From contig RCSZ01000002.1 of the NCBI GenBank assembly GCA_014898425.1, forward strand, positions 3,337,648-3,401,647: a stretch of DNA of 64,000 nt. The letters run 5' to 3'. The notes beneath the pieces were generated by a model that worked only from the letters and a program-made list of their open reading frames with translations, was not told where the DNA came from and made no database searches. Below, piece after piece: positions 1 to 64,000 of the stretch (the stretch's first letter is position 1; every line of letters begins with the position of its first letter). Both the position numbers and the translations under genes were made by a program. Source of the stretch: Botryotinia globosa. Taxonomy: Eukaryota > Ascomycota > Leotiomycetes > Helotiales > Sclerotiniaceae.

Positions 1-295
1 CTCAATGGGAGATTTGTTCTTGAATGAAATAGCAAGCTCCTGACCTGGAAGTTTGATTCTGATTATTACGTGGCGATTGAATATGATGTTAAATACCTAT
101 ACTTTATACGAGAACAATCAGAATGCGCCACAGCGTCCCTCGAAGGTTTTCGTGACGGTAAGAAGTGGATGAGTGGCAGAATTTGGGAATTGAAATATCC
201 ATGACTTATTTGTAGAAGTTCATAAGCTCGAGGCGCATGGATGCATGAAGTATATCCCCAGCAAGGAGGGGGCTTCTTGGTGAAGATACTATTTT
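1..295. other. Unassigned edge sequence of ordinary base composition
   Basis: Base composition is normal and no convincing reading frame or RNA is visible. It ends sharply at the AT-rich tract that starts near position 296. It could be the untranslated flank of a gene outside the window. Confidence 0.4.
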
Positions 296-1050
296 AAATA
301 TTTAATATTATTGAAAATTATTTTAAATAATAATATAACTCAAAATGATTTTAGAAACAATAATTTTCTATATAAATTATTATCATTATTTTGAAAAAAA
401 ATAAATAAATAAATAAAAATAAGATTATTTTAAATATATTAGCGCAGGACACGGTTCGAGTAGTCAATCGGATAACCCCGGGGTTATTAAAAATCAATCC
501 CTTAATAACTAATGGAAGATTAGTATTAGTAGAATCTAATCCTAAGATTATTAACTTAGCTTATAATAGACTTATAACCAATAATATTATAAAAAGAAAT
601 ATTGATTAAATTATAATATTAGAACTCTGAGAAAATAAATTATAAATAGTTGGGTATACTTTAAATAGATCAGAATATAAGATTAATTTCGAATAAAATC
701 TAATATACTTTTTTATATAATCTCTTATTAAAACTATCGGACTCTTTCTAGTATACTTTTTATTATTGAGCTCTAACAAAATATAAAATATAAATATTAA
801 TGATTTTAAGTTTCTTTTTAATATATAATAATTATATTTCAAACTACTTCAAATATTAATAATTGATTTTAAATATTATTATAAAGATTAAAAAAAACGA
901 ATATATCATTATATACTAAATTATAATAATATATTTTATTTAAATTTAAAAAAATTAATTTCAATGATATTTCAAAAACTTTTTCTTTAATTTAAATATT
1001 TAGATTCAATAAAGCTTTGAGCTTTAATTAAATTATGAGTTTATCAAACC
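296..1050. repeat. AT-rich, RIP-type degraded repeat
   Basis: The composition drops abruptly to mostly A and T with stop codons in all frames. A short GC-containing piece near 440-500 (with CCCCGGGG at 477-484) is the only relic of the original sequence. This pattern fits a repeat mutated by RIP. I cannot assign the element to a family. Confidence 0.6.
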
Positions 1051-1315
1051 AAATGAATCTTGTATGGGGTGTGAAATACAGATGAGGTAGATGACTTGTG
1101 CATAATCCCCTCAAAATTAATATCGAGGAGGTGGAGTGGAAATGGAGAGAACATCACATGGCAGGATTTCTAGCCCAGAATTGAACGAATCCATTCCCAA
1201 GAGATGTCAACTACTTCAAGGATGTGTTTAATTTGAACCTTGCTCTATTTACAGCATTCAATTTAGCTCATGTGAGAGATTGACAATTGTTGAAAACATC
1301 ATTAGCCGTGAAAAC

Positions 1316-2352
1316 TTATGAACCTTCGTGATTTTCCATGGCACCAGTGGCAAAATGCCAGGACTGCCATTCCCCTTCAGGTAGTTTGCCCCTCAAGGGC
1401 AATCTTCCACCTTCCAAATTTCCAATACCTAGAGTTCGATAAATCCCTTCCTTGATCCCGATTATTCCCCATCTCACAACAAATTCCTCTGCGCGGCTCA
1501 CAGAGAACTGAAGCGACAGCAACTCTTGCAATTCTGCGGATTCAATAGGACGCTTTTTCGCAAGCTCGAAAAGACGTGCAACTGTTCGAGGATAAATTGC
1601 GGCAAGCCCATCAATCACACCGGCCGCACCAAATTGTACAATAGGGCCGAGCTGTTGGCCGAACCCACTGAATACACGGAAGCTTTCGTGATTGATATCT
1701 GGAGTCAAGGAGACTTGGAGATGATGTGAAACATTTCCATGGGACATCTTGCACCCAACGATATTGGGATGAGCAGCGAGCTCCGTGTAAGTCTCGAGAC
1801 TTATTGTGAGGTTGTTTGTAACTCCAGGATAATGATAGCTGCAGAGGTGGCGAATTAGATTTGTATGACGGTACGAGAGAGAGATGGACATTACATTAAG
1901 ATTGGAATGGGACTAGCATCTGCCACGATCTTATACCATTCTTTAATGTTATCTTGGTTCGCAGCAGGACCGAAATATCCAGGTGCAAGCACAAGACCCC
2001 ATTGTGCTCCAGCTTCCTTTGCATCGTTCAACCATTCTAATGCTTCATTTAAAGAGTTCGTTAGCACGCCTGCCATAATGGGGTATTCTGAGAAGCCTGC
2101 GGAGGTAAGTCCATTTCGAACACCAGCTATCAATTCAGATCGTTCGGCGCGTGAAAGATGAATGGCTTCTCCTGTGCTCCCAAGAAGCACAAGTCCACGT
2201 ATCCCATTCTTCGCAAGGTGAATACTATGTTGAACTTGAGTTGAAACATCTACTGTTGCTTGATTTGTAGAGAGAGGTGTTGTTGATGGCTTAAAGAAGG
2301 TCGGGACGGGGACAAAAACTCCCTCGGGAGGTACTTCACGGTGATTAGTCAT
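1316..2352 (-). CDS. lga1: 2-keto-3-deoxy-sugar-acid aldolase, DHDPS/NAL family (LGA1/GaaC-like)
   Basis: A class I aldolase of the dihydrodipicolinate synthase family that would split a 2-keto-3-deoxy-hexonate into pyruvate and glyceraldehyde. Two exons (2352-1895 and 1838-1316) give 326 aa, the usual length. The intron (1839-1894) has a GTAATG donor and CTGCAG acceptor. The nucleotide-independent (beta/alpha)8 hallmarks are visible: the pyruvate-binding loop LLGSTGE in the N-terminal quarter, the tyrosine motif IYHYPGV (residues 153-159) created exactly by the splice, and the Schiff-base lysine in VGCKMSH (Lys183). ATG at 2352 is chosen because an upstream in-frame GTG cannot start a nuclear gene. 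It is divergent from the reductase at 2699, and the shared promoter has galacturonate-type motifs. This arrangement recalls the fungal galacturonate aldolase gene, hence the symbol. The substrate stereochemistry (L- or D-KDGal) cannot be read from the sequence. Confidence 0.85.
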
Positions 2353-2698
2353 CACTACTTGATTGCACGTCTCAGGACTTAAAGCTTCACTTCAAGAAAC
2401 ACCTCAACAAACTCGCCTTGAATGAATGAGAGATGGGCCTCCATTTTATCAGAGGTTCAGTACCATACTGATATATCTTATTAATCGTATCATTCGATCA
2501 TGATCAGTTGCGGAACTGCACATGTTCTTTATCCACCAATGCCCACGGAAAAGTATACCCGGGCTACCTGGCTACGGATAAGTCGAAAAGGCATCATTGA
2601 TGTATCCACAGCAATCCTGATTTGCCTTTAAAACCTCGAGTCTCCGCCAATGTGTTATTGAACAATACTAACAGAGACCCTCGCGATTTAAATTCATC
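2353..2698. promoter_or_regulatory. Divergent promoter with two TCCNCCAAT sites
   Basis: This 346-bp segment separates the start codons of the aldolase and the aldo/keto reductase. It holds TCCACCAAT at 2532-2540 and TCCGCCAAT at 2643-2651, both on the plus strand. TCCNCCAAT is the element described for genes induced by D-galacturonate in Aspergillus niger and tied to the regulator GaaR. The second site lies only 48 bp before the reductase ATG. Two exact matches in a short divergent promoter are suggestive, not proof. Confidence 0.6.
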
Positions 2699-3784
2699 AT
2701 GGCCCTCAATCGCTCCGTCAAGTTGAACTCAGGATACAGCATTCCAGTGGTTGGTTTAGGGACGTGGCAGTCAAAACCAAATGAAGTCAAGGAGGCTGTC
2801 GCACATGCACTGAAAACAGGATATCGCCATATTGATGCAGCAGCTGTATACGGGAACGAAACGGAAGTCGGAGAAGGAATCAAAGCATCAGGGGTAGACA
2901 GAAAAGACATATTTGTGAGCACTGACACGTTTCTCCTTCACTGATCATGTGCTGATTGAAACATATCTAGGTTACAGGCAAATTGTGGAATACAGATCAC
3001 AAGCCTCAAGATGTGGAAGCCGCGCTCGATTCATCTTTACGAGACCTTCAGACTGATTATCTTGACCTTTATCTGATCCACTGGCCAGTTGCTTTTCCGC
3101 AGTCCAAGGAAAGATTCCCGGTTGACCCCAAAACAGAGGAAATCATTGTAATCGATGTTCCAATCAAAGACACGTGGGCAGCCTTGGAAGACCTTGTCAA
3201 AAAAGGAAAGATTAGAAGTATCGGAGTTAGCAACTTCACCAGAGAGAAGGTCGAAGCTCTTTTAAAAACTGCCAAAATTCCGCCAGCAGTCAATCAGATT
3301 GAGGCTCACCCTTATTTGCAACAGCCTGAGTTGTTGAATTGGCACAAGTGCCAGAATATCGCAGTGGCCGCCTACAGTCCTCTTGGAAACAATATTTACA
3401 ACTTGCCAAGAGGTGTAGATGACCCCACCGTGATTTCTCTCGCGAAAAGCTTGGGAAAGCAGCCAGCGCAACTACTTATCAGCTGGGCTGTCCAGAGAGG
3501 CACTATTGTTCTTCCAAAATCCGTTACACCAGAGCGTATAAACGACAATTTTCAAGGTTCGTGATACCTCCATACTCAGTATCGACAATGCTAAGCTGAT
3601 TCCATCGCTAGACTTTGAACTGCCTGATGATGCGTTCCAGAAGATATGTTCTTTAGACGAAAACCATCGATATAATTTCCCAGCACGGCTCGGAGTGGAT
3701 ATCTTTGGCGAGGTCAGCCCAGAAAGTTTGAGAAAGAGTGTCGAAGATTGGAAAGAATGTCAAAGGAAGTTGCGCGCCGCATGA
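2699..3784 (+). CDS. Aldo/keto reductase (NADPH-dependent, sugar acid or glyceraldehyde type)
   Basis: Three exons (2699-2914, 2971-3556, 3612-3784) encode 324 aa of the aldo/keto reductase superfamily. The catalytic tetrad is complete: Asp46 (GYRHIDAA), Tyr51 (AVYGN), Lys76 (TGKLW, split from the rest by intron 1) and His109 (YLIHWP). The NADPH-binding end is seen as LPKSVTPERI. Likely roles are reduction of D-galacturonate to L-galactonate (GaaA/GAR2-like) or of glyceraldehyde to glycerol (GaaD/glycerol dehydrogenase-like). The N-terminus resembles glycerol-dehydrogenase-like AKRs, while the head-to-head position with an aldolase gene recalls A. niger gaaA-gaaC. I cannot choose between them from motifs alone. 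Expression is probably coupled to the aldolase through the shared promoter. Confidence 0.85.
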
Positions 3785-4041
3785 ACACTATGCTAGTTAT
3801 CGTTGAATAGTAAAATAAGATTTCTTAATTTGCCAGATCTTGCAATAAACCTACCCGCTCATGACCGGATTTTAAATTTGTGGATGCAATACTTACCCGG
3901 GATCATCAGATCTACTGCATCCTTACCCCACCCTTCTTCCGGCCTCCCTCCGGGTCTTCGGAATCAGGCATTTATCTATCTGAGACCACATATAGTTCTG
4001 ACTTGCACGCCCATAGTTACATATTGATCACAGATTTCATT

Positions 4042-5328
4042 ATGCCGGAGATAGCATCAATCGAATACTTTCGTGTACCACCTCGATGGCTCTTTGTAAA
4101 AATCACAGACAAATGTGGCAATGTAGGCTGGGGCGAAGCCTCTCTTGAGGGCCATACCCAAGCCGTTGAAGGTTGTTTAGACGCTTATATTGCGAGATAC
4201 ACGGGCATGGAAGCTGAGTATGTGGACTTAAGATGCCTTATTAGTACATCTAATAACTAGTTGTAGTGATATTGAACATATATGGCAAATGTCTTGGAGG
4301 AGTGGATTTTATCGTGGAGGCCCGGTCCTCATGAGCGCATTATCCGGAATCGATATTGCTCTGTGGGATTTGAAAGGTATGCTTGATCAATTCATCTGAG
4401 TACTTAGACTAATTCCTTCTCCAGCTAGAAGATTAAATGTACCCATCTATCAGTTACTTGGTGGAAAAGTTAGGGATAAGATTAAAGTATACGCCTGGAT
4501 TGGTGGAGATAGACCTTCTGATATTGCCGGACAAGCGTATGTTGTCCCATAGTTTTACTGACAGAAGTTAATAAGAGTAGTCAGGCTAGAAAAGACCAAG
4601 GGTTCACAGCAGTCAAAATGAATGGTACAGAGGATCTGGGATGGTTTGACTCGCCATCTGCCTTGGATAGCTGTATAGAACGAGTGAAGGCTGTCAAAGA
4701 GCTTGGAATGGATGTTGGAGTTGACTTTCATGGTAGAGTTCACAAGCCGATGGCCAAGCAGCTAGCAAAGGCTCTGGAACCACATCGACCAATGTTCTTG
4801 GAGGAGCCACTACTTTCAGAACACATCGGTGGTATCAAAGATCTCTCGCAACTGACAAGCACCCCGATTGCCCTGGGTGAACGTCTCCACAGTCGATGGG
4901 ATTTTCGACCATTCCTTGAAGCCGGCGCTATAGATATTTTACAGCCAGACATTAGCCATTGTGGTGGGATCAGTGAGATGAAACGGATCGCTGCTATGGC
5001 CGAGACTTATGACGTCGCTCTCGCGCCGCACTGCCCTTTAGGGCCTATTGCTCTCGCAGCCAACATTCAGATCGCGGCGGCTTGCTCAAATCACGTCATT
5101 CAAGAAATGAGCTTGGGTATCCATTACAATGTCGGCGGGCAAGACCTTACGAGTTACACAACCAATCCAGAGGTCTGGAAGGTAACCGGCGGTTATATTG
5201 GTTTGATGAAGGGTTCAGGACTTGGCATAAATATTGACGAGGAGCAAGTACGTAGACTTTCTCAAGGAGCGGAGCCTTGGGTGAGCCCGGGGTTCATTGG
5301 CCCCGGCGGTGAAGTTAGAGAATGGTAA
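4042..5328 (+). CDS. dgoD: Sugar-acid dehydratase, mandelate racemase/enolase superfamily (D-galactonate dehydratase-like)
   Basis: Four exons (4042-4217, 4267-4376, 4425-4536, 4581-5328) give 381 aa, almost the length of bacterial D-galactonate dehydratase. The resemblance to DgoD runs end to end, for example YFRVPPRW at the start, [21 protein letters not shown] and [13 protein letters not shown]. The metal ligands and acid/base residues are present: Asp181 and His183 in VDFHGR, Glu207 in EEP, Glu233 in LGERL and His283 in APHCP. The reaction would be D-galactonate to 2-keto-3-deoxy-D-galactonate. It is not like the longer fungal L-galactonate dehydratase LGD1/GaaB (about 450 aa). It sits 257 bp downstream of the reductase on the same strand. 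Three ordinary fungal introns argue that any bacterial origin is old. No TCCNCCAAT site was seen in its own upstream region. Confidence 0.88.
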
Positions 5329-5560
5329 AATAGCTCAAAATATGATATTTGAATTCCCCAACCAATAATTTTCCATTGTTCTACAAATATCGAAAAATGG
5401 GCATTTCCGTATGTAAGTCCGGGAAAGGTAAGAGCAGAATAGCCATCCGAGCCAGGATTGTTCTGGATATCTGCTAGCGACTAATAATTTCGAAATTGCC
5501 GCTTCGGCCCCAAAGTGGGAGACCCGAACCCCCTGTCATTTGCTTTAATACCGAGGCCGA
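5329..5560. other. 3' flank of the dehydratase gene
   Basis: No gene is visible. Ordinary composition runs up to about 5560, where the AT-rich island begins. Confidence 0.4.
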
Positions 5561-6034
5561 TAACACACATTTAACTAGAATTCTAAAAATAGATTTCTAT
5601 TGAACATAGAAAAGATTTCTATGATTTGTATAATATATCTGTAGAAATTTAAAAAAAACATTATATTTAATAGATCATAATAGAATTAATTACTAATAAA
5701 AACTTCAAAAATAAATATCATATTGTTAAACAACTTTTATAATTTATATTTAAAAATTTATTAAAAAGTATATTCATATTAAAGAATTCTTTATATAATT
5801 TATTTTTACACAAATGATTTTTATTATTATATATAGATTATTATAAATAAATGAAATTTTTAAATTTATTTATATAAATAAACTTGATAAAAATTCCTTA
5901 TCAATTTTTATATTAATTTCTTTACATTTGATATATAATTCAAAAGAAATTAATGAAATAAAAACAATTATATAATTGACTATAATTTAAGAAATCGATT
6001 GATATAATTTTTTAAAATTATTTCAAAAAGTAAG

Positions 6035-6857
6035 TCGAATACCCCACTTTCGGGCCACCCCACTTTCGGGCCACTCTTTTACATCAAAAATCACTTTTTT
6101 GATTTATTAATATCTTTATTAATATTGAATATAATTTAATGAAAATTTAGATCTATATAATTCGAATCATTTTAGGTTTATGTTAGAGTTTTTAGAGTTT
6201 TATGATTTTTTTGGATCGATTTCTAAAGCTTCAAAATATCGATTTTCAATTTATATACAAATCATATAATTTAAATTTTTATAAAATCTTTAATAACTTT
6301 TTAACAACAATTATTAAAAGAAAATTATGTATCTTTTTGAAAAATTCAAATCTAAATCTATATAGAAATTCAAAATAAATTTAAAATAAATAAATAAATA
6401 TAAAGATATAATATACAATGAGTTAAGAGTAGTATAAATAATCCCTACAATTTTAATGGTACCCTTTTAAATATTTATTTATAAGGAACTTTTTATTTTT
6501 TAAACTCTTTCGAATTGAATATCTTATAAATTTATAATAAAAATTTATAATTTATTTTTAGCTATTTTTCTTTTAAAGTTATTATAGATTTTATGAAATT
6601 TTAAATTTGTATATAATTTGTATGTAAATTGAAATCGATATTTTGAAACTTTAGAAATCGATCCAGAAAAATCTTAAAATTCTGAAAATTCTAATATAAG
6701 CTTAAAATAATTCGAGTTATATATATATAAATTTTTATTAAATTATATTCAATATTGATAGAGATATTGATAGGCTAAAAAGTGATTTTTGGTGTAAAAG
6801 GGTGGCCGAAAAGAGGGGTGGCCCAAAAGAGGGGTGGCCCGAAAGTAGAGTGGTCGA
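6035..6857. mobile_element. Non-autonomous DNA element with long terminal inverted repeats
   Basis: The left arm (about 6035-6300) and the reverse complement of the right arm (about 6575-6857) match over more than 260 bp despite RIP-like changes. Both tips carry short tandem units built around GGGCCACCCC, two at the left (6041-6078) and three at the right (6804-6845). The core of about 275 bp has no coding capacity. The architecture is that of a foldback or long-TIR MITE. I did not find a clear target-site duplication. The tips keep G+C while the arms are AT-rich, so they stand out in the desert. Confidence 0.75.
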
Positions 6858-7064
6858 ATTAAAATTTAGATTTAATTTACTAACATTGTGTTGGATTTAA
6901 TAATTAAAGTCAATTTTAATTTAAAAAGTTTAATATTATTAAATTCCATAAAAATTTCAATTTTTGAAATATCTTAAAACAGATTATATTAATCAATTCC
7001 TTAAGCTTTAATTGATTATTAGGTATATTTTCTTTTTATTTTATTAATTTTTTAAACATTGTAT

Positions 7065-7300
7065 TGTAAGCGAAATCTTATATTGATCACGTAGCCTATT
7101 CTTATAGCTAGTATTTATAGTCCTTCTTTTTATAGTTTAGAAACGGCAGTTAATTCCCACTCAATTTCTAATACATTTTATAAAACGTTATATAAAGTCT
7201 CCCCCTTTTCTTTTTCATTTGAAGTATTATATTATAGTGACTTTTCTATAGTATATGCGAAGCACTACTCCATGACCCTACCACCTTCTACTCTTTTACA
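7065..7300 (+). mobile_element. Solo LTR of a Ty3/Gypsy-like retrotransposon
   Basis: A 236-bp sequence starts TGTAAGCG and ends TTTTACA. It is flanked by perfect 4-bp duplications GTAT at 7061-7064 and 7301-7304. Its reverse complement is clearly homologous along its whole length to the LTRs at 48,033-48,272 and 58,505-58,744. It therefore lies in the opposite orientation to that element. No internal retroelement sequence adjoins it, so it is a solo LTR left by LTR-LTR recombination. Confidence 0.85.
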
Positions 7301-7791
7301 GTATATTGAATTGAATAATTCGTGTCTTAAATACTATAAATATATTATTAAATTCTAAATATAATTTTTAGCTTAAATAAAAGTCTATTTTTGGGGTTTT
7401 GATTAAATGTATATTATGCGTTCATTAGTGGGTGTATGAATTGACAGGATACTTCTCAATTTTTAATATTTTTCATACATTTATTCTTTAATTGTTTGAT
7501 ATTAGAATTTCTATTTTGATTGTTTTTTCTTTATTGAAAAATTATAACAATTCCTAAAATAAATAATTCAATATATCAAAAGATATTCACGAGTTTATTT
7601 TTGTACTGTCTCATGAGTCCGTACACTCACTGGTGGCCTCAGTATTTAGCCGGAAAGCTTGACATCCCCGCACCACCAGCATTCAAATATCCGGACCAAA
7701 GACATTTTTATGAACCATTGTCCTGCAGACCCCCTTCGGAAGTATTCTTCTATGTTTCGGATCTGACAAAACTCGCACAACGCAAATAATA

Positions 7792-10612
7792 ATGGCGGAA
7801 GCTCGACAATCACACAATTCGTTGAATTCTCCGCCAACAGCTGAGGCAGCTCATCCAAGGGACGAGGGCACAGAAACTCAACCGGCGCCCGCAGCAAAAA
7901 GACGGAAAAGGGATGAGACTGAGAGAATACGTGTAAGTCGAGCTTGCGATCGTTGTAAGAGGTAAGATGGTGAAACCCCACATTTTGCGGAAAAGACATC
8001 TCACAAATGTATTTCAAAGAAAAAAGACAAGATGCAGCGGAAATCAACCTTGTAATCTTTGTACAGCTGCCGGTTTGATCTGTGAGTTCACAGCAGCCTA
8101 TAGGCGTGGGAGAATACCTCCAATAGCGACGGAGAAAGAACACCTTGAACATCTGGGAGGTATTTCTGAAAACGCCGAAAGTTCTACCAGTGTTGAACAT
8201 GAACACGTGATTGGAGCTGCAAAACCTTTCCCAAATCATCACAATGCGTTCCATAGCCAATTGAGCGGAGAATTCACCAGTATCCCACATGATGTAGCTA
8301 TAGCTGCGTCAACATCGGCCCGGCTCCAGCCTACTATCGCTGAGAACTCAAACCCGATTTCGAGAATGCAATCATCTCGGAACTCACCAGAGCCTGCGCA
8401 AACTGACCTCCAGGGACACTACGTGGGTCCTTCGTCTGGGGCCTCTTTTCTATTGAGAGTGCAAAAGAAGTTACACCGAGAGATTACACTCTCCCAGGAT
8501 TCATCAATATTCACATTTGGGGATGCTCCCCTACCAGAATTTGACCCTTCCTTTTTCGTACTTCCCCCAAAATCCGACGCCGAGAATCTTGTTGCAAGAT
8601 ACTTTGATTTTGCAGTTCCGACCCATCGCTTTCTACATCGCCCAACTATTGAACTATGGGTACATGAGTTTTACGATAACCTGGGAACTTTTCAACGGAA
8701 AAGCGGTGCCAAAGGACGAACGGCTCTTTTATTCATGGTTTTTGCTCAAGCAAGAGATTACATGCCTGGTGTTGGCAAACAGAATGATAATGATACGAGG
8801 TAAATACTGCGAGATGCCCAATGGTTAAGAATTAAGTTTTTCACGAGAGACTTCCGGCTTTTTCATTGGCCAAATCACTTTCGATGACACTCAGATATTG
8901 GATGTTTCTTGTCATTGAATTATGGTGGAGCAGCGTTCATATCCAGCCTGGTACTCCGAGAACTTGTATACTTTGAAATTGAATCAATCATCATAGCGTT
9001 ATTTTGCTCAAGCTAACAACAATACTGTAGTTCCCGATACTTCCACGCCGCTGATCGTCAACTGACTTCTGAAACTGGAGGAGTGCTTTTAACTAGTGTT
9101 CAAGCTCGGCTGTGTCAATGCTTCTATCTTCTATCACAGTCAAGGGTCAACCATTGTTGGAGCTTATTCGGAACCACGGCTCATCTGATCCTCGCTCTCG
9201 GTATCCATCGCAAGAGGCGTTTAGAGTCTCACAATAATGTGGATATGATTGAACTAGAATGCAGAAAGCGAGTTTTTTGGTGTGCATATAACTTGGACAA
9301 CTATCTAAGTGCTGCTCTCGGAAGACCTCGAACTTTCCACGATGATGATATAGATCAGGTGAGCCATCCCTTTACCAGGCTAACGATTGCGATTACCCGA
9401 TAAGATTCTGAGACCCCAATTTAGGAACTCCCGAGTTGTGTAAATGACTCTGATCTTACTTCAAAACACGTTCACGTCAGTAAGTCTAGAGCACAGTCTA
9501 TCATGAAGGCACCTATTGCTCATGGAATGTAAGCGTAAGAATCTCGATCACACGTCTGAAAGCTCACTTCTCTACAGGCTGTCCCAGATAATCAGCCACA
9601 TTCTTCGCGATCTCTATTCCATTCGTCCACCATCTTCCACCATCCGTCTTTCTCTAGCAGACCAGTATTGCAAAAATCTCCAAGAGTGGCGCACAAAGTT
9701 TACTGGGTTTCTAGATGCTAAGGGTGTAGATACATCTCTATTGATACCTCTATTCCAACGTCAAAGAAATGTCCTGAATCTCTCATATTGGCACGCACTG
9801 ATATTAGTTCATCGACCATTCTTATTGCTAGATTTTGCCAGTCTTCATAAAAGAAACTCATACCATTCTAGAGAAACTTCAACCAGCGACTCCGCGGACA
9901 AAAATGTCTTCAATTGTTTACAGGCAGCAATGGAAATCACTAACATCGTTAATCATTTGACGGAGGCCGGGCAACTGTACCAGGCATTTTGGGTAAGTAC
10001 CATCCCTGATAACTCTATAGCAATACCCTGACTAGACTAGTTCACTCATTATTTCGCATTTTGTGCGGTAGTTGTGCTATACGTATATACAAGACAACAC
10101 CGCTATCATCCTCAAGAGGAATATATCAAGTACTTTGAAGCTGCTGTTCGCTGTCATTCTCAGATTTCGTCTAAAGCCAAAAATGAATCGTTGGCACAAA
10201 GATATAGTGTAGTGCTGGAAGAACTTAGACTAGAGGCTATCACATACCCCCAAGGACAAGGAGTAAACCACGGATCTCATGCTACCCAGACCAACAGAGG
10301 TTCCCACTCAAACCGCAAAAGTCTTGTCACTGCACCGAATGCGATCCACGAATATGGGAGTGGCGGAATTGCAGTAGCACGTTCAATTGACGGAGCTGAT
10401 GGCGATTATATCGAGTCAAGTCCTTCTGTGACTATGGATCCTCTCACTGGCTGGGGCCAATTTGATTCTTTGGTACGTTCTTCTGTGGAATCCCAATAGA
10501 AACTATGCTTACTTTATAGGTTACCGGCGGGGTAGGTGGCTTTGACTTTATTTTTACAGGCGACCAAAATGATCAATGGGACACGGGAATGGGTAATAAT
10601 TCCGGATATTAG
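7792..10612 (+). CDS. Zn(II)2Cys6 fungal transcription factor
   Basis: Seven exons (7792-7961, 8020-8799, 9031-9358, 9425-9528, 9578-9992, 10041-10472, 10520-10612) join in frame. After a basic stretch (AAKRRKRDETER), the zinc cluster is split by intron 1, which lies inside the binuclear cluster. Splicing restores the spacing CX2CX6C, followed by CNLCTAAGLICEF. The middle holds the fungal-specific transcription factor domain (PF04082 type), with LGIHRKR, ECRKRVFWCAYNLDNYLSAALGRP-like and DDDIDQ stretches. The C-terminus is Gly/Asn/Asp-rich and ends NNSGY. It is the nearest regulator both to the NRPS-like enzyme (269 bp downstream, same strand) and, across the desert, to the sugar-acid genes. 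Proximity favours pathway-specific control of the NRPS-like cluster. The intron before 9031 is long (231 bp) and might hide another small exon. Confidence 0.85.
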
Positions 10613-10880
10613 TTTGTCATCACGCTTCTTATACGCCTCCCCACTCCAAGAATAATCCGTGATTCTTTGTTTTCCTAGTTCCGGATCTCGGATATGCACC
10701 TGTGGCACGGATACCTGTGTAGGCTATGCAGTGCAGCTCAATACCCCTCCAAGGAAAAAATATTCCTCCAGCCATATATAGCGCTATGATACATCCGGGC
10801 AGGAGGCCTCATCAAATAGAGAGCACACACAGCTGCATGCCATTCTTCTTGTCCCTTTACAATTCAGACAATTCAGAACC

Positions 10881-13800
10881 ATGTCGGCCATAGTCGAGAC
10901 TAGAGCATTTACAGCACCACATGAGAGGTTAGAGAATTTGTCTCAACCCGCAAAGACAATACCTAGTCGACTTCTATACACTGTCGATGATTTGGTTTAC
11001 AACAGAAGTCAGACTATTCCAGATGTCCCTCTATTAGCATATCCCGGTAGCCTGAAGGGACGATCGGACTATGTTCATTACACGGCGAGGGATCTTGATC
11101 GATTCGCTGACCATGGTGCAAATGCATACTCATCACTTGGTCTCATTCCCAGTGTCAGTATGCAACCCAATTGCTAGGGATTCATTCTAATAAGAACGCA
11201 GTCACCAAAAAGCTCTGTTGCAGAAGTCGTTGCGCTTTTAGCACCGTCAAACCTTGATTACGTAGCTACCATCTTTGCCTTATCACGCCTAGGTTTCGCA
11301 GTTCTGTTGCTTTCTAATCGATTGGCACCAGAAGCATACGTTTCTCTTCTTGAAAAGACAAAATGTAAGCAAATTGTCAGTTCAGATAATCACCACGACG
11401 TTATCAAATTGATTCAAGTTGAGCTGGAAGTATCTCAGTATCCCTTGCTGAGACAGTCTCAATATGATATAAAAGCTCCGTTGGCCCCACGATTTCCTCG
11501 ATCTGTGGGATCTGCCTTGGATTCAACACGTAATTCATTTATAATCCATTCATCTGGCTCAACAGGGCTTCCAAAACCAATCTTCCAAACACATGCGGCT
11601 TGTCTCTCCAATTACTCCAATAGTTTCGGTTTCCGCGCATTTTTGACATTGCCTCTGTATCATAACCATGGATTGTCGTCATTCTTCAGAGCGATCCACT
11701 CAGCAAAGGAAATTTCTATGTTCAATGCCAACTTGCCATTGACGGGAAAGAACTTGATTGAAGGTATGGCTGCAGTAAAGCCTGAAAGTTTTCATGGTGT
11801 GCCTTACGCGTTGAAGCTACTCGCGGAGTCCGAAAGTGGAATTGAAGCTCTGAGAAGATGCAGATTAGTCTTGTTTGGGGGAAGTAGCTGCCCGGATGAC
11901 CTTGGAGATCGCTTGACACAAGCTGGAGTTTACTTAGTTGGTCATTACGGCGCGTAAGTTTTAAGAACTTCATCAGTTACGATAGATTCTGACCGAGCAT
12001 ACAGTACCGAGATAGGGCAGCTCATGACTTCTTTTCGCCCACGAGAAGATACAGCATGGAACTATGTCAGACCTTTACCATCGTGTGTACCATACATTCA
12101 GATGGTGCAACAATCAGAAAACACATTCGAATGTATGGTATTAGATGGTTTACCGTCAAAAGTCACCTCAAATTCTCAGAATCCTCCAAATTCGTTCAAA
12201 ACGAGTGATTTGTTCACCCCCCACCCTTCAATACCAAATGCATGGAAATATCTTGGACGATTGGATGATCGTGTTACGCTCGTCAATGGCGAGAAAGTCC
12301 TGCCGATCACATATGAGCATCAAATCAGAGAGCACGAATTGGTAAGAGAAGTGTGCGTGTTTGGCGTTGGCCGAGAATTTCCTGGTTTGATCGTCGTTCC
12401 AAGCGAAAAAGCAACTAGCATAGGTAAAAAAGAATTGCTAGAAAAGCTTTGGCCAGTGGTAATTGCTGCAAACTCAAGAGTGGAGAAATTCAGTCAGATT
12501 TCGAAGGAAATGGTTCATATTCTAAACGTTGGTGTCGATTATCCCTGCACAGATAAAGGAACCATGATTCGACCTGCTTTCTACAAAAAGTTCGAAGATC
12601 TCATAGATTCTATGTACCATAACTTTGAGACACCAGGAGGTTCTTTAAAAGGTACTCTGCAGTTGGGTAAAGAACGGTTAGAAGAATTTCTACTTGGTGT
12701 CTTCGCAGAACGAGTCGGAATTCAGCATCTCGAAAGGGATACCGATTTCTTCGAGGCAGGCGTTGATAGTTTGCAGGCGATTGCAGTTCGAGGTATCATT
12801 TTGCGCGAGTTGGATCTGGCTTCTGCAGTACCAAGTCAGAATGTGGTTTTTGAATTTCCGAGTGTGCAAGACTTAGCTGAACACTTAGATTCTCTTCGCA
12901 AAGGCGAGGTATCAGAGCAGAAGGATGAGGTCAAAATAATGCAGGAATTGATCCAAAAATACTCTCATTTTGAACAACATGTCCCAGGTTCCAGGGTCGT
13001 TGACGGGGAAACCATTGTAAGTAATCAGTTCAAGAGTTTATTGTTGCCTACTAATCTTTTGCCGAAGATCTTGACTGGTGCTACCGGCTCACTTGGGGCA
13101 CATGTTCTCTCTCAGCTCGCAGAGAAAAACTTTGTCAAAGCAATATATTGTCTTGTCCGAGCTAGGGATCGACAAAAAGCAGAGGAAAGAGTCAAAAATA
13201 CTCTTTCCGCCAAGAAATTATCGCCAAAATCATTCTCAAAGATTCATTGTCTTCCATCAGATCTCAGCAACACAAATCTTGGCCTCGACACCACCTTAAT
13301 CCAAACCTTGCGAGATGAAGTTACAGCAGTGATTCATTGTGCCTGGGCTGTAAACTTTAATTTGGGCGTCCAAAGCTTCGAGTCACATCACATCAAAGGA
13401 ACTGTGAACCTCTTGAATTTGTGCTTGACCGTCCGCACGCCCTCTCCCGCGAAGTTATTCTTCTGTTCTTCCATATCAGCGGCAGCAGGTACTCCTCTGC
13501 CTGCGAAAATCGAGGAAACATACATTACGAACCTGAATTATGCTCAAAATATGGGATACGCTCGGTCAAAGTTAGTCACTGAAACGGTGATCCGAGAAGC
13601 TGCGAGACAGACTGGAATGCTGGCAAAGGTTCTGAGAGTTGGTCAGATTGTTGGAGATACAATGGAAGGGCTGTGGAATAGTACAGAGGCTATCTCACTG
13701 ATGATAAGAAGTGCTACAACGCTTCATGCTTTACCGGCCCTAGATGAGGTGAGAATCTCCATAGTGTACACTTTTGATGCAAGTACTAACGATACATAGA

Positions 13801-14240
13801 CACCTTCTTGGTTACCTGTCGATATTGTTGCAAAGGCTGTGTTGGAGATCGCTGGCCTCGAGAACTACCCACCAGAAGTATCTATGCATGAACCGGACTC
13901 AAGAGACATTGTCTACCATGTACAAAACTCACACACTTTCTCCTGGACCAATGAATTTCTTCCTGCTTTACATGCAGCGGGATTAGAGTTCGATGTTGTC
14001 AATCAAAGAGAATGGATTAAGCTACTTAGGGAGAGCCAACAAGATCCGGATAAGAACCCAACGATAAAGCTTCTGAATTTCTTCACTGAAAAATATGATA
14101 ATGACAAACCTGGTCGACAGGGACTTGTCTTTAAAACGGAGAAGACGGGTTCAAAGTCCGTAGCTATTAAAAATGGTTGCGACATTGTGGCGAGTGGGCT
14201 GGTCAAGAAATTTATCGATAGTTGGAGAAAGGAGTGGTGA
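10881..14240 (+). CDS. NRPS-like A-T-R enzyme (carboxylic/amino acid reductase)
   Basis: Four exons (10881-11153, 11202-11953, 12005-13748, 13800-14240) encode 1069 aa with three domains. The adenylation domain has SSGSTGLPKP (about 207-216), YGATEIGQL (split by intron 2), GRLDDRV and a C-terminal DKGT segment. The carrier domain has FFEAGVDSLQ, with the phosphopantetheine serine at about 597. The terminal NAD-binding reductase has LTGATGSLGAHVL at about 697 and the catalytic YARSK (Tyr860, Lys864). There is no condensation domain. The family activates a single carboxylic or amino acid, holds it as a thioester and releases it as aldehyde or alcohol. The substrate cannot be predicted by eye. 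TACTAAC branch point is visible in the last intron. It sits between the Zn2Cys6 regulator and an MFS transporter on the same strand, a compact biosynthetic-cluster layout. Confidence 0.92.
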
Positions 14241-14674
14241 TCACTTCGATGTACGCTTGTTGTATTCATCACTTTTAAGTTCGTTCTATTTAGTACAATA
14301 TTCCCAATATCTTTGATTATAGGTAGCTCGTATGGCCGGTCTCATTCTTACTCTATGTAGCGTTGTTATCTCTCAAAACACCCTTTTTACTGTTTTCATG
14401 CTGTGACACTACCCTTGAAATGAGAGAGCTTATCAACTCAGATAACATCCAAGGGCCAAACGCAATCTGGCAGGTGGCAGGGTAGACTTTCGTTGTTCAC
14501 GTCACATTGCCAGCCATTCTAAAGCCTCATCTAAAATCCGAAATAACACCAACAATAGTTGTTTCACATCCCCACATTGTGCCGTTGACATTTCCGGCTC
14601 TGCACTCGCTACACACTTTCCTCATCCTCAGCTCCATCCGTTTGTACATATCCAAGATACCAGCTAAGGTCATT

Positions 14675-14846
14675 CAATGTTCCGGACTACAGTCCAATGA
14701 TACAAGGGTTCGAAGATCTAAAAGCAGTTAGAAGTTCTACAATAGTTTAGTGTTTTGATCGAATTCAATAGCTTAGATGACTTGAATGCTCTAATTGGTT
14801 TGGGGATTCAACAATCTTTATTGTTGGACTGCAGTCCGGACTATTG
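14675..14846. mobile_element. MITE copy 1 (172 bp)
   Basis: The ends are inverted repeats of about 30 bp: CAATGTTCCGGACTACAGTC at the left and the reverse complement of a closely matching end at the right, both containing the palindrome-like core CCGGACTnCAGTCC. The element has no coding capacity. A second copy lies at 17,190-17,360 in inverted orientation and matches internally (TCTAAAAGCA and AATCTTTATT blocks). No clear target duplication was seen. Confidence 0.8.
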
Positions 14847-15293
14847 GACACTCTGTAGCAGCCGACCGGATGTGTATAATGTGATTCATGTTTGAACAGT
14901 TGCATACCCGTATGCAGATCATTAGCAGTACCACATGTCTTTCGCACGTTTTTGCTATCGAAGATTTACGAGTATAGCCTGGAAGTGATGGCAGGTTGCA
15001 ATGTCCTTTTCCGTGAGCCGTGGGGTAACGCGGGGGAAGTGAGGGGCCCCGCATACCGCATATTGAGCTGTAAGGTTATGTCCCCATGTATCATTTATTT
15101 ATAGCTGCAATAGCTTTCATCAATATTATGAGTTCTCAAGCTATCTTTTACTTATTAGATCTTACCTTGGTATATCAAGTAAGAGTTCCTTTCCAGACTC
15201 CAATTTAATTTCAAAAGCCTGTGCCAATTTTCTGGACCAACAATATCATTTCCTATCGATCGCGAAGACCGCAAGAATTGCATCATATGAACT

Positions 15294-17158
15294 ATGGCAG
15301 CCCTTGGCGCTTCCCAAACTAATACTGACACCGACACTAAGATCAACTCTAACGAAGTAGAGTTCGTAGAATATGCCTCCTCAACGCCCGCGAAACCTGA
15401 TCGTGCTCCAGCCTACGTACGTAATCTTACACCAGAAGATCGTAAGAGAATTGAAACTTCACTGAGGCGAAAGGTCGATACGAGATTACTTCCTATGATC
15501 GTTCTTATTTATATCATGAACTACCTGGATCGTAACAATATTGCTGCTGCAAAATTGGCTGGACTAGAAAGAGATTTACAGTTGACTGGAGATCAGTTTC
15601 AGACTTCTGTTAGTATTCTGTTTGTGGGATATTTGTTGATGCAAGGTAATTTTCCCGGGCCCAAAAGCAAGCAACGTCATTGAGTATTACTGACGAGAAC
15701 CTAATTAGTGCCATCTAATCTTCTTCTTAACAAGCTTGGCAAACCGTCCCTTTATCTTCCTGGATGTATGGTAGTTTGGGGGATTATCTCGGGGGCTACA
15801 GCTGGGTGTCAAACTTACGGTAGTCTACTCGCCTGTCGATTCATTCTTGGCTTTGTTGAGGCGGCTTACTTTGTAAGTCATATGTTTCACTGCATCTAAC
15901 ACTGAATCATCTTCTAATCGTAATTTAGCCCGGCTGCCTGTATTACCTTTCTGCTTGGTACACACGTAAAGAACTTGTTAAAAGAACGGCTTTTTTATAT
16001 TCAGGATCTCTACTTTCGGGTGCATTCTCAGGATTGATCACTGCAGGTATAACCAATGGGTTGGATGGCGCCAGAGGTCTTAGTGCTTGGAGGTGGCTTT
16101 TTATCGTCGAGGGCGCGATTACAGTGCGTCCTCATAAACTAACTCACGAATTTTTTGAAGTTCAAATTCACTAACAAATACAGGTTTTCATAGCGCTGTT
16201 TGCGTTTTTCATCTTACCTGATCTTCCACGCACAACAAGCTGGCTATCCGAAGACGAGAAAGAACTCGCAGCCTGGAGGTTGGAGGAAGATATCGGACAA
16301 GACGACTGGGTTGATAGTAAACAACAAACCTTTTTACACGGCGCCAAACTTGCCGCAAAAGATCCGAAAGCATGGCTTCTTCTCGCCACTATCTATGGAT
16401 TTACATCAGCGGGTACTGTCACCACTCTGTTCCCATCAGTTGTTAAAGGGCTTGGCAGGGGCAATATCGAAACACTTCTCTTGACAACACCCCCATATCT
16501 AATTGCTGTTATCGCCATTCTTTGTAATGCATGGCATGCAGATGCAAGTGGTGAAAGATATCTACACATTGCTGGACCTCCGGTTTTGGCTTTTATCAGT
16601 TTTGCCATTGCAGCTGGCACTACTAAGTTTGCACCAAGATACTTGGCCATGTGTCTCATGGTGGGAGCGAACTATTCGGGCTACGTTGTTGCACTTAGTT
16701 GGATTTCAAATGGTATGTTGAATAATGGTCCCAGGTTAGTTATAGTGACTAATGTAATGGTACATAGTACTTCCTCGGCCTCCATCTAAGCGTGCAGCTG
16801 CTCTCGCCGGTATCAATGCGTTGAGTAACGTGGCTCAAATTTATTCACCATACCTCTATCCCAGTATGTTTTCATGAGCCCTGGTGCTGCATTTGATATT
16901 GGAAAATTATCGCTCTAACCTCTCACAGCTAGCGATGCACCTCGTTACGCGAAAGCAATGTATGTCAACCTTTCAATGTCAGTGGTATCGATTGTTTTTG
17001 CCACAATACTTCGATTCCATTTGATTGGGTTGAATAAGAAGTTAGATAGAGGGGAAATGGTAGATGGATTTAACGGTAGAGCTGCCCCAGGAACGAGTGT
17101 TGAAGAGGGCGAGGGAGAAGAAGTTGCTGTTGATAGAGGATTTAGATTTTTATACTAG
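15294..17158 (+). CDS. MFS transporter, anion:cation symporter (allantoate permease-like) family
   Basis: Six exons (15294-15645, 15709-15872, 15929-16123, 16184-16712, 16768-16863, 16929-17158) encode 521 aa. The N-terminal cytoplasmic region leads into LRRKVDTRLLPMI and the family signature YIMNYLDRNNIAAAK at TM1. Further membrane segments include FILGFVEAAYFPGCLYYLSAWY and WRWLFIVEGAIT. The late motif LPRPPSKRAAALAGINALSN is also typical of the Dal5/Tna1 group, which takes up organic anions such as allantoate, nicotinate, pantothenate or sugar acids. The acidic tail is unremarkable. It lies downstream of the NRPS-like gene on the same strand and is bracketed by two MITE copies. Role in that cluster, or in sugar-acid uptake, is inference. 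The splice at 16712/16768 uses the weakest boundary. Confidence 0.9.
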
Positions 17159-17189
17159 ATATCTTATATCATGTAAGTAACAGGGCGAT

Positions 17190-17360
17190 CAATAGCCTGG
17201 ATTGTAGTTCAAGAATAAAGATTATTAAGTTCTTAAATTATTCAGAATATTCAAAGCATCTGAGATGTTTAATTTCAGTGGAGCCTAAATTCTATTCAAA
17301 TTTCTGATTGCTTTTAGATATTCAAAATCTTATATTGTTGAACTATAGTTCGGACAATTG
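17190..17360. mobile_element. MITE copy 2 (171 bp), more AT-rich
   Basis: Reverse-complementing this segment aligns it end to end with the copy at 14,675-14,846. The matching blocks include the inverted-repeat ends and the internal TCTAAAAGCA motif. Differences are mostly toward A/T, as RIP would give. It begins 31 bp after the MFS stop codon, so it may form part of that gene's 3' untranslated region. Confidence 0.75.
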
Positions 17361-17450
17361 CATAATTTGTGAGGGAATAGATGTTTGAGAAATTTGTTGT
17401 TCGTAGCCATCAATCTCAATAAAACAGTGCCAAATATAGACTTGACGGTA

Positions 17451-17467
17451 GGTACCTACGTAGGTAA
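17451..17467. repeat. Palindromic GTAGGTACCTAC motif
   Basis: GTAGGTACCTACGTAGGTA is a perfect short palindrome with an extra half unit. Such TAGGTA/TACCTA units recur in fungal intergenic DNA. Function is unknown. Confidence 0.4.
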
Positions 17468-17692
17468 AAAAAAGTCATCGCTCCTTCTCAAGCTACAGTA
17501 CCTTCAGCAAACTTCGGTAAAGTTCCACAATGGCCCACTGCAATTCACTCAATCCTTCCGAGATTCTCAAGTTTATGATTATAAATATTCAAAAAAGCGT
17601 ACCCGTTCCATCAAACATGCCAAACATGAAAACCCCGGTGACGCGTAAGTTAATCCGAATACTACCTATAAGGAGATTTTAGAACTGACAAT

Positions 17693-17793
17693 ATCATACA
17701 GAATGGTTAGCGTGTCGATCTTATATTCTTCTGAGAAATCAGATTATTATGAACGTCGAAAGTTGTGGGTTCAAGTCCCACCCGGAGTATGAT
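17693..17793 (+). tRNA. tRNA-like gene or tRNA pseudogene with an intron
   Basis: The T-arm is perfect: GTGGG, loop TTCAAGT, CCCAC, ending in CCGGAGTA and followed by a TTTTT Pol III stop at 17,794-17,799. The D-loop-like AATGGTTAGCGTG and an anticodon stem TCGAT/GTCGA with a CTTAT loop, suggesting a UAU (Ile) anticodon, precede a probable 28-nt intron. The 5' acceptor half does not pair with CCGGAGT and the D-stem is poor. Instead ATCATAC (17,693-17,699) is perfectly complementary to GTATGAT (17,787-17,793), which is not the canonical acceptor position. I therefore read it as a degraded or truncated tRNA; a tRNA-derived SINE head is an alternative. Confidence 0.45.
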
Positions 17794-17799
17794 ATTTTT

Positions 17800-18503
17800 G
17801 CTATTCTTCATTTTTGTTTCTTCTCTTCTCTTTCAAGTTTGATAACCTAGGAAGGTGAGGTAATGGTGGTGGTGGAAATACCGGTCAACGTGTGGATATC
17901 GCGGAACTTGATGGCTCGCAAACATGAAATTTGCACTCTAGCCCAGTCATTTTATAGCTCATATCAAAGGAGAAACAATGGAGTCGCTGTGTCTATCTCG
18001 AATCATTGTATGTACTTATTCTACAAGGAGTGATGTTCTTGAATGTTCTCATGCAATGTTGTGAAGAACCCTAGAGGGAGCTTTCAGCTCATCTAATGTG
18101 ATCATGAAATTGAGAAAGAATGCTCTAACTCGCTATGAGGGAAAAACTTATAGGATTTTGGATTGTGAAAATCTAGAATTGTGAAATAGCCAGCAACACT
18201 GCCGAGTCCTACCTAGCCTGCCACTCCTTTCCAGTCCATTAAAATCCATCTACTGTGAAACCCCGAGAAACAAGACTTTCGATGACATAACTTCATTTTG
18301 AAGGTCGAACAATTACTTGACTTCTGTAAAATGAAATAAACTAATTCATGTAAGACCAAACCCCCCCAAGCTTCAACTGATGGAAAATGATGAACTGGGA
18401 ACTAATCACAGTAACTAGATTCGCTGCTATCCGAGTCATAAGTCAGCCTTAAGCAAAGTCAGTTTAAATGTTCCGTCAAGGAATTTCTCCTCCAAGTTCC
18501 AAC
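17800..18503. other. Intergenic, nothing recognised
   Basis: No supported reading frame. A short run of C residues occurs near 18,360. The last part is the 3' flank of the minus-strand ubiquitin-like gene. Confidence 0.4.
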
Positions 18504-19393
18504 TCACTTTTTGCTTGTGAATATACTTTTCATTTTTTGCCATAATCCCCGAGTTACTTTGCCCTGGGCACACGAATCACTAGAATAGCTAGGTGGTTGA
18601 TGCGACCGAAAGCAGTTTGGAGCGGGTCCGAGTACTCTATCCACGATAACATGTACCGGCGCATTCGGTGTCAGTGTCGGAAATCTTGGCTTGGGAGGGC
18701 CAGGAATTGGCCACATTGACATGGAGATCTCCCATCCAGGCTGAACATGATCTTGCCAGAGTTGAGGGAGGATGACTTCCCCAGCTGGATTCATAATATC
18801 GTAATGCCCTTCGTTAACATGTGGGCCGATGATTTCGACATGAAGAAATGCTGCTTTAATGAGTTCTGAGATTCCCTGAGAATGTTAATTAATTTGATAG
18901 AAAACAGGAGGAGCTCAATTCCACTTACTGCCCAGGTCTCACATCGGTGATAAGGGAAGCTGAAGCGTCTCCCGACTGCATCTTTAAGTTTGATTGGCTT
19001 TCTGGTGTCTGTCTTCTCACTTGACAAACTAGAATTTGCCTCTGCCTGGCGTGATAGGGCATTTTCAAGCCGTGTAATGAGTCGTTCTTCCTGGGATGCC
19101 TCTAGCTGCTGAATAACATTCTCAAGTTTTGAAAGCAATCCACCGGGGTAGCTTTTGTCACTTTCTGCTGCAGAGCCTGCCATGAATCCTGAATTGCCAT
19201 GTGCTGTTGCCGTAAAAATTAAGGTATCGACTTGGTGAATCGTCGCAGCGGAGTCTACTGCTATTTCATGAGAAATTGGATTTGTTGGCTGAATAACTGG
19301 CGCCGTTGGCAGTGTCTCATTACTTGCTACAGCTACATCACCATGATTAGTGTAGGCAGGTGGGGGTGACGATGATTGGTTTGACTTTGGCAT
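18504..19393 (-). CDS. Ubiquitin-like domain protein, fungal family
   Basis: Two exons (19393-18929 and 18875-18504) give 278 aa. The N-terminal half is low complexity with a PPPAY motif (11-15), then a short Leu/Glu-rich coiled-coil stretch near 85-115. The conserved domain follows: KPIKLKDAVGRRFSFPYHRC, ETWA, then after the splice GISELIKAAFLHVE, GPHVNEGHYDIMNPAGEVILPQ and WEISMSMWPIP. This is the ubiquitin-like domain seen in many Pezizomycotina proteins of unknown role. The C-terminal tail is basic. The domain is only completed by removing the 53-bp intron, which supports the model. No pathway can be assigned. Confidence 0.82.
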
Positions 19394-21495
19394 TGTGAAA
19401 TATTTAGAATGCTTGATGTATGTAGACTTTTTATATTGGTATGCAAGAATGAATGAATTGGATGGGTCTTCACAAAGTTCTTTGATACTTCTTATACTTA
19501 TTTGACTTGAAAAGGAGAAATATTGAAACGATGTCGTGATAGTTAAAATTTGGAATGGGGCATTTGGGGCATTTGTACTCGGCGGCCAACGAATGTTTTC
19601 GAACTGCTTGAGGCTTTCATTTCGAGTGACGCATGTCAGACTGACAAGGCTGGAGAGAAGCAGCTAGATGTTGGTTGAACTCGCCCACTTCGACCAATGA
19701 CTGTGTTTTTGTGACGAAAAACGGAAAAAAGTGTCTGCAGATCTGCTGACCACAGAGTCGCCCCGTTTGTTAATTTGCCGGATCGTGAATGTTGCACCTA
19801 TTGATTCAGGGCATTCCTTCCTGGGGGTCAAGTGAAAAAATGACCGCACTTCCCAGCGTACAACTACGTAAGGATGGCGCCTCGATTATTGGAGAACAAT
19901 CAAAAGCTATATGCATACATCCTTTGCTCATACATATGTAATTGTCCTTTTGCGGCATCTGGGGCTATGACGAAGTCAACTGTGAATAAGTACGGCGGCA
20001 CGCAAGGGCACTGCAGATGGTAAAAGGTCAAGAAGAATAAGTTAAACTTCATCTGCGACTTATATTGGAAACTGGCTGACCGACTGGAAGACGGGGTCTC
20101 AACGGACTGGTGGAAACGATAAAAAAAATAGGGCTCCAAATGTACTCAGTTTCTGTACCTCCTTCTTCTGCCAAAGTGCCTTTAAATGCAGGATAACATG
20201 ATAATCTATCACAACTTGATGATCCATATTTAGGTAAAAATATTGCAAACGATGTCAACTTATGGGCTGAGATTCCTCTTAAAGGTCATTGATCTTTGTT
20301 ACAGCAGCCGACTCTTGACCTGACTTTACCACGAAGAAAGGAATATCAATGCAATTACAACCAAACCAGGTTTCTTCCTCTTCAAGATTTCGAAATTCCT
20401 CGCATTGAACTCGTCAAATACCATCAGTAAGCAATCACAAGGTATCCGCAAGTCACGATGAAGAAACAGTAGTTCGCTAGGGAGGATGATAGGAACCATG
20501 AAATCGAAGTTGAAGGAAAATTGTACAGGAGAACCGAGAAACAAACAAATAAAGCCATAGCATTGAGAGAATGGACGAAACCTAGCATCGTAAAAACTTT
20601 GAGCATGCGCCGAGGGTCCAGAGGTTCAAATGAATAGGAAATTGACATACAAGGTGGTCGCAAAGGCAAAATCTCCACCGCCCCTAAAGTGTGGCACACA
20701 ATGTTCACAAATTTTCTGAATTATTCAAGCCGCAAAGCCTATCACTCGATGATATAATAAAAGCTCGTGAAGACGTTGAAAGGCAGAGCCGCAATGCAGG
20801 TACAGAGGAAACTACCTGGCGCGGGCGATCAAACTGTTTAAACCAGTGTCATCAACGCCAGAAAATGGTATCTGGAAACGAAATAGCCGCAACCCCCCAA
20901 AGTTTGAGCCTCATGAAAGATGCTCGAACTTTCGAATGGCCCCATGCTTATATAGTATACCATGATGAACGTACCGATCTCGTCAGATGAATGCGAGACT
21001 TCTCGAACCACCATAATTGCCCGGGTACCGGCATTGCAAGGTGACACTGTGAGAGGCATTGATTTTCTTCCTGGAACAGAAGCATAATTACACTGCGAAA
21101 GGCGTCTCTTCAAAATACAAATTGCTTCGAATAATTGAAGGGCATGGGACAGTAGAAAGCCTTTTGCAGGGCGAGTGCTGACATTGTTCAGCCTTACTCA
21201 AGATGCGTCGGCGGCCAGCTGTTAGCAGTGTGCCAGCATCTGGGTAAATTTGTACATATATAGTACAACTGCGGCAAGGGAACAAAGCTTGTAACAAGGG
21301 CGAGAGAACTAGAATTGACACCGAAGAGAAAAGCAAGATGATAATTGATATACAAAATTGATGCCCTCCACTAGAAATGCCTAACTCCTGTCGCTCTCTC
21401 GATTGTGTTCCGCCAATGATTATCAGTATTGCAATGCCTATAAATGTGAGAATTCGCTACTCCACTGCCCCTCAGATGACGACCAAGGCTCTTGG
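19394..21495. other. 2.1-kb intergenic region without a supported gene
   Basis: Several frames of 60-100 codons exist on both strands, for example plus 20,691-20,990, but none shows a domain, a signal sequence or coherent splicing. A tandem GGGGCATTT pair lies near 19,557-19,575. I see no RNA gene. Confidence 0.4.
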
Positions 21496-22684
21496 TCATA
21501 CTGCCGCATAACCTCCTCTACTTCCACCACCTTGTACGGTACTCAAAACTCTTCTGGACCAGTCCTTCAATAAATATGGAACGTCACGAATCGTATCTCC
21601 ATGAGGGAGAAGGTCCCATCCACGAGCGCCATATCTATTATAGTTGAGCCAGGATCCGAAAATTAAGTATGCGGCTGTTGAAAGGAATGCACTGTCAAAA
21701 AATTGTTAGCTACGTTCACTACCTTCCTGCCTGAGATGTAAAATAAACTACCAGGGGACGGAAAAACATACACAATAATGAACCAAGTAAAAATCCCCCA
21801 ATGTGAACTTTTCTTGTCATCGCCATCATCCTTCGGTCCATCCTCACAAGCATACTTTGTGCGCCAAGTCAACCTTAGGATATCTGCATCGCCTTTATCT
21901 TTGTCCAACCTAACAAACTGAAGACTCGAATCGTTGCCTGGCGCTCCAATCACTTCATCACCATTCCCTTCTTCATCCCTCTTATTGTTCTTCTCATCCT
22001 TCTGCTTGTTTTTCGGCTCTGGTGGTACCCAAAGATTTTCCAGTCCAGTTCGGTTCGCATCGCAAATAAACTCCACGATAGCTTTCTGTGGTCTCTTCTC
22101 TTTCCCTTGTCTGATAAAGCCTCCGTTTAGCTCTACACGTAATCCTTCTTTGTCGGCGTCTGAATGAGATTTAGAGTTACTAAGTCGTTCCACTTTAGCG
22201 TCGAGGGGACCTCCGCCGTAATTCTGTAATTCGCCTGCAAATGGAACAATTTGTTGTGTTGCGTCTGATCCTTCCTCTTCATTGATGACATGTGTTATGC
22301 CACAAACTGTTCCATCCAGGATGTTAGTGAATCAAGACCCTCTGAGTAACACACAATGAATTGGCTCGTGGCTGAAGTTTAACAAGACCTAGAATAAGGA
22401 GAGACATTACCTCTTGTCCCACCTGGACACTCATAGAACCCCTTCTTGACTATAGGGTTACAAAGGTCGATTGTGTATGTTGTATTTGTCCATCCTTTGG
22501 CTTCACCAACATAATCTTCAACACTGTGTAGTGCCGACCGTGGTCCACCTAATGCTTCCAAATTGAACGACTTTTTGTCGACGACTATGTTCGTACAATC
22601 CAAATTTCCAAGCGCGGAAGAAAGGAGTGGAAATAGGAGACTTGACAGAATTGCGATTTCGGTTGGGACATTGTGAAGACGCAT
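21496..22684 (-). CDS. atg27: Autophagy protein Atg27 (type I membrane protein)
   Basis: Three exons (22684-22411, 22306-21772, 21691-21496) encode 334 aa. A signal peptide (about 1-26, ending SSALG) precedes LDCTNIVVDKKSFNLEALGG and cysteine-containing luminal segments (DLCNPI, YECPGGTRGVCGI, EFICD, YACED). A Lys/Asp/Glu-rich insert lies around 190-225. The single transmembrane helix WGIFTWFIIVAFLSTAAYLI is split by intron 2, followed by the conserved cytosolic stretch GSWLNYNRYGARGWDLLPHG. The C-terminus ends GGYAAV, in the place of the tyrosine sorting signal. Atg27 cycles between the Golgi, endosomes, vacuole and Atg9 vesicles and promotes Atg9 traffic in autophagy. All three exons are needed for the family architecture. 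Confidence 0.93.
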
Positions 22685-24775
22685 GATGGTTTGTCAGAAT
22701 ACCGTGGAATACACGGATACCGGTAGACGGACAATAGTCTCAAGTATTTTCTTTTATCAAACACGCCCGTGATATGTGTCGGATTGAAGATACTGATCCT
22801 TTATATTGAGATGTATCGAAGGCGAGATGACAATAACTAAGACAATAGGTATTCGTTGAAGGTTTACTATGCTTGCGAAGTTTGTGATGCAATTATTGAA
22901 GTTCATAGAGTAATTATCCAGACACGCCGGAAACTGTGAGATGAAAGATGACGGTGATTACCTAAGCAATTATGTTGTCAAACAAATCACATGATGTTTG
23001 CGGCAAGATTTGGTTTCGAGATCGCTTTTAACTCAACTCATGTTCTTAGAGTTCTGTAATTTTGATTATATTCATGCTTCATTTTACTCACCTGGCATCC
23101 CTTTCCACTGTCTTGACCTCCAAAGTCTATGATCACTATGAGATCAGATGGAACTAGTTCATGTCACTTCTTCGTATTGCCTACCAATTGCTCAAAATAT
23201 TGACTGAAGATATGGTTCTTTCACAATTATTCTGCCTCCACGGCAACAGTCTTCGGAAATCCCGCGAAGTGTCAAATATTGATGAAGCTGTATCGTAGGT
23301 TCAAAATCAAACCCCATCTGTTTTCTCCGGTAAGATCAGTCTGGAAAATGTAGTAGGCCCTACCAGATTTCGGAACTTTTGCAGCTTATCGTAGGTCAAT
23401 CAATGTTCCCATATACTGCCGTGTAGTCGATAGTGTCATCTTCGATACCACCGCCGAAAACTTCAAAAGGGATCATTTTTACTATCAAGCTACCGATGTT
23501 ACTGGGAAAGAGTAAAAGTTTCATCCGCCCCTACCCAGGGCACAAAAAGGAAGCTTTTTTTTAAATTTGTTTTTGTTTTTGATAGAAGATTTCTGGACGT
23601 GTTGTCCTTGAAAGAGGTCTTCAACGGAGATTGAAGAATTGAGAGAAAATAGCAACCTATGCCAACGATAAAACGCCCTTCATCAGGTATCATCAATCCT
23701 TCAATCAGAGAAGTTTTTGGTTGAAAGACTCGAGCATGTCAATATCGAATCAAGATTCCAATGGTCAAATATATGTTGGTGGCCTTCCATTTGATCAAGT
23801 CACATACTCACTCCATCACGAACCAAGCCAGCCACGTTTCTTCATGCAAACCAGTAGGAATGCTCCTTGGTAAATATTTGAAACGCCAGCACAACTTTTC
23901 GACATTACTCAAATTTGCTACGAAGATGTGGTAAGAACACTTCTTGCTGGAGACAACATACCTTAGTATGTAAAAGCATGTGGTAAATCACTTATCTATC
24001 ATATATGACGAGCACGATATTCTTCACGATACTAGGTACTTAGGCACCTTGCACTGCTATCTTGTTAGTCGGTCGGTGAACTAAACTGCTCCAAGCCGAC
24101 AAGAAGCGAATTTACGCATTGAAAATCACGGTGGTCCAGATCTCTGCCACGAATCAGAAAAGAGCAGGATGGTTGGAAAAGCATGACTATGAGCGTGGAG
24201 CGAGTTGCGGCTTCGGTCGAATTATGGATCATGTCTTTTCGGATCCAATCCCGCTGGGAACCGCCCCAAAAATACCGCCCTGAGCCAGAGTGGAGCCAAA
24301 GAACAATTGTTGGTGTATTCTAGGTTGGACCTACCGAATGTGATGCGACTAGTGTCAGCCCTTTTTCTCCACTATGTTTTAGGCTTGTTGGAGCGTGGTT
24401 GAACTTGTGAATCGTTCTCCTTGCTCCACTGCATAACTGCATAACTGCTTCGTTGGTGAAATTGATCGGTTTAAGATGAATCTCGGTAGGGCAGATAGCT
24501 TCTGTGGAGTAGACGGCCGGTAGTGACCTGTGGAGGTAGTATTTATGTATCCTTTGTCCCTACACATCCATTCCTTTCGTTTCTTTCCTTTGTATCATTC
24601 AATTCCATACTTTCGTCAGCATACTTAGTTGTTAGCAGAGTAAATCACACATCCGGAGCGCGCTGTGCTGTCTTGCTTTTCCTGGTCTACTCTGTCCCTC
24701 TTGTCATAGACAAATCAACCAAACCCCTCTCGCAACCAACCATATCCGTTAAGACGTCAAGAAACAGACGGAGCC
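22685..24775. other. Intergenic, no supported gene
   Basis: No convincing coding structure. A 45-codon frame from 23,736 begins with a short stretch resembling an RNA-recognition motif start (IYVGGLPF) but stops soon after. The final part is probably the promoter and 5' leader of the gene at 24,776. Confidence 0.4.
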
Positions 24776-25206
24776 ATGGTTGTACATACTTTCACCCCGC
24801 ATATCGCGAAGTTTGCCAGGTTCTCTCTTGGAAGGTTCACAAACCGCTGGGCTAATGAGGAAGAATTGAAGTTAGTATCATACCCCCCTAATGTCCTTGT
24901 GGTTCCTCACACTCGAACATGAATTGAGCTAGAAGTAGAAAGAAGAACAAGCGGAACTGACCAGTTATTTTTTACAGTAAACCTGCGATTTTGAAAGAGA
25001 ACAAGATACCTAAGAATGTACCGGCCCAATGGAACGTTCTTAGATGGCAATATCAGAGCGAATTGCTGATTGAGATTAAGAATAAAGATATGGAAAAGAC
25101 AATACAACAGCAAGCACAAGACGACGTGGCGTTAGGGATGGCGGGCACAACCGTGAAGATGAAGGGTTTAATGGGCGACAATCACCTCTGGATGTGTGCG
25201 GTTTGA
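24776..25206 (+). CDS. Small conserved-looking protein of unknown function
   Basis: Two exons (24776-24870 and 24978-25206) give 107 aa. The exon 1 end EEEL joins NKPAILKENKIPKNVP in frame. The N-terminus (HIAKFARFSLGRFTNRW) is basic and amphipathic and could be a mitochondrial presequence. The middle is WNVLRWQYQSELLIEIKNKDMEK followed by a helical Gln/Lys-rich stretch. The stop is at 25,204-25,206, and a further exon is possible. The composition is coding-like, but I do not recognise the family. It is in an isolated position with no operon-like context. Confidence 0.5.
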
Positions 25207-27302
25207 AGTGCTAGAATTCGTCTGGGGAAAAATCGACTGGATTGTTATCGACATGTGTTACACAGATAAAAGGGTCTGTCTACTACTTGACGATCGAAAT
25301 GCATTACATGGCGTTTGATTGCGGATTGGAGGATTTGTATGATACCAATGACTTGAGGAAATCTCGAGTACTCGTCGATAGCATCGGGAGACCAAAGGAA
25401 AAGGGGCATAAACATAGGCTGCTGGCAGCTTATTTGGTTTTGAAAGATGATTCTTAGAAGACGATATAATATACAAATTGTCCTACACACAGAGAGAGTT
25501 TATGGACTACACTTTGTCAAAATTCCTCCTGCTCCGGTCACCAATCGCTGCAATGATAGCCATAAACTCCAGATCCAACACCAAGGGAGTGACAATGCTG
25601 TATAAATGCCCATCGTATCACCTTAACGCAACCATAAATATCTAAAATTCGACTCGACCTCTTCGCAAATGAGGGAACCGGGGTTCTCCTAATTCGTCTA
25701 ACAATCCGTGGCTCCCAGTCCAGAGATATCCCTTTCTCTCGAAATTGACTCGTTTCTCATAGAATCACCGAGACCATCACGACCATGTTGCGATCCAGTT
25801 TTCTTCATGAGCGTGCTGATGAGTCACTTGAAGGCCTTATTTCTATTTCCCGTGGTATTGTAGCACGCAGGGTTTGTAATTTATCTGCATTTCCGCTCGT
25901 ATGTGTGAATTGATCCACATGATACGTCTGGGGTTTATTATATCGATCGTCTACGGCTTTCATATCTTGATAACATCTGTGCAATTCATTCGATCGACCT
26001 CGAAGCTCTTTGGCATGAGCTCGACGTTCTTTGAGTCTGCGAGTAGATTAGCCGTGACATTCTCATACGTGGAACAATTGACTGAATGGAAGGAAACTGT
26101 TATAAATGGGCTATGATGAAAGAATATACGTATACTTACTTTTTAAGGCCAGGTAAGATTACAATAGTAGGCATTACCGATTGATTATCAGTTCAATATT
26201 CCGAGATTGGAAAGAATAGTTCTTCGTACGTTAAGGTTATGAAGTCCTCACAATGGCTAAGGGTTTTGTGGATATGAAAATGAGAGGAAGTTATTAATGT
26301 GAAGAGGAGAAAAGTGCTATTTGATTGCAAACCACACGAACGAGTACTTCACTTGGGTATAAATATCTCCTCGAGAGCTGCATCTTTCAACACAAGTCAA
26401 CGTCATTTTGAAAGATTGTAGGTCCCCGATTTCGCGGCAGTCGAAACTTTACTCGCCATATTCCCACTTCTCCATCCAATGATCATTTGACAAAATGGAT
26501 AAGTTGTCGGGTTTGTTCGGATACCATGATCACTGCCCCTTTGGTCCATCAAACTTAACTAGATCGACATGAGTAATGTCGAGGCAGTGAAGGATAGTTT
26601 GAATGGTGCAATCTGGAACCCGGTGGACGGAGGCGACGGAGGCGACGGACAATCTGGACAAAGCTTCTGGCTCCGGCACTTGAATGAAGATAATCTATCT
26701 CCGGGTGCGCACAGGTTATTAGGATGCTCAAGCCGTGCAATGAGCTTGGGAGGTATAACAGCGTACCAAGGGGCTCTATTGTGACACTACTTCGTGCTCT
26801 CTGGAGTAGAACTTTATTTCTAGTGTGAGATGGGACGAGAGGACTAGGTATGGGTATTTGATATCTGAAGTAAGGGAAGAGGTGATCATTGGAAAGTCAT
26901 CACATATTTCAAATGGATGAGGATTGCCTAGACCTTTTACGCTAGTATTCAACATTCTAAACCTAATCCCAACGCACAAAGTGTGAAACCTATTCGACGT
27001 GCGTTCCTGAACTCGGTTATGTTGGAATCGTGGGTTCGGTTCGGTTGAGGAGAAGTGTAGGGGACCTCGGGAAGGCTGGAGATGAAAAACAGGCACGTGA
27101 TACATTCATTCAATGTGGCTCGACAGGAACGAGGGCGGTGTCCATAAATAGTAAGCGGTGTAGAGATAAATTACGCAAAATAACCTTGCATGTCTCGAGC
27201 ATCCATATGTGCATTTGTTCATTGATTTGCTAGCTTGAGCCTCGCTTTGTATCAATGACTTCGTAATTCATCATTGATGACAACCTTGCCGATTTGTTAA
27301 TA
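25207..27302. other. Intergenic, only weak short frames
   Basis: A frame from 26,569 to 26,784 includes three 9-bp tandem units (GGCGACGGA, about 26,630-26,656) coding Asp-Gly-Gly. A frame from 25,785 starts MLRSSFLHERADES. Neither has a domain or clear neighbouring exons, so neither is called a gene. Confidence 0.4.
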
Positions 27303-28690
27303 ATGCCTCCATCACATACTCCCACTGTCAATTATCAAGAGCATTTTGGAATTGATAACAATACTAGGAGAAGACCTACGACCAACCCATTTGATCAACA
27401 TAATGTTACTCCCACTCAGGGTATGTTATCGTTAGGTGGAGATGCACAAGATGATTTCGATTCAACCACAGGCACAGAAGATCTAAGTGAAGGAGAAGAT
27501 GAAGGCGAAGACGAATCTGAAGGTGATCCTGGCATTGAAGATTTGGAAAACCTGGACGAGGATATAGGTTTGGACGATGTTGCAGTTGAAGGTTCGCTTT
27601 AATAATTTTATTTTTCCCGCTTCCCCCTTCCTTCCGCACACATCACCAACACAATGAGAGGAAAGAGTAAACGCACTCGCAACCAAACTCATAGCTACAT
27701 TCAGAATCAGACCTCTTGTACTTGAAGATATCTGCTCTCACTTCGCACTCTTTCACCTCCAACCGGTCAAACTGCACCAGTCCATCTCACAGCATAACAT
27801 TTCGTTTGTATTTTTGATTCCCGCTCCGCATATCAATGCACAACTTCACCACCCATTATGTGTAATCGATCTAACTCATCACATCATCTAGCTACCATGG
27901 ATAATACACCATTATTCGACCCTGCCGCTCTCGGGCTGAAAGAAATCGGAAATTTAGCTAGCTGGACTGTTTCCAGTAGTAAACCTGGTTGTGGAGTTCT
28001 TGCACTCCGGGACGATGACACAAATTTGTTCTGGCAGTAAGGAATTAAATACTCTCACGTTTCTATTTCTACTCGCTACGCGGTAACATACTCGCACATT
28101 CACTGACATTTCCCACCTACAGATCCGATGGACCCCAGCCTCATTACCTGAACATTCATTTTGCCAAATTCGCAAAGATTCGAGCCATTCGAATGTTCCT
28201 TGATTTCGAAGCCGATGAATCTTACACTCCAACACGTATCCAATTGCTTGGAGGCACAGGCTACCACGATCTAATTCCGTTTTCTGAACTCTCGTTTGTT
28301 CAACCGAAAGGTTGGATTGATGTCAACCTTGATCACGTAGGAGGAGGCTCAGATGGAAAAACACTACGTGCATTCATTATACAAGTCAAGGTGTTGGAGA
28401 ATCACCAGAATGGCAAGGATACACATGTTCGTGGACTGAAGATATATTCTCACGACGAACGTCATGAATCTCCTCCGCCATCATATCTCGATGAGGAGGA
28501 GGATGACACATGCTCTTCGATCGATCCGAACGAGTTTGGAGGGCCTGACGATGATTTGAAGCGCGGAGATGTAGGTAATGACGATCAATTCTGGAAGGAT
28601 TTTACGCAGGCAAGAATGGGTGGGCACAAAATGCCGGACCTAAGTGGTTTGAGTGAGCCTGGGTTCATGTCTGAGCCAGAACTTCGTTGA
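27303..28690 (+). CDS. apc10: Anaphase-promoting complex subunit 10 (Doc1)
   Basis: The DOC domain is unmistakable: GLKEIGNLASWTVSSSKPG, LRDDDTNLFWQSDGPQPHYL, FAKIRAIRMFLDFEADESYTP-type stretch, and VRGLKIYS. Exons 27892-28036 and 28123-28690 are secure; the splice forms NLFWQSDG. An upstream exon 27303-27591 adds an acidic leader (Glu/Asp-rich around 60-95) in frame, giving 333 aa, but its donor GTTCGC is weak. Without it, ATG at 27,858 or 27,897 gives a shorter protein starting at the domain. The subunit recruits destruction-box substrates to the APC/C ubiquitin ligase in the nucleus. The tail after the domain (SPPPSYLDEEEDD and onward) is an acidic fungal extension. Single-copy housekeeping gene. 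Confidence 0.9.
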
Positions 28691-30693
28691 TTATACCGCG
28701 ATCACTTGGTTAATGCTATATAACGATTGGTGGTAGTCACATTGGGAGTTATTAGGAGCCATCAAGATACCCTGGGTTTGTATGACAATACTGAATTTGT
28801 AGCTTCATGATAAGAAGAGTACAGCTCCTTTCCTTATTCTCAGACCTGCCCAAAAATAAGTCGAACACTTCTCCAAAGGTAAAGAATCTTCATGGCTCAG
28901 AGGCAAGTGCTATCTGCGAAACTGCACCATATCTTTTTAAAAGCAATCCCGTATCTCCTTTTGGAGTTAAGTTACCATGGTTCTTAAAAATTGGAAAGTA
29001 ATACCTCGTCATATTACATTTGATTTGATGGAGAAAACTGTTCACCAGACCATATCGATCAAAATTCTACTGTTCTGGCCTCATGCTTTCATTCCAGTGT
29101 TTCATTCGACTAAAGATTCGTCCCGCCTGTCCAACACGTATCCAAGTATCTCGAACTTTTATCTATGCCACTCAATAGGAGTACTGTTGAAGTTGCGTTC
29201 CATTGGATCTTAGCAATCACTGTTAAACCGCCATATCTGTCTTATCAGTCCATCAGTAAGAAACGTCAGAAACGTCAGAAACGCAGCAAATTTATCACCG
29301 TCTTCTGACCATATTCAATATTTTTTCGGGATCAGTCTCGGGTCGGGCGATGATATTATCTTCTAGCACTTGCCGTCATTTGCTAGCAGTGATCGGAGCG
29401 GCAAGTCCCCCAAGGATGTGTAGAACTGCCAAGCCACGGCAGCCATCACAATTCGACTGCACCTTGGCACGAGAGTTTCCCAGAAATGGCTTTGCTTTCA
29501 TTTGACAACAACCCCATGAAGATTCTTCGATTAATTTCCTACATCTATATCTGAAGATATTGACAATAGTTACGCGGTCGGGTTAATCGATACGGAAGAA
29601 CATCTGCACAAGTGCGTACATCCTGCGATTTGGATTTTTATATAGCTTTGTTCTTTCTGCTTCCACGGCGGACAGCCATCTTTAGTTTCGTGTGACTGAC
29701 TAAACGTCATTTCACGCTCATTCGTGTAGATTGAAAAAGCAAGCGTTGTACCAATTTCGTCTTTGACAATCCCGATAGGAAACGGCAAGAGCTAGCCAGT
29801 AAGATTAAGTGAAGGCGCGTGGCCATCAAAGAGATTAGCGAATTACAGAAGAATGATGATCGATCAATTTCAACCCAGCAGTAGAATAAACTTAGAACTT
29901 TGGGACGATCGTACCTGAAACTCCATCGTATTGTCGAGTTCAGTCATATATTTAAACAATGTGTCTAGTTTTATTGTGCTCAACCTTTGCCGTTAGCATT
30001 GTTTTCCAAGTCATGGATTGCAATCTGATGTAAGAATCCACATCCAAGATTCTGACAATACTATCGGCTTCAAACTTTCGGTTTAAATCGATCCCGCAGA
30101 CTTATTTTCTTACCTGAAAAGGGAAATGAATACCTATCCCAGGCTATTTCATTGATGGATTACCAAAGAAGCTATTGAACACCCCTGATCACGAAAGAGA
30201 GTCGAGGAAAATCCATCCCAGAGAGAAACGCTTCCACGCGAAAGAGACTTGGCAGATTCGTGGTGGGAAAAGGGTATTTCTGTCAAAGGAACTCCTCATA
30301 AAGTAACATTTTGATCAGAAACTGTGACTCAAGCATCACAGCTACAAAAAGTTGACTTCGCCCAATACTGATTGTAAGCTTTTGGTAACAGCCATATACC
30401 AGTGTAATCACTATTTCATCGGGATCCAATATAAGAAGTTTTTTTTTCGTTCCTTGAAGCAGAGATAAAAAAGAAAAATATTTTCTGGGTTGCTTGGGTA
30501 AAAGCAGAACAGAATTCAAGGCTATAGGAACTGAGTTATATTTTTCGCAAATATAACTTCCCGTACCTACTTAAAAAGCTTGCCAAGGAATAGAAAATTC
30601 AAAGGATACTATGGGTATATATATTTAACAATTAAACCCCTACTCCTCGCTTCTCTGCACATATTCACATCGTCTCATGTTAGTTGCTTCGGA
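28691..30693. other. 2-kb intergenic region without a supported gene
   Basis: Only short unrelated frames. A triplicated AAACGTCAG-type unit occurs near 29,260-29,285. The stretch just before 30,694 has a TATATATATTTAA box-like sequence near 30,617 that could serve the oxygenase gene. Confidence 0.4.
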
Positions 30694-32307
30694 ATGCCTA
30701 CTCCCACCTACTTTGACAAATATCCCCCATTTCCTTCCAATATCCCAGTGGCAGATATGCCCATTCTATCCTTCGCTAAGCTTTCGGTCAATGATGGACA
30801 TGAGTCCTGCGCTCTTTTCGAAGCCAGTCGTCATATAGGCTTGTAAGTAATAGCAAGTCCTTCTTTCCAATCCTCCGAATATCTTTCAATCTGTTCCCAC
30901 GCAAAATCCTTGCAATCGAATGCATTGTATGATTTAATAAAAAATTCAAATTATATTGTCTAATTGAACTCAAGTTCATTGCACACATTCATCATTTGGT
31001 CTCTATCTATTAATTCTTCAGTGCCTCTTCTCGAACAGCGATTGTGCTTTTCCTAAAAAGAGTTATTCGCGGCAAATGACTAATTCTCAATACCGTAGCT
31101 TCCAGCTTGATTTCACTGGGTGTTTGTTTGGTGATCAATTTCTCAAGAATACCGAGAAAATGTTCGATTTGAATGCAGAATTATATGCACTTTCTAAGTT
31201 GGAGCTTAATGAATACGCCTACAATCCTCCAATTTCTCTATTTCGGTACCTCTGCCTTCATAATTCATCACTTCTTATTCAAAGTTTGCACCTTCTTTCA
31301 GCCCTACGGAAGTCTCGACTAATTTGACCTCTTATCACGTTTAGCTACAAGCCTCTGGGTTATCACAAGATTGGCAAAGTAGGAGATCGAGTCGAGCTCT
31401 ACGGAATCAGTCGCGATGACATAACTGGGGCTTCTGAGCCCCTTACCAACCCGGGCTGTATCGAACGTTGTCGCCCCCAATTGAAGACATATATTGAGCA
31501 GGCCAACAAAATTGTAAATATCATTCTCGGGCATTTGGAAAAACATCTGAAGCTTCCACTGGGTACTTTCGAACAGTTACAACCGATGACGGAGCCAAGC
31601 GGCAGTGTTTTACGCATGCTGAGGTATGAGCCTCAGGTAAGTTCAAAATCTCCTGTGTCTCCATTATTCCACGTGTATCATCATGGAATCGTATTTCGAA
31701 ACTATGCTCATCATTGATAGCCAGCCGGTGATCGCCGTACTGCCATGATGGGACATACCGATATCACTGCATTAACCCTTCTTTTTAGTACAACTGGAGG
31801 TCTCCAAATTCTTAACGATGACGCGGGTGCGTAACTCCAATTCAAAGTTTCAAAGTTTCGCCTTACTAATCAGTCAATTCTCATCATTTAGATCCTCATC
31901 TTGAGTCTTCTTGGACTCATATTAAACCTCGGCCATCAACCTGCATAGTAAACCTTGGCGATGCAATGGTTGAATGGACTGGTGGGATTCTTCGCTCAGC
32001 TATGCATCGTGTCACCTCTCCTCCCGGCGATCAGTCATATATGACCCGCTATGTAGTTGGTTACTTTGCCCGCCCTGCTGGTGATTCCCTCATGAAACGA
32101 CTAGCACCTCCGGAGTATCCTTCTTCCCTCATACCACCAGTTGAGGAGGGAGAGAACTCTGAAAATGACATGAATGCGAGAGATTGGGAGTGGCATAAAC
32201 TTTCCTCAGTTAAGGCAGGTAATATAGGGGGAAGCTTGGGTGGTAAACCATTTGCGCCCCAGAGAGATCTAAAAGAATTGTTCCCGGCTATTCTTGATGC
32301 GATTTGA
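30694..32307 (+). CDS. 2-oxoglutarate/Fe(II)-dependent oxygenase, isopenicillin-N-synthase-like
   Basis: Five exons (30694-30842, 31099-31245, 31345-31636, 31721-31826, 31892-32307) give 369 aa. The N-terminal DIOX_N-type part includes FEASRHIGFFQLDFTGCL and the double-stranded beta-helix follows. Iron ligands are His208 and Asp210 (MMGHTDITA) and His270 (SAMHRV). The 2-oxoglutarate arginine is Arg284 (MTRYVVGYF). Such enzymes hydroxylate or desaturate small molecules, often in secondary metabolism. The first intron is long (256 bp), but the splice GF|FQLDF restores the family motif. ATG 30,694 is the first in frame after an upstream non-ATG frame. No clear partner lies directly beside it, so the substrate is unknown. 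Confidence 0.9.
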
Positions 32308-33733
32308 AGTATTGCTCTTTATATTTGAGATTGGAAAATTTTGTATCCAATTTTGAAGTCGTCAATGAGCACAGAGGTTTTTTTCATCTGTTACTTGTCT
32401 CTGTCTCCATTTTACCGCTCAGCAGCCGAAAAGTTTGTGTACATATCTTTGATTTCTGGATTGATCAGAAGCAGTCTAACTAATCCTTATTATTGCTGAC
32501 GTGAATACTCTTTTCGACCCAATCTTACGTGACAGATGAGGAAACTGTATTCGCCAAAACGGTCAGCGATACTGCTTTTGTAATAAAGCCCAGTGGTTTA
32601 AATAATTTTGAATCGTTGGCTTTCTAAGTCTTAATAGCACATTTGTGATTGATCAAACCAAAAGTAAGCCACTAAAAACTTCCGGATCTAAGTGCACCAT
32701 TCCATCCACAAGGCATCTCCTTACCCAACAATAATCATCCCAGTATAAAAAAAAGCTCAAGAGATCTTCCCTGCTCAGCTCAGCGAGCTACCTCTGTTCG
32801 ATTTACCAAGCCATTCAGGTTTCCTATCTCTTCTCTTCTCTCCGCCAAATTTTCCGTCTCGCTTTCTCATTGAGTCAGGAGATTTCGGCACCACTGTAAC
32901 AGTGGCACTGTTCCAACGACTAGAATTAGTATCATAATTGGGCGTTCATACCCTGTCCCGCTTTGGCTCTGAAAGCCTTCGGAGTATTGAACCTATTTTA
33001 TCAAGTAAAGCAGCGTATCAAATCAACAGACGATATACTAGAGGACTCCTGGTTGAACCTCGGATAGTAATTCATCATTCCAAATGACCTTAAAAAGCAC
33101 TTTCTACTACTGATTACGAATTCTAGAGGATTTATAAGACACTTTTATGAAGAGGGTTTCCTTGAAAGTAGTTGAAGACATGCTGTGGAAGTCAATGAGT
33201 TGCTTTGCCTAGCCCATGACTCTTACACGTAATAGCATACGAATATCTTTAGCCTGCCAATTAACACACGCCAAACAAGTATGTGTGGGTTCTTACTTCC
33301 GTTTATCATCCAGGGTTGATGTACTGCCAAATCGATATCTTTGGACCTGGAAATAATAATCAATAGCCCAGGCCATGAGGATCTACAAATCTGAAATCGG
33401 GAAGAAATTTCCGGACAATCATCGCAAAGAAAAATCACTAACGACTCTCTAGGCTTATCTAAATGCAACTTTGAACATTTTAGGGCAATTATTAACTTAT
33501 GGAAATGCTTCGCGGATGCTGAATGTCGCGTCAGAGTTTGTGAATAGGATATGTGATCAAAGGAAGTACGCTTGAGCTTCTGAAAATGAACTCAAGCCAA
33601 ATATTCGTTTCTTGTGCCCACAAGAGACAATTCTACTTTCTGAACCTGCAGATCCGGTACCATAGCTGTGATTTGATGCTTATATGCTTCTACAACTGGT
33701 CAAATTCTGGACAAAAAGACTGGGAAGACCAGA
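32308..33733. other. Intergenic, nothing recognised
   Basis: No supported frame, RNA or repeat. The right end is the 3' flank of the minus-strand membrane protein. Confidence 0.4.
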
Positions 33734-35019
33734 CTACTCACTGTTGAGGATGTCAAGCAAATCTAAACATATAAGAGCGAGCAAACCAAGTGGCAAAATT
33801 TGCCCAAACCCCCAAGTGTCTTCATCTCCGATTACCAAGCTTCGATTGGACAATTTTGTGTCAATAACGTCGAAAGTATTCCATGCTGCTAGTCCAATAT
33901 AACCAATAACTATCAGTACCGACCCGTTGTCTCCCCAAGCCCATAGTGCCAGAATCCGCCAAAGTATATGCCAGAACATGTAGCTTATAGTTTCTACAAC
34001 TTGTAATAAGATACGCAAGAGTATTGGCCAACGATAGGTGCGCAATCTCACCGCCGACCAAAAATCCAAAGCGCGTCGTTGGCCTCCGTTGGATACATCG
34101 TTCGAGGTATCTGTGATGAAGTTTACTAAGCCTTTTAACCATCGCCACTTGGGAGATAGGGACTTTACAAGTTGTTGCATGGAATACAATAACATATACA
34201 CAACTTCGAAAGAAATTCCCACAATCCAGAAATACTGCGCATTGGTTGGTGATGGTTCGTGGGAAAGGTAACAACGACCACTCTCTTCAGAGTCCCAGTG
34301 GTTTTCCGCCTCCAGTGTGGTAACTACCTGGTAGTAAATTGAGAGCAGATCACTAACAAGTATGAAGACCCAACGCGTCCAGAAGTAAAAGCTCCGGTCA
34401 TGACCATAGTGTTCCGAGTTGAGGTATCCAGCTCTAGCTGCCCAAAACGAATTCAGTGTGAGCAGCCAATAGCTTGTAATGAGAGATTGGTGATAGAATG
34501 ACATGTGGTGAAACTCAGCTATACCTGCAATGATTATGGCGGTTCCCGTGACAAGCTGAAGATCACACAACCGATCTAAAGCCATTTGAGAGAATAACTG
34601 AAGTCGAGGTTGAGAATTGCGAAAGAGGCTTAGAAACATAGCTAACGAGCATCGCATGGCATAGAGGCTGAGATGAACGCCTTTAATCATGAGTCTTGGG
34701 GTATTTCGTTCGATAGATGATGGGATGGAAAGTCTCGTCAGCTTGACTGTGTATTTGCCAATATGTTCAGCCGTGGTTCCCGACACAGAAGAAAGAAGTT
34801 TGAGACGGAATCGAGATGACACGACACAATATAATTGGATACATGCCACAAAACAGGTGACCCACGCGGTGACCAAGAAACTTGTCATAACCTTTGAAAC
34901 TCGTCAGGAACAAAAATGTCATGGAAATTCGTTGGGCTACTTACCCCAGGACCTGCGATGTCCGGATCCGCATCGAAAGAGGCGACACATACCCACTGAT
35001 CACGAAGTCTGCTCACCAT
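33734..35019 (-). CDS. Polytopic membrane protein, fungal family of unknown function
   Basis: Two exons (35019-34945 and 34891-33734) give 410 aa. The short first exon encodes CVASFDADPDIAGPG, which runs in frame into VMTSFLVTAWVTC, the first membrane segment; this join recurs in a family of fungal multi-span proteins. About six or seven hydrophobic helices follow, with Trp-rich segments (RWPILLRIL, MFWHILWRILALWAW). There is no transporter signature or receptor motif that I recognise, and no enzyme domain. ATG at 35,019 is the first in the spliced frame that keeps the conserved N-terminal motif. Location is presumably plasma or inner membranes. Function unknown. Confidence 0.75.
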
Positions 35020-35906
35020 GGTGCTTTATTTTGAGAAAGATAGAGAGATTAATGTCGAGTGTTCCAAGGTTGTTTCGAATGGACCATTGAGGCTAGTGTG
35101 TCATCAACAACATCCATCTACTGGAATGTACCAAGCCACACAATGAATTAAGATGAAAGAAAGGTAAGATCTTACTTTTATGAAAAAGCTGTACCATGCA
35201 TAGCTGGAGTGTCATTTGAAAAAATCATTCTGATCAACTTTGATATTATTGTATTTCCTGACTTGTGTATCTTGAACTGAAAATTCGATCCTGGAGACAC
35301 TCCAAGAAATTCATAGAAAAGACTGAAAGCGCGAGTGAAATTGTGCCGCCTGGAGTAGGGGATATGAGCCGAGCGGGAATCATCGGCAAAGATCGTGTTC
35401 ATTCCATCCCGCAGCAGAAAAGCCCATCTCTGAATTGTTGATCAGATATTGTGTCAAGGCCCTTGAGCTCGAGCGTAGTATACAATGTTGATTTCAAGTG
35501 ATTTATGCGTACTTTCGATTGCGCAGATGTTCAACGGTATCAACAGTTCGTGGTATCGTAGATTAAGAAATGCTCCAATTAACCAGATATATACTACTCG
35601 TGCAATGTGTTTTTAATGTGAGAAGTAAAGATTGAAAACAGGGATGGTTGGATCTACCAACCTGCTGAAAGAATTAAATCTGAAGACCCTAATGACATTG
35701 AAAATAAAAGAGATGAACAAGTTGTTGGAAAAACGCCCTATGATGGTATCCAGAAAGAAATCAAACACATAGTGTGGTAACGCAGTATGTTACAGATTTT
35801 TCTCATGTTCAAGTTCAAATTAGCTGTCATATGTACTCATTAGGATCGTTCATTAAGCCATTTCTCATACCAAAACTCCCCAGAATGGATATCAGTTTTT
35901 TTACTC
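35020..35906. other. Intergenic, nothing recognised
   Basis: Short frames only. It joins the 5' side of the membrane-protein gene to the 3' side of the minus-strand MFS gene. Confidence 0.4.
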
Positions 35907-37522
35907 TTAAACTTTCTCCGTGATCTCTGCACTTGGGCGATGCTCTTTCATCAATTTGTCTCTTTGCAAGTGCTCCAACTCTTTAATCCTTCGTTCTTTA
36001 AGCTCCTGACAGAATACACTCCTTTCCCTAATACGATCACCCTTCCATGTAAACAATACCGGAATACCGCACATTAATAGGCTCAGAAATGCAAGCAGGC
36101 TGCTTGCCCATGGCACACCCAGTTTTGTATACATGGGCTTCGCTGCAAACGGCAACACCGCTCCAGCTAAGCTTCTACAGCAGCTCGATGCAGCCATGGC
36201 GCTCGCGGCGAAGACCTCATAAGCATCCGTCAAGTAGTTGACTAGAGCAATGAAAATCAATATAAACCCCATTCCAAATGGTATGCCGGCCAACATGGGA
36301 ACATAGAAAGGAATTGAGGCGCGGGATGTCCAACCTAACCAGAAAAGCGAAATAACGTAGAGTGGCCCCCCCAAAATCGCAAGTGGTAACCGCCGAGATT
36401 CTTCTTTTTCCGCCCAGGCTTTCTTAGATACTCGAGCTTTGTGCAAAAATGCATCCCACCAGAGAAATACGATGATAGCTAGAATTGCACCACCACCAAT
36501 GGGCAGGAACATAAGCCCGGACACGCCAGACGATTGACCATATATTCCTTCGAATATAATTGGATAAGCTTCAAAGTACATATAAAATATTCCATATGCG
36601 AGGGCGAGGTAGCTGCAAGCGGCCAAGACGATGAGCTCGAAGAAAAGCATGCGGATAGGTCGAGTGAGTGTCACAGTAATCATTTGTTTTAAGTCTTGCT
36701 TTTCCAATTCGATCGGCGCGATGATTTTGGAATCGCCTGTTTCTTTCCGCAACTGCTTTGCGCGTCTGAGAAGTAGAACCGGACCGTAGGTTTCTGGAAG
36801 AAATACAAGAGGGACCCAAGATGCACCAGCAACAATCAAGCCAATCCAGAAAGTCCAACGCCAGCCAAGAACAGGAGATATGAAGCCCGAAATTATTGGA
36901 GCCACTAGAGGACCTACACAAGTTCCTGCAGTGAAAATCGCCATGGCCCTCCCTCTTGTTACTGGATCCTTGTATATATCTGCATAGATACCTCCACTGA
37001 CGGATATGGGACTACTTGCATTGATACCTGCCAGGATACGAAATGCTAAGAGCCCACCCCACGTTGGTGTTAAGGCACAACCTAATGTAAAGGCAGTATA
37101 GCAGAAAAAGGTTGCCAGCATGATCGTTCTTCGTCCGAATTGTTCTGATAGTGGACAAAATAATAAAGGCCCAAGCACATATCCAAGGAGATACATCGAT
37201 ATTGGTAAGATTTCCGCATATTCTGATGTTATGTGGAAATGCGGAGCGATGAATGGAATCGCGTTCGAAGGCAGAGAAGAACCCATGGTACTGTTGATCA
37301 CCACAAGCATTCCTACAAGAACAATATAACATTTCCACCCCTATAATTTTACATCAGTCGATTCCTTTATTATAATCTACTGAATACCCATCAAATTTTC
37401 CAGCGAAAGATATGACGTACGGAAGACCAATTATATGGATTATCTGGATCGTCCTCTTCCCAATGTATTACATTTTTGCGCGTGCCCAAGACGCTGGATG
37501 CAGATGAATGTGGAAGAGACAT
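35907..37522 (-). CDS. MFS multidrug-type transporter, DHA1 (12-span drug:H+ antiporter) family
   Basis: Two exons (37522-37421 and 37340-35907) give 511 aa. Exon 1 supplies the N-terminal signature WEEDDPDNPYNWSS, and the splice runs into GWKCYIVLVGMLVVINSTMGSSLPSNA at TM1. Other hallmarks are PLSEQFGRR (motif A, between TM2 and TM3), GWRWTFWIGL, and LPETYGPVLLLRRAK ahead of the central loop. Twelve membrane spans are plausible, ending in a basic and acidic tail. The family exports toxins, fungicides or polyamines. The N-terminal methionine is uncertain because the frame stays open upstream without another ATG. It could serve either of the nearby oxygenase genes or be a general efflux pump. 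Confidence 0.9.
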
Positions 37523-38834
37523 ATGGTTGTCCCTCACCTCAAGATCATACCGTCTTTTCGCATCGTTATGATCAACTTCAGAGACTATTCGAGAAAGTCT
37601 ACTTTGATGTCTTTCTATATTGAAATTAGTATATCAGGTGCTCTATCCAAGGAGCCATATACGTGCCGATTGATGTAAAGTCCACTCCTGAATTACTGGC
37701 AGCTGTAACATTGTCGCTGAGTCCTGGTGAGCTGATAGCATTTCCATGATATGCGCTGGACATCTTCACTTTCACGGTTATCCTTATAAGACTGGATCCC
37801 CCTCAATTCTCTTCGCGATATCCTAGGCAACCTCAATGGAGTTGAAACTTCAGGAATACATTCAAAATTCGTACAGAGCTGAGGAAGAAAGTGAAATAGA
37901 ACTTCAATAAAAATAAAATAATGGTGAAATGTACGCAGTAAAAGAAAGGAACTTAGCTTGTGACATAGTATTTACCCGGAGATTAGACTTCATTGGACAT
38001 GCAATTTTGTATATGCCCATGATTAGATGGACCATTTGAAAAATAAATGGTCATTACTAGTTTGTAAAAGGACGAGGTCTTAACTTCTCTCCACTGTCAA
38101 ACTTTGGTGCGGGTCCACAGCATGCTACCAAGTCTAAATTATTGGTTGAAAGGAACGATGCTGGCGAGTCAACCGTAGGACTGCCCTTTTCAGCAATGTT
38201 ATGGCAAACGGCAGATCTCAAAGGGAATTCGTCAGCTTGGTGTATTTGGTGAAAATGCTCCAGGTCTTATGTAAAGTCTTGCTCCCAGAAGAGGGACGGA
38301 GACCGAACAAGTGTACATTCAACACTCCAGGACAGGAGGAACCAACCACAGCATCTGTTCTTTAATTGACGTACTGACTAGGATCACTAAGTGGATAAGG
38401 GTGGTTCTGCAAAAGTGTGGAAGCTGGATCTTGTCGGCAGATGTTGTCGGATGAGCTGATCGAGTAGGAGTCTATGTGACATGACTCCGTATGCCACTCA
38501 ACTCTCCCGAGCCATTTGTTGTGATTGGGTCACCGCGTGGAACATGTTATGGAGCTTGGATGGATCCTTTGTATGTTCCTATGAAGATTATGCCTCTTCC
38601 GAAGTATTGCCTCTTCCGAAGTATGAGGTGAGGTCTTTTGAAAGGCATCAAGAGCGCTTTTGGGGGGAGGTAGGTATGAGTACCATTTTTTCATTTGAAA
38701 ATTCTTGGCACTTTTTAGATCAATTCTTTCTTAGTCAGCATTCCAAAAATCCCAAAAATTGAAGAAATCCGCCCTTTTGCCCTTTGGAAGAGGCCTGCGT
38801 TGTGTATGAGCACGACGCACCCTGTTTCGATACT
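37523..38834. other. Intergenic with a 17-bp tandem duplication
   Basis: No gene is supported. TGCCTCTTCCGAAGTAT is repeated exactly in tandem at 38,591-38,607 and 38,608-38,624, a likely recent slippage or regulatory duplication. Confidence 0.5.
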
Positions 38835-39464
38835 CTATGTTTCCAGATTGATACTTCGACCAAATCTAGCATATAATTCCACCTTCAGTTGTGTCATCTC
38901 CTCCCTAATTATGCTAAGCTTTTCTTCGACCATTGTTACTTCCTCCTCAATGTTCTCAGTTGACTTTGTGAGGAGTTCTTGGACTTCGGGTAGCGGTAAC
39001 GAGATAAATGAATCTCCGATTTTGTAACTTCAAGATGTTAAGTCAGTATGCTTCGACGCATGGTGATTCTGTCAATAAGGGAGAAGGTATTTCGTACGGT
39101 ATCATGTCATCTTCATCTGCCAACTCAAGTTCCCCCGATACGTCGTCCAGGTCTTCCTTTTCTTTCTGTATGACAAGAGGATTAGAAGAGCATTCGTCGC
39201 AGATTAATTATCGCAGTATTTTAGTCGCGGTCGCGCGAGACTCGATTTTACTGACATGTTTTGACTTCAAGTCATCCTCCAGTCCAATTTCCCGTTGATG
39301 TAAACGACTGAACCGATTGATTTTGTCTTGATCTTCTCTTCGTACTTCGACCTCATCTGCGCCAACTGCTGCTTCATCTTCTTTTGATAACTGAGCTGTG
39401 AAGTTAGAAGATGTACTCAAGAAAACAATCTGTGAAGCGGAAATATTACCATACGGCGTTGCAT
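38835..39464 (-). CDS. gim3: Prefoldin subunit 4 (Gim3)
   Basis: Four exons (39464-39450, 39390-39256, 39165-39098, 39027-38835) encode 136 aa, the family's usual length. The five-residue first exon MQRRM joins LSKEDEAAVGADEVEVRRED. The first coiled coil (QDKINRFSRLHQRE), the central beta-hairpin part IPYKIGDSFISLPL and the second coiled coil (EEKLSIIREEMTQLKVELYARFG) follow. The ending YARFGRSINLE is characteristic. Prefoldin is a cytosolic hexamer that hands nascent actin and tubulin to the CCT chaperonin. Because of the tiny exons, an automatic caller could easily miss or truncate this gene. Confidence 0.92.
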
Positions 39465-40895
39465 GATTGCGGTTGTAATGTTGTGGAAAAATTCCCAGAG
39501 ACACCTGCTCGCTGAGTCTGTGAAATATCGATAGCTAGAGGGTTATGTCAGGACCAGGTAGACTTTCCAGTCGCCATCAGGCGTGGGGTGGGGAAGGAAG
39601 GCTTGGGGTTCTCACAGCCTCGAAAGCTTGAACATTCGAACCTTAAATCTCAGGTGTAAACTCCATGTCTCGATTTTACTGAAGAGACCTCGGGACCTCT
39701 TTAATGTTAACAGCAATATAATATATCTATGCTATTCGCTTCATTTCCCCGTCACATTTATTTCCAGTAACAAACCAAAAAACATACCAAGTGGTATCGA
39801 AGCATCTAATGCAAATGTCAGTTACGTATCTGACTATAAATCAACTACAAACATCCCTTGATGATCGTTTCATATCTAGTCTCTTCACTTCATTCTTTTG
39901 TACCTGGGTTCCTGTCATCGTTACTTCACTTCCAGGACAGCTTTGCTTTGATATCAGCTGTTGTCTGTCTATTTGTCGCTCTTTCTCGCTTTTTGTGGAC
40001 AGTAATTCAGCTCGAGATACACCAATCTTTTGTCAAGTACGATGTGGCTACATAGACCTGTTTCTGGTCCATTCTAAATTGGCAATATCACAACCTAATT
40101 GCAAATTGGACGTCAGTTGCGTGTTTATCTCATGCGCTGCCTTGATCATCTTGCCCAATGGATTACCGAACATGATGCCCACAAGCATAAAACTATGATG
40201 GCGTAATATGTATTGCGATATTGGATGATAGTCTGCCCTAGGGAATAGGGGCGATTGAGCCACGATCTACCCCCAGCAAAGAATAACAAGTCTTAAACAA
40301 GTCTTGGCCATCATATTGCTCTGTCGAACAGAGCCACCTTGAACCTCCTTCAATCTTTTAGGCAGTTGTTACTTCATCAAGCGTGTGATAAGCAGTGATA
40401 TATCTGACCATGGGTCTTTGCTTCATGTTAGAATTTTGAATGTTCACACGACAATTTACAAGCGTTACAATCTCCATGGTTGCCGGTGTTCTCAGCAATA
40501 TGTTTCTCCAATGACATATCTGATTCAAAAGTCAACGATTGAGAGTATTTGAAGTATTAGAATTGTGCGTAGTCCTTGAAACATTGTCTCAGATCTGTCG
40601 GTATCAACCTTTCATTATTGCGAAAGAAGTGTCTCAACTTTAGCAGATATTTGTAGCTGAACGTCACACATCTGTCTTTGATCAGGGAAATTAAGGGTTG
40701 GTTCAGAATAACTCGAAATAATTTTTTTCTCAAAATTTTATTATGACTTTCTGTTTTATTGATATATAATATGTTTTACTTGCCGTTCTGCACGAGTCTT
40801 TTCCACAAAAGGAAGTGAAATCTATTTGATATAAAATCATACAGAATTCAAAGATACCTTTACTTTTCTTTCCTGATAATATTACAGCTTTTGAA
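39465..40895. other. Intergenic, no supported gene
   Basis: Several short overlapping frames without domains. The sequence before 40,896 becomes AT-rich and is the likely promoter of the next gene. Confidence 0.4.
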
Positions 40896-42549
40896 ATGAC
40901 AAGACCGACATCTCAATTGTTCCAACAGGTGCGTATTAGGCCAGAGGCCGGGAGCCATCAAATTGTTCAGGAGTGTAGCATCGAAGAAAGTGCACATGTC
41001 CAAGAGCAAGAAAAGTTTGAAGAGAGTTTACTGCAGAGATGTCCTGCCTATCTTTGGCCTGGGAATTCTTACCAACAAGGGTGTCCCCGGCCCATTTTGA
41101 TCAAAAAGAAGCACCAAAAACAACTAGAGAACTTGCATGAGGCATTGACTATAGCAATCACGGATATTGTCGAGAGATGGTGGACCGACCAAGATGCACA
41201 ATTTTATGATCGCATGCCTCTCGAACGACAAGAGGAAAGTCTTTTACGTGTGAGTTTGCCAGCCTACTAATGCCAGCCAATTGGATTCCAGTTTCCCCTA
41301 GTATTCTGATGGCTAATGACTCTTCAATTAGTGGATGGAAGCTCAAGTGATCGACAAGAAGCTCCCGATGTATCGCGAGTGTCGGGGTTCGTGGCGGCCA
41401 GACTTTCTTGTCGAAGACATGCTGGACGAGAATGGTGAAGCAATGGAAAACTACCGTATAACTGAGATCAATGCCCGCTTCTCATTTAATGCTTTCTTCC
41501 ATTCAATTTTTGGATACGAAGGCGTGGAAGACATGGGAGCTAGAATGAACGGATTGAGGTGTGCAACAGACCCAACAAAGGTAAACATTTCTGAAAGCCC
41601 CGGAGAGACAGTACAAAACATGAAGTGAATTATTTCTAACATTTGGTAGTTACTTGACGGATCCATCAGTCTCTTCCAGACGGAAGTTCCATTGCACATT
41701 CTCAAGGGTAAAGAACCAGGTATGGACATCCATATGCTTCTTCATGTTGTTCAACAGCGGTTCGGTTTCAGACCCAGAATCATCACTCCGGCACAGCTCA
41801 GGCTCTTCCCTCTTGATAATGGTAGTGGATATAAACTTTGTTGCTTGGTGGGGCAGAATGAAGAGATCTCCTCTTTAGCCTGGAGGACCAATATTGGCGA
41901 AGTCGTGGAGGAAATCCATCAGGTCGGCCTTGAGCTACATCAATCAGAGCTACTTGCCCTAAAGCCGGAGATGCTGCGTCAGATTAGTCTCCGTTGTTTC
42001 AATGACTTCCGTTCAATCTTTCTGACACATGACAAGCGAATGCTCGGTATCTTGAAGCAAGAGCTGGCTTCGCTGGTTTCGCGATGCGTGATCACTCGTA
42101 CACAAGCACAGATTTTAGATCAAGGAATCGCGGATACCTACCTTCCTGGATCAAAAGAACTGGAAAGAGTCTTTTGCCTTGCACAGCAGTTTCCCGATTT
42201 ACGAAATGAATTTATTTTGAAGCCAATTCGTAGTGGCAAAGGAGCAGGAATTGTGTTCGGTGACGAATTCACAGTCGAAGACTGGATCTCCGCCTTGCAG
42301 CTTCAACGGAGCACTCAGATAATATCGGGTGTTACCTGCGTAGTGCAGCGCCGCATTACTCCAAGACTCTACAGTCTTGTTCTGAACTCTTCCGATGTTC
42401 GTGTTCAATATCCCCTCATCGGAACATTTTTTGTCGTACACGGGAGATTGCTCGGCCTTGGTGCATGGCGCAGTAGTCCTGACAAGATCTGTGCTGTCAG
42501 TCATGGTGGAGCCTGGATTCTCTCAGTCATTTCTCAAGATGAAATTTAG
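40896..42549 (+). CDS. Unknown protein with ATP-grasp-like motifs
   Basis: Three exons (40896-41249, 41332-41580, 41650-42549) join without a phase problem to give 500 aa. I do not recognise the family with certainty. Two stretches look like ATP-grasp elements. ITEINARFSFNAFF (about 161-174) has the acidic/Asn pattern of a metal-binding site. FILKPIRSGKGAGIVFG (about 390-405) looks like the ATP-binding lysine and glycine loop. A third stretch, GTFFVVHGRLLGLGAWRSS, lies near the C-terminus. In canonical ATP-grasp enzymes the metal-binding E/N pair follows the lysine loop; here it precedes it, so a circular permutation or a different fold is possible. No signal peptide or membrane span. It is convergent with a TauD-type oxygenase gene 1.2 kb away, and an MFS gene follows, suggesting a ligase in a small biosynthetic cluster. 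That role is inference. Confidence 0.55.
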
Positions 42550-43771
42550 TTCTTTTGTAGCTTATATTTTGTTATCTTTATTACTTGAATAATTGGTCCT
42601 AATTCTTTTTCGGGTCGTTTCAAATCCCGTTTACTGCCAGCTCTGAACTTTGATCTACAATACTGTCACCGTTCAGTTCACAGGGAGACTGTGAGGAGTA
42701 TGAGATCATCCAATTTACACATTGTGAGTAGCTCAATTATTGCTTGGTTAATTCATTGGAGGTAGAGGAGGACCTGCATATCATTTCCGCGATATTAGAA
42801 GATTTTGAGGTCTTGAAATATGTAATATGTATCTTGCTGCGAGATGATGTCGCAGACAAAATTAAAACATGCTACAGAGCACACAGTACTGCTGAAGTGT
42901 ACAGAATGTGTACAACTTACAAGAAGAGGCTGATATCCGGCATCCACTGTCATTGATCCACCTTATTATTCACTGTTACATATATTCCGAAGAAAGTGTG
43001 ATTTCAGATACAAATCTGAGTTTCATTCAGCAGGTCATACTGCTTCCAGGAAAGTTTTACTTTCACAATGGAAGTCTCCATTAAAGAGATTCAATTGCAT
43101 GAGAAATCTCAATTCCAATGTTGCAATATCGGGAAGAAATGAAATCTAGAAATTTGAATGTCTTGGAAACCTTTCAAGATGAAAATGACCTTCAAGCTTC
43201 TGCTAAAAATTTCAAGATTGTAGAATTCGAATGATGAGCCTCTCTTCGATCTTTAATGAAGCTGTTGTACGGTGCAATAATAACGTGAATAACCCGAATG
43301 ATCTAGAAAATCAAATTTGACATTATTAGTAACAATTCACTAAATAATAACCGTAGAATGATTCAAACCGGTAGAGGTCCAAGTTCACAACCCGAGCCCA
43401 CTTTTTGATGATTGTCGTGCTTTTAGTCTAAATATATGGTATAATTCTTTACTAAATTTTCTGACAAAATTTGATGACATTTCAGTATCCGAAACATGAT
43501 TTTTCTCGGCTCTATAATATGATCACGCACAAAGTAAGACAACGCAGACTTCCAAGGTTTGTTTGTATGCCAACTATAACCTGAAAGAACTGATATATTA
43601 TGTAAGCATGTAAATTAGGGAAGTGAGAATGAACAGGAACAAAATTCACTGATCAGTCTCAAGTATGGTGTGGTTGTTGTGCAAGATATAGGTATACACA
43701 GCTGGAGTGATAAGGAACTACCAGTATTGGTTATAGGATGAGATAGTGAATTGTTATTACGGCAAGAAACC
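42550..43771. other. Intergenic between convergent genes
   Basis: AT-leaning DNA with no supported coding sequence or RNA. It holds the 3' flanks of the plus-strand gene ending 42,549 and the minus-strand oxygenase ending 43,772. Confidence 0.4.
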
Positions 43772-44744
43772 TTATTGTTTCAAAGATCCGAATGGCCTCG
43801 CATCCCATCGGACACGCCGGAGATGACGATTGGGGTCTTTAACCTCATTTCGTGAATGTAGCCATCGCCGGTTATCCATCATAATAATTGATCCCCTAGG
43901 GAGATTTTGGGGGGTCAAGTTGATGGTACATTCCTGAGCTGCTTTATCATACAAAATTGCTTTCAGTTCATTCAAGGCCTCAGCAGCCTCCGGAGTCAAC
44001 GGAGTTGTGATATCTTCCCGGAAACGTAGTTGATTCCCACCACCTGCTTCACGTCCCATCTGCAGTAGGTTTCCTACAATAAACTGCTCATCGCTCTTTT
44101 TTTGAAATTCAGGGGGAACGGCGATCATATAATTGGGGCTGGTAAGCCACGTTCGCGCGTGGGGTGAGAGTAAAGCGAGGAGTCGATCGACGCCCAATAA
44201 TGACAATGTCCCACCGCCGAAGCGATCTGGTTGAAGGACTTGGAGTGCAAAATAACGAGGCGGATGACTTTCATAACTGCAATCCGTATGCCAGTCAAAG
44301 CAAGACATCGTCTCCGAGCGAGCTTGGTGTCCATGACTTTGAACACTGCCTGGAGAGGGCCTAACATCCCAAAACCACCCGCGCTCGGCGCTGTGGTTTA
44401 TTGGAAGGCCATGGTTGTGCTTCTTATTGAGATTACGAATTAGATCTTGGAGATAAGAGCTTTTCTCATCCTCGAATCCTAACTGCAATTGCACTACCCC
44501 TCTTGTTTCCAGACTATCATGTATGGCTCTCAAGTGAGATGGTTGGAAGGCCGAGCCTAATTTGGAAACTTCAATCAAGGTAATGGGGCTGGAAACTTCA
44601 TGGTGCCCTTTTCACAGTTAGTAATATGAAATTATAAGGTCGGTTAAGGGGATTAAGACAAGGCATACTAATAGGTAAAGCTGTGGCAAAATGACTGGCT
44701 GTTGCCTGGGTTGCTGTATGACCAGCACGAAGAAGTCGCTGCAT
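43772..44744 (-). CDS. TauD/TfdA-type 2-oxoglutarate/Fe(II) dioxygenase
   Basis: Two exons (44744-44669 and 44607-43772) give 303 aa. Exon 1 (MQRLLRAGHTATQATASHF) is joined as LPI|RHHEVSSPITLIEVSKLG; the intron has GTATGC, a CTAAC branch point and AAAAG. The cupin core has the iron ligands His132 and Asp134 (FDWHTDCSYE) and distal His276 (RRWLHSRNEV). The 2-oxoglutarate arginines lie in HLRRVRWD near the C-terminus. The region RFGGGTLSLLG also fits. Known relatives hydroxylate or desaturate amino acids, taurine-like compounds or peptidyl units. The N-terminal basic Arg/His/Ala/Thr stretch might be a weak mitochondrial signal. It sits between the ATP-grasp-like gene and an MFS gene. Confidence 0.88.
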
Positions 44745-45680
44745 GATGTGAGAAAACTACTATTGCTTTAGAAGGTACTAAGAAAGGAGGAAGCGACGGT
44801 ATTGTCAGTTTCCTTCACTTTAAATAATGCTCACAAGGGGACGGACTCATCATCACTAATTCCAAAAAATTCTCAACTCAATGTTCTCACCAATTACGAA
44901 TTACTGAACGTTTCACAACTAAGGTTAAGGTAATTGCTACGCCGCCGGATTTGACTGTCAGACTTCATTTCGGGTTCGTAGCTTGAAGATTCAACACAAG
45001 CAGCCATGTTCATGAGATCTTGTCACATGATATACTCCATTTGGATATTGAAAATCCACTTTTTGGGAGAAATTGCATGGTATAGATTGATGAAAAAGAC
45101 ATTTTGAGAATTTCGGTCGATCAATGAGGCGTTTGTATGGGTTTTCAGCTGGAGGCATCATACCATGCATCACTAAATTGAGACTTGTACGCATGCTCCC
45201 AGGACCCAGGCTAAGCTTTGTATCGGACTAAGATACTTTCAGCAAGCAAAGAGATTCACATGAGTCAGGAAAGTAATAGTACCTTCAGATTTGCGTAGCT
45301 AGAAATAGCGGTAATACTCAATTTGTGTGTAAAATAACAAAAAGTAATGAACACATAACTCGTCAGTACCGTAACTCAAAACGTATTGTTCTGCATCATT
45401 TTCATACACTTATGTGCCAAGTAATATGGTGTATTCACCTGAAGTAAACTATGGCTCGATGTCGCACAGAAAATGTTTCAACAGCGACGATCCATTGAAA
45501 CCATCCTCGAAAGTTATTTCTGTGGAATGTGATGCCAACAACAACACTTACTATCCACGACTCCGGTCCTTGAAAGATATGTAGATCCAACAGATGGAGT
45601 CGAGCATTGTTTTAAACATCGACTCGTGTCATTTCCGCAGAATCTAATCGCTCATCACAACTTCAAATCAACTTTTCGTT
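44745..45680. other. Divergent promoter region of the oxygenase and MFS genes
   Basis: About 0.94 kb with no gene. The oxygenase starts leftward and the MFS gene starts rightward, so elements here could control both. No motif strong enough to name was seen. Confidence 0.45.
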
Positions 45681-47212
45681 ATGCCTGATTATTCTGAAAA
45701 GTCTTTACCCATAGGTTACAAATGGCGTTCATCCAAATGGTTCACCCTCTCAACCATCGCAATCGCGTTGTTTGCGGGTCTGTCTATTTCACCCCTTCTA
45801 GTCACATTTAAGATTAAACTAATACTGAACAGAAACTTTCCTGTATGGATTCCTTGTCCCAATTCTGGGGTATATGCTTGAGGAGCGTCTCCATGTAGAT
45901 CAATCTCAAATTCAGATATTCACATCTGCCGTACTTGCTCTCCATGGTGCGCTCGCCATGCTGTCCAGTCCCATAATTGGCCATTTTGCAGATAAGAGCC
46001 CGAACCGCAAGTTCTGGCTATTATTTTCTCTTTTATGGTGTGGCATCGGCACTTGTATGGTAGCCATCACTTATTCAGTCGCCATGCTGTTCATAGGGCG
46101 TGCAATGCAAGGAGTGGCTGGGTCTGCTGTATGGATCATTGGCTTTGCAACTGTTGCAAGCGTCTACGGAGAGAACGAGCGAGGGTTTGGATTGGGTATG
46201 ATGTCATCATTTGCTAACACGGGGACAATCGCTGGACCTGCTGTATCTGGTTTACTTTTAGAGGTTGCAGGGTACTGGGTGACATGGTCCGTTCCGCTCG
46301 TGATTTTAACAATTGACCTTCTCGCACGTATGATTATGATAGAGGCCTCGGATACAACTTCCAATTCGACTCCGGATAGTAATCCAGAGATGACGGGTTT
46401 ACTTCCTGCAAGAGGGGATGATCAAGATACGTCCGGAGCTGGAAGATTCTGGAGAATAATGCTGACTGATGGTCGTGTCGTTACCTGTTTATTGATGACA
46501 ATTACGAGTACAGCTGTGAGCACAAGCTTTAATGCCACTCTTCCTCTGCAAGTTCTAGAGATGTATGGATGGGGCCCTAGTATTGCTGGACTCCTCTTTG
46601 TCGGCCTGGTAGTCCCTGGACTTGTCATTGGCCCCCTAGCAGGCTGGGTTCGCGACCGATTTGGAGCACGAATTCCTGCTGTCTTTTGTTCTATCATTCA
46701 GGCAATATTTCTGGGACTTTTAGGTACTTCTGGTAGCCAGCCTGGAGGTGGTGCGCTCTACATAGCGTCGATCATAATTATAGGTGGCCTGCGACCATTT
46801 GTATCTGGCAACGCACCTGCTGAGTTGGTTGGTACGTCAGATTCATATTCCCACGATGTGACTATTATGACTGTTATGATAACAAGCAGGACCTTTAGCT
46901 GCTGGAAAAGCACTTCAAAAAAAGACACCCCTTGCTTTTGGATCCCAAGGGTGTTTGTCGCGCGTATTCTCCATGCTCGATGCTGGTGCATCTCTTGGGA
47001 TGACGTTGGGTCCTATTATAGGCGGTTCTTTCAAGGAATTGATCGGGTACCGATATATGAACTGGATCTGGAGTAAGATGTCTGTGCTCACTTTATTGAG
47101 TCGCTAATGAACAACGATAGGCTTCTTGTATCTCATGATTGCCGTTCTTGCTCTGTTCTTTCTTGAACATAAAGAGAAAGATGAAAGGCTTGACTTTGAG
47201 GAGAGGATCTAA
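45681..47212 (+). CDS. MFS transporter, DHA1/vesicular-amine-like
   Basis: Four exons (45681-45777, 45833-46831, 46890-47072, 47121-47212) give 456 aa. Exon 1 ends in the first helix, and the splice gives ETFLYGFLVPILGYMLEERL. Motif A occurs as GHFADKSPNRKFW. Motif C-like PAVSGLLLEVAGYW marks export in antiporters. The central loop is Asp/Ser/Thr-rich. The second half has GPLAGWVRDRFGARIP, then ELVGPLAAGKAL and MLDAGASLGMTLGPIIGG. The acidic/basic tail ends FEERI. This subgroup exports drugs or amines. It is divergent from the TauD-type oxygenase and is the natural exporter candidate for the three-gene cluster. A hairpin element lies 190 bp past the stop codon. Confidence 0.88.
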
Positions 47213-47402
47213 CAAAAAAAGTCTACACCAGAATAAGACGCCGGGGAATTTTTTTTTTTTGCTTGGAGATAGCTGAAGACAGCCCAGGACGTGAAGTTAG
47301 AGCTACTTGAATTTAGCCTCAGGTCCACCCCACCCATCATGGTGTGGCTTAGCACGAAATATTAATACCTTAGTGGAGCTATGCGTAACCGTTTTTATAT
47401 GG

Positions 47403-47493
47403 TATACAGAAAAACTTGGCTATACCGGACTGGGATATACCGGATTTGATTGGTCGAAAATCTCAGTCCGGTATAACCAAGTTCTTCTGTATA
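47403..47493. repeat. Near-perfect 30-bp inverted repeat (hairpin mini-element)
   Basis: The left arm 47,403-47,432 and the reverse complement of the right arm 47,464-47,493 agree at 28 of 30 positions. Both mismatches are transitions. Arms contain TATACCGGACTG, and the 31-bp loop repeats ATACCGG once more. RNA or single-stranded DNA from here would fold strongly. It lies 190 bp downstream of the MFS gene and may be a tiny foldback transposon or a structured 3' element. Confidence 0.75.
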
Positions 47494-47748
47494 TATTATG
47501 TATATACGAGCTTTTTCTTGGCCCTTCGGGGGTAAAAATAACAATGGGCTCGCTGACGCTGCCTGTAGTTATTTTTCATGTCTTTCAGAATCTATGTCTA
47601 TACTTGTACTGCGTACCTTTTAGAATCCTAAAAATAAATAAGATTTATATTCTTTAAAATGTAAATTTTGAAGCTATTCAGAGATTGTAAGCTTTTGAGG
47701 TCGTGGTCTGTACACCGGTCTAGGTGGAGTATATTCAACTTTCAACCC

Positions 47749-48272
<524 letters not shown>

Positions 48273-51200
48273 TTTCTTTTTATATAGAAATATTGATTAC
48301 TTTAATTAATAAATCCAGATATGAGAATGTAAAGGAAAATAATTAAAGAAAAAAAAACAAATATTGCTTTTATTTAATATAATTAATTCAATAAGTATTT
48401 CAGAAGAAAAATAACTTTATTAAAATTTAGTAAAATTAAATAACTTTTTAATAGAATCTTAAAATCAAATATTAATAGGAATTTGATAGTGAATTTTTTT
48501 GTTTTTTTGGGAGGAAATTAAAAGATCCGGAATTTTTTTAGATTTCTATAAGTTTCTTGGAGTTCTTGGGGATTGATAAGGAGAATTGGATTTTTGTACT
48601 TTATTTTTTTGGTCTTTATCCTTTAAAGAAATTACTATCCTTTTCAATCTTCTACTTTTTAAAATATTGGAAAATCCTCTATTATTCTATCTAAAGTTAG
48701 GGCTATCTTTATTATTATTATTATTTGATAGGATTGGTTTGTTTTCCTCTTTTTCATTAAACTCAAAATATTTGTTATTATATCTATCCTCCAGGTTTTA
48801 TTTCAAAATTACAAAATACAACTTATTCTTATAATATCTTTCAATAGATTTGACATCCTCAAAAGCATATAAAAAAGAGCTTTTAATATCTTTTATATAA
48901 TATTAATATCAAATATTGAATTCATTATTATTTATAAAAAGAAATCTAATAACTTTTTTAAATATAAACAAATTGTTTTAAAAAAACTTATTAATGAGAA
49001 TTTATTCAATAGGATTTTAAATAATTAAATAATATTTAACTAAAAATCCAGAAACTTTATATTAATTATTATTAATAATATATTTATCGAAAATAGATTT
49101 CAAATTTTGATATATATTCTTAATATCTTGATATTTCAATTCATTTCCTAATATAGAATTCAAATCATCCCCTAGAAATCTTTTTATTATAATATACAAT
49201 ATAATTAATATTATAAAAAAAACAATATCTTTATTATTAAATTTGATTTTGAATATTACAAGATTCCTTGTAATTATAAATGCTCAATTACAATTAGTTT
49301 TTTTAATAAACTATATCAAAATAATTAAATGAATGTATTCTATATAATCTTTTTTTAAAATAATATTCTGAAAATAATCTTTTTTGAAAAACTTATTAAA
49401 TATTCTTAAAATAGATATAATAAGATTTTGCTATATCGTTTCTTATTCCGATTCTGATTTTATTTTATTATACCCTATTTCATATTTTGATTTTTTAAAT
49501 TAAAAATAAACAATATATATAATAAAATTATTTATATATTTAAATTAATACTTAATATAAAATTCTTTTACATTTCTATATACAAATATATAATCGAAGG
49601 TTTTATTAGATTGAATAATAATAACTAAAAAAGAAATAAAAATAAAACGAAATTCTTGATTTATATATTACAATATAACAATTCGCTAAATTTTTAAATT
49701 CCATTTAAAGGCTTATTATATTAAAAAGTAATAATAATAATAAACAAATCCGAATCCTATATTTTTATAGTGATTGTAATAATAATATATTTTTATAAAT
49801 TCTTAAATCAAAGAAATATAGACTTTTTTAATAAAATAAAGATATTTATTGAATTCCATAGATTTATATACTTCGAGTTTATAGATTGTAATCAGACTAA
49901 CAATAAAAACTTAAACAATCATAAATATAGCAATACTATATTTAATAGATTTGAATTTTAATATATCAAAAAGCTTCACTCTTTTTTTCTTATTAGTTAT
50001 CATATTTTCTTTGAATCAATAGAAATATTTATTATTGATATAGATATCATCAATTCAGTTTTAACGTTTATATAAAAACCAAAAATATTTTAACAAATCC
50101 TTTCAATTTATACATATAGTTTTGAATCCAAGAATATTAATAAATTGATATAAATAATAGTTATAAAGATTATTAAATATCTTATTTATCAATATCATTA
50201 TTATTCTTTAATTTATTTGTTTTACAATATATTTTTCTTTCAATAAGTAAAACCAATTTTATAATTATAGAATACCTTCTCCACATTTGTATATTTTAAA
50301 TTGGTTGATATCATTATCCTTATCTTCTTCATCTTTATTTTCTAATAGGATATCTTATCGAGATATAATTTTGTTTATTAAGTATTTGTTGAGTGATTTA
50401 ATGTTTTCGTTTATTATTATTAAATTAAATCTTAATTACCTTTAAAAATTTATAAAAATGTTTTTTGAAGATAAAAAGAAAGGAATTTGTAAAAACTTAA
50501 TAACTAAATTTCTAATAAAAAGAATATCTTTGAAATAGTCTATACTAGCTTTTCCAAATATTCCAATTATATTATATTGAAACCCAAATTTTCTTTTTTG
50601 CTTATTATTCTATTCAAAAAGTTTATTAGAAAACTTTTTGTTTAGAATTTTAAAAGTAATTTTGAATTCAAAGAATATTAAATATCAATTAACTCAAATC
50701 TTAGATTTTGAGTTTTTAGAAAATCTGTATATAAGTTTCTCATTAATTAATTCCAATATAGTTTTTGGAGTAGTAATTCTAATTAGTTTAGAAAACTCAT
50801 TATGAAATTTCATATTATAAGATATAATCAAAATTATAATAAACATTATATCTTTCTGCAAATAATTTCAATATATATAAATTTTGTTAATAATCTTTTG
50901 CCATAGTTTATAGGATTTTTTTATTTTAAAAAGGATAATTTCATTATCGATTTTTATTTGCTTTATTATTATATAAGTTTTGATATAAAGATTATTTTAT
51001 AAAATTAGAATCATAACTATTTCTATCAATATATCTACTTTAGTTTTCTATTCTTCTATTTATATATTAAACTTAATGAATTTTATATATTATTATTCTT
51101 TTAAAAGTCTTTATATAATTTCAAAAGCTTTTAATATATTAAAAAACTAAATATCATTAATTATTATCACTATATTGTAATATATATATTGTAATTGAAT

Positions 51201-54200
51201 ATCTGAATATTATATAATATAATCTAATTTATTATTAGATTATTCAAACATTTTAAAAAGGTTTTTCAAAAAAGGTAATTTTATCAAAATTTAACAAAGT
51301 TATATGAGTTATTTAAAGAAATATAAAAGAAAATCGCTCTATATATAATAATAAAAGATTGAAGTATTAAAATAATTAGAAAAGAAGGTAATAAAGAAAA
51401 TAAAAGGATTATAAATTAGTGGAAATATTAGGAAAAGAGAAAAAAATGTTTTTATTTTATAAACAATTTTCTTTATTCTATAATACTAAGAAAAGAAATA
51501 TAGGAAATGATTTCTAAAAAAAGAAGAAGAAAAAAAAAAAATTATTTTTCTAAACAAAGGTAAATAAACATTTTTTTCTATTGAAGGAATTTTGCAGGCA
51601 ATTACTTTTCTTATTATATAGAGAAAAACACTGTTTTTATTACTAAATTAATGGTTAGGATTTTTATAAATATATAATAAATATTTCTTGAAATTGTATT
51701 TAGGGATTCTAGTGTATTATTTGTTTGTATATAATTAATTATTGCTTTTGAACTATCAAAGTATTAATTTATATAATTAGATCTTTGTGATTCTAATAAT
51801 GTTTCTAACAGATCTTTATAATCTAATTGGTTGTTATTTCTTTTAGTATTATCATTTGAAATTGGTAAGTATTCTCCTTCTCTTTTTACAAATTTCTTGA
51901 AGTGAGATTTTGAATAGGTTTTATCAATTAAGGTTTTATTTATTTCTTTTAAGATATAAATATTCTTATTAGGATTTATAGTTATTATTTGATATAATTT
52001 AAGTTACCAGTATATAAGCTTCTTTTTGTGTAATATATTAATTTTTGATTATAGATTGTATTAGAGTATAATATCTTTTGGATTGATATTTTTGTTTATT
52101 ATATTATTATTTCTGTTGAAATACTTTTTTTTATTTAAGTAATAGTGTTTTTTATAAAATACAATTTCTTTTATATTAATATTATATATTTTTAATTATT
52201 GGAGATGTAATATTAATAGATTTGCTTAAATTATTATTAATTTCTAATTAAGGATTCTTTAGGTATAAAATTTTATTTTGATAAATAGTATCAAATAATA
52301 GTTATAGATTATATAAAATAGAATAAGATTAGTTGGTTAATGTGTTATAATCTTATTAACAAATAATATTGTATTAAGATATTTTAATTATTCTCTTTTT
52401 TTATTTATTATTTTAAATAATCTATTAACAATAAGTCTATAATCTTATTCAATTTGATTATTTGCTTTAAAATTGTATACAAAGATTTGTATCTATTGAA
52501 TATTATATTTTTTTAAGAAATATATTATATATACTTTATTCTCTAGGCTATTGTTTATTAAGATTTTATTGAAAATAAAATAATAACAAATAATAAACCA
52601 TATAAAAACAATTACTATTTATAAAGTTATATTTCAAAAAGCTTTTTTTTTTATTCATTTTAATAAATTATTTCTAAGGAGTATTAGATATTTGTAGTTA
52701 TTATTCAGGGATATATATATAATATCTAATTTATATTTTTGCTAATATATATTTATCTATATTAGATGTAAAAGTTCTTTTTAAAGATTCGATTATTGTA
52801 ATTGATAATTTGAATAGGAATTAACAAATTTCTTAATAATATTATATATTCCTATTTAATAATACAATTATAATATTTTATTGAAAATACTTTTCATTTC
52901 TTTATAGTTGTAGGCTTTATGTAGATTATTAATAAAGGCAATTTATTTCATTTTATTATTGATCACTTTTCTAAAAAATAAATATTTTGTGCCAATCTTG
53001 AAAAGATAATTATTATGAATATAGAATTCAAGAACTTTTTTTTTAAAATTTCTGAAAACCTTTTTTGTTATACTTTTAGATTTTTATAGTAAAATTAGAT
53101 ATTTAGTTATTTCTTGATTTTCTTTATTATATATTAGATTTAACATATAATTTTATTCAAATTTAATAAAATTATATAAGACGAGAATATTTTGAATATT
53201 ATTGAGTTTGTTAATAATCTATTTATTAATATTATTTTTTTGAGCTTTTTTTTGTTGAAGTTTTGTAAGAATATTTGATTTATAAAAAAGTTCATTTGTT
53301 GTAATATATATTGTTCTTTTTATATATTGAATTTTGAAATCAAAAAATCTGATTTATATAATTTATTTTATTATTAGGGCTTCTGGGAGATTTGTTATTG
53401 CTTTATTCAGTTGAGCAATGAGAATCTTAATATCAGTTTTAAGGATGAAATATATTTTGTATAAATTATATCTATATTTCCGAAGAGTTTTGAGTATTCC
53501 TCTATATTCTTTTTTTGTAATATTATAATTCTTTTCTGTATCATTCTATAGTCTACTTTTAAATCTAGTTATTATACATTTACTATTGAATTTTTGATTT
53601 AATATTGTATTCCAATTGTTAAGATTAATATCTACATTTAAAATGATTATTCCAATTATTAAAGTATCTTTATAATTTAATAGCATTAAGGCAGAAGGTT
53701 TGATTAGTTCAATCTTTAATAAATCCATAGTATTTTTCTATTTTCTTATTTATATAAATTCCTAATCTTTTTTTAATAGGTGGTATAGTGGTTTAGCTTT
53801 TTGAACAAATTATTCGATTCAGATATAATAGTATATATATATATCTAAAAACATATAAACCTTTATAGCATCCCTAGATTCAAATCAATTTATAATCCAA
53901 GCGATTTTTGATTATTATAAAGTTTGCTCTTCAAATTCTATAATATATTCTATAATTTCTATATTATCGAAATACTATTTGGATTTCGCTTCAATTGAAC
54001 ACCCTACCCTTTCTATATATTCCAAGGTTTTATTGATTCTTTGAATATATATAAAAATAAATTTCTATACTCTAGATATAGTTTTCTCATTACTGAAATC
54101 AGTCTTAAATCTTTTTATTCCTATATTATCTAAAAATAGTATAATTATTTTAGAAATTAAATCACCTAGAATTTTTATAATAATTCTATAAAATTGAATA

Positions 54201-57200
54201 ACAAAGTTAATAACATTTTGTGGTAATATTGTATAATATAGTAATCCAAATGGTATTTGAAAAACAATTATATTACAATTTTCTATAATTAAAAAAATCT
54301 GATTGTAATTTAAAAAGAAATCAATTAAGAAAGCGACTTAATATTCTATGAAGTTTTTTGTAAAGGTATTAACATTTGAAGATAAATTTATATTTCTAAT
54401 CGAATATTTATTGAATTCAATAATTATATTTATAAATTTATAAATACTAAAAATCTTTTTTTTTATTAAGAATCATAGATTTCTATAAAAACCATCTATA
54501 TATTCAAAAACTTCTTAATTTATTTTTTCTTAAAACATTTTAGATATAATCTTAATCAAAACTTTTGGAATAAGAAATCCAGATATTTATTAAGCTTTAT
54601 ATAAAACAATTTATATTTTCTGTAAAGGAATTATTTTTTCTTATATTCATTCAATATATATTTAATCAAAAACAAACATTTCTTTTTGATTTAACAAATA
54701 AACAAATAATAGTTTTTGTTTATAAGTAGAAAGTATTTTTCCAAAATCTATTTCTTTATATTTATCTATAATTAAACAATAATTTTCAGATTCCTTATTA
54801 AATCGTAGAATTAAATAATTTTTCTATTTTTCTAAAGATTGTAAATAAGAGTTTTTTTCCTTATATCTCTTTAATTAATTATTTTTCCCTTCTGGTCTTT
54901 TGTTTGTAAGGTTTCTAGATTGACTTGAAGAAAGTATTTTATTTGTTTTATTTTTATATAAGGTATTTATATAAAATAAAAGATAATTTTGTTAGAATTC
55001 GATAAAATTATTTTCTAGTGAGAAATATAAATTTGTTCCGATATATTATCTCTTAGATATATCAAACTTTAATTTTCCAGATTTGAGATTTAAAAGGGTA
55101 TAGTTGTTTTTTATTCAATATACTAAATGCTTACTTAGTTTTTTCGATTATTATTTATTATTGTAATATATTGTAATTCATTTTTATATATAAATATAAT
55201 TTCATTTATAATAAACTATAATATTCTAAATAACAAATTATTATATATATTTTCTATTACAAATAAATTAATAATATTTAATATTCCTTTAAGAGATATA
55301 TATATATTCTTATAAAAACTTCTGATATTAATTTCGAAAGGATTAATTTTAATAATAATAATCTAAATCAAACTAATTAATAGATTGAATTTTATAACTA
55401 AATTGATATCGATTAAATTGATAATCAAACCAGAATCTGGAATTGTTTTAATAGAATCTTAATTATTAAAAGATATTTTGATATAAGAAAGATTTTTTTT
55501 GTTATTTTTTATAAGAATATAAGTAAAATTATAAACTATATTCAAATAAAAAGCTTTTACAATTCTAATTTATTTTGAAAATTTAAATAAAATAGAAAGT
55601 TTATTGATTAAACTTATTATATAATTATTAAGAATTAATAATCTTATCAAATCATCTATTTTTATAATCTATCTTTTCTATATATTAAGGTATTCTTTGA
55701 TAATGAAATCTATAATAATAAAGATTATAATCAATAAAATGTTTCAATCGATTTCTTTTATTATTCTATAATTATTATTTATTATTTGAAGAATCATTTA
55801 TCTTCTAAACTTTTTGATTTTATTTAATACTTTTTTGATTACAACTTTTATTATAGAATTCTTAGAATTATAAATATAGATTTTTATTAATTCAATCTAT
55901 ACAAACTCTTAAGAGGATATCTCAATTATAGATTGTTGATTGAATTTAAGAATTTTATTTGTAAATAAAGATATAAATTTCATAAAGACATTTAGATATG
56001 ATTTAATTATTTTATCTAAATTATTATAAAATAATCTTTCATATTTTCTTTATACTTTCTTTATAGTATTGATATATTCTTAAATGGTATATACTTTTCT
56101 TTTTAATATAATATCAATAGATTTTTTCTTGATATTAATAAAATATAATATTTCTTTATTTTTAAAGAGTTTTAACTAATTGTTTTGAAAAACTTACAAC
56201 TTAATTATTTTTATTAAACTAGAGTCGATTTTATTATTATATATAATTAGAATAGGATTATCTAAATTATCTATTAGCTTTTATATTAGTTATTTTAGTT
56301 TATTATAATATATAAATTCTCTATTGAAATATTCTCTAAAAATCGGGTAATCTTTTTTTAGAATGTAATCTTTATTATTAGATTATTTGTTATTGTAATT
56401 ATAATATATTCTCTTATAAATTGTATATATAGCTTTTATTATTTCTAAATTAATAATAATGTTAATAATAGTAGATATTATAATTTATATAGATTTATAA
56501 ATTAAAATCTAAAATACTTTTATTATTTTTGAATTGAAAAGAATCTAACGAATTTTAATTTTTCCTTTAAACTTGAAACCTGATTGTATTTGTTTTTTTA
56601 TAATAAATATAAAATTCTCAAAAACTTTTGTTATTTTCTCTATTTCATTATTTTTTTGAATTATTAGGATTTTTATTTTATTTCGAATCTTTATAAATGG
56701 AGTAATAAATTCCAATAATTTATTGAAATTAGAATCTTTATTATTGTTTATATTAAGAAGGATATATTGGGATTTGTTTTTAGTATATTAAATTATCTAA
56801 TTAAATACTTTATTTCAATCTATTATACTTAGTTATTTCATATTGTATTTAATTTAAATAATATATTTTTGAAAGGTTTTAAAAAATATATTTTTGAGAA
56901 ATAATTCAATAACTTTATTTTTTGTTAAAGCTTTATCTTTAATTAATTACTATACAATTTGATTATATTATTTAACAAAACGATTAAGATTATTATATCT
57001 AATATCTTTTTTTTATCTATATTTTTTAATAAATTTTTATAAATATTCACAAAAATATATTTTCTGAAGGATATTATTATTAAAATACTTTTTAAAGAAA
57101 ACAGATTTAAAATGTTTTTCTTAATTTTATTTTTTAAATTGTTATTTCTTTATAGTTTTAACCTCCTCCCAAAATATATAATTCATTTATAAAAAGATTT

Positions 57201-58504
57201 GCATTTGAAAATTTTCATTTGGAATATAATAATTTTGTTAAAATTATTCTATATTTTTATATTACTTAGTAATATTAAAACCTTTGAATTATAATATACC
57301 AATAATTTCAAAAGATAGTATTAGAAATATAAGAATTCTTAAAAAATATTCTAGAAAAATAATGAATTACTAAATACTGAGATTCCTTTTCAAAAGTTTT
57401 GAATTAAAGTTTTTATTAGGTTTCTTACTCTTATTTGTTTTTCGATTGGATAAAAAAGGAATATTTGATTTGAAAATATCCTTTTTGAAATTGTTTATAT
57501 TGAAAATGTTAGGGTTAATTGATAAATTTAAAGATTTCAAATCTATAATTGAATAATTATTCTAAATCTTAGATTTATTATTAAAATCGGAGGTTGATAT
57601 AATATAGATTTTATTATTATATTAAGTGATTTCATCTTTATTAATAAATAATTATAATAATCAAATGATTATATAAAGATTTAAAAAATCTTTGATATAA
57701 TATAAATAAAGATTCGATTATTATTTTATTCACCCTTCTTTTAATAACTTTATCAAATTTTAATAAAATTATTTTTTTTTTTCAAACTTGTATAACCACA
57801 AACTTGTTTACAAAAATTCAAAAATATAGATTAACAATTTATTCTAAAAAATTCAAATCTCAGATTTCTTTTAAAAATATATCTGGAAATTTATTTTTAA
57901 AAATAAAAAGATTATTTTTATAAATAATCCTTTCAATTAGATTGAACAATATAATATTTTTGATCTCAATATAAATTGTTTTTGAATTTCTTAAATTGAT
58001 TAAATTCCATCTAGATATAAATATAACCAAAATAATCTTGAAAATTCTAAGTAAATTCAATATTTATTAAGTTTTGAATACAAAAATGAATACTAATCAA
58101 CAAATCTTAGATTCACTTTATAAAAAAAAACTTTTTTCCCTCAAAATCAAATCTTTATCTAGATTTCTGTAAATTCTACAAACAACAAAATTCTTATAAT
58201 TTGTTTTTGTAATCTTTCGAAAAAAGTAAAAATAATCCAATCAAAAACAATCTCATTTTTAATTTAGATTTATACAAAATTACAGATCGATTTTGAGAGT
58301 GGGATATTTGTTTTTCCTCCCTTTCCTTTTGTTATTGGATTATTATTATTTTAATTCTATTGCAATATTGAATAATTTCTTGTTTCTCTGTTTTCTATTG
58401 ATTTTTTCAAATTAATAACTTTTTGCTTTCTAAAGCAATTCAAGAGTTTAGATTTATATACAACTTTCTAACCTTTCAACATTTTTCTTTACGTAGATCA
58501 CTAA

Positions 58505-58743
58505 TATAAAAAAATAGAAAGTAATAGAATTATAAAATAATTCTTCATATATATTATAGAAAAATCATTATAATATATTGCCTCAAATAAAAAAGAAAAG
58601 GAGGAAACTTTACATAACACTTTACAAAATATACTAGAAGTTTGATGAGTGGGAACTAACTGCTCTTTCTAAATTATAAGGAAAAGGGCTATAAATACTA
58701 GCTACAGAAGTGGACCACGTGACCAGTACAAAGATTCGCTCAC

Positions 58744-58744
<1 letters not shown>
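58505..58744 (-). repeat. LTR (right, 5' LTR of the minus-strand element)
   Basis: 240 bp. Nearly all differences from the left LTR are C/T or G/A. The outer half (toward 58,744), with GGACCACGTGACC, is well preserved and the inner half is AT-converted. Confidence 0.9.

Positions 58745-58829
<85 letters not shown>
58745..58829. repeat. (AAT)n microsatellite, right portion
   Basis: 85 bp of the same trinucleotide as at 47,751-48,032, directly abutting the right LTR. It is followed by degenerate ATT-rich copies up to about 58,870. Confidence 0.9.
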
Positions 58830-58831
<2 letters not shown>

Positions 58832-60880
58832 GTATTATTATTATTTATAAACTTATTATTATTTATAAACTTTACTAATCTCTAGCTTCTAGGTTATATA
58901 AAAGCATTAAAGATATAATTAAACTTTAAAACCTTCAAATCTTTTAAATCTTATAACCTTCAAATCTTTTAAATCTTATAATCCTTTTATAATCCTTTTT
59001 ATAATTCTCTCTTGAATTCTTTTTCTAATTCTCTTCTTTTATTTTTGTCGTTGGTCATTCGCTTAGCGTGGGATAAGCTAAGCCGAATTGGGAATAGTAT
59101 TAAAATAATATTATATTGGAAGCTTAAGCTGATAGAATAAATAGAGTTTATTATTATTGTATTGTATTATATATTCTTGTGAATATATAAAAGTGGGTAC
59201 TAGAAAAAGATCTGAATATAGAGACTCAAGCCACTTATTTATACTTTTTCCTATCCCCTGTACATAGGTGGCGCAAGCCTATAATATGTATGTGGTGTAC
59301 TTGAAAATTCTGATTTTGTAATCAATTTTATCAATTTTCTTTATTGATTTATAATTAATTTTTATAATAAAGAAAAAGGAAAAATAATATTATACGATAC
59401 TGCGTCTGTCATTCCGTATTTGGACTAGCTCCTATGTCATATTTCAATTTTTTCAAAATAATGAATTATTATTTTGAATAAAGAATTAATAAAGGATTTC
59501 TTTTTTAATAAAGAATTCTTTATTTTTATTTTATAATAAAATTCTTTCTTATATAAAGAGAATAAAGAATATAAGAAATTTTTCTTATATTATTGAATTT
59601 TTATTATTTTATTATAATAATAGAATTTTATCATTATAATTAGTTCCTTTAATATTATAATAATATTAAGTGATTTAATTAATATTTATTAAAAATAATA
59701 ATTTTCTTTTCGATTCTTTTTCTAATTCTTTTTCTAATTTTTTTTTTTCATTATCTTTTTAATTTTTTTTTAATTCTTTTTTTAATTTCTTTTCTTTGAT
59801 TCTTTCATTTTTTGTAGTTCTTTTTATTTTCTTTTATTCTTTTTTTCTTCTAATAAATCTAATAAATCTAATAAATCTAATCCCCTCCTCTTTCTAATCC
59901 CCCTCCTCCTCCCTCTCCTCTTTCTAATCCCCCTCCCCTTCCCCCTCCTCTTTCTAATCCCTTCCTCTTTCTAATCCCCCCCTTTCTAATTCCTTATCTC
60001 TCTTATCACAAATCCCAAACCTCCAAATTAATCAGAAATATTTAATCAATTCTCTAAAAAATTTAAATCTTTAAATCTTTAATCTTTTTAATTCATTTTT
60101 TAATCAATTATTTCTTCTATTAACTAAAACTTATCAATATAAAAATTATGTTATTCAAAAGCTTTTAATTTATAAAATCTTAGAATATCTTTTAATTTCA
60201 TTTTATCAATCCTTTACTTTTGATTTATTATTTCTTAAAATCTTTTCTTAAAATCTAGAATTTTTATATTCCCGCATAAATCTTATATACTTTCTAGACC
60301 AATGAGCTTCTAGTTATGAATCGTGTTTTAAATCCTGTATGTTAGGGATTATATAATTTTTTATATGATATACTTTTTTTATACGATATAAACTTTTTAT
60401 ATGTTTATAATGAAATTTCGAAAAAGCTTACTAAGTATTAGAATTATTTCACTATTTTTTTGATGAATATTAAATAGGATTTTAAACAAGAATTTTTCTT
60501 ATTCAAATTAGTATTCCTTAGGGTGTAGTAATAATATATATTAATTTAAAAAAATATAAAATAAAATATAATATATATATATATATATATATTTTCTATA
60601 TTCATGAAACAATTTTTTTTGTTTTGAAGTAAAACTATTTCTAATTTTAGAAATTAATTCAATTAATTCATTTTATTTTCGAATAATCATTTTATTTTCA
60701 ATTAAAAAAATTTATATTATATATACATACAATATAATATTCATATATAATATTAATATAGAAGCAAGCGATACACTATATAAAACTATTTATATAATGT
60801 AAATACATTTACATAATTTAGACATTATTTATATATCATATTATATCGGTTAAGCATATTACTACTAAGATAATTACTGG
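58830..60880. repeat. AT-rich degraded repeat DNA with a less decayed island
   Basis: Mostly A/T without coding potential. A piece around 59,040-59,290 keeps ordinary composition, including GCTTAGC/GCTAAGC (an inverted pair near 59,062-59,086) and CCTATCCCCTGTACATAGGTGG. It may be the unmutated rim of another transposon. A TA dinucleotide run lies near 60,570-60,592. Confidence 0.6.
59700..60000. repeat. Polypyrimidine tract with CTCTTTCTAATCCCC minisatellite
   Basis: About 300 bp in which the plus strand is overwhelmingly C and T. First come T-rich blocks, then four AATAAATCT units (59,853-59,880), then at least five CTCTTTCTAATCCC-type units (59,887-59,990). C-rich DNA surviving in a RIP desert is unusual, and the tract could adopt triplex structure. 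Confidence 0.8.
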
Positions 60881-61249
60881 AGATCTAGCCCCACTTGCAG
60901 CCTTCCAAATAAACTGCTTTCCATTACGTCCACTTGTGAGCTCACCGCCAATCCAGAACGAAGTGACACTTAATTTATTGGGAATAATTGAATTTGAAAA
61001 GCCTTGGAATTATGAAGGAACCTCAAAATCATGGATCGTTGAAACCCAAGATAATCATCGCGCAGACACACGCATCAGAAGAAAGCAAAACTTTATATAC
61101 AAGGAACTGGAATAGATCATGCGAGCACGCATCAACTGGTAACGGCATCGATTTCGATTATATCTACTCTCACTCATTTGAATTGCCAATTTCACCAGCG
61201 ATATGCTGGCAACTTCGCAACCTGAAACATTCAATGCGTTCAACATAAC
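60881..61249. other. 3' flank of the AMP-ligase gene
   Basis: Ordinary composition returns at about 60,880. No separate gene is supported. Confidence 0.4.
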
Positions 61250-62764
61250 TCAGTGCCAACGGTCCACAAATTTGATTACTTTTCCCGCAGTAATGCTTCG
61301 CTCGAACCCATCCAGATTATCCAGGAACACAATTCGTGCCAGATGTTTGTTTTCTGGTATAATGAGAAAAAAGCTCTCTAATCGTTCTGTCAAAGTTTGA
61401 ACAGAGAAGATATCATCTCTTGGAGGTGATCGAAGTAAACGGATTTCCAGGCTTGCTTGCGGTGTATCATCCAACCGGTCCAAGATGATTTGCCATTGCA
61501 AGATACCATATTGCCTTTCTCGCATGAAAGCTTCAATTCTCTGAAACTCAAAATAAGCAGCATACCACTTGAAGCTGAATCGATGATCACGCCCTTGCAT
61601 ACGTAGAATACGTAGAAACTTCCTGTCAAACTCAGGATCAACAACCGGAGCAGTATCTGGAAGTGGATGAATAGAGCCAATGTCGCCGGTGATATAGCGT
61701 ACTAGTGGGTTGCGCAATCTTTGAAGCGAAGTTTGCACTATGAGACCTTTCTCTCCTTGTGGAAGGCATTTGGAAACGAGTGGAGCTATATCATCACTGA
61801 CGGAAGTGGGAAAAATCTCTAGCAACATACTTCGCGTGTCAAAGATGAAGTCGGTGGTGATTTCTGTAACATTTTGCTCTCCAGTCAGCTTTGGACTGCT
61901 GATTGCCCAGGGACCTGCTTCAGCACTACCCATTATGGAGAAAATCATGACATCCCCCAGCACAGACTTGATAAATACGCGTTGAGGACCGGTCAATGGC
62001 TCTGAGGTGTAGATGATCTTGTTCAGAACGACACGCTCACGATCTTCTTTCGCCATCATTGAGATGTGTTGGACAGTCTGAACAATTTGGCTACCGTCGC
62101 CGGTGAGAGCGTTGACATGATAGTTAGCTAGAGATTGTACAACTTCGGCGGGTGGCATGTAAGCACCGGCGCTAAGCACAGTTCCTCCTGCATTCTCTAT
62201 AATTTCTGTTGTTAGATCTAGTGATCTTATATATGTCAGTGTCTCCGGGATAAGGATGAAAAAGCTATTCATGGATTATAATGAAGTACCTGTAAAACCC
62301 TCCAGCCAAGTGAGTAGACAACACCAAGTCTTTCGATTCAATTACACCACAGATCCTAAGTAAATCTCCCATCCGAGCCCGCTGTCGACGATTCTCATGC
62401 ACGTCTACGGCGAACATCATGGGAATAGCGCCAGATCCACCGCCAGTAATACTCATGTATGAGCCATAGCGATAGGTGTTCCTGGGATCCACATCATGAG
62501 TGAGTCTTTCAATTGATTTGTACCTGATTAAAATTAGTTCCCGAATGCAATCATGTTTAATGTGGGTGTGAAAATGACACACAGTATTTTTTTATCAAGC
62601 AATGGCTGTTGTTGAAAATCTAATTCCTTTTCTTTACTGCGAGCAGAATCCTGAAATTTCGTTACTGTTTGTGAGTCGGCTGGGTATAAAACATTCTCAT
62701 TATAGAAAGGATGATTTTTCGCAACAGCCAGTACTTCTGCCAATGAGTACGTTCCTTTAACCAT
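61250..62764 (-). CDS. Phenylacetate-CoA-ligase-like AMP-dependent enzyme
   Basis: Three exons (62764-62583, 62523-62290, 62225-61250) give 463 aa. The segment SITGGGSGAIP (in exon 2) is the P-loop-like AMP-binding motif of the PaaK group. TEIIENAGGTVLSAGAYMPPAEV, the exon 3 stretch FSIMGSAEAGPWAIS (acyl-adenylate motif) and RYITGDIGSI (with the ribose-binding Asp) follow. The C-terminal domain ends in SITAGKVIKFVDRWH, where the catalytic lysine is expected. There is no carrier or reductase domain. The enzyme would adenylate an aryl or acyl acid and perhaps form its CoA thioester. The donor of intron 1 is GTGTGT; its phase restores ILYKSIERL. The gene sits alone on the rim of a transposon desert, so its pathway is unknown. 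Confidence 0.85.
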
Positions 62765-64000
62765 GACTGTGAGAATATTGAACTTCGAAATATTGCGATA
62801 CTTCACAATCAATTGTGCGAAAGTGAAAGCTATATACTACGGAAGATCACAAGGTACCTCACTTAGATACGAAGGAAAACGTGTGCCAAATAAATCTGGG
62901 GATGATGAAGAGATGCCAAGTGCAAGAAAATTGACAACTCAGTTAATTGTGTCTTCTCTGACTCAGTTTTCTGGAGATGCACTCACCTTGAATCACAATG
63001 GTATGAACATTCAGCCGCGGGAACATCACATTGCACGAGAATCGATAGTATTGTTTGTTATATGAGAAAGTAAGACAAGTTACTCAGCTCTGTTTTAAAT
63101 AATACCATTATTGATTGATCGACTCATATGTGCACAACAGATCAAATAAATCACCGTACTATGTACTGTACTCCAACCAGTTGATTCAATGTCTCAAAAT
63201 TTCAATTTATCATCAAAGATTGCCGCTTTTCGATGCTATCAAAAGTACTATGAGTTTGATATGAATCCTCTATTCCGATCATGTAAATTTAAAGTTAGAT
63301 CACAAATGTATAGCTCCTGACAGTCTTATAAAGCTCAAAAAAGGCCATCAGTATTAGGTATCATTAAACCTCTTATTCCTGACGGCTCTAATCATCTGCT
63401 TCGATCCTACTCTGTATATCACAGATTTATCACTTCACAAAACTATCTACAATCAAAGAAAGCATTGTCTCAAAGTATCGTGTATTTAAGCTGGCCTTAA
63501 CACAGCCCATGCCGAGCGTCAGCTTCTCCTGCACAAAGAGAGACGCCGATTGCTTCATTAATTTTTGTTCTCGTGAGCTGGCATCGTCAAGGTGGATTGT
63601 ACGATACCTGACAAAGTAGATTAACTTTGAAGGAAATTAGAGATTTTGAGTGCACCTAGTAGAGAACATCCTGCTAACGCCGGATCTGCTTTCTGCTGCC
63701 TCGCCGTTGACTCAATCACTGAGTGGGCCTTCGTCAGGAGTGAGATGCTCACCCAGAAGAGTGATGATAATTTCAAACAACAAATCCTATTACCCCTCAA
63801 TGCCGCTGCTCCGGGACTGTGAAACTTGATTTACCAGCTTGTTGTGTGCAAAGTTGGGGACCGCACTCCAGAGGCTGTGGCCGCCACAATGAGTAAAAAG
63901 CTTGTAGCCCTAAAGTTATTCAGTCTGATGCACGAGGTCAAGGCAAGCAACGAGGCTTATAAGATAGCCGAGATGCGCGCGAGCTACTACTTATATTTGA
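62765..64000. other. Right-edge region with nothing recognised
   Basis: No frame shows a domain. A 100-codon plus-strand frame from 62,763 overlaps the start of the ligase gene and lacks coding character. Composition becomes more GC-balanced after 63,650, which may mark the flank of a gene outside the window. Confidence 0.4.

Follow-up and report, generated by a model that had tools for sequence, protein, structure and literature searches.

We have analysed a stretch of 64,000 nucleotides from Botryotinia globosa (contig RCSZ01000002.1, positions 3,337,648 to 3,401,647; hereafter the window), and the sequences of its genes indicate that they very probably make up a biosynthetic gene cluster of the E-64 type (cp) in a Botrytis species. 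E-64 itself serves as a standard cysteine protease inhibitor in the laboratory. The pathway is not an unknown one, since the genes are close matches to those of a fungal E-64-type pathway described recently; an earlier note on this DNA had called the cluster undescribed, but that kind of pathway was published in 2025 (PMC12568646), and the window cluster adds a member to it, now in Botrytis. The same note's guess at the chemistry, an amino-acid-derived product made independently of NRPS, was probably largely right. The E-64 clusters described are cp1 and cp2 of Aspergillus flavus and acp1 and acp2 of A. oryzae; oxygenase, ligase and ANL enzyme form the minimal cassette, and the pathway can do without Cp1C (Liu et al. 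2025, PMC12568646).

The ligase, oxygenase and transporter genes

Three intact, spliced genes occupy 6.3 kb of the window, from 40896 (the start of the ATP-grasp-like gene) to 47212 (the last base of the MFS stop codon): a Cp1B-like ATP-grasp ligase gene at 40896..42549 on the forward strand (exons 40896-41249, 41332-41580 and 41650-42549; 500 aa), a Cp1A-like Fe(II)/2OG oxygenase gene of the TauD/TfdA family at 43772..44744 on the reverse strand (exons 44744-44669 and 44607-43772; 303 aa), and an MFS transporter gene at 45681..47212 on the forward strand (exons 45681-45777, 45833-46831, 46890-47072 and 47121-47212; 456 aa). Splice sites were picked by eye and by homology, from the sequence alone; all introns are GT-AG and the three models contain no internal stops. 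Thus the 3 adjoining genes proposed earlier were recovered with exact limits and full open frames, and the proposal that no housekeeping gene separates them also held, the sole additional open reading frame of at least 100 aa among them being one of 101 aa, antisense inside the ATP-grasp gene. An NRPS-like gene at 10.8-14.2 kb was ruled out as a pathway partner, being more than 26 kb distant. Relatives at E <= 1e-3 numbered 472 for the ligase, 585 for the oxygenase and at least 153 for the MFS protein (where scoring covered the 7,997 candidates that shared most words with it), and the trio is therefore not a chance set of reading frames.

The 500-aa protein belongs to the ATP-grasp superfamily, with its three-domain fold, as judged by full-length homology to the Cp1B crystal structure. 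PDB entry 9cjn, "Ligase Cp1B", was the one PDB entry to match it at E<=10 (E = 2.4e-169). The two proteins share 255 of 492 aligned residues (51.8%), so that the ATP-grasp assignment, first suggested from the letters alone and checked here by homology search, was borne out; a Pfam scan of the protein returned 0 families. The 2 motifs singled out earlier are present, KPIRSGKGAG at residues 392-401 and EINARFSFN at residues 163-171. In the glycine-rich loop KPIRSGKGAG the first Lys and three Gly are kept in 123/123 aligned ligase rows, and the catalytic residues R139, D141, E163 and N165 are likewise present in all 123, the window ligase included. Alanine exchange at these four residues of Cp1B abolished or strongly reduced activity (PMC12568646). 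The proposed amino acid pocket, on the other hand, is unlike that of Cp1B at 4/4 positions (F175 to H, V228 to M, V477 to A, I488 to V). Histidine at position 175 is the most frequent state (94 of 123 rows), and the rows that carry it include A. parasiticus and relatives, 52-54% identical to Cp1B, which may, as a guess, be Cp2B-type. The B. tulipae ligase shares 95.6% identity with the window protein. When bacterial and archaeal genomes were scanned with this B. tulipae protein (P0001), none of 49 pattern-matching stretches was a relative. We also observed that the database name "taurine catabolism dioxygenase" sits even on the ligase, which is itself no oxygenase.

The oxygenase matched Pfam TauD (PF02668, E=2.9e-16), and its active-site set, His-x-Asp...His plus Arg, is kept; in the 122 aligned rows, H132 and D134 were present in every one, H276 in 121 and R292 in 119. 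The earlier description of a complete 2OG/Fe(II) oxygenase is thus sound, the 303-aa frame being intact with the Fe(II)/2OG residues present. Asparagine oxygenase (2og5, the best at E=1.6e-10) and clavaminate synthase headed its PDB sequence matches. No chain named taurine dioxygenase was among the 10 PDB sequences at E<=1, an absence that counts as weak evidence because the search used a single sequence. The gene adjoins that of the ligase, and elsewhere a TauD domain is the neighbour or fusion partner of PF28486 ligases. The protein is putatively of the Cp1A kind.

The MFS protein matched PF07690 (E=9.8e-46), and its gene shares a contig with both enzyme genes in at least 9 further records; the linkage occurs in Penicillium, several Botrytis and further Helotiales. 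To establish linkage, we inspected locus tags, presumed to be serial, and the longest-contig column by eye over the best 120 rows of each of three lists, so that these counts are a lower bound. The trio is accordingly linked in other fungi, as the earlier note had proposed to check. The word "transporter" has 0 occurrences in the main text of PMC12568646, and an MFS gene lies outside the published cassette. Trees were drawn from rows chosen by similarity to the query, 65 of 123 for the ligase (Penicillium rows P0041 and P0102 being left out) and 46 of 122 for the oxygenase.

The ANL-type gene, the repeat element and a second copy

The earlier count of three genes fell short by one. By tblastn with the paralogue from a second copy of the cluster, we detected an ANL-family ligase gene at 61250..62764 on the reverse strand (spliced model with exons 62764-62583, 62523-62290 and 62225-61250; 463 aa), about 14 kb from the trio on the same contig. 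It is intact, with a full frame, two GT-AG introns and a GC content of 0.42-0.44. A profile of both ANL copies matched phenylacetate-CoA ligase (E=6.5e-5), and a Pfam scan of the protein returned 0 families. An AlphaFold2 model of the third exon alone, made without an alignment, had a pLDDT of 30 and was discarded. An ANL remnant in the 1.2 kb that separate the ligase and oxygenase genes was ruled out, there being no tblastn match there at E<=10. We infer that the gene at 61250..62764 is putatively a counterpart of the amide bond synthetase Cp1D.

Between the MFS and ANL genes, near the end of the contig (C2), lies a decayed, AT-rich element of about 10.7 kb (48029..58747, no strand assigned). 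It has terminal direct repeats of 239 bp that are 76% alike (48030-48268 and 58502-58740) and 24 additional long copies in the genome at 81-84% identity, from which it looks like an LTR retrotransposon. A repeat insertion of this kind can conceal some of a cluster's genes from a reader working by eye.

The second copy (contig C1:1433063-1439569) resembles the window cluster in having a ligase, an oxygenase and an intact ANL-type gene, this last encoding 462 aa and lying some 2.5 kb off on the opposite strand. It is, however, divergent, with identities to the window of 38% for the ligase, 48% for the oxygenase and 41% for the ANL protein; its glycine loop reads KLTGSGKGKG rather than KPIRSGKGAG, and a single fusion protein comprises its ligase and oxygenase. 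A frameshift in its ANL gene was ruled out, since an unrecognised 49-base intron accounts for the apparent break. Metarhizium rileyi P0072 (803 aa) is likewise a fusion of PF28486 and PF02668. A naturally fused ligase-oxygenase enzyme is thus among the additions made by this analysis.

The B. cinerea counterparts are numbered Bcin03g00060, Bcin03g00080 and Bcin03g00090, the first of these being three numbers from the ligase counterpart. Bcin03g00060 is a phenylacetate-CoA ligase paaK (IPR042099), to which the window ANL gene would correspond. According to a transcriptome paper on three Monilinia species, transcripts matching these three genes were assembled in Monilinia fructigena only; in the passages available, Bcin03g00070 had no matching MFS transcript. 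Also confined to M. fructigena there were Bcin03g00050 and the retrotransposon Bcin03g00140, and joint presence may for this reason reflect the whole chromosome region and not co-regulation. The co-expression that the earlier note proposed to check has the support of one published data set only, from Monilinia.

Proposed pathway and competing explanations

Substrates, products and step order are taken from characterised homologues. The oxygenase would make (2S,3S)-trans-epoxysuccinate, either by epoxidising fumarate or by desaturating and epoxidising succinate; the ATP-grasp enzyme would convert one carboxylate of it to an acyl phosphate and form an amide with an L-amino acid through the latter's amino group; and the ANL-type ligase (61-63 kb) would adenylate the free amino acid carboxylate and couple an amine, for example agmatine, putrescine or cadaverine. 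Most likely, the products would be epoxysuccinyl-amino acid-amine inhibitors, with the MFS protein as their exporter. The product would act on papain-like proteases by alkylating the cysteine of their active site; this target, like the export step, we infer. A cp1C-like, PLP-dependent decarboxylase was not found in the window, PF02784, which we take to be the family of Cp1C, having matches on contigs C3 and C10 only.

It is quite improbable that the trio works alone, making and exporting an epoxysuccinyl-amino acid (a pseudodipeptide acid) while the ANL enzyme is unused or acts elsewhere. The trio is indeed compact and the ANL gene is set apart from it across the decayed element, but that gene is intact and of normal GC content, its B. 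cinerea counterpart is numbered close to that of the ligase, and the transcripts that match them are found jointly in M. fructigena. The position of the element between the MFS and ANL genes, near a contig end, could also be taken to mean that the cluster is decaying, broken by the repeat and silent or non-functional in this strain; we give this little credence, as all four genes have full frames and splice sites, the ligase and oxygenase retain their catalytic residues, and the ligase is closely similar to that of B. tulipae.

An unlikely alternative is a product of another class, which would incorporate a different dicarboxylic acid or a polar amino acid and be no cysteine protease inhibitor. 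The altered pocket would fit such a product, as would the malic and fumaric acid analogues obtained from an oxygenase-less A. nidulans strain (PMC12568646), from which the downstream enzymes appear not to be strict. Yet H175 is the commonest state, found also in the A. parasiticus-type rows that we guess to be Cp2B-type, and the cp2 cluster too yields epoxysuccinyl compounds (PMC12568646). Taurine catabolism, suggested for these genes in the Monilinia paper and echoed by the Pfam TauD match and by source names that repeat the term, is extremely improbable, and we reject it: the PDB matches of the oxygenase, on a single-sequence search, include no taurine dioxygenase, the name is misapplied to a ligase, and the neighbours are those of the published E-64 cassette.

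Relation to known systems

The E-64-type reading, which we prefer, rests on likeness to cp1 and cp2: a Fe/2OG oxygenase, a Cp1B-type ligase (52% identical) with its catalytic residues kept, and an ANL-type ligase, all on one contig. In contrast to cp1 and cp2, the window has no Cp1C decarboxylase, an MFS gene inside the cluster, a different amino acid pocket, and an ANL gene set apart from the rest by the decayed repeat. The bacterial dapdiamide pathway (DdaF, an ATP-grasp enzyme, and DdaG, an ABS) similarly uses two stand-alone amide-forming enzymes and not NRPS, although Cp1D is reported to have no sequence similarity to characterised bacterial ABSs and Cp1B no detectable sequence identity with other characterised ATP-grasp enzymes; AnkG, a proposed fungal ATP-grasp ligase, is about 30% identical to Cp1B (PMC12568646), whereas the window ligase is 52% identical to it.

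"Botrytis" is absent from the main text of PMC12568646, and a literature search for an E-64 biosynthetic gene cluster in Botrytis cinerea found none. As judged by titles and the opening lines of abstracts, a search for a fungal E-64-type metabolite among plant pathogens found none in the 12 of 50 matches listed, and one combining Botrytis with E-64, papain-like cysteine proteases and secondary metabolites gave unrelated matches only; the matches for Botrytis ATP-grasp secondary metabolite clusters concerned other fungi, and those for fungal ATP-grasp and TauD clusters comprised just a review. We know of no product or activity of such a cluster from Botrytis.

The present analysis sets right a database label, "taurine catabolism dioxygenase", that is misleading for an ATP-grasp ligase, and assigns to a genus of necrotrophic plant pathogens an intact E-64-type set and, linked to it, a transporter gene. 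Possibly, though we hold this with considerable doubt, the Sclerotiniaceae, including the grey-mould fungi, gained a transporter-equipped E-64-type cluster from a Penicillium-like fungus, and would secrete its inhibitor against papain-like cysteine proteases of plants or competitors, with the variable ligase pocket tuning the inhibitor between species. If true, the secreted compound would be the small-molecule equivalent of protein inhibitors that other plant pathogens release. The presence of the gene set in Botrytis permits a direct test of whether necrotrophic fungi produce small molecules that inhibit immune proteases of plants.

The ligase, the oxygenase and the transporter

The window forms the final 64 kb of contig C2 (3,401,647 bases), in a genome of 45.7 Mb and 27 contigs. 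The 3 adjacent genes that the earlier note had described at 40896-47212 are indeed present. Their frames are open, their introns are of the GT-AG type, and they encode a 500-aa protein (40896..42549, + strand), a 303-aa oxygenase (43772..44744, - strand) and a 456-aa MFS transporter (45681..47212, + strand). The first 2 genes are convergent, and the oxygenase and MFS genes are transcribed away from each other across a gap of 936 bp. Among the relatives listed, the nearest to the 500-aa and MFS proteins are from B. tulipae (95.6% and 96% identity, respectively) and the nearest to the oxygenase is from B. byssoidea (92.4%); on this basis we assign the genome to a Botrytis, in the Sclerotiniaceae.

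A scan of the 500-aa protein against a local copy of Pfam returned no family. Accession PF28486 is carried by 120 of its 120 listed relatives, some of which have the source names 'Circularly permuted ATP-grasp', 'ATP-grasp domain' or 'Glutathionylspermidine synthase'. In a sequence search of the PDB, the sole match at E<=10 was 9cjn (Ligase Cp1B), with E=2.4e-169. Passages of PMC12568646 describe Cp1B as the ATP-grasp ligase of E-64 biosynthesis in Aspergillus flavus. The Cp1B chain is identical to A. flavus P0047, a row in our list of related proteins, at 495 of 497 residues, and to the window ligase at 255 of 492. The kind of chemistry had been guessed correctly, with an ATP-grasp ligase and an Fe(II)/2OG oxygenase; the description of the cluster as undescribed must be withdrawn, since a pathway of this kind is published (PMC12568646).

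Alanine exchange of Cp1B residues R139, D141, E163 or N165 abolished or significantly reduced activity, as stated in passages of PMC12568646, and all 4 are identical in the 123 rows of our ligase alignment, which comprises 120 relatives from our list together with Cp1B, the window ligase and the paralogue of the latter. E163 and N165 fall within EINARFSFN, a stretch already flagged in the earlier note. A further stretch, KPIRSGKGAG, is located at about Cp1B residue 395, in a region that passages on the crystal structure assign to domain C (365-443; PMC12568646); its first lysine and 3 glycines are present in 123 of 123 rows, and it is presumably the glycine loop that binds the nucleotide. In the proposed amino acid pocket, Cp1B F175/V228/V477/I488 align with H/M/A/V in the window ligase, which is one of 94 rows of the 123 with the H175 state. 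This state is also seen in 4 A. parasiticus-group rows with the pocket HITV, which are 52-54% identical to Cp1B; as this range fits the 'about 50%' given for cp1 versus cp2 in passages of PMC12568646, the HITV ligases might, as a guess from their sequences, be Cp2B-like, with aromatic preference. Some listed ligases have the source names 'Taurine catabolism dioxygenase' (P0004, P0011 and P0014) or 'multidrug transporter' (P0046 and P0048), perhaps by spill-over from neighbor genes or through gene-model fusion.

The 303-aa oxygenase matched Pfam TauD with E=2.9e-16 and, among PDB sequences, asparagine oxygenase 2og5 best (E=1.6e-10), followed by clavaminate synthase (E=0.00058). The His-x-Asp...His set and arginine, which we take to be the residues expected of its family, are conserved: all 122 rows have H132 and D134, 121 have H276 and 119 have R292.

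Two other gene groups were observed in the window. At 7937-16789, a Zn2Cys6-type regulator (PF00172) comes before an NRPS-like protein, which has an AMP-binding C-terminal domain, a carrier domain and an NAD-binding reductase domain, and then an MFS-like gene at 16.2-16.8 kb, the last a weak match under the Pfam cut-off; this looks like a separate small cluster. At 1316-5328, a DHDPS-family gene, an aldo/keto reductase and an MR_MLE-family gene adjoin one another, presumably recalling the galacturonate catabolism genes of Botrytis.

A fourth gene, a repeat element and a second copy

The minimal E-64 cassette, as given in passages of PMC12568646, consists of Cp1A, Cp1B and Cp1D, the last being an ANL-family amide bond synthetase. 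A genome search with the window ligase located a second cluster copy on contig C1, in which ligase and oxygenase are fused in frame (C1:1437063-1439569; identity to their window counterparts 38% and 48%, respectively; glycine loop KLTGSGKGKG, pocket GLCI). About 2.5 kb from the fusion gene, on the opposite strand, is an intact ANL-type gene (C1:1433063-1434547; 462 aa), and a window search with its product revealed a 463-aa homologue at 62764-61250 on the - strand (40.7% identity; gene with two GT-AG introns), so that the cluster, previously counted as three genes, has a fourth. In own-genome searches at E<=1e-3, the ligase, oxygenase and ANL-type protein were each found at 2 loci only, those of the window and C1.

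A profile of the 2 ANL-type proteins matched phenylacetate-CoA ligases with E=6.5e-5 and 0.00025 (0.0074 for a single sequence); its match to benzoylformate decarboxylase (E=0.0025) was set aside as chance. The ANL protein contains SITGGGSGA (a glycine loop), YITGDIG, GRDHRFSFK and, near its end, GKVIKFVDR, which we take to be ANL core motifs. By family, genome context and B. cinerea annotation, the window gene is a putative Cp1D counterpart. Contig C2 ends about 1.2 kb past this gene, and no other copy of 62770-64000 was found in the genome; thus, additional cluster genes could lie beyond the contig end.

The MFS and ANL genes are 14 kb apart, and 48001-61000 has a GC content of 14-23% per kilobase; that of the 2 kilobases holding the ANL gene is 0.42-0.44. 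It was because of this AT-rich repeat stretch that the ANL gene had been missed. The segment from ~48029 to 58747, with 239-bp direct repeats (76% alike) at its ends, is by its sequence features a decaying LTR-retrotransposon-like element. When a 6-kb piece of it was searched against the genome, 25 places were scored among 57 candidates: the window itself and at least 24 other long copies, 81-84% identical, of which 22 span nearly the whole piece. An AAT microsatellite is present on either side (47750-48033 and 58744-58868), as if the element had inserted into it, and 2 shorter repeat families flank it at ~47495-48030 and 59040-59700. From 47001 to 61000, a stretch of 14 kilobases, TpA/ApT was 0.85-1.02 per kilobase, compared with 0.51-0.80 in six kilobases that contain genes; the second RIP index exceeds 1 in 12 of the same 14 kilobases, which makes repeat-induced mutation of the element possible at most.

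Linkage and history in other fungi

Going by source names and longest-contig entries for the best 120 rows of each of the 3 lists, relatives of the ligase, oxygenase and MFS protein share a contig in at least 9 cases among the matches listed: on the Helotiales side Botrytis porri, B. aclada, B. fragariae, Ciborinia camelliae, Sclerotinia borealis and Rutstroemia sp. BBW, and otherwise Penicillium hordei, P. pulvis and one 57-kb metagenome contig. In B. aclada (EAE96_003730/31/32) the ligase, oxygenase and MFS genes have consecutive locus tags, as they do in B. porri (BPOR_0630g00060/50/40); the tags span four numbers at most in Ciborinia (NHQ30_004630/28/27) and five at most in S. borealis (SBOR_9157/61/60). 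For Penicillium, the ligase and oxygenase are tagged close together both in P. hordei (N7537_008248 and 008250) and in P. pulvis (N7503_000392 and 000391); MFS linkage in Penicillium is weak, being a shared megabase-sized contig with tags for the other 2 genes alone. For Aspergillus and other lineages no MFS link emerged, few MFS relatives of this type being among the matches listed. The word 'transporter' is absent from the running text of PMC12568646. The present cluster has an attached transporter gene, an insertion that splits it and, in the same genome, a fused paralogue.

Trees were made from 46 of 122 oxygenase rows and 65 of 123 ligase rows, all picked by similarity to the query. The 13 Leotiomycete oxygenases group together in 97% of bootstrap trees (branch support 94/78), and a starred clade (98/98) unites them with 8 rows from Penicillium, among which they are nested; on starred branches alone, the Penicillium label changes at least 4 times. 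In the ligase tree the one Penicillium retained, P. hordei, branches as sister of the Leotiomycetes with support of 100/100 and lies away from Aspergillus Cp1B. These topologies point to one or more transfers between Penicillium-like fungi and the Sclerotiniaceae and their kin, in either direction.

In our list of relatives, the B. cinerea ligase is BCIN_03g00090. Passages of PMC5987419 report transcripts of M. fructigena that were not assembled in M. fructicola or M. laxa, of which 3 are cluster-like: T10358, T10360 and T10344, with expression values of 43.2, 34.2 and 23.2, respectively. Their best matches are Bcin03g00090 for T10358, Bcin03g00080 (taurine catabolism dioxygenase) for T10360 and Bcin03g00060 (phenylacetate-CoA ligase paaK) for T10344. 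The authors interpreted T10358 and T10360 as taurine dioxygenases (PMC5987419). By these best matches, the 3 enzymes have closely neighboring counterparts in B. cinerea, and one Monilinia species possesses and transcribes all 3 counterparts together; this is one species in one data set, and not a correlation. The passages contain no MFS transcript matching Bcin03g00070, and the ribonuclease H-like Bcin03g00050 and the retrotransposon Bcin03g00140 are likewise M. fructigena-only (PMC5987419), so that the whole region may differ among Monilinia. The B. cinerea order 00060-00080-00090 fits the window order of ANL, (MFS), oxygenase and ligase. IPR042099 is, we assume, the AMP-dependent synthetase-like N-terminal domain. 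Bcin03g00060 is placed under this entry, with the one paralogue Bcin08g01790, in passages of PMC11173184, a pair that parallels the 2 ANL-type loci of the present genome.

The Monilinia oxygenase P0167 joins S. borealis and a single sequence from B. cinerea T4 in a group adjacent to the window's clade and not inside it, which implies a second cluster type in the Sclerotiniaceae; the Monilinia transcripts may belong to this second type. Ligases and oxygenases of this other clade were observed in B. cinerea, S. borealis and Monilinia fructigena (P0008, P0009, P0143, P0148, P0167 and P0247). The family would seem to hold at least 2 cluster types besides the fused copy.

A proposed pathway

The most likely working scheme for the cluster runs from fumarate to export. 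In passages of PMC12568646, Cp1A converts fumarate to (2S,3S)-trans-epoxysuccinate; by analogy, the window oxygenase would form epoxysuccinate from fumarate, the ATP-grasp ligase would join it to an amino acid via an acyl phosphate, and the ANL ligase would couple the resulting epoxysuccinyl-amino acid to an amine via an acyl adenylate. The linked MFS protein would export the product. There is no PF02784 decarboxylase within the window, so the amine would be supplied by general polyamine metabolism, a source also suggested for an A. nidulans strain without cp1C (PMC12568646).

Among the matches listed by our literature searches, titles and the starts of abstracts gave no report of a small-molecule cysteine protease inhibitor from a necrotrophic plant pathogen. 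The main interest of the cluster is the testable idea that such a pathogen makes one.
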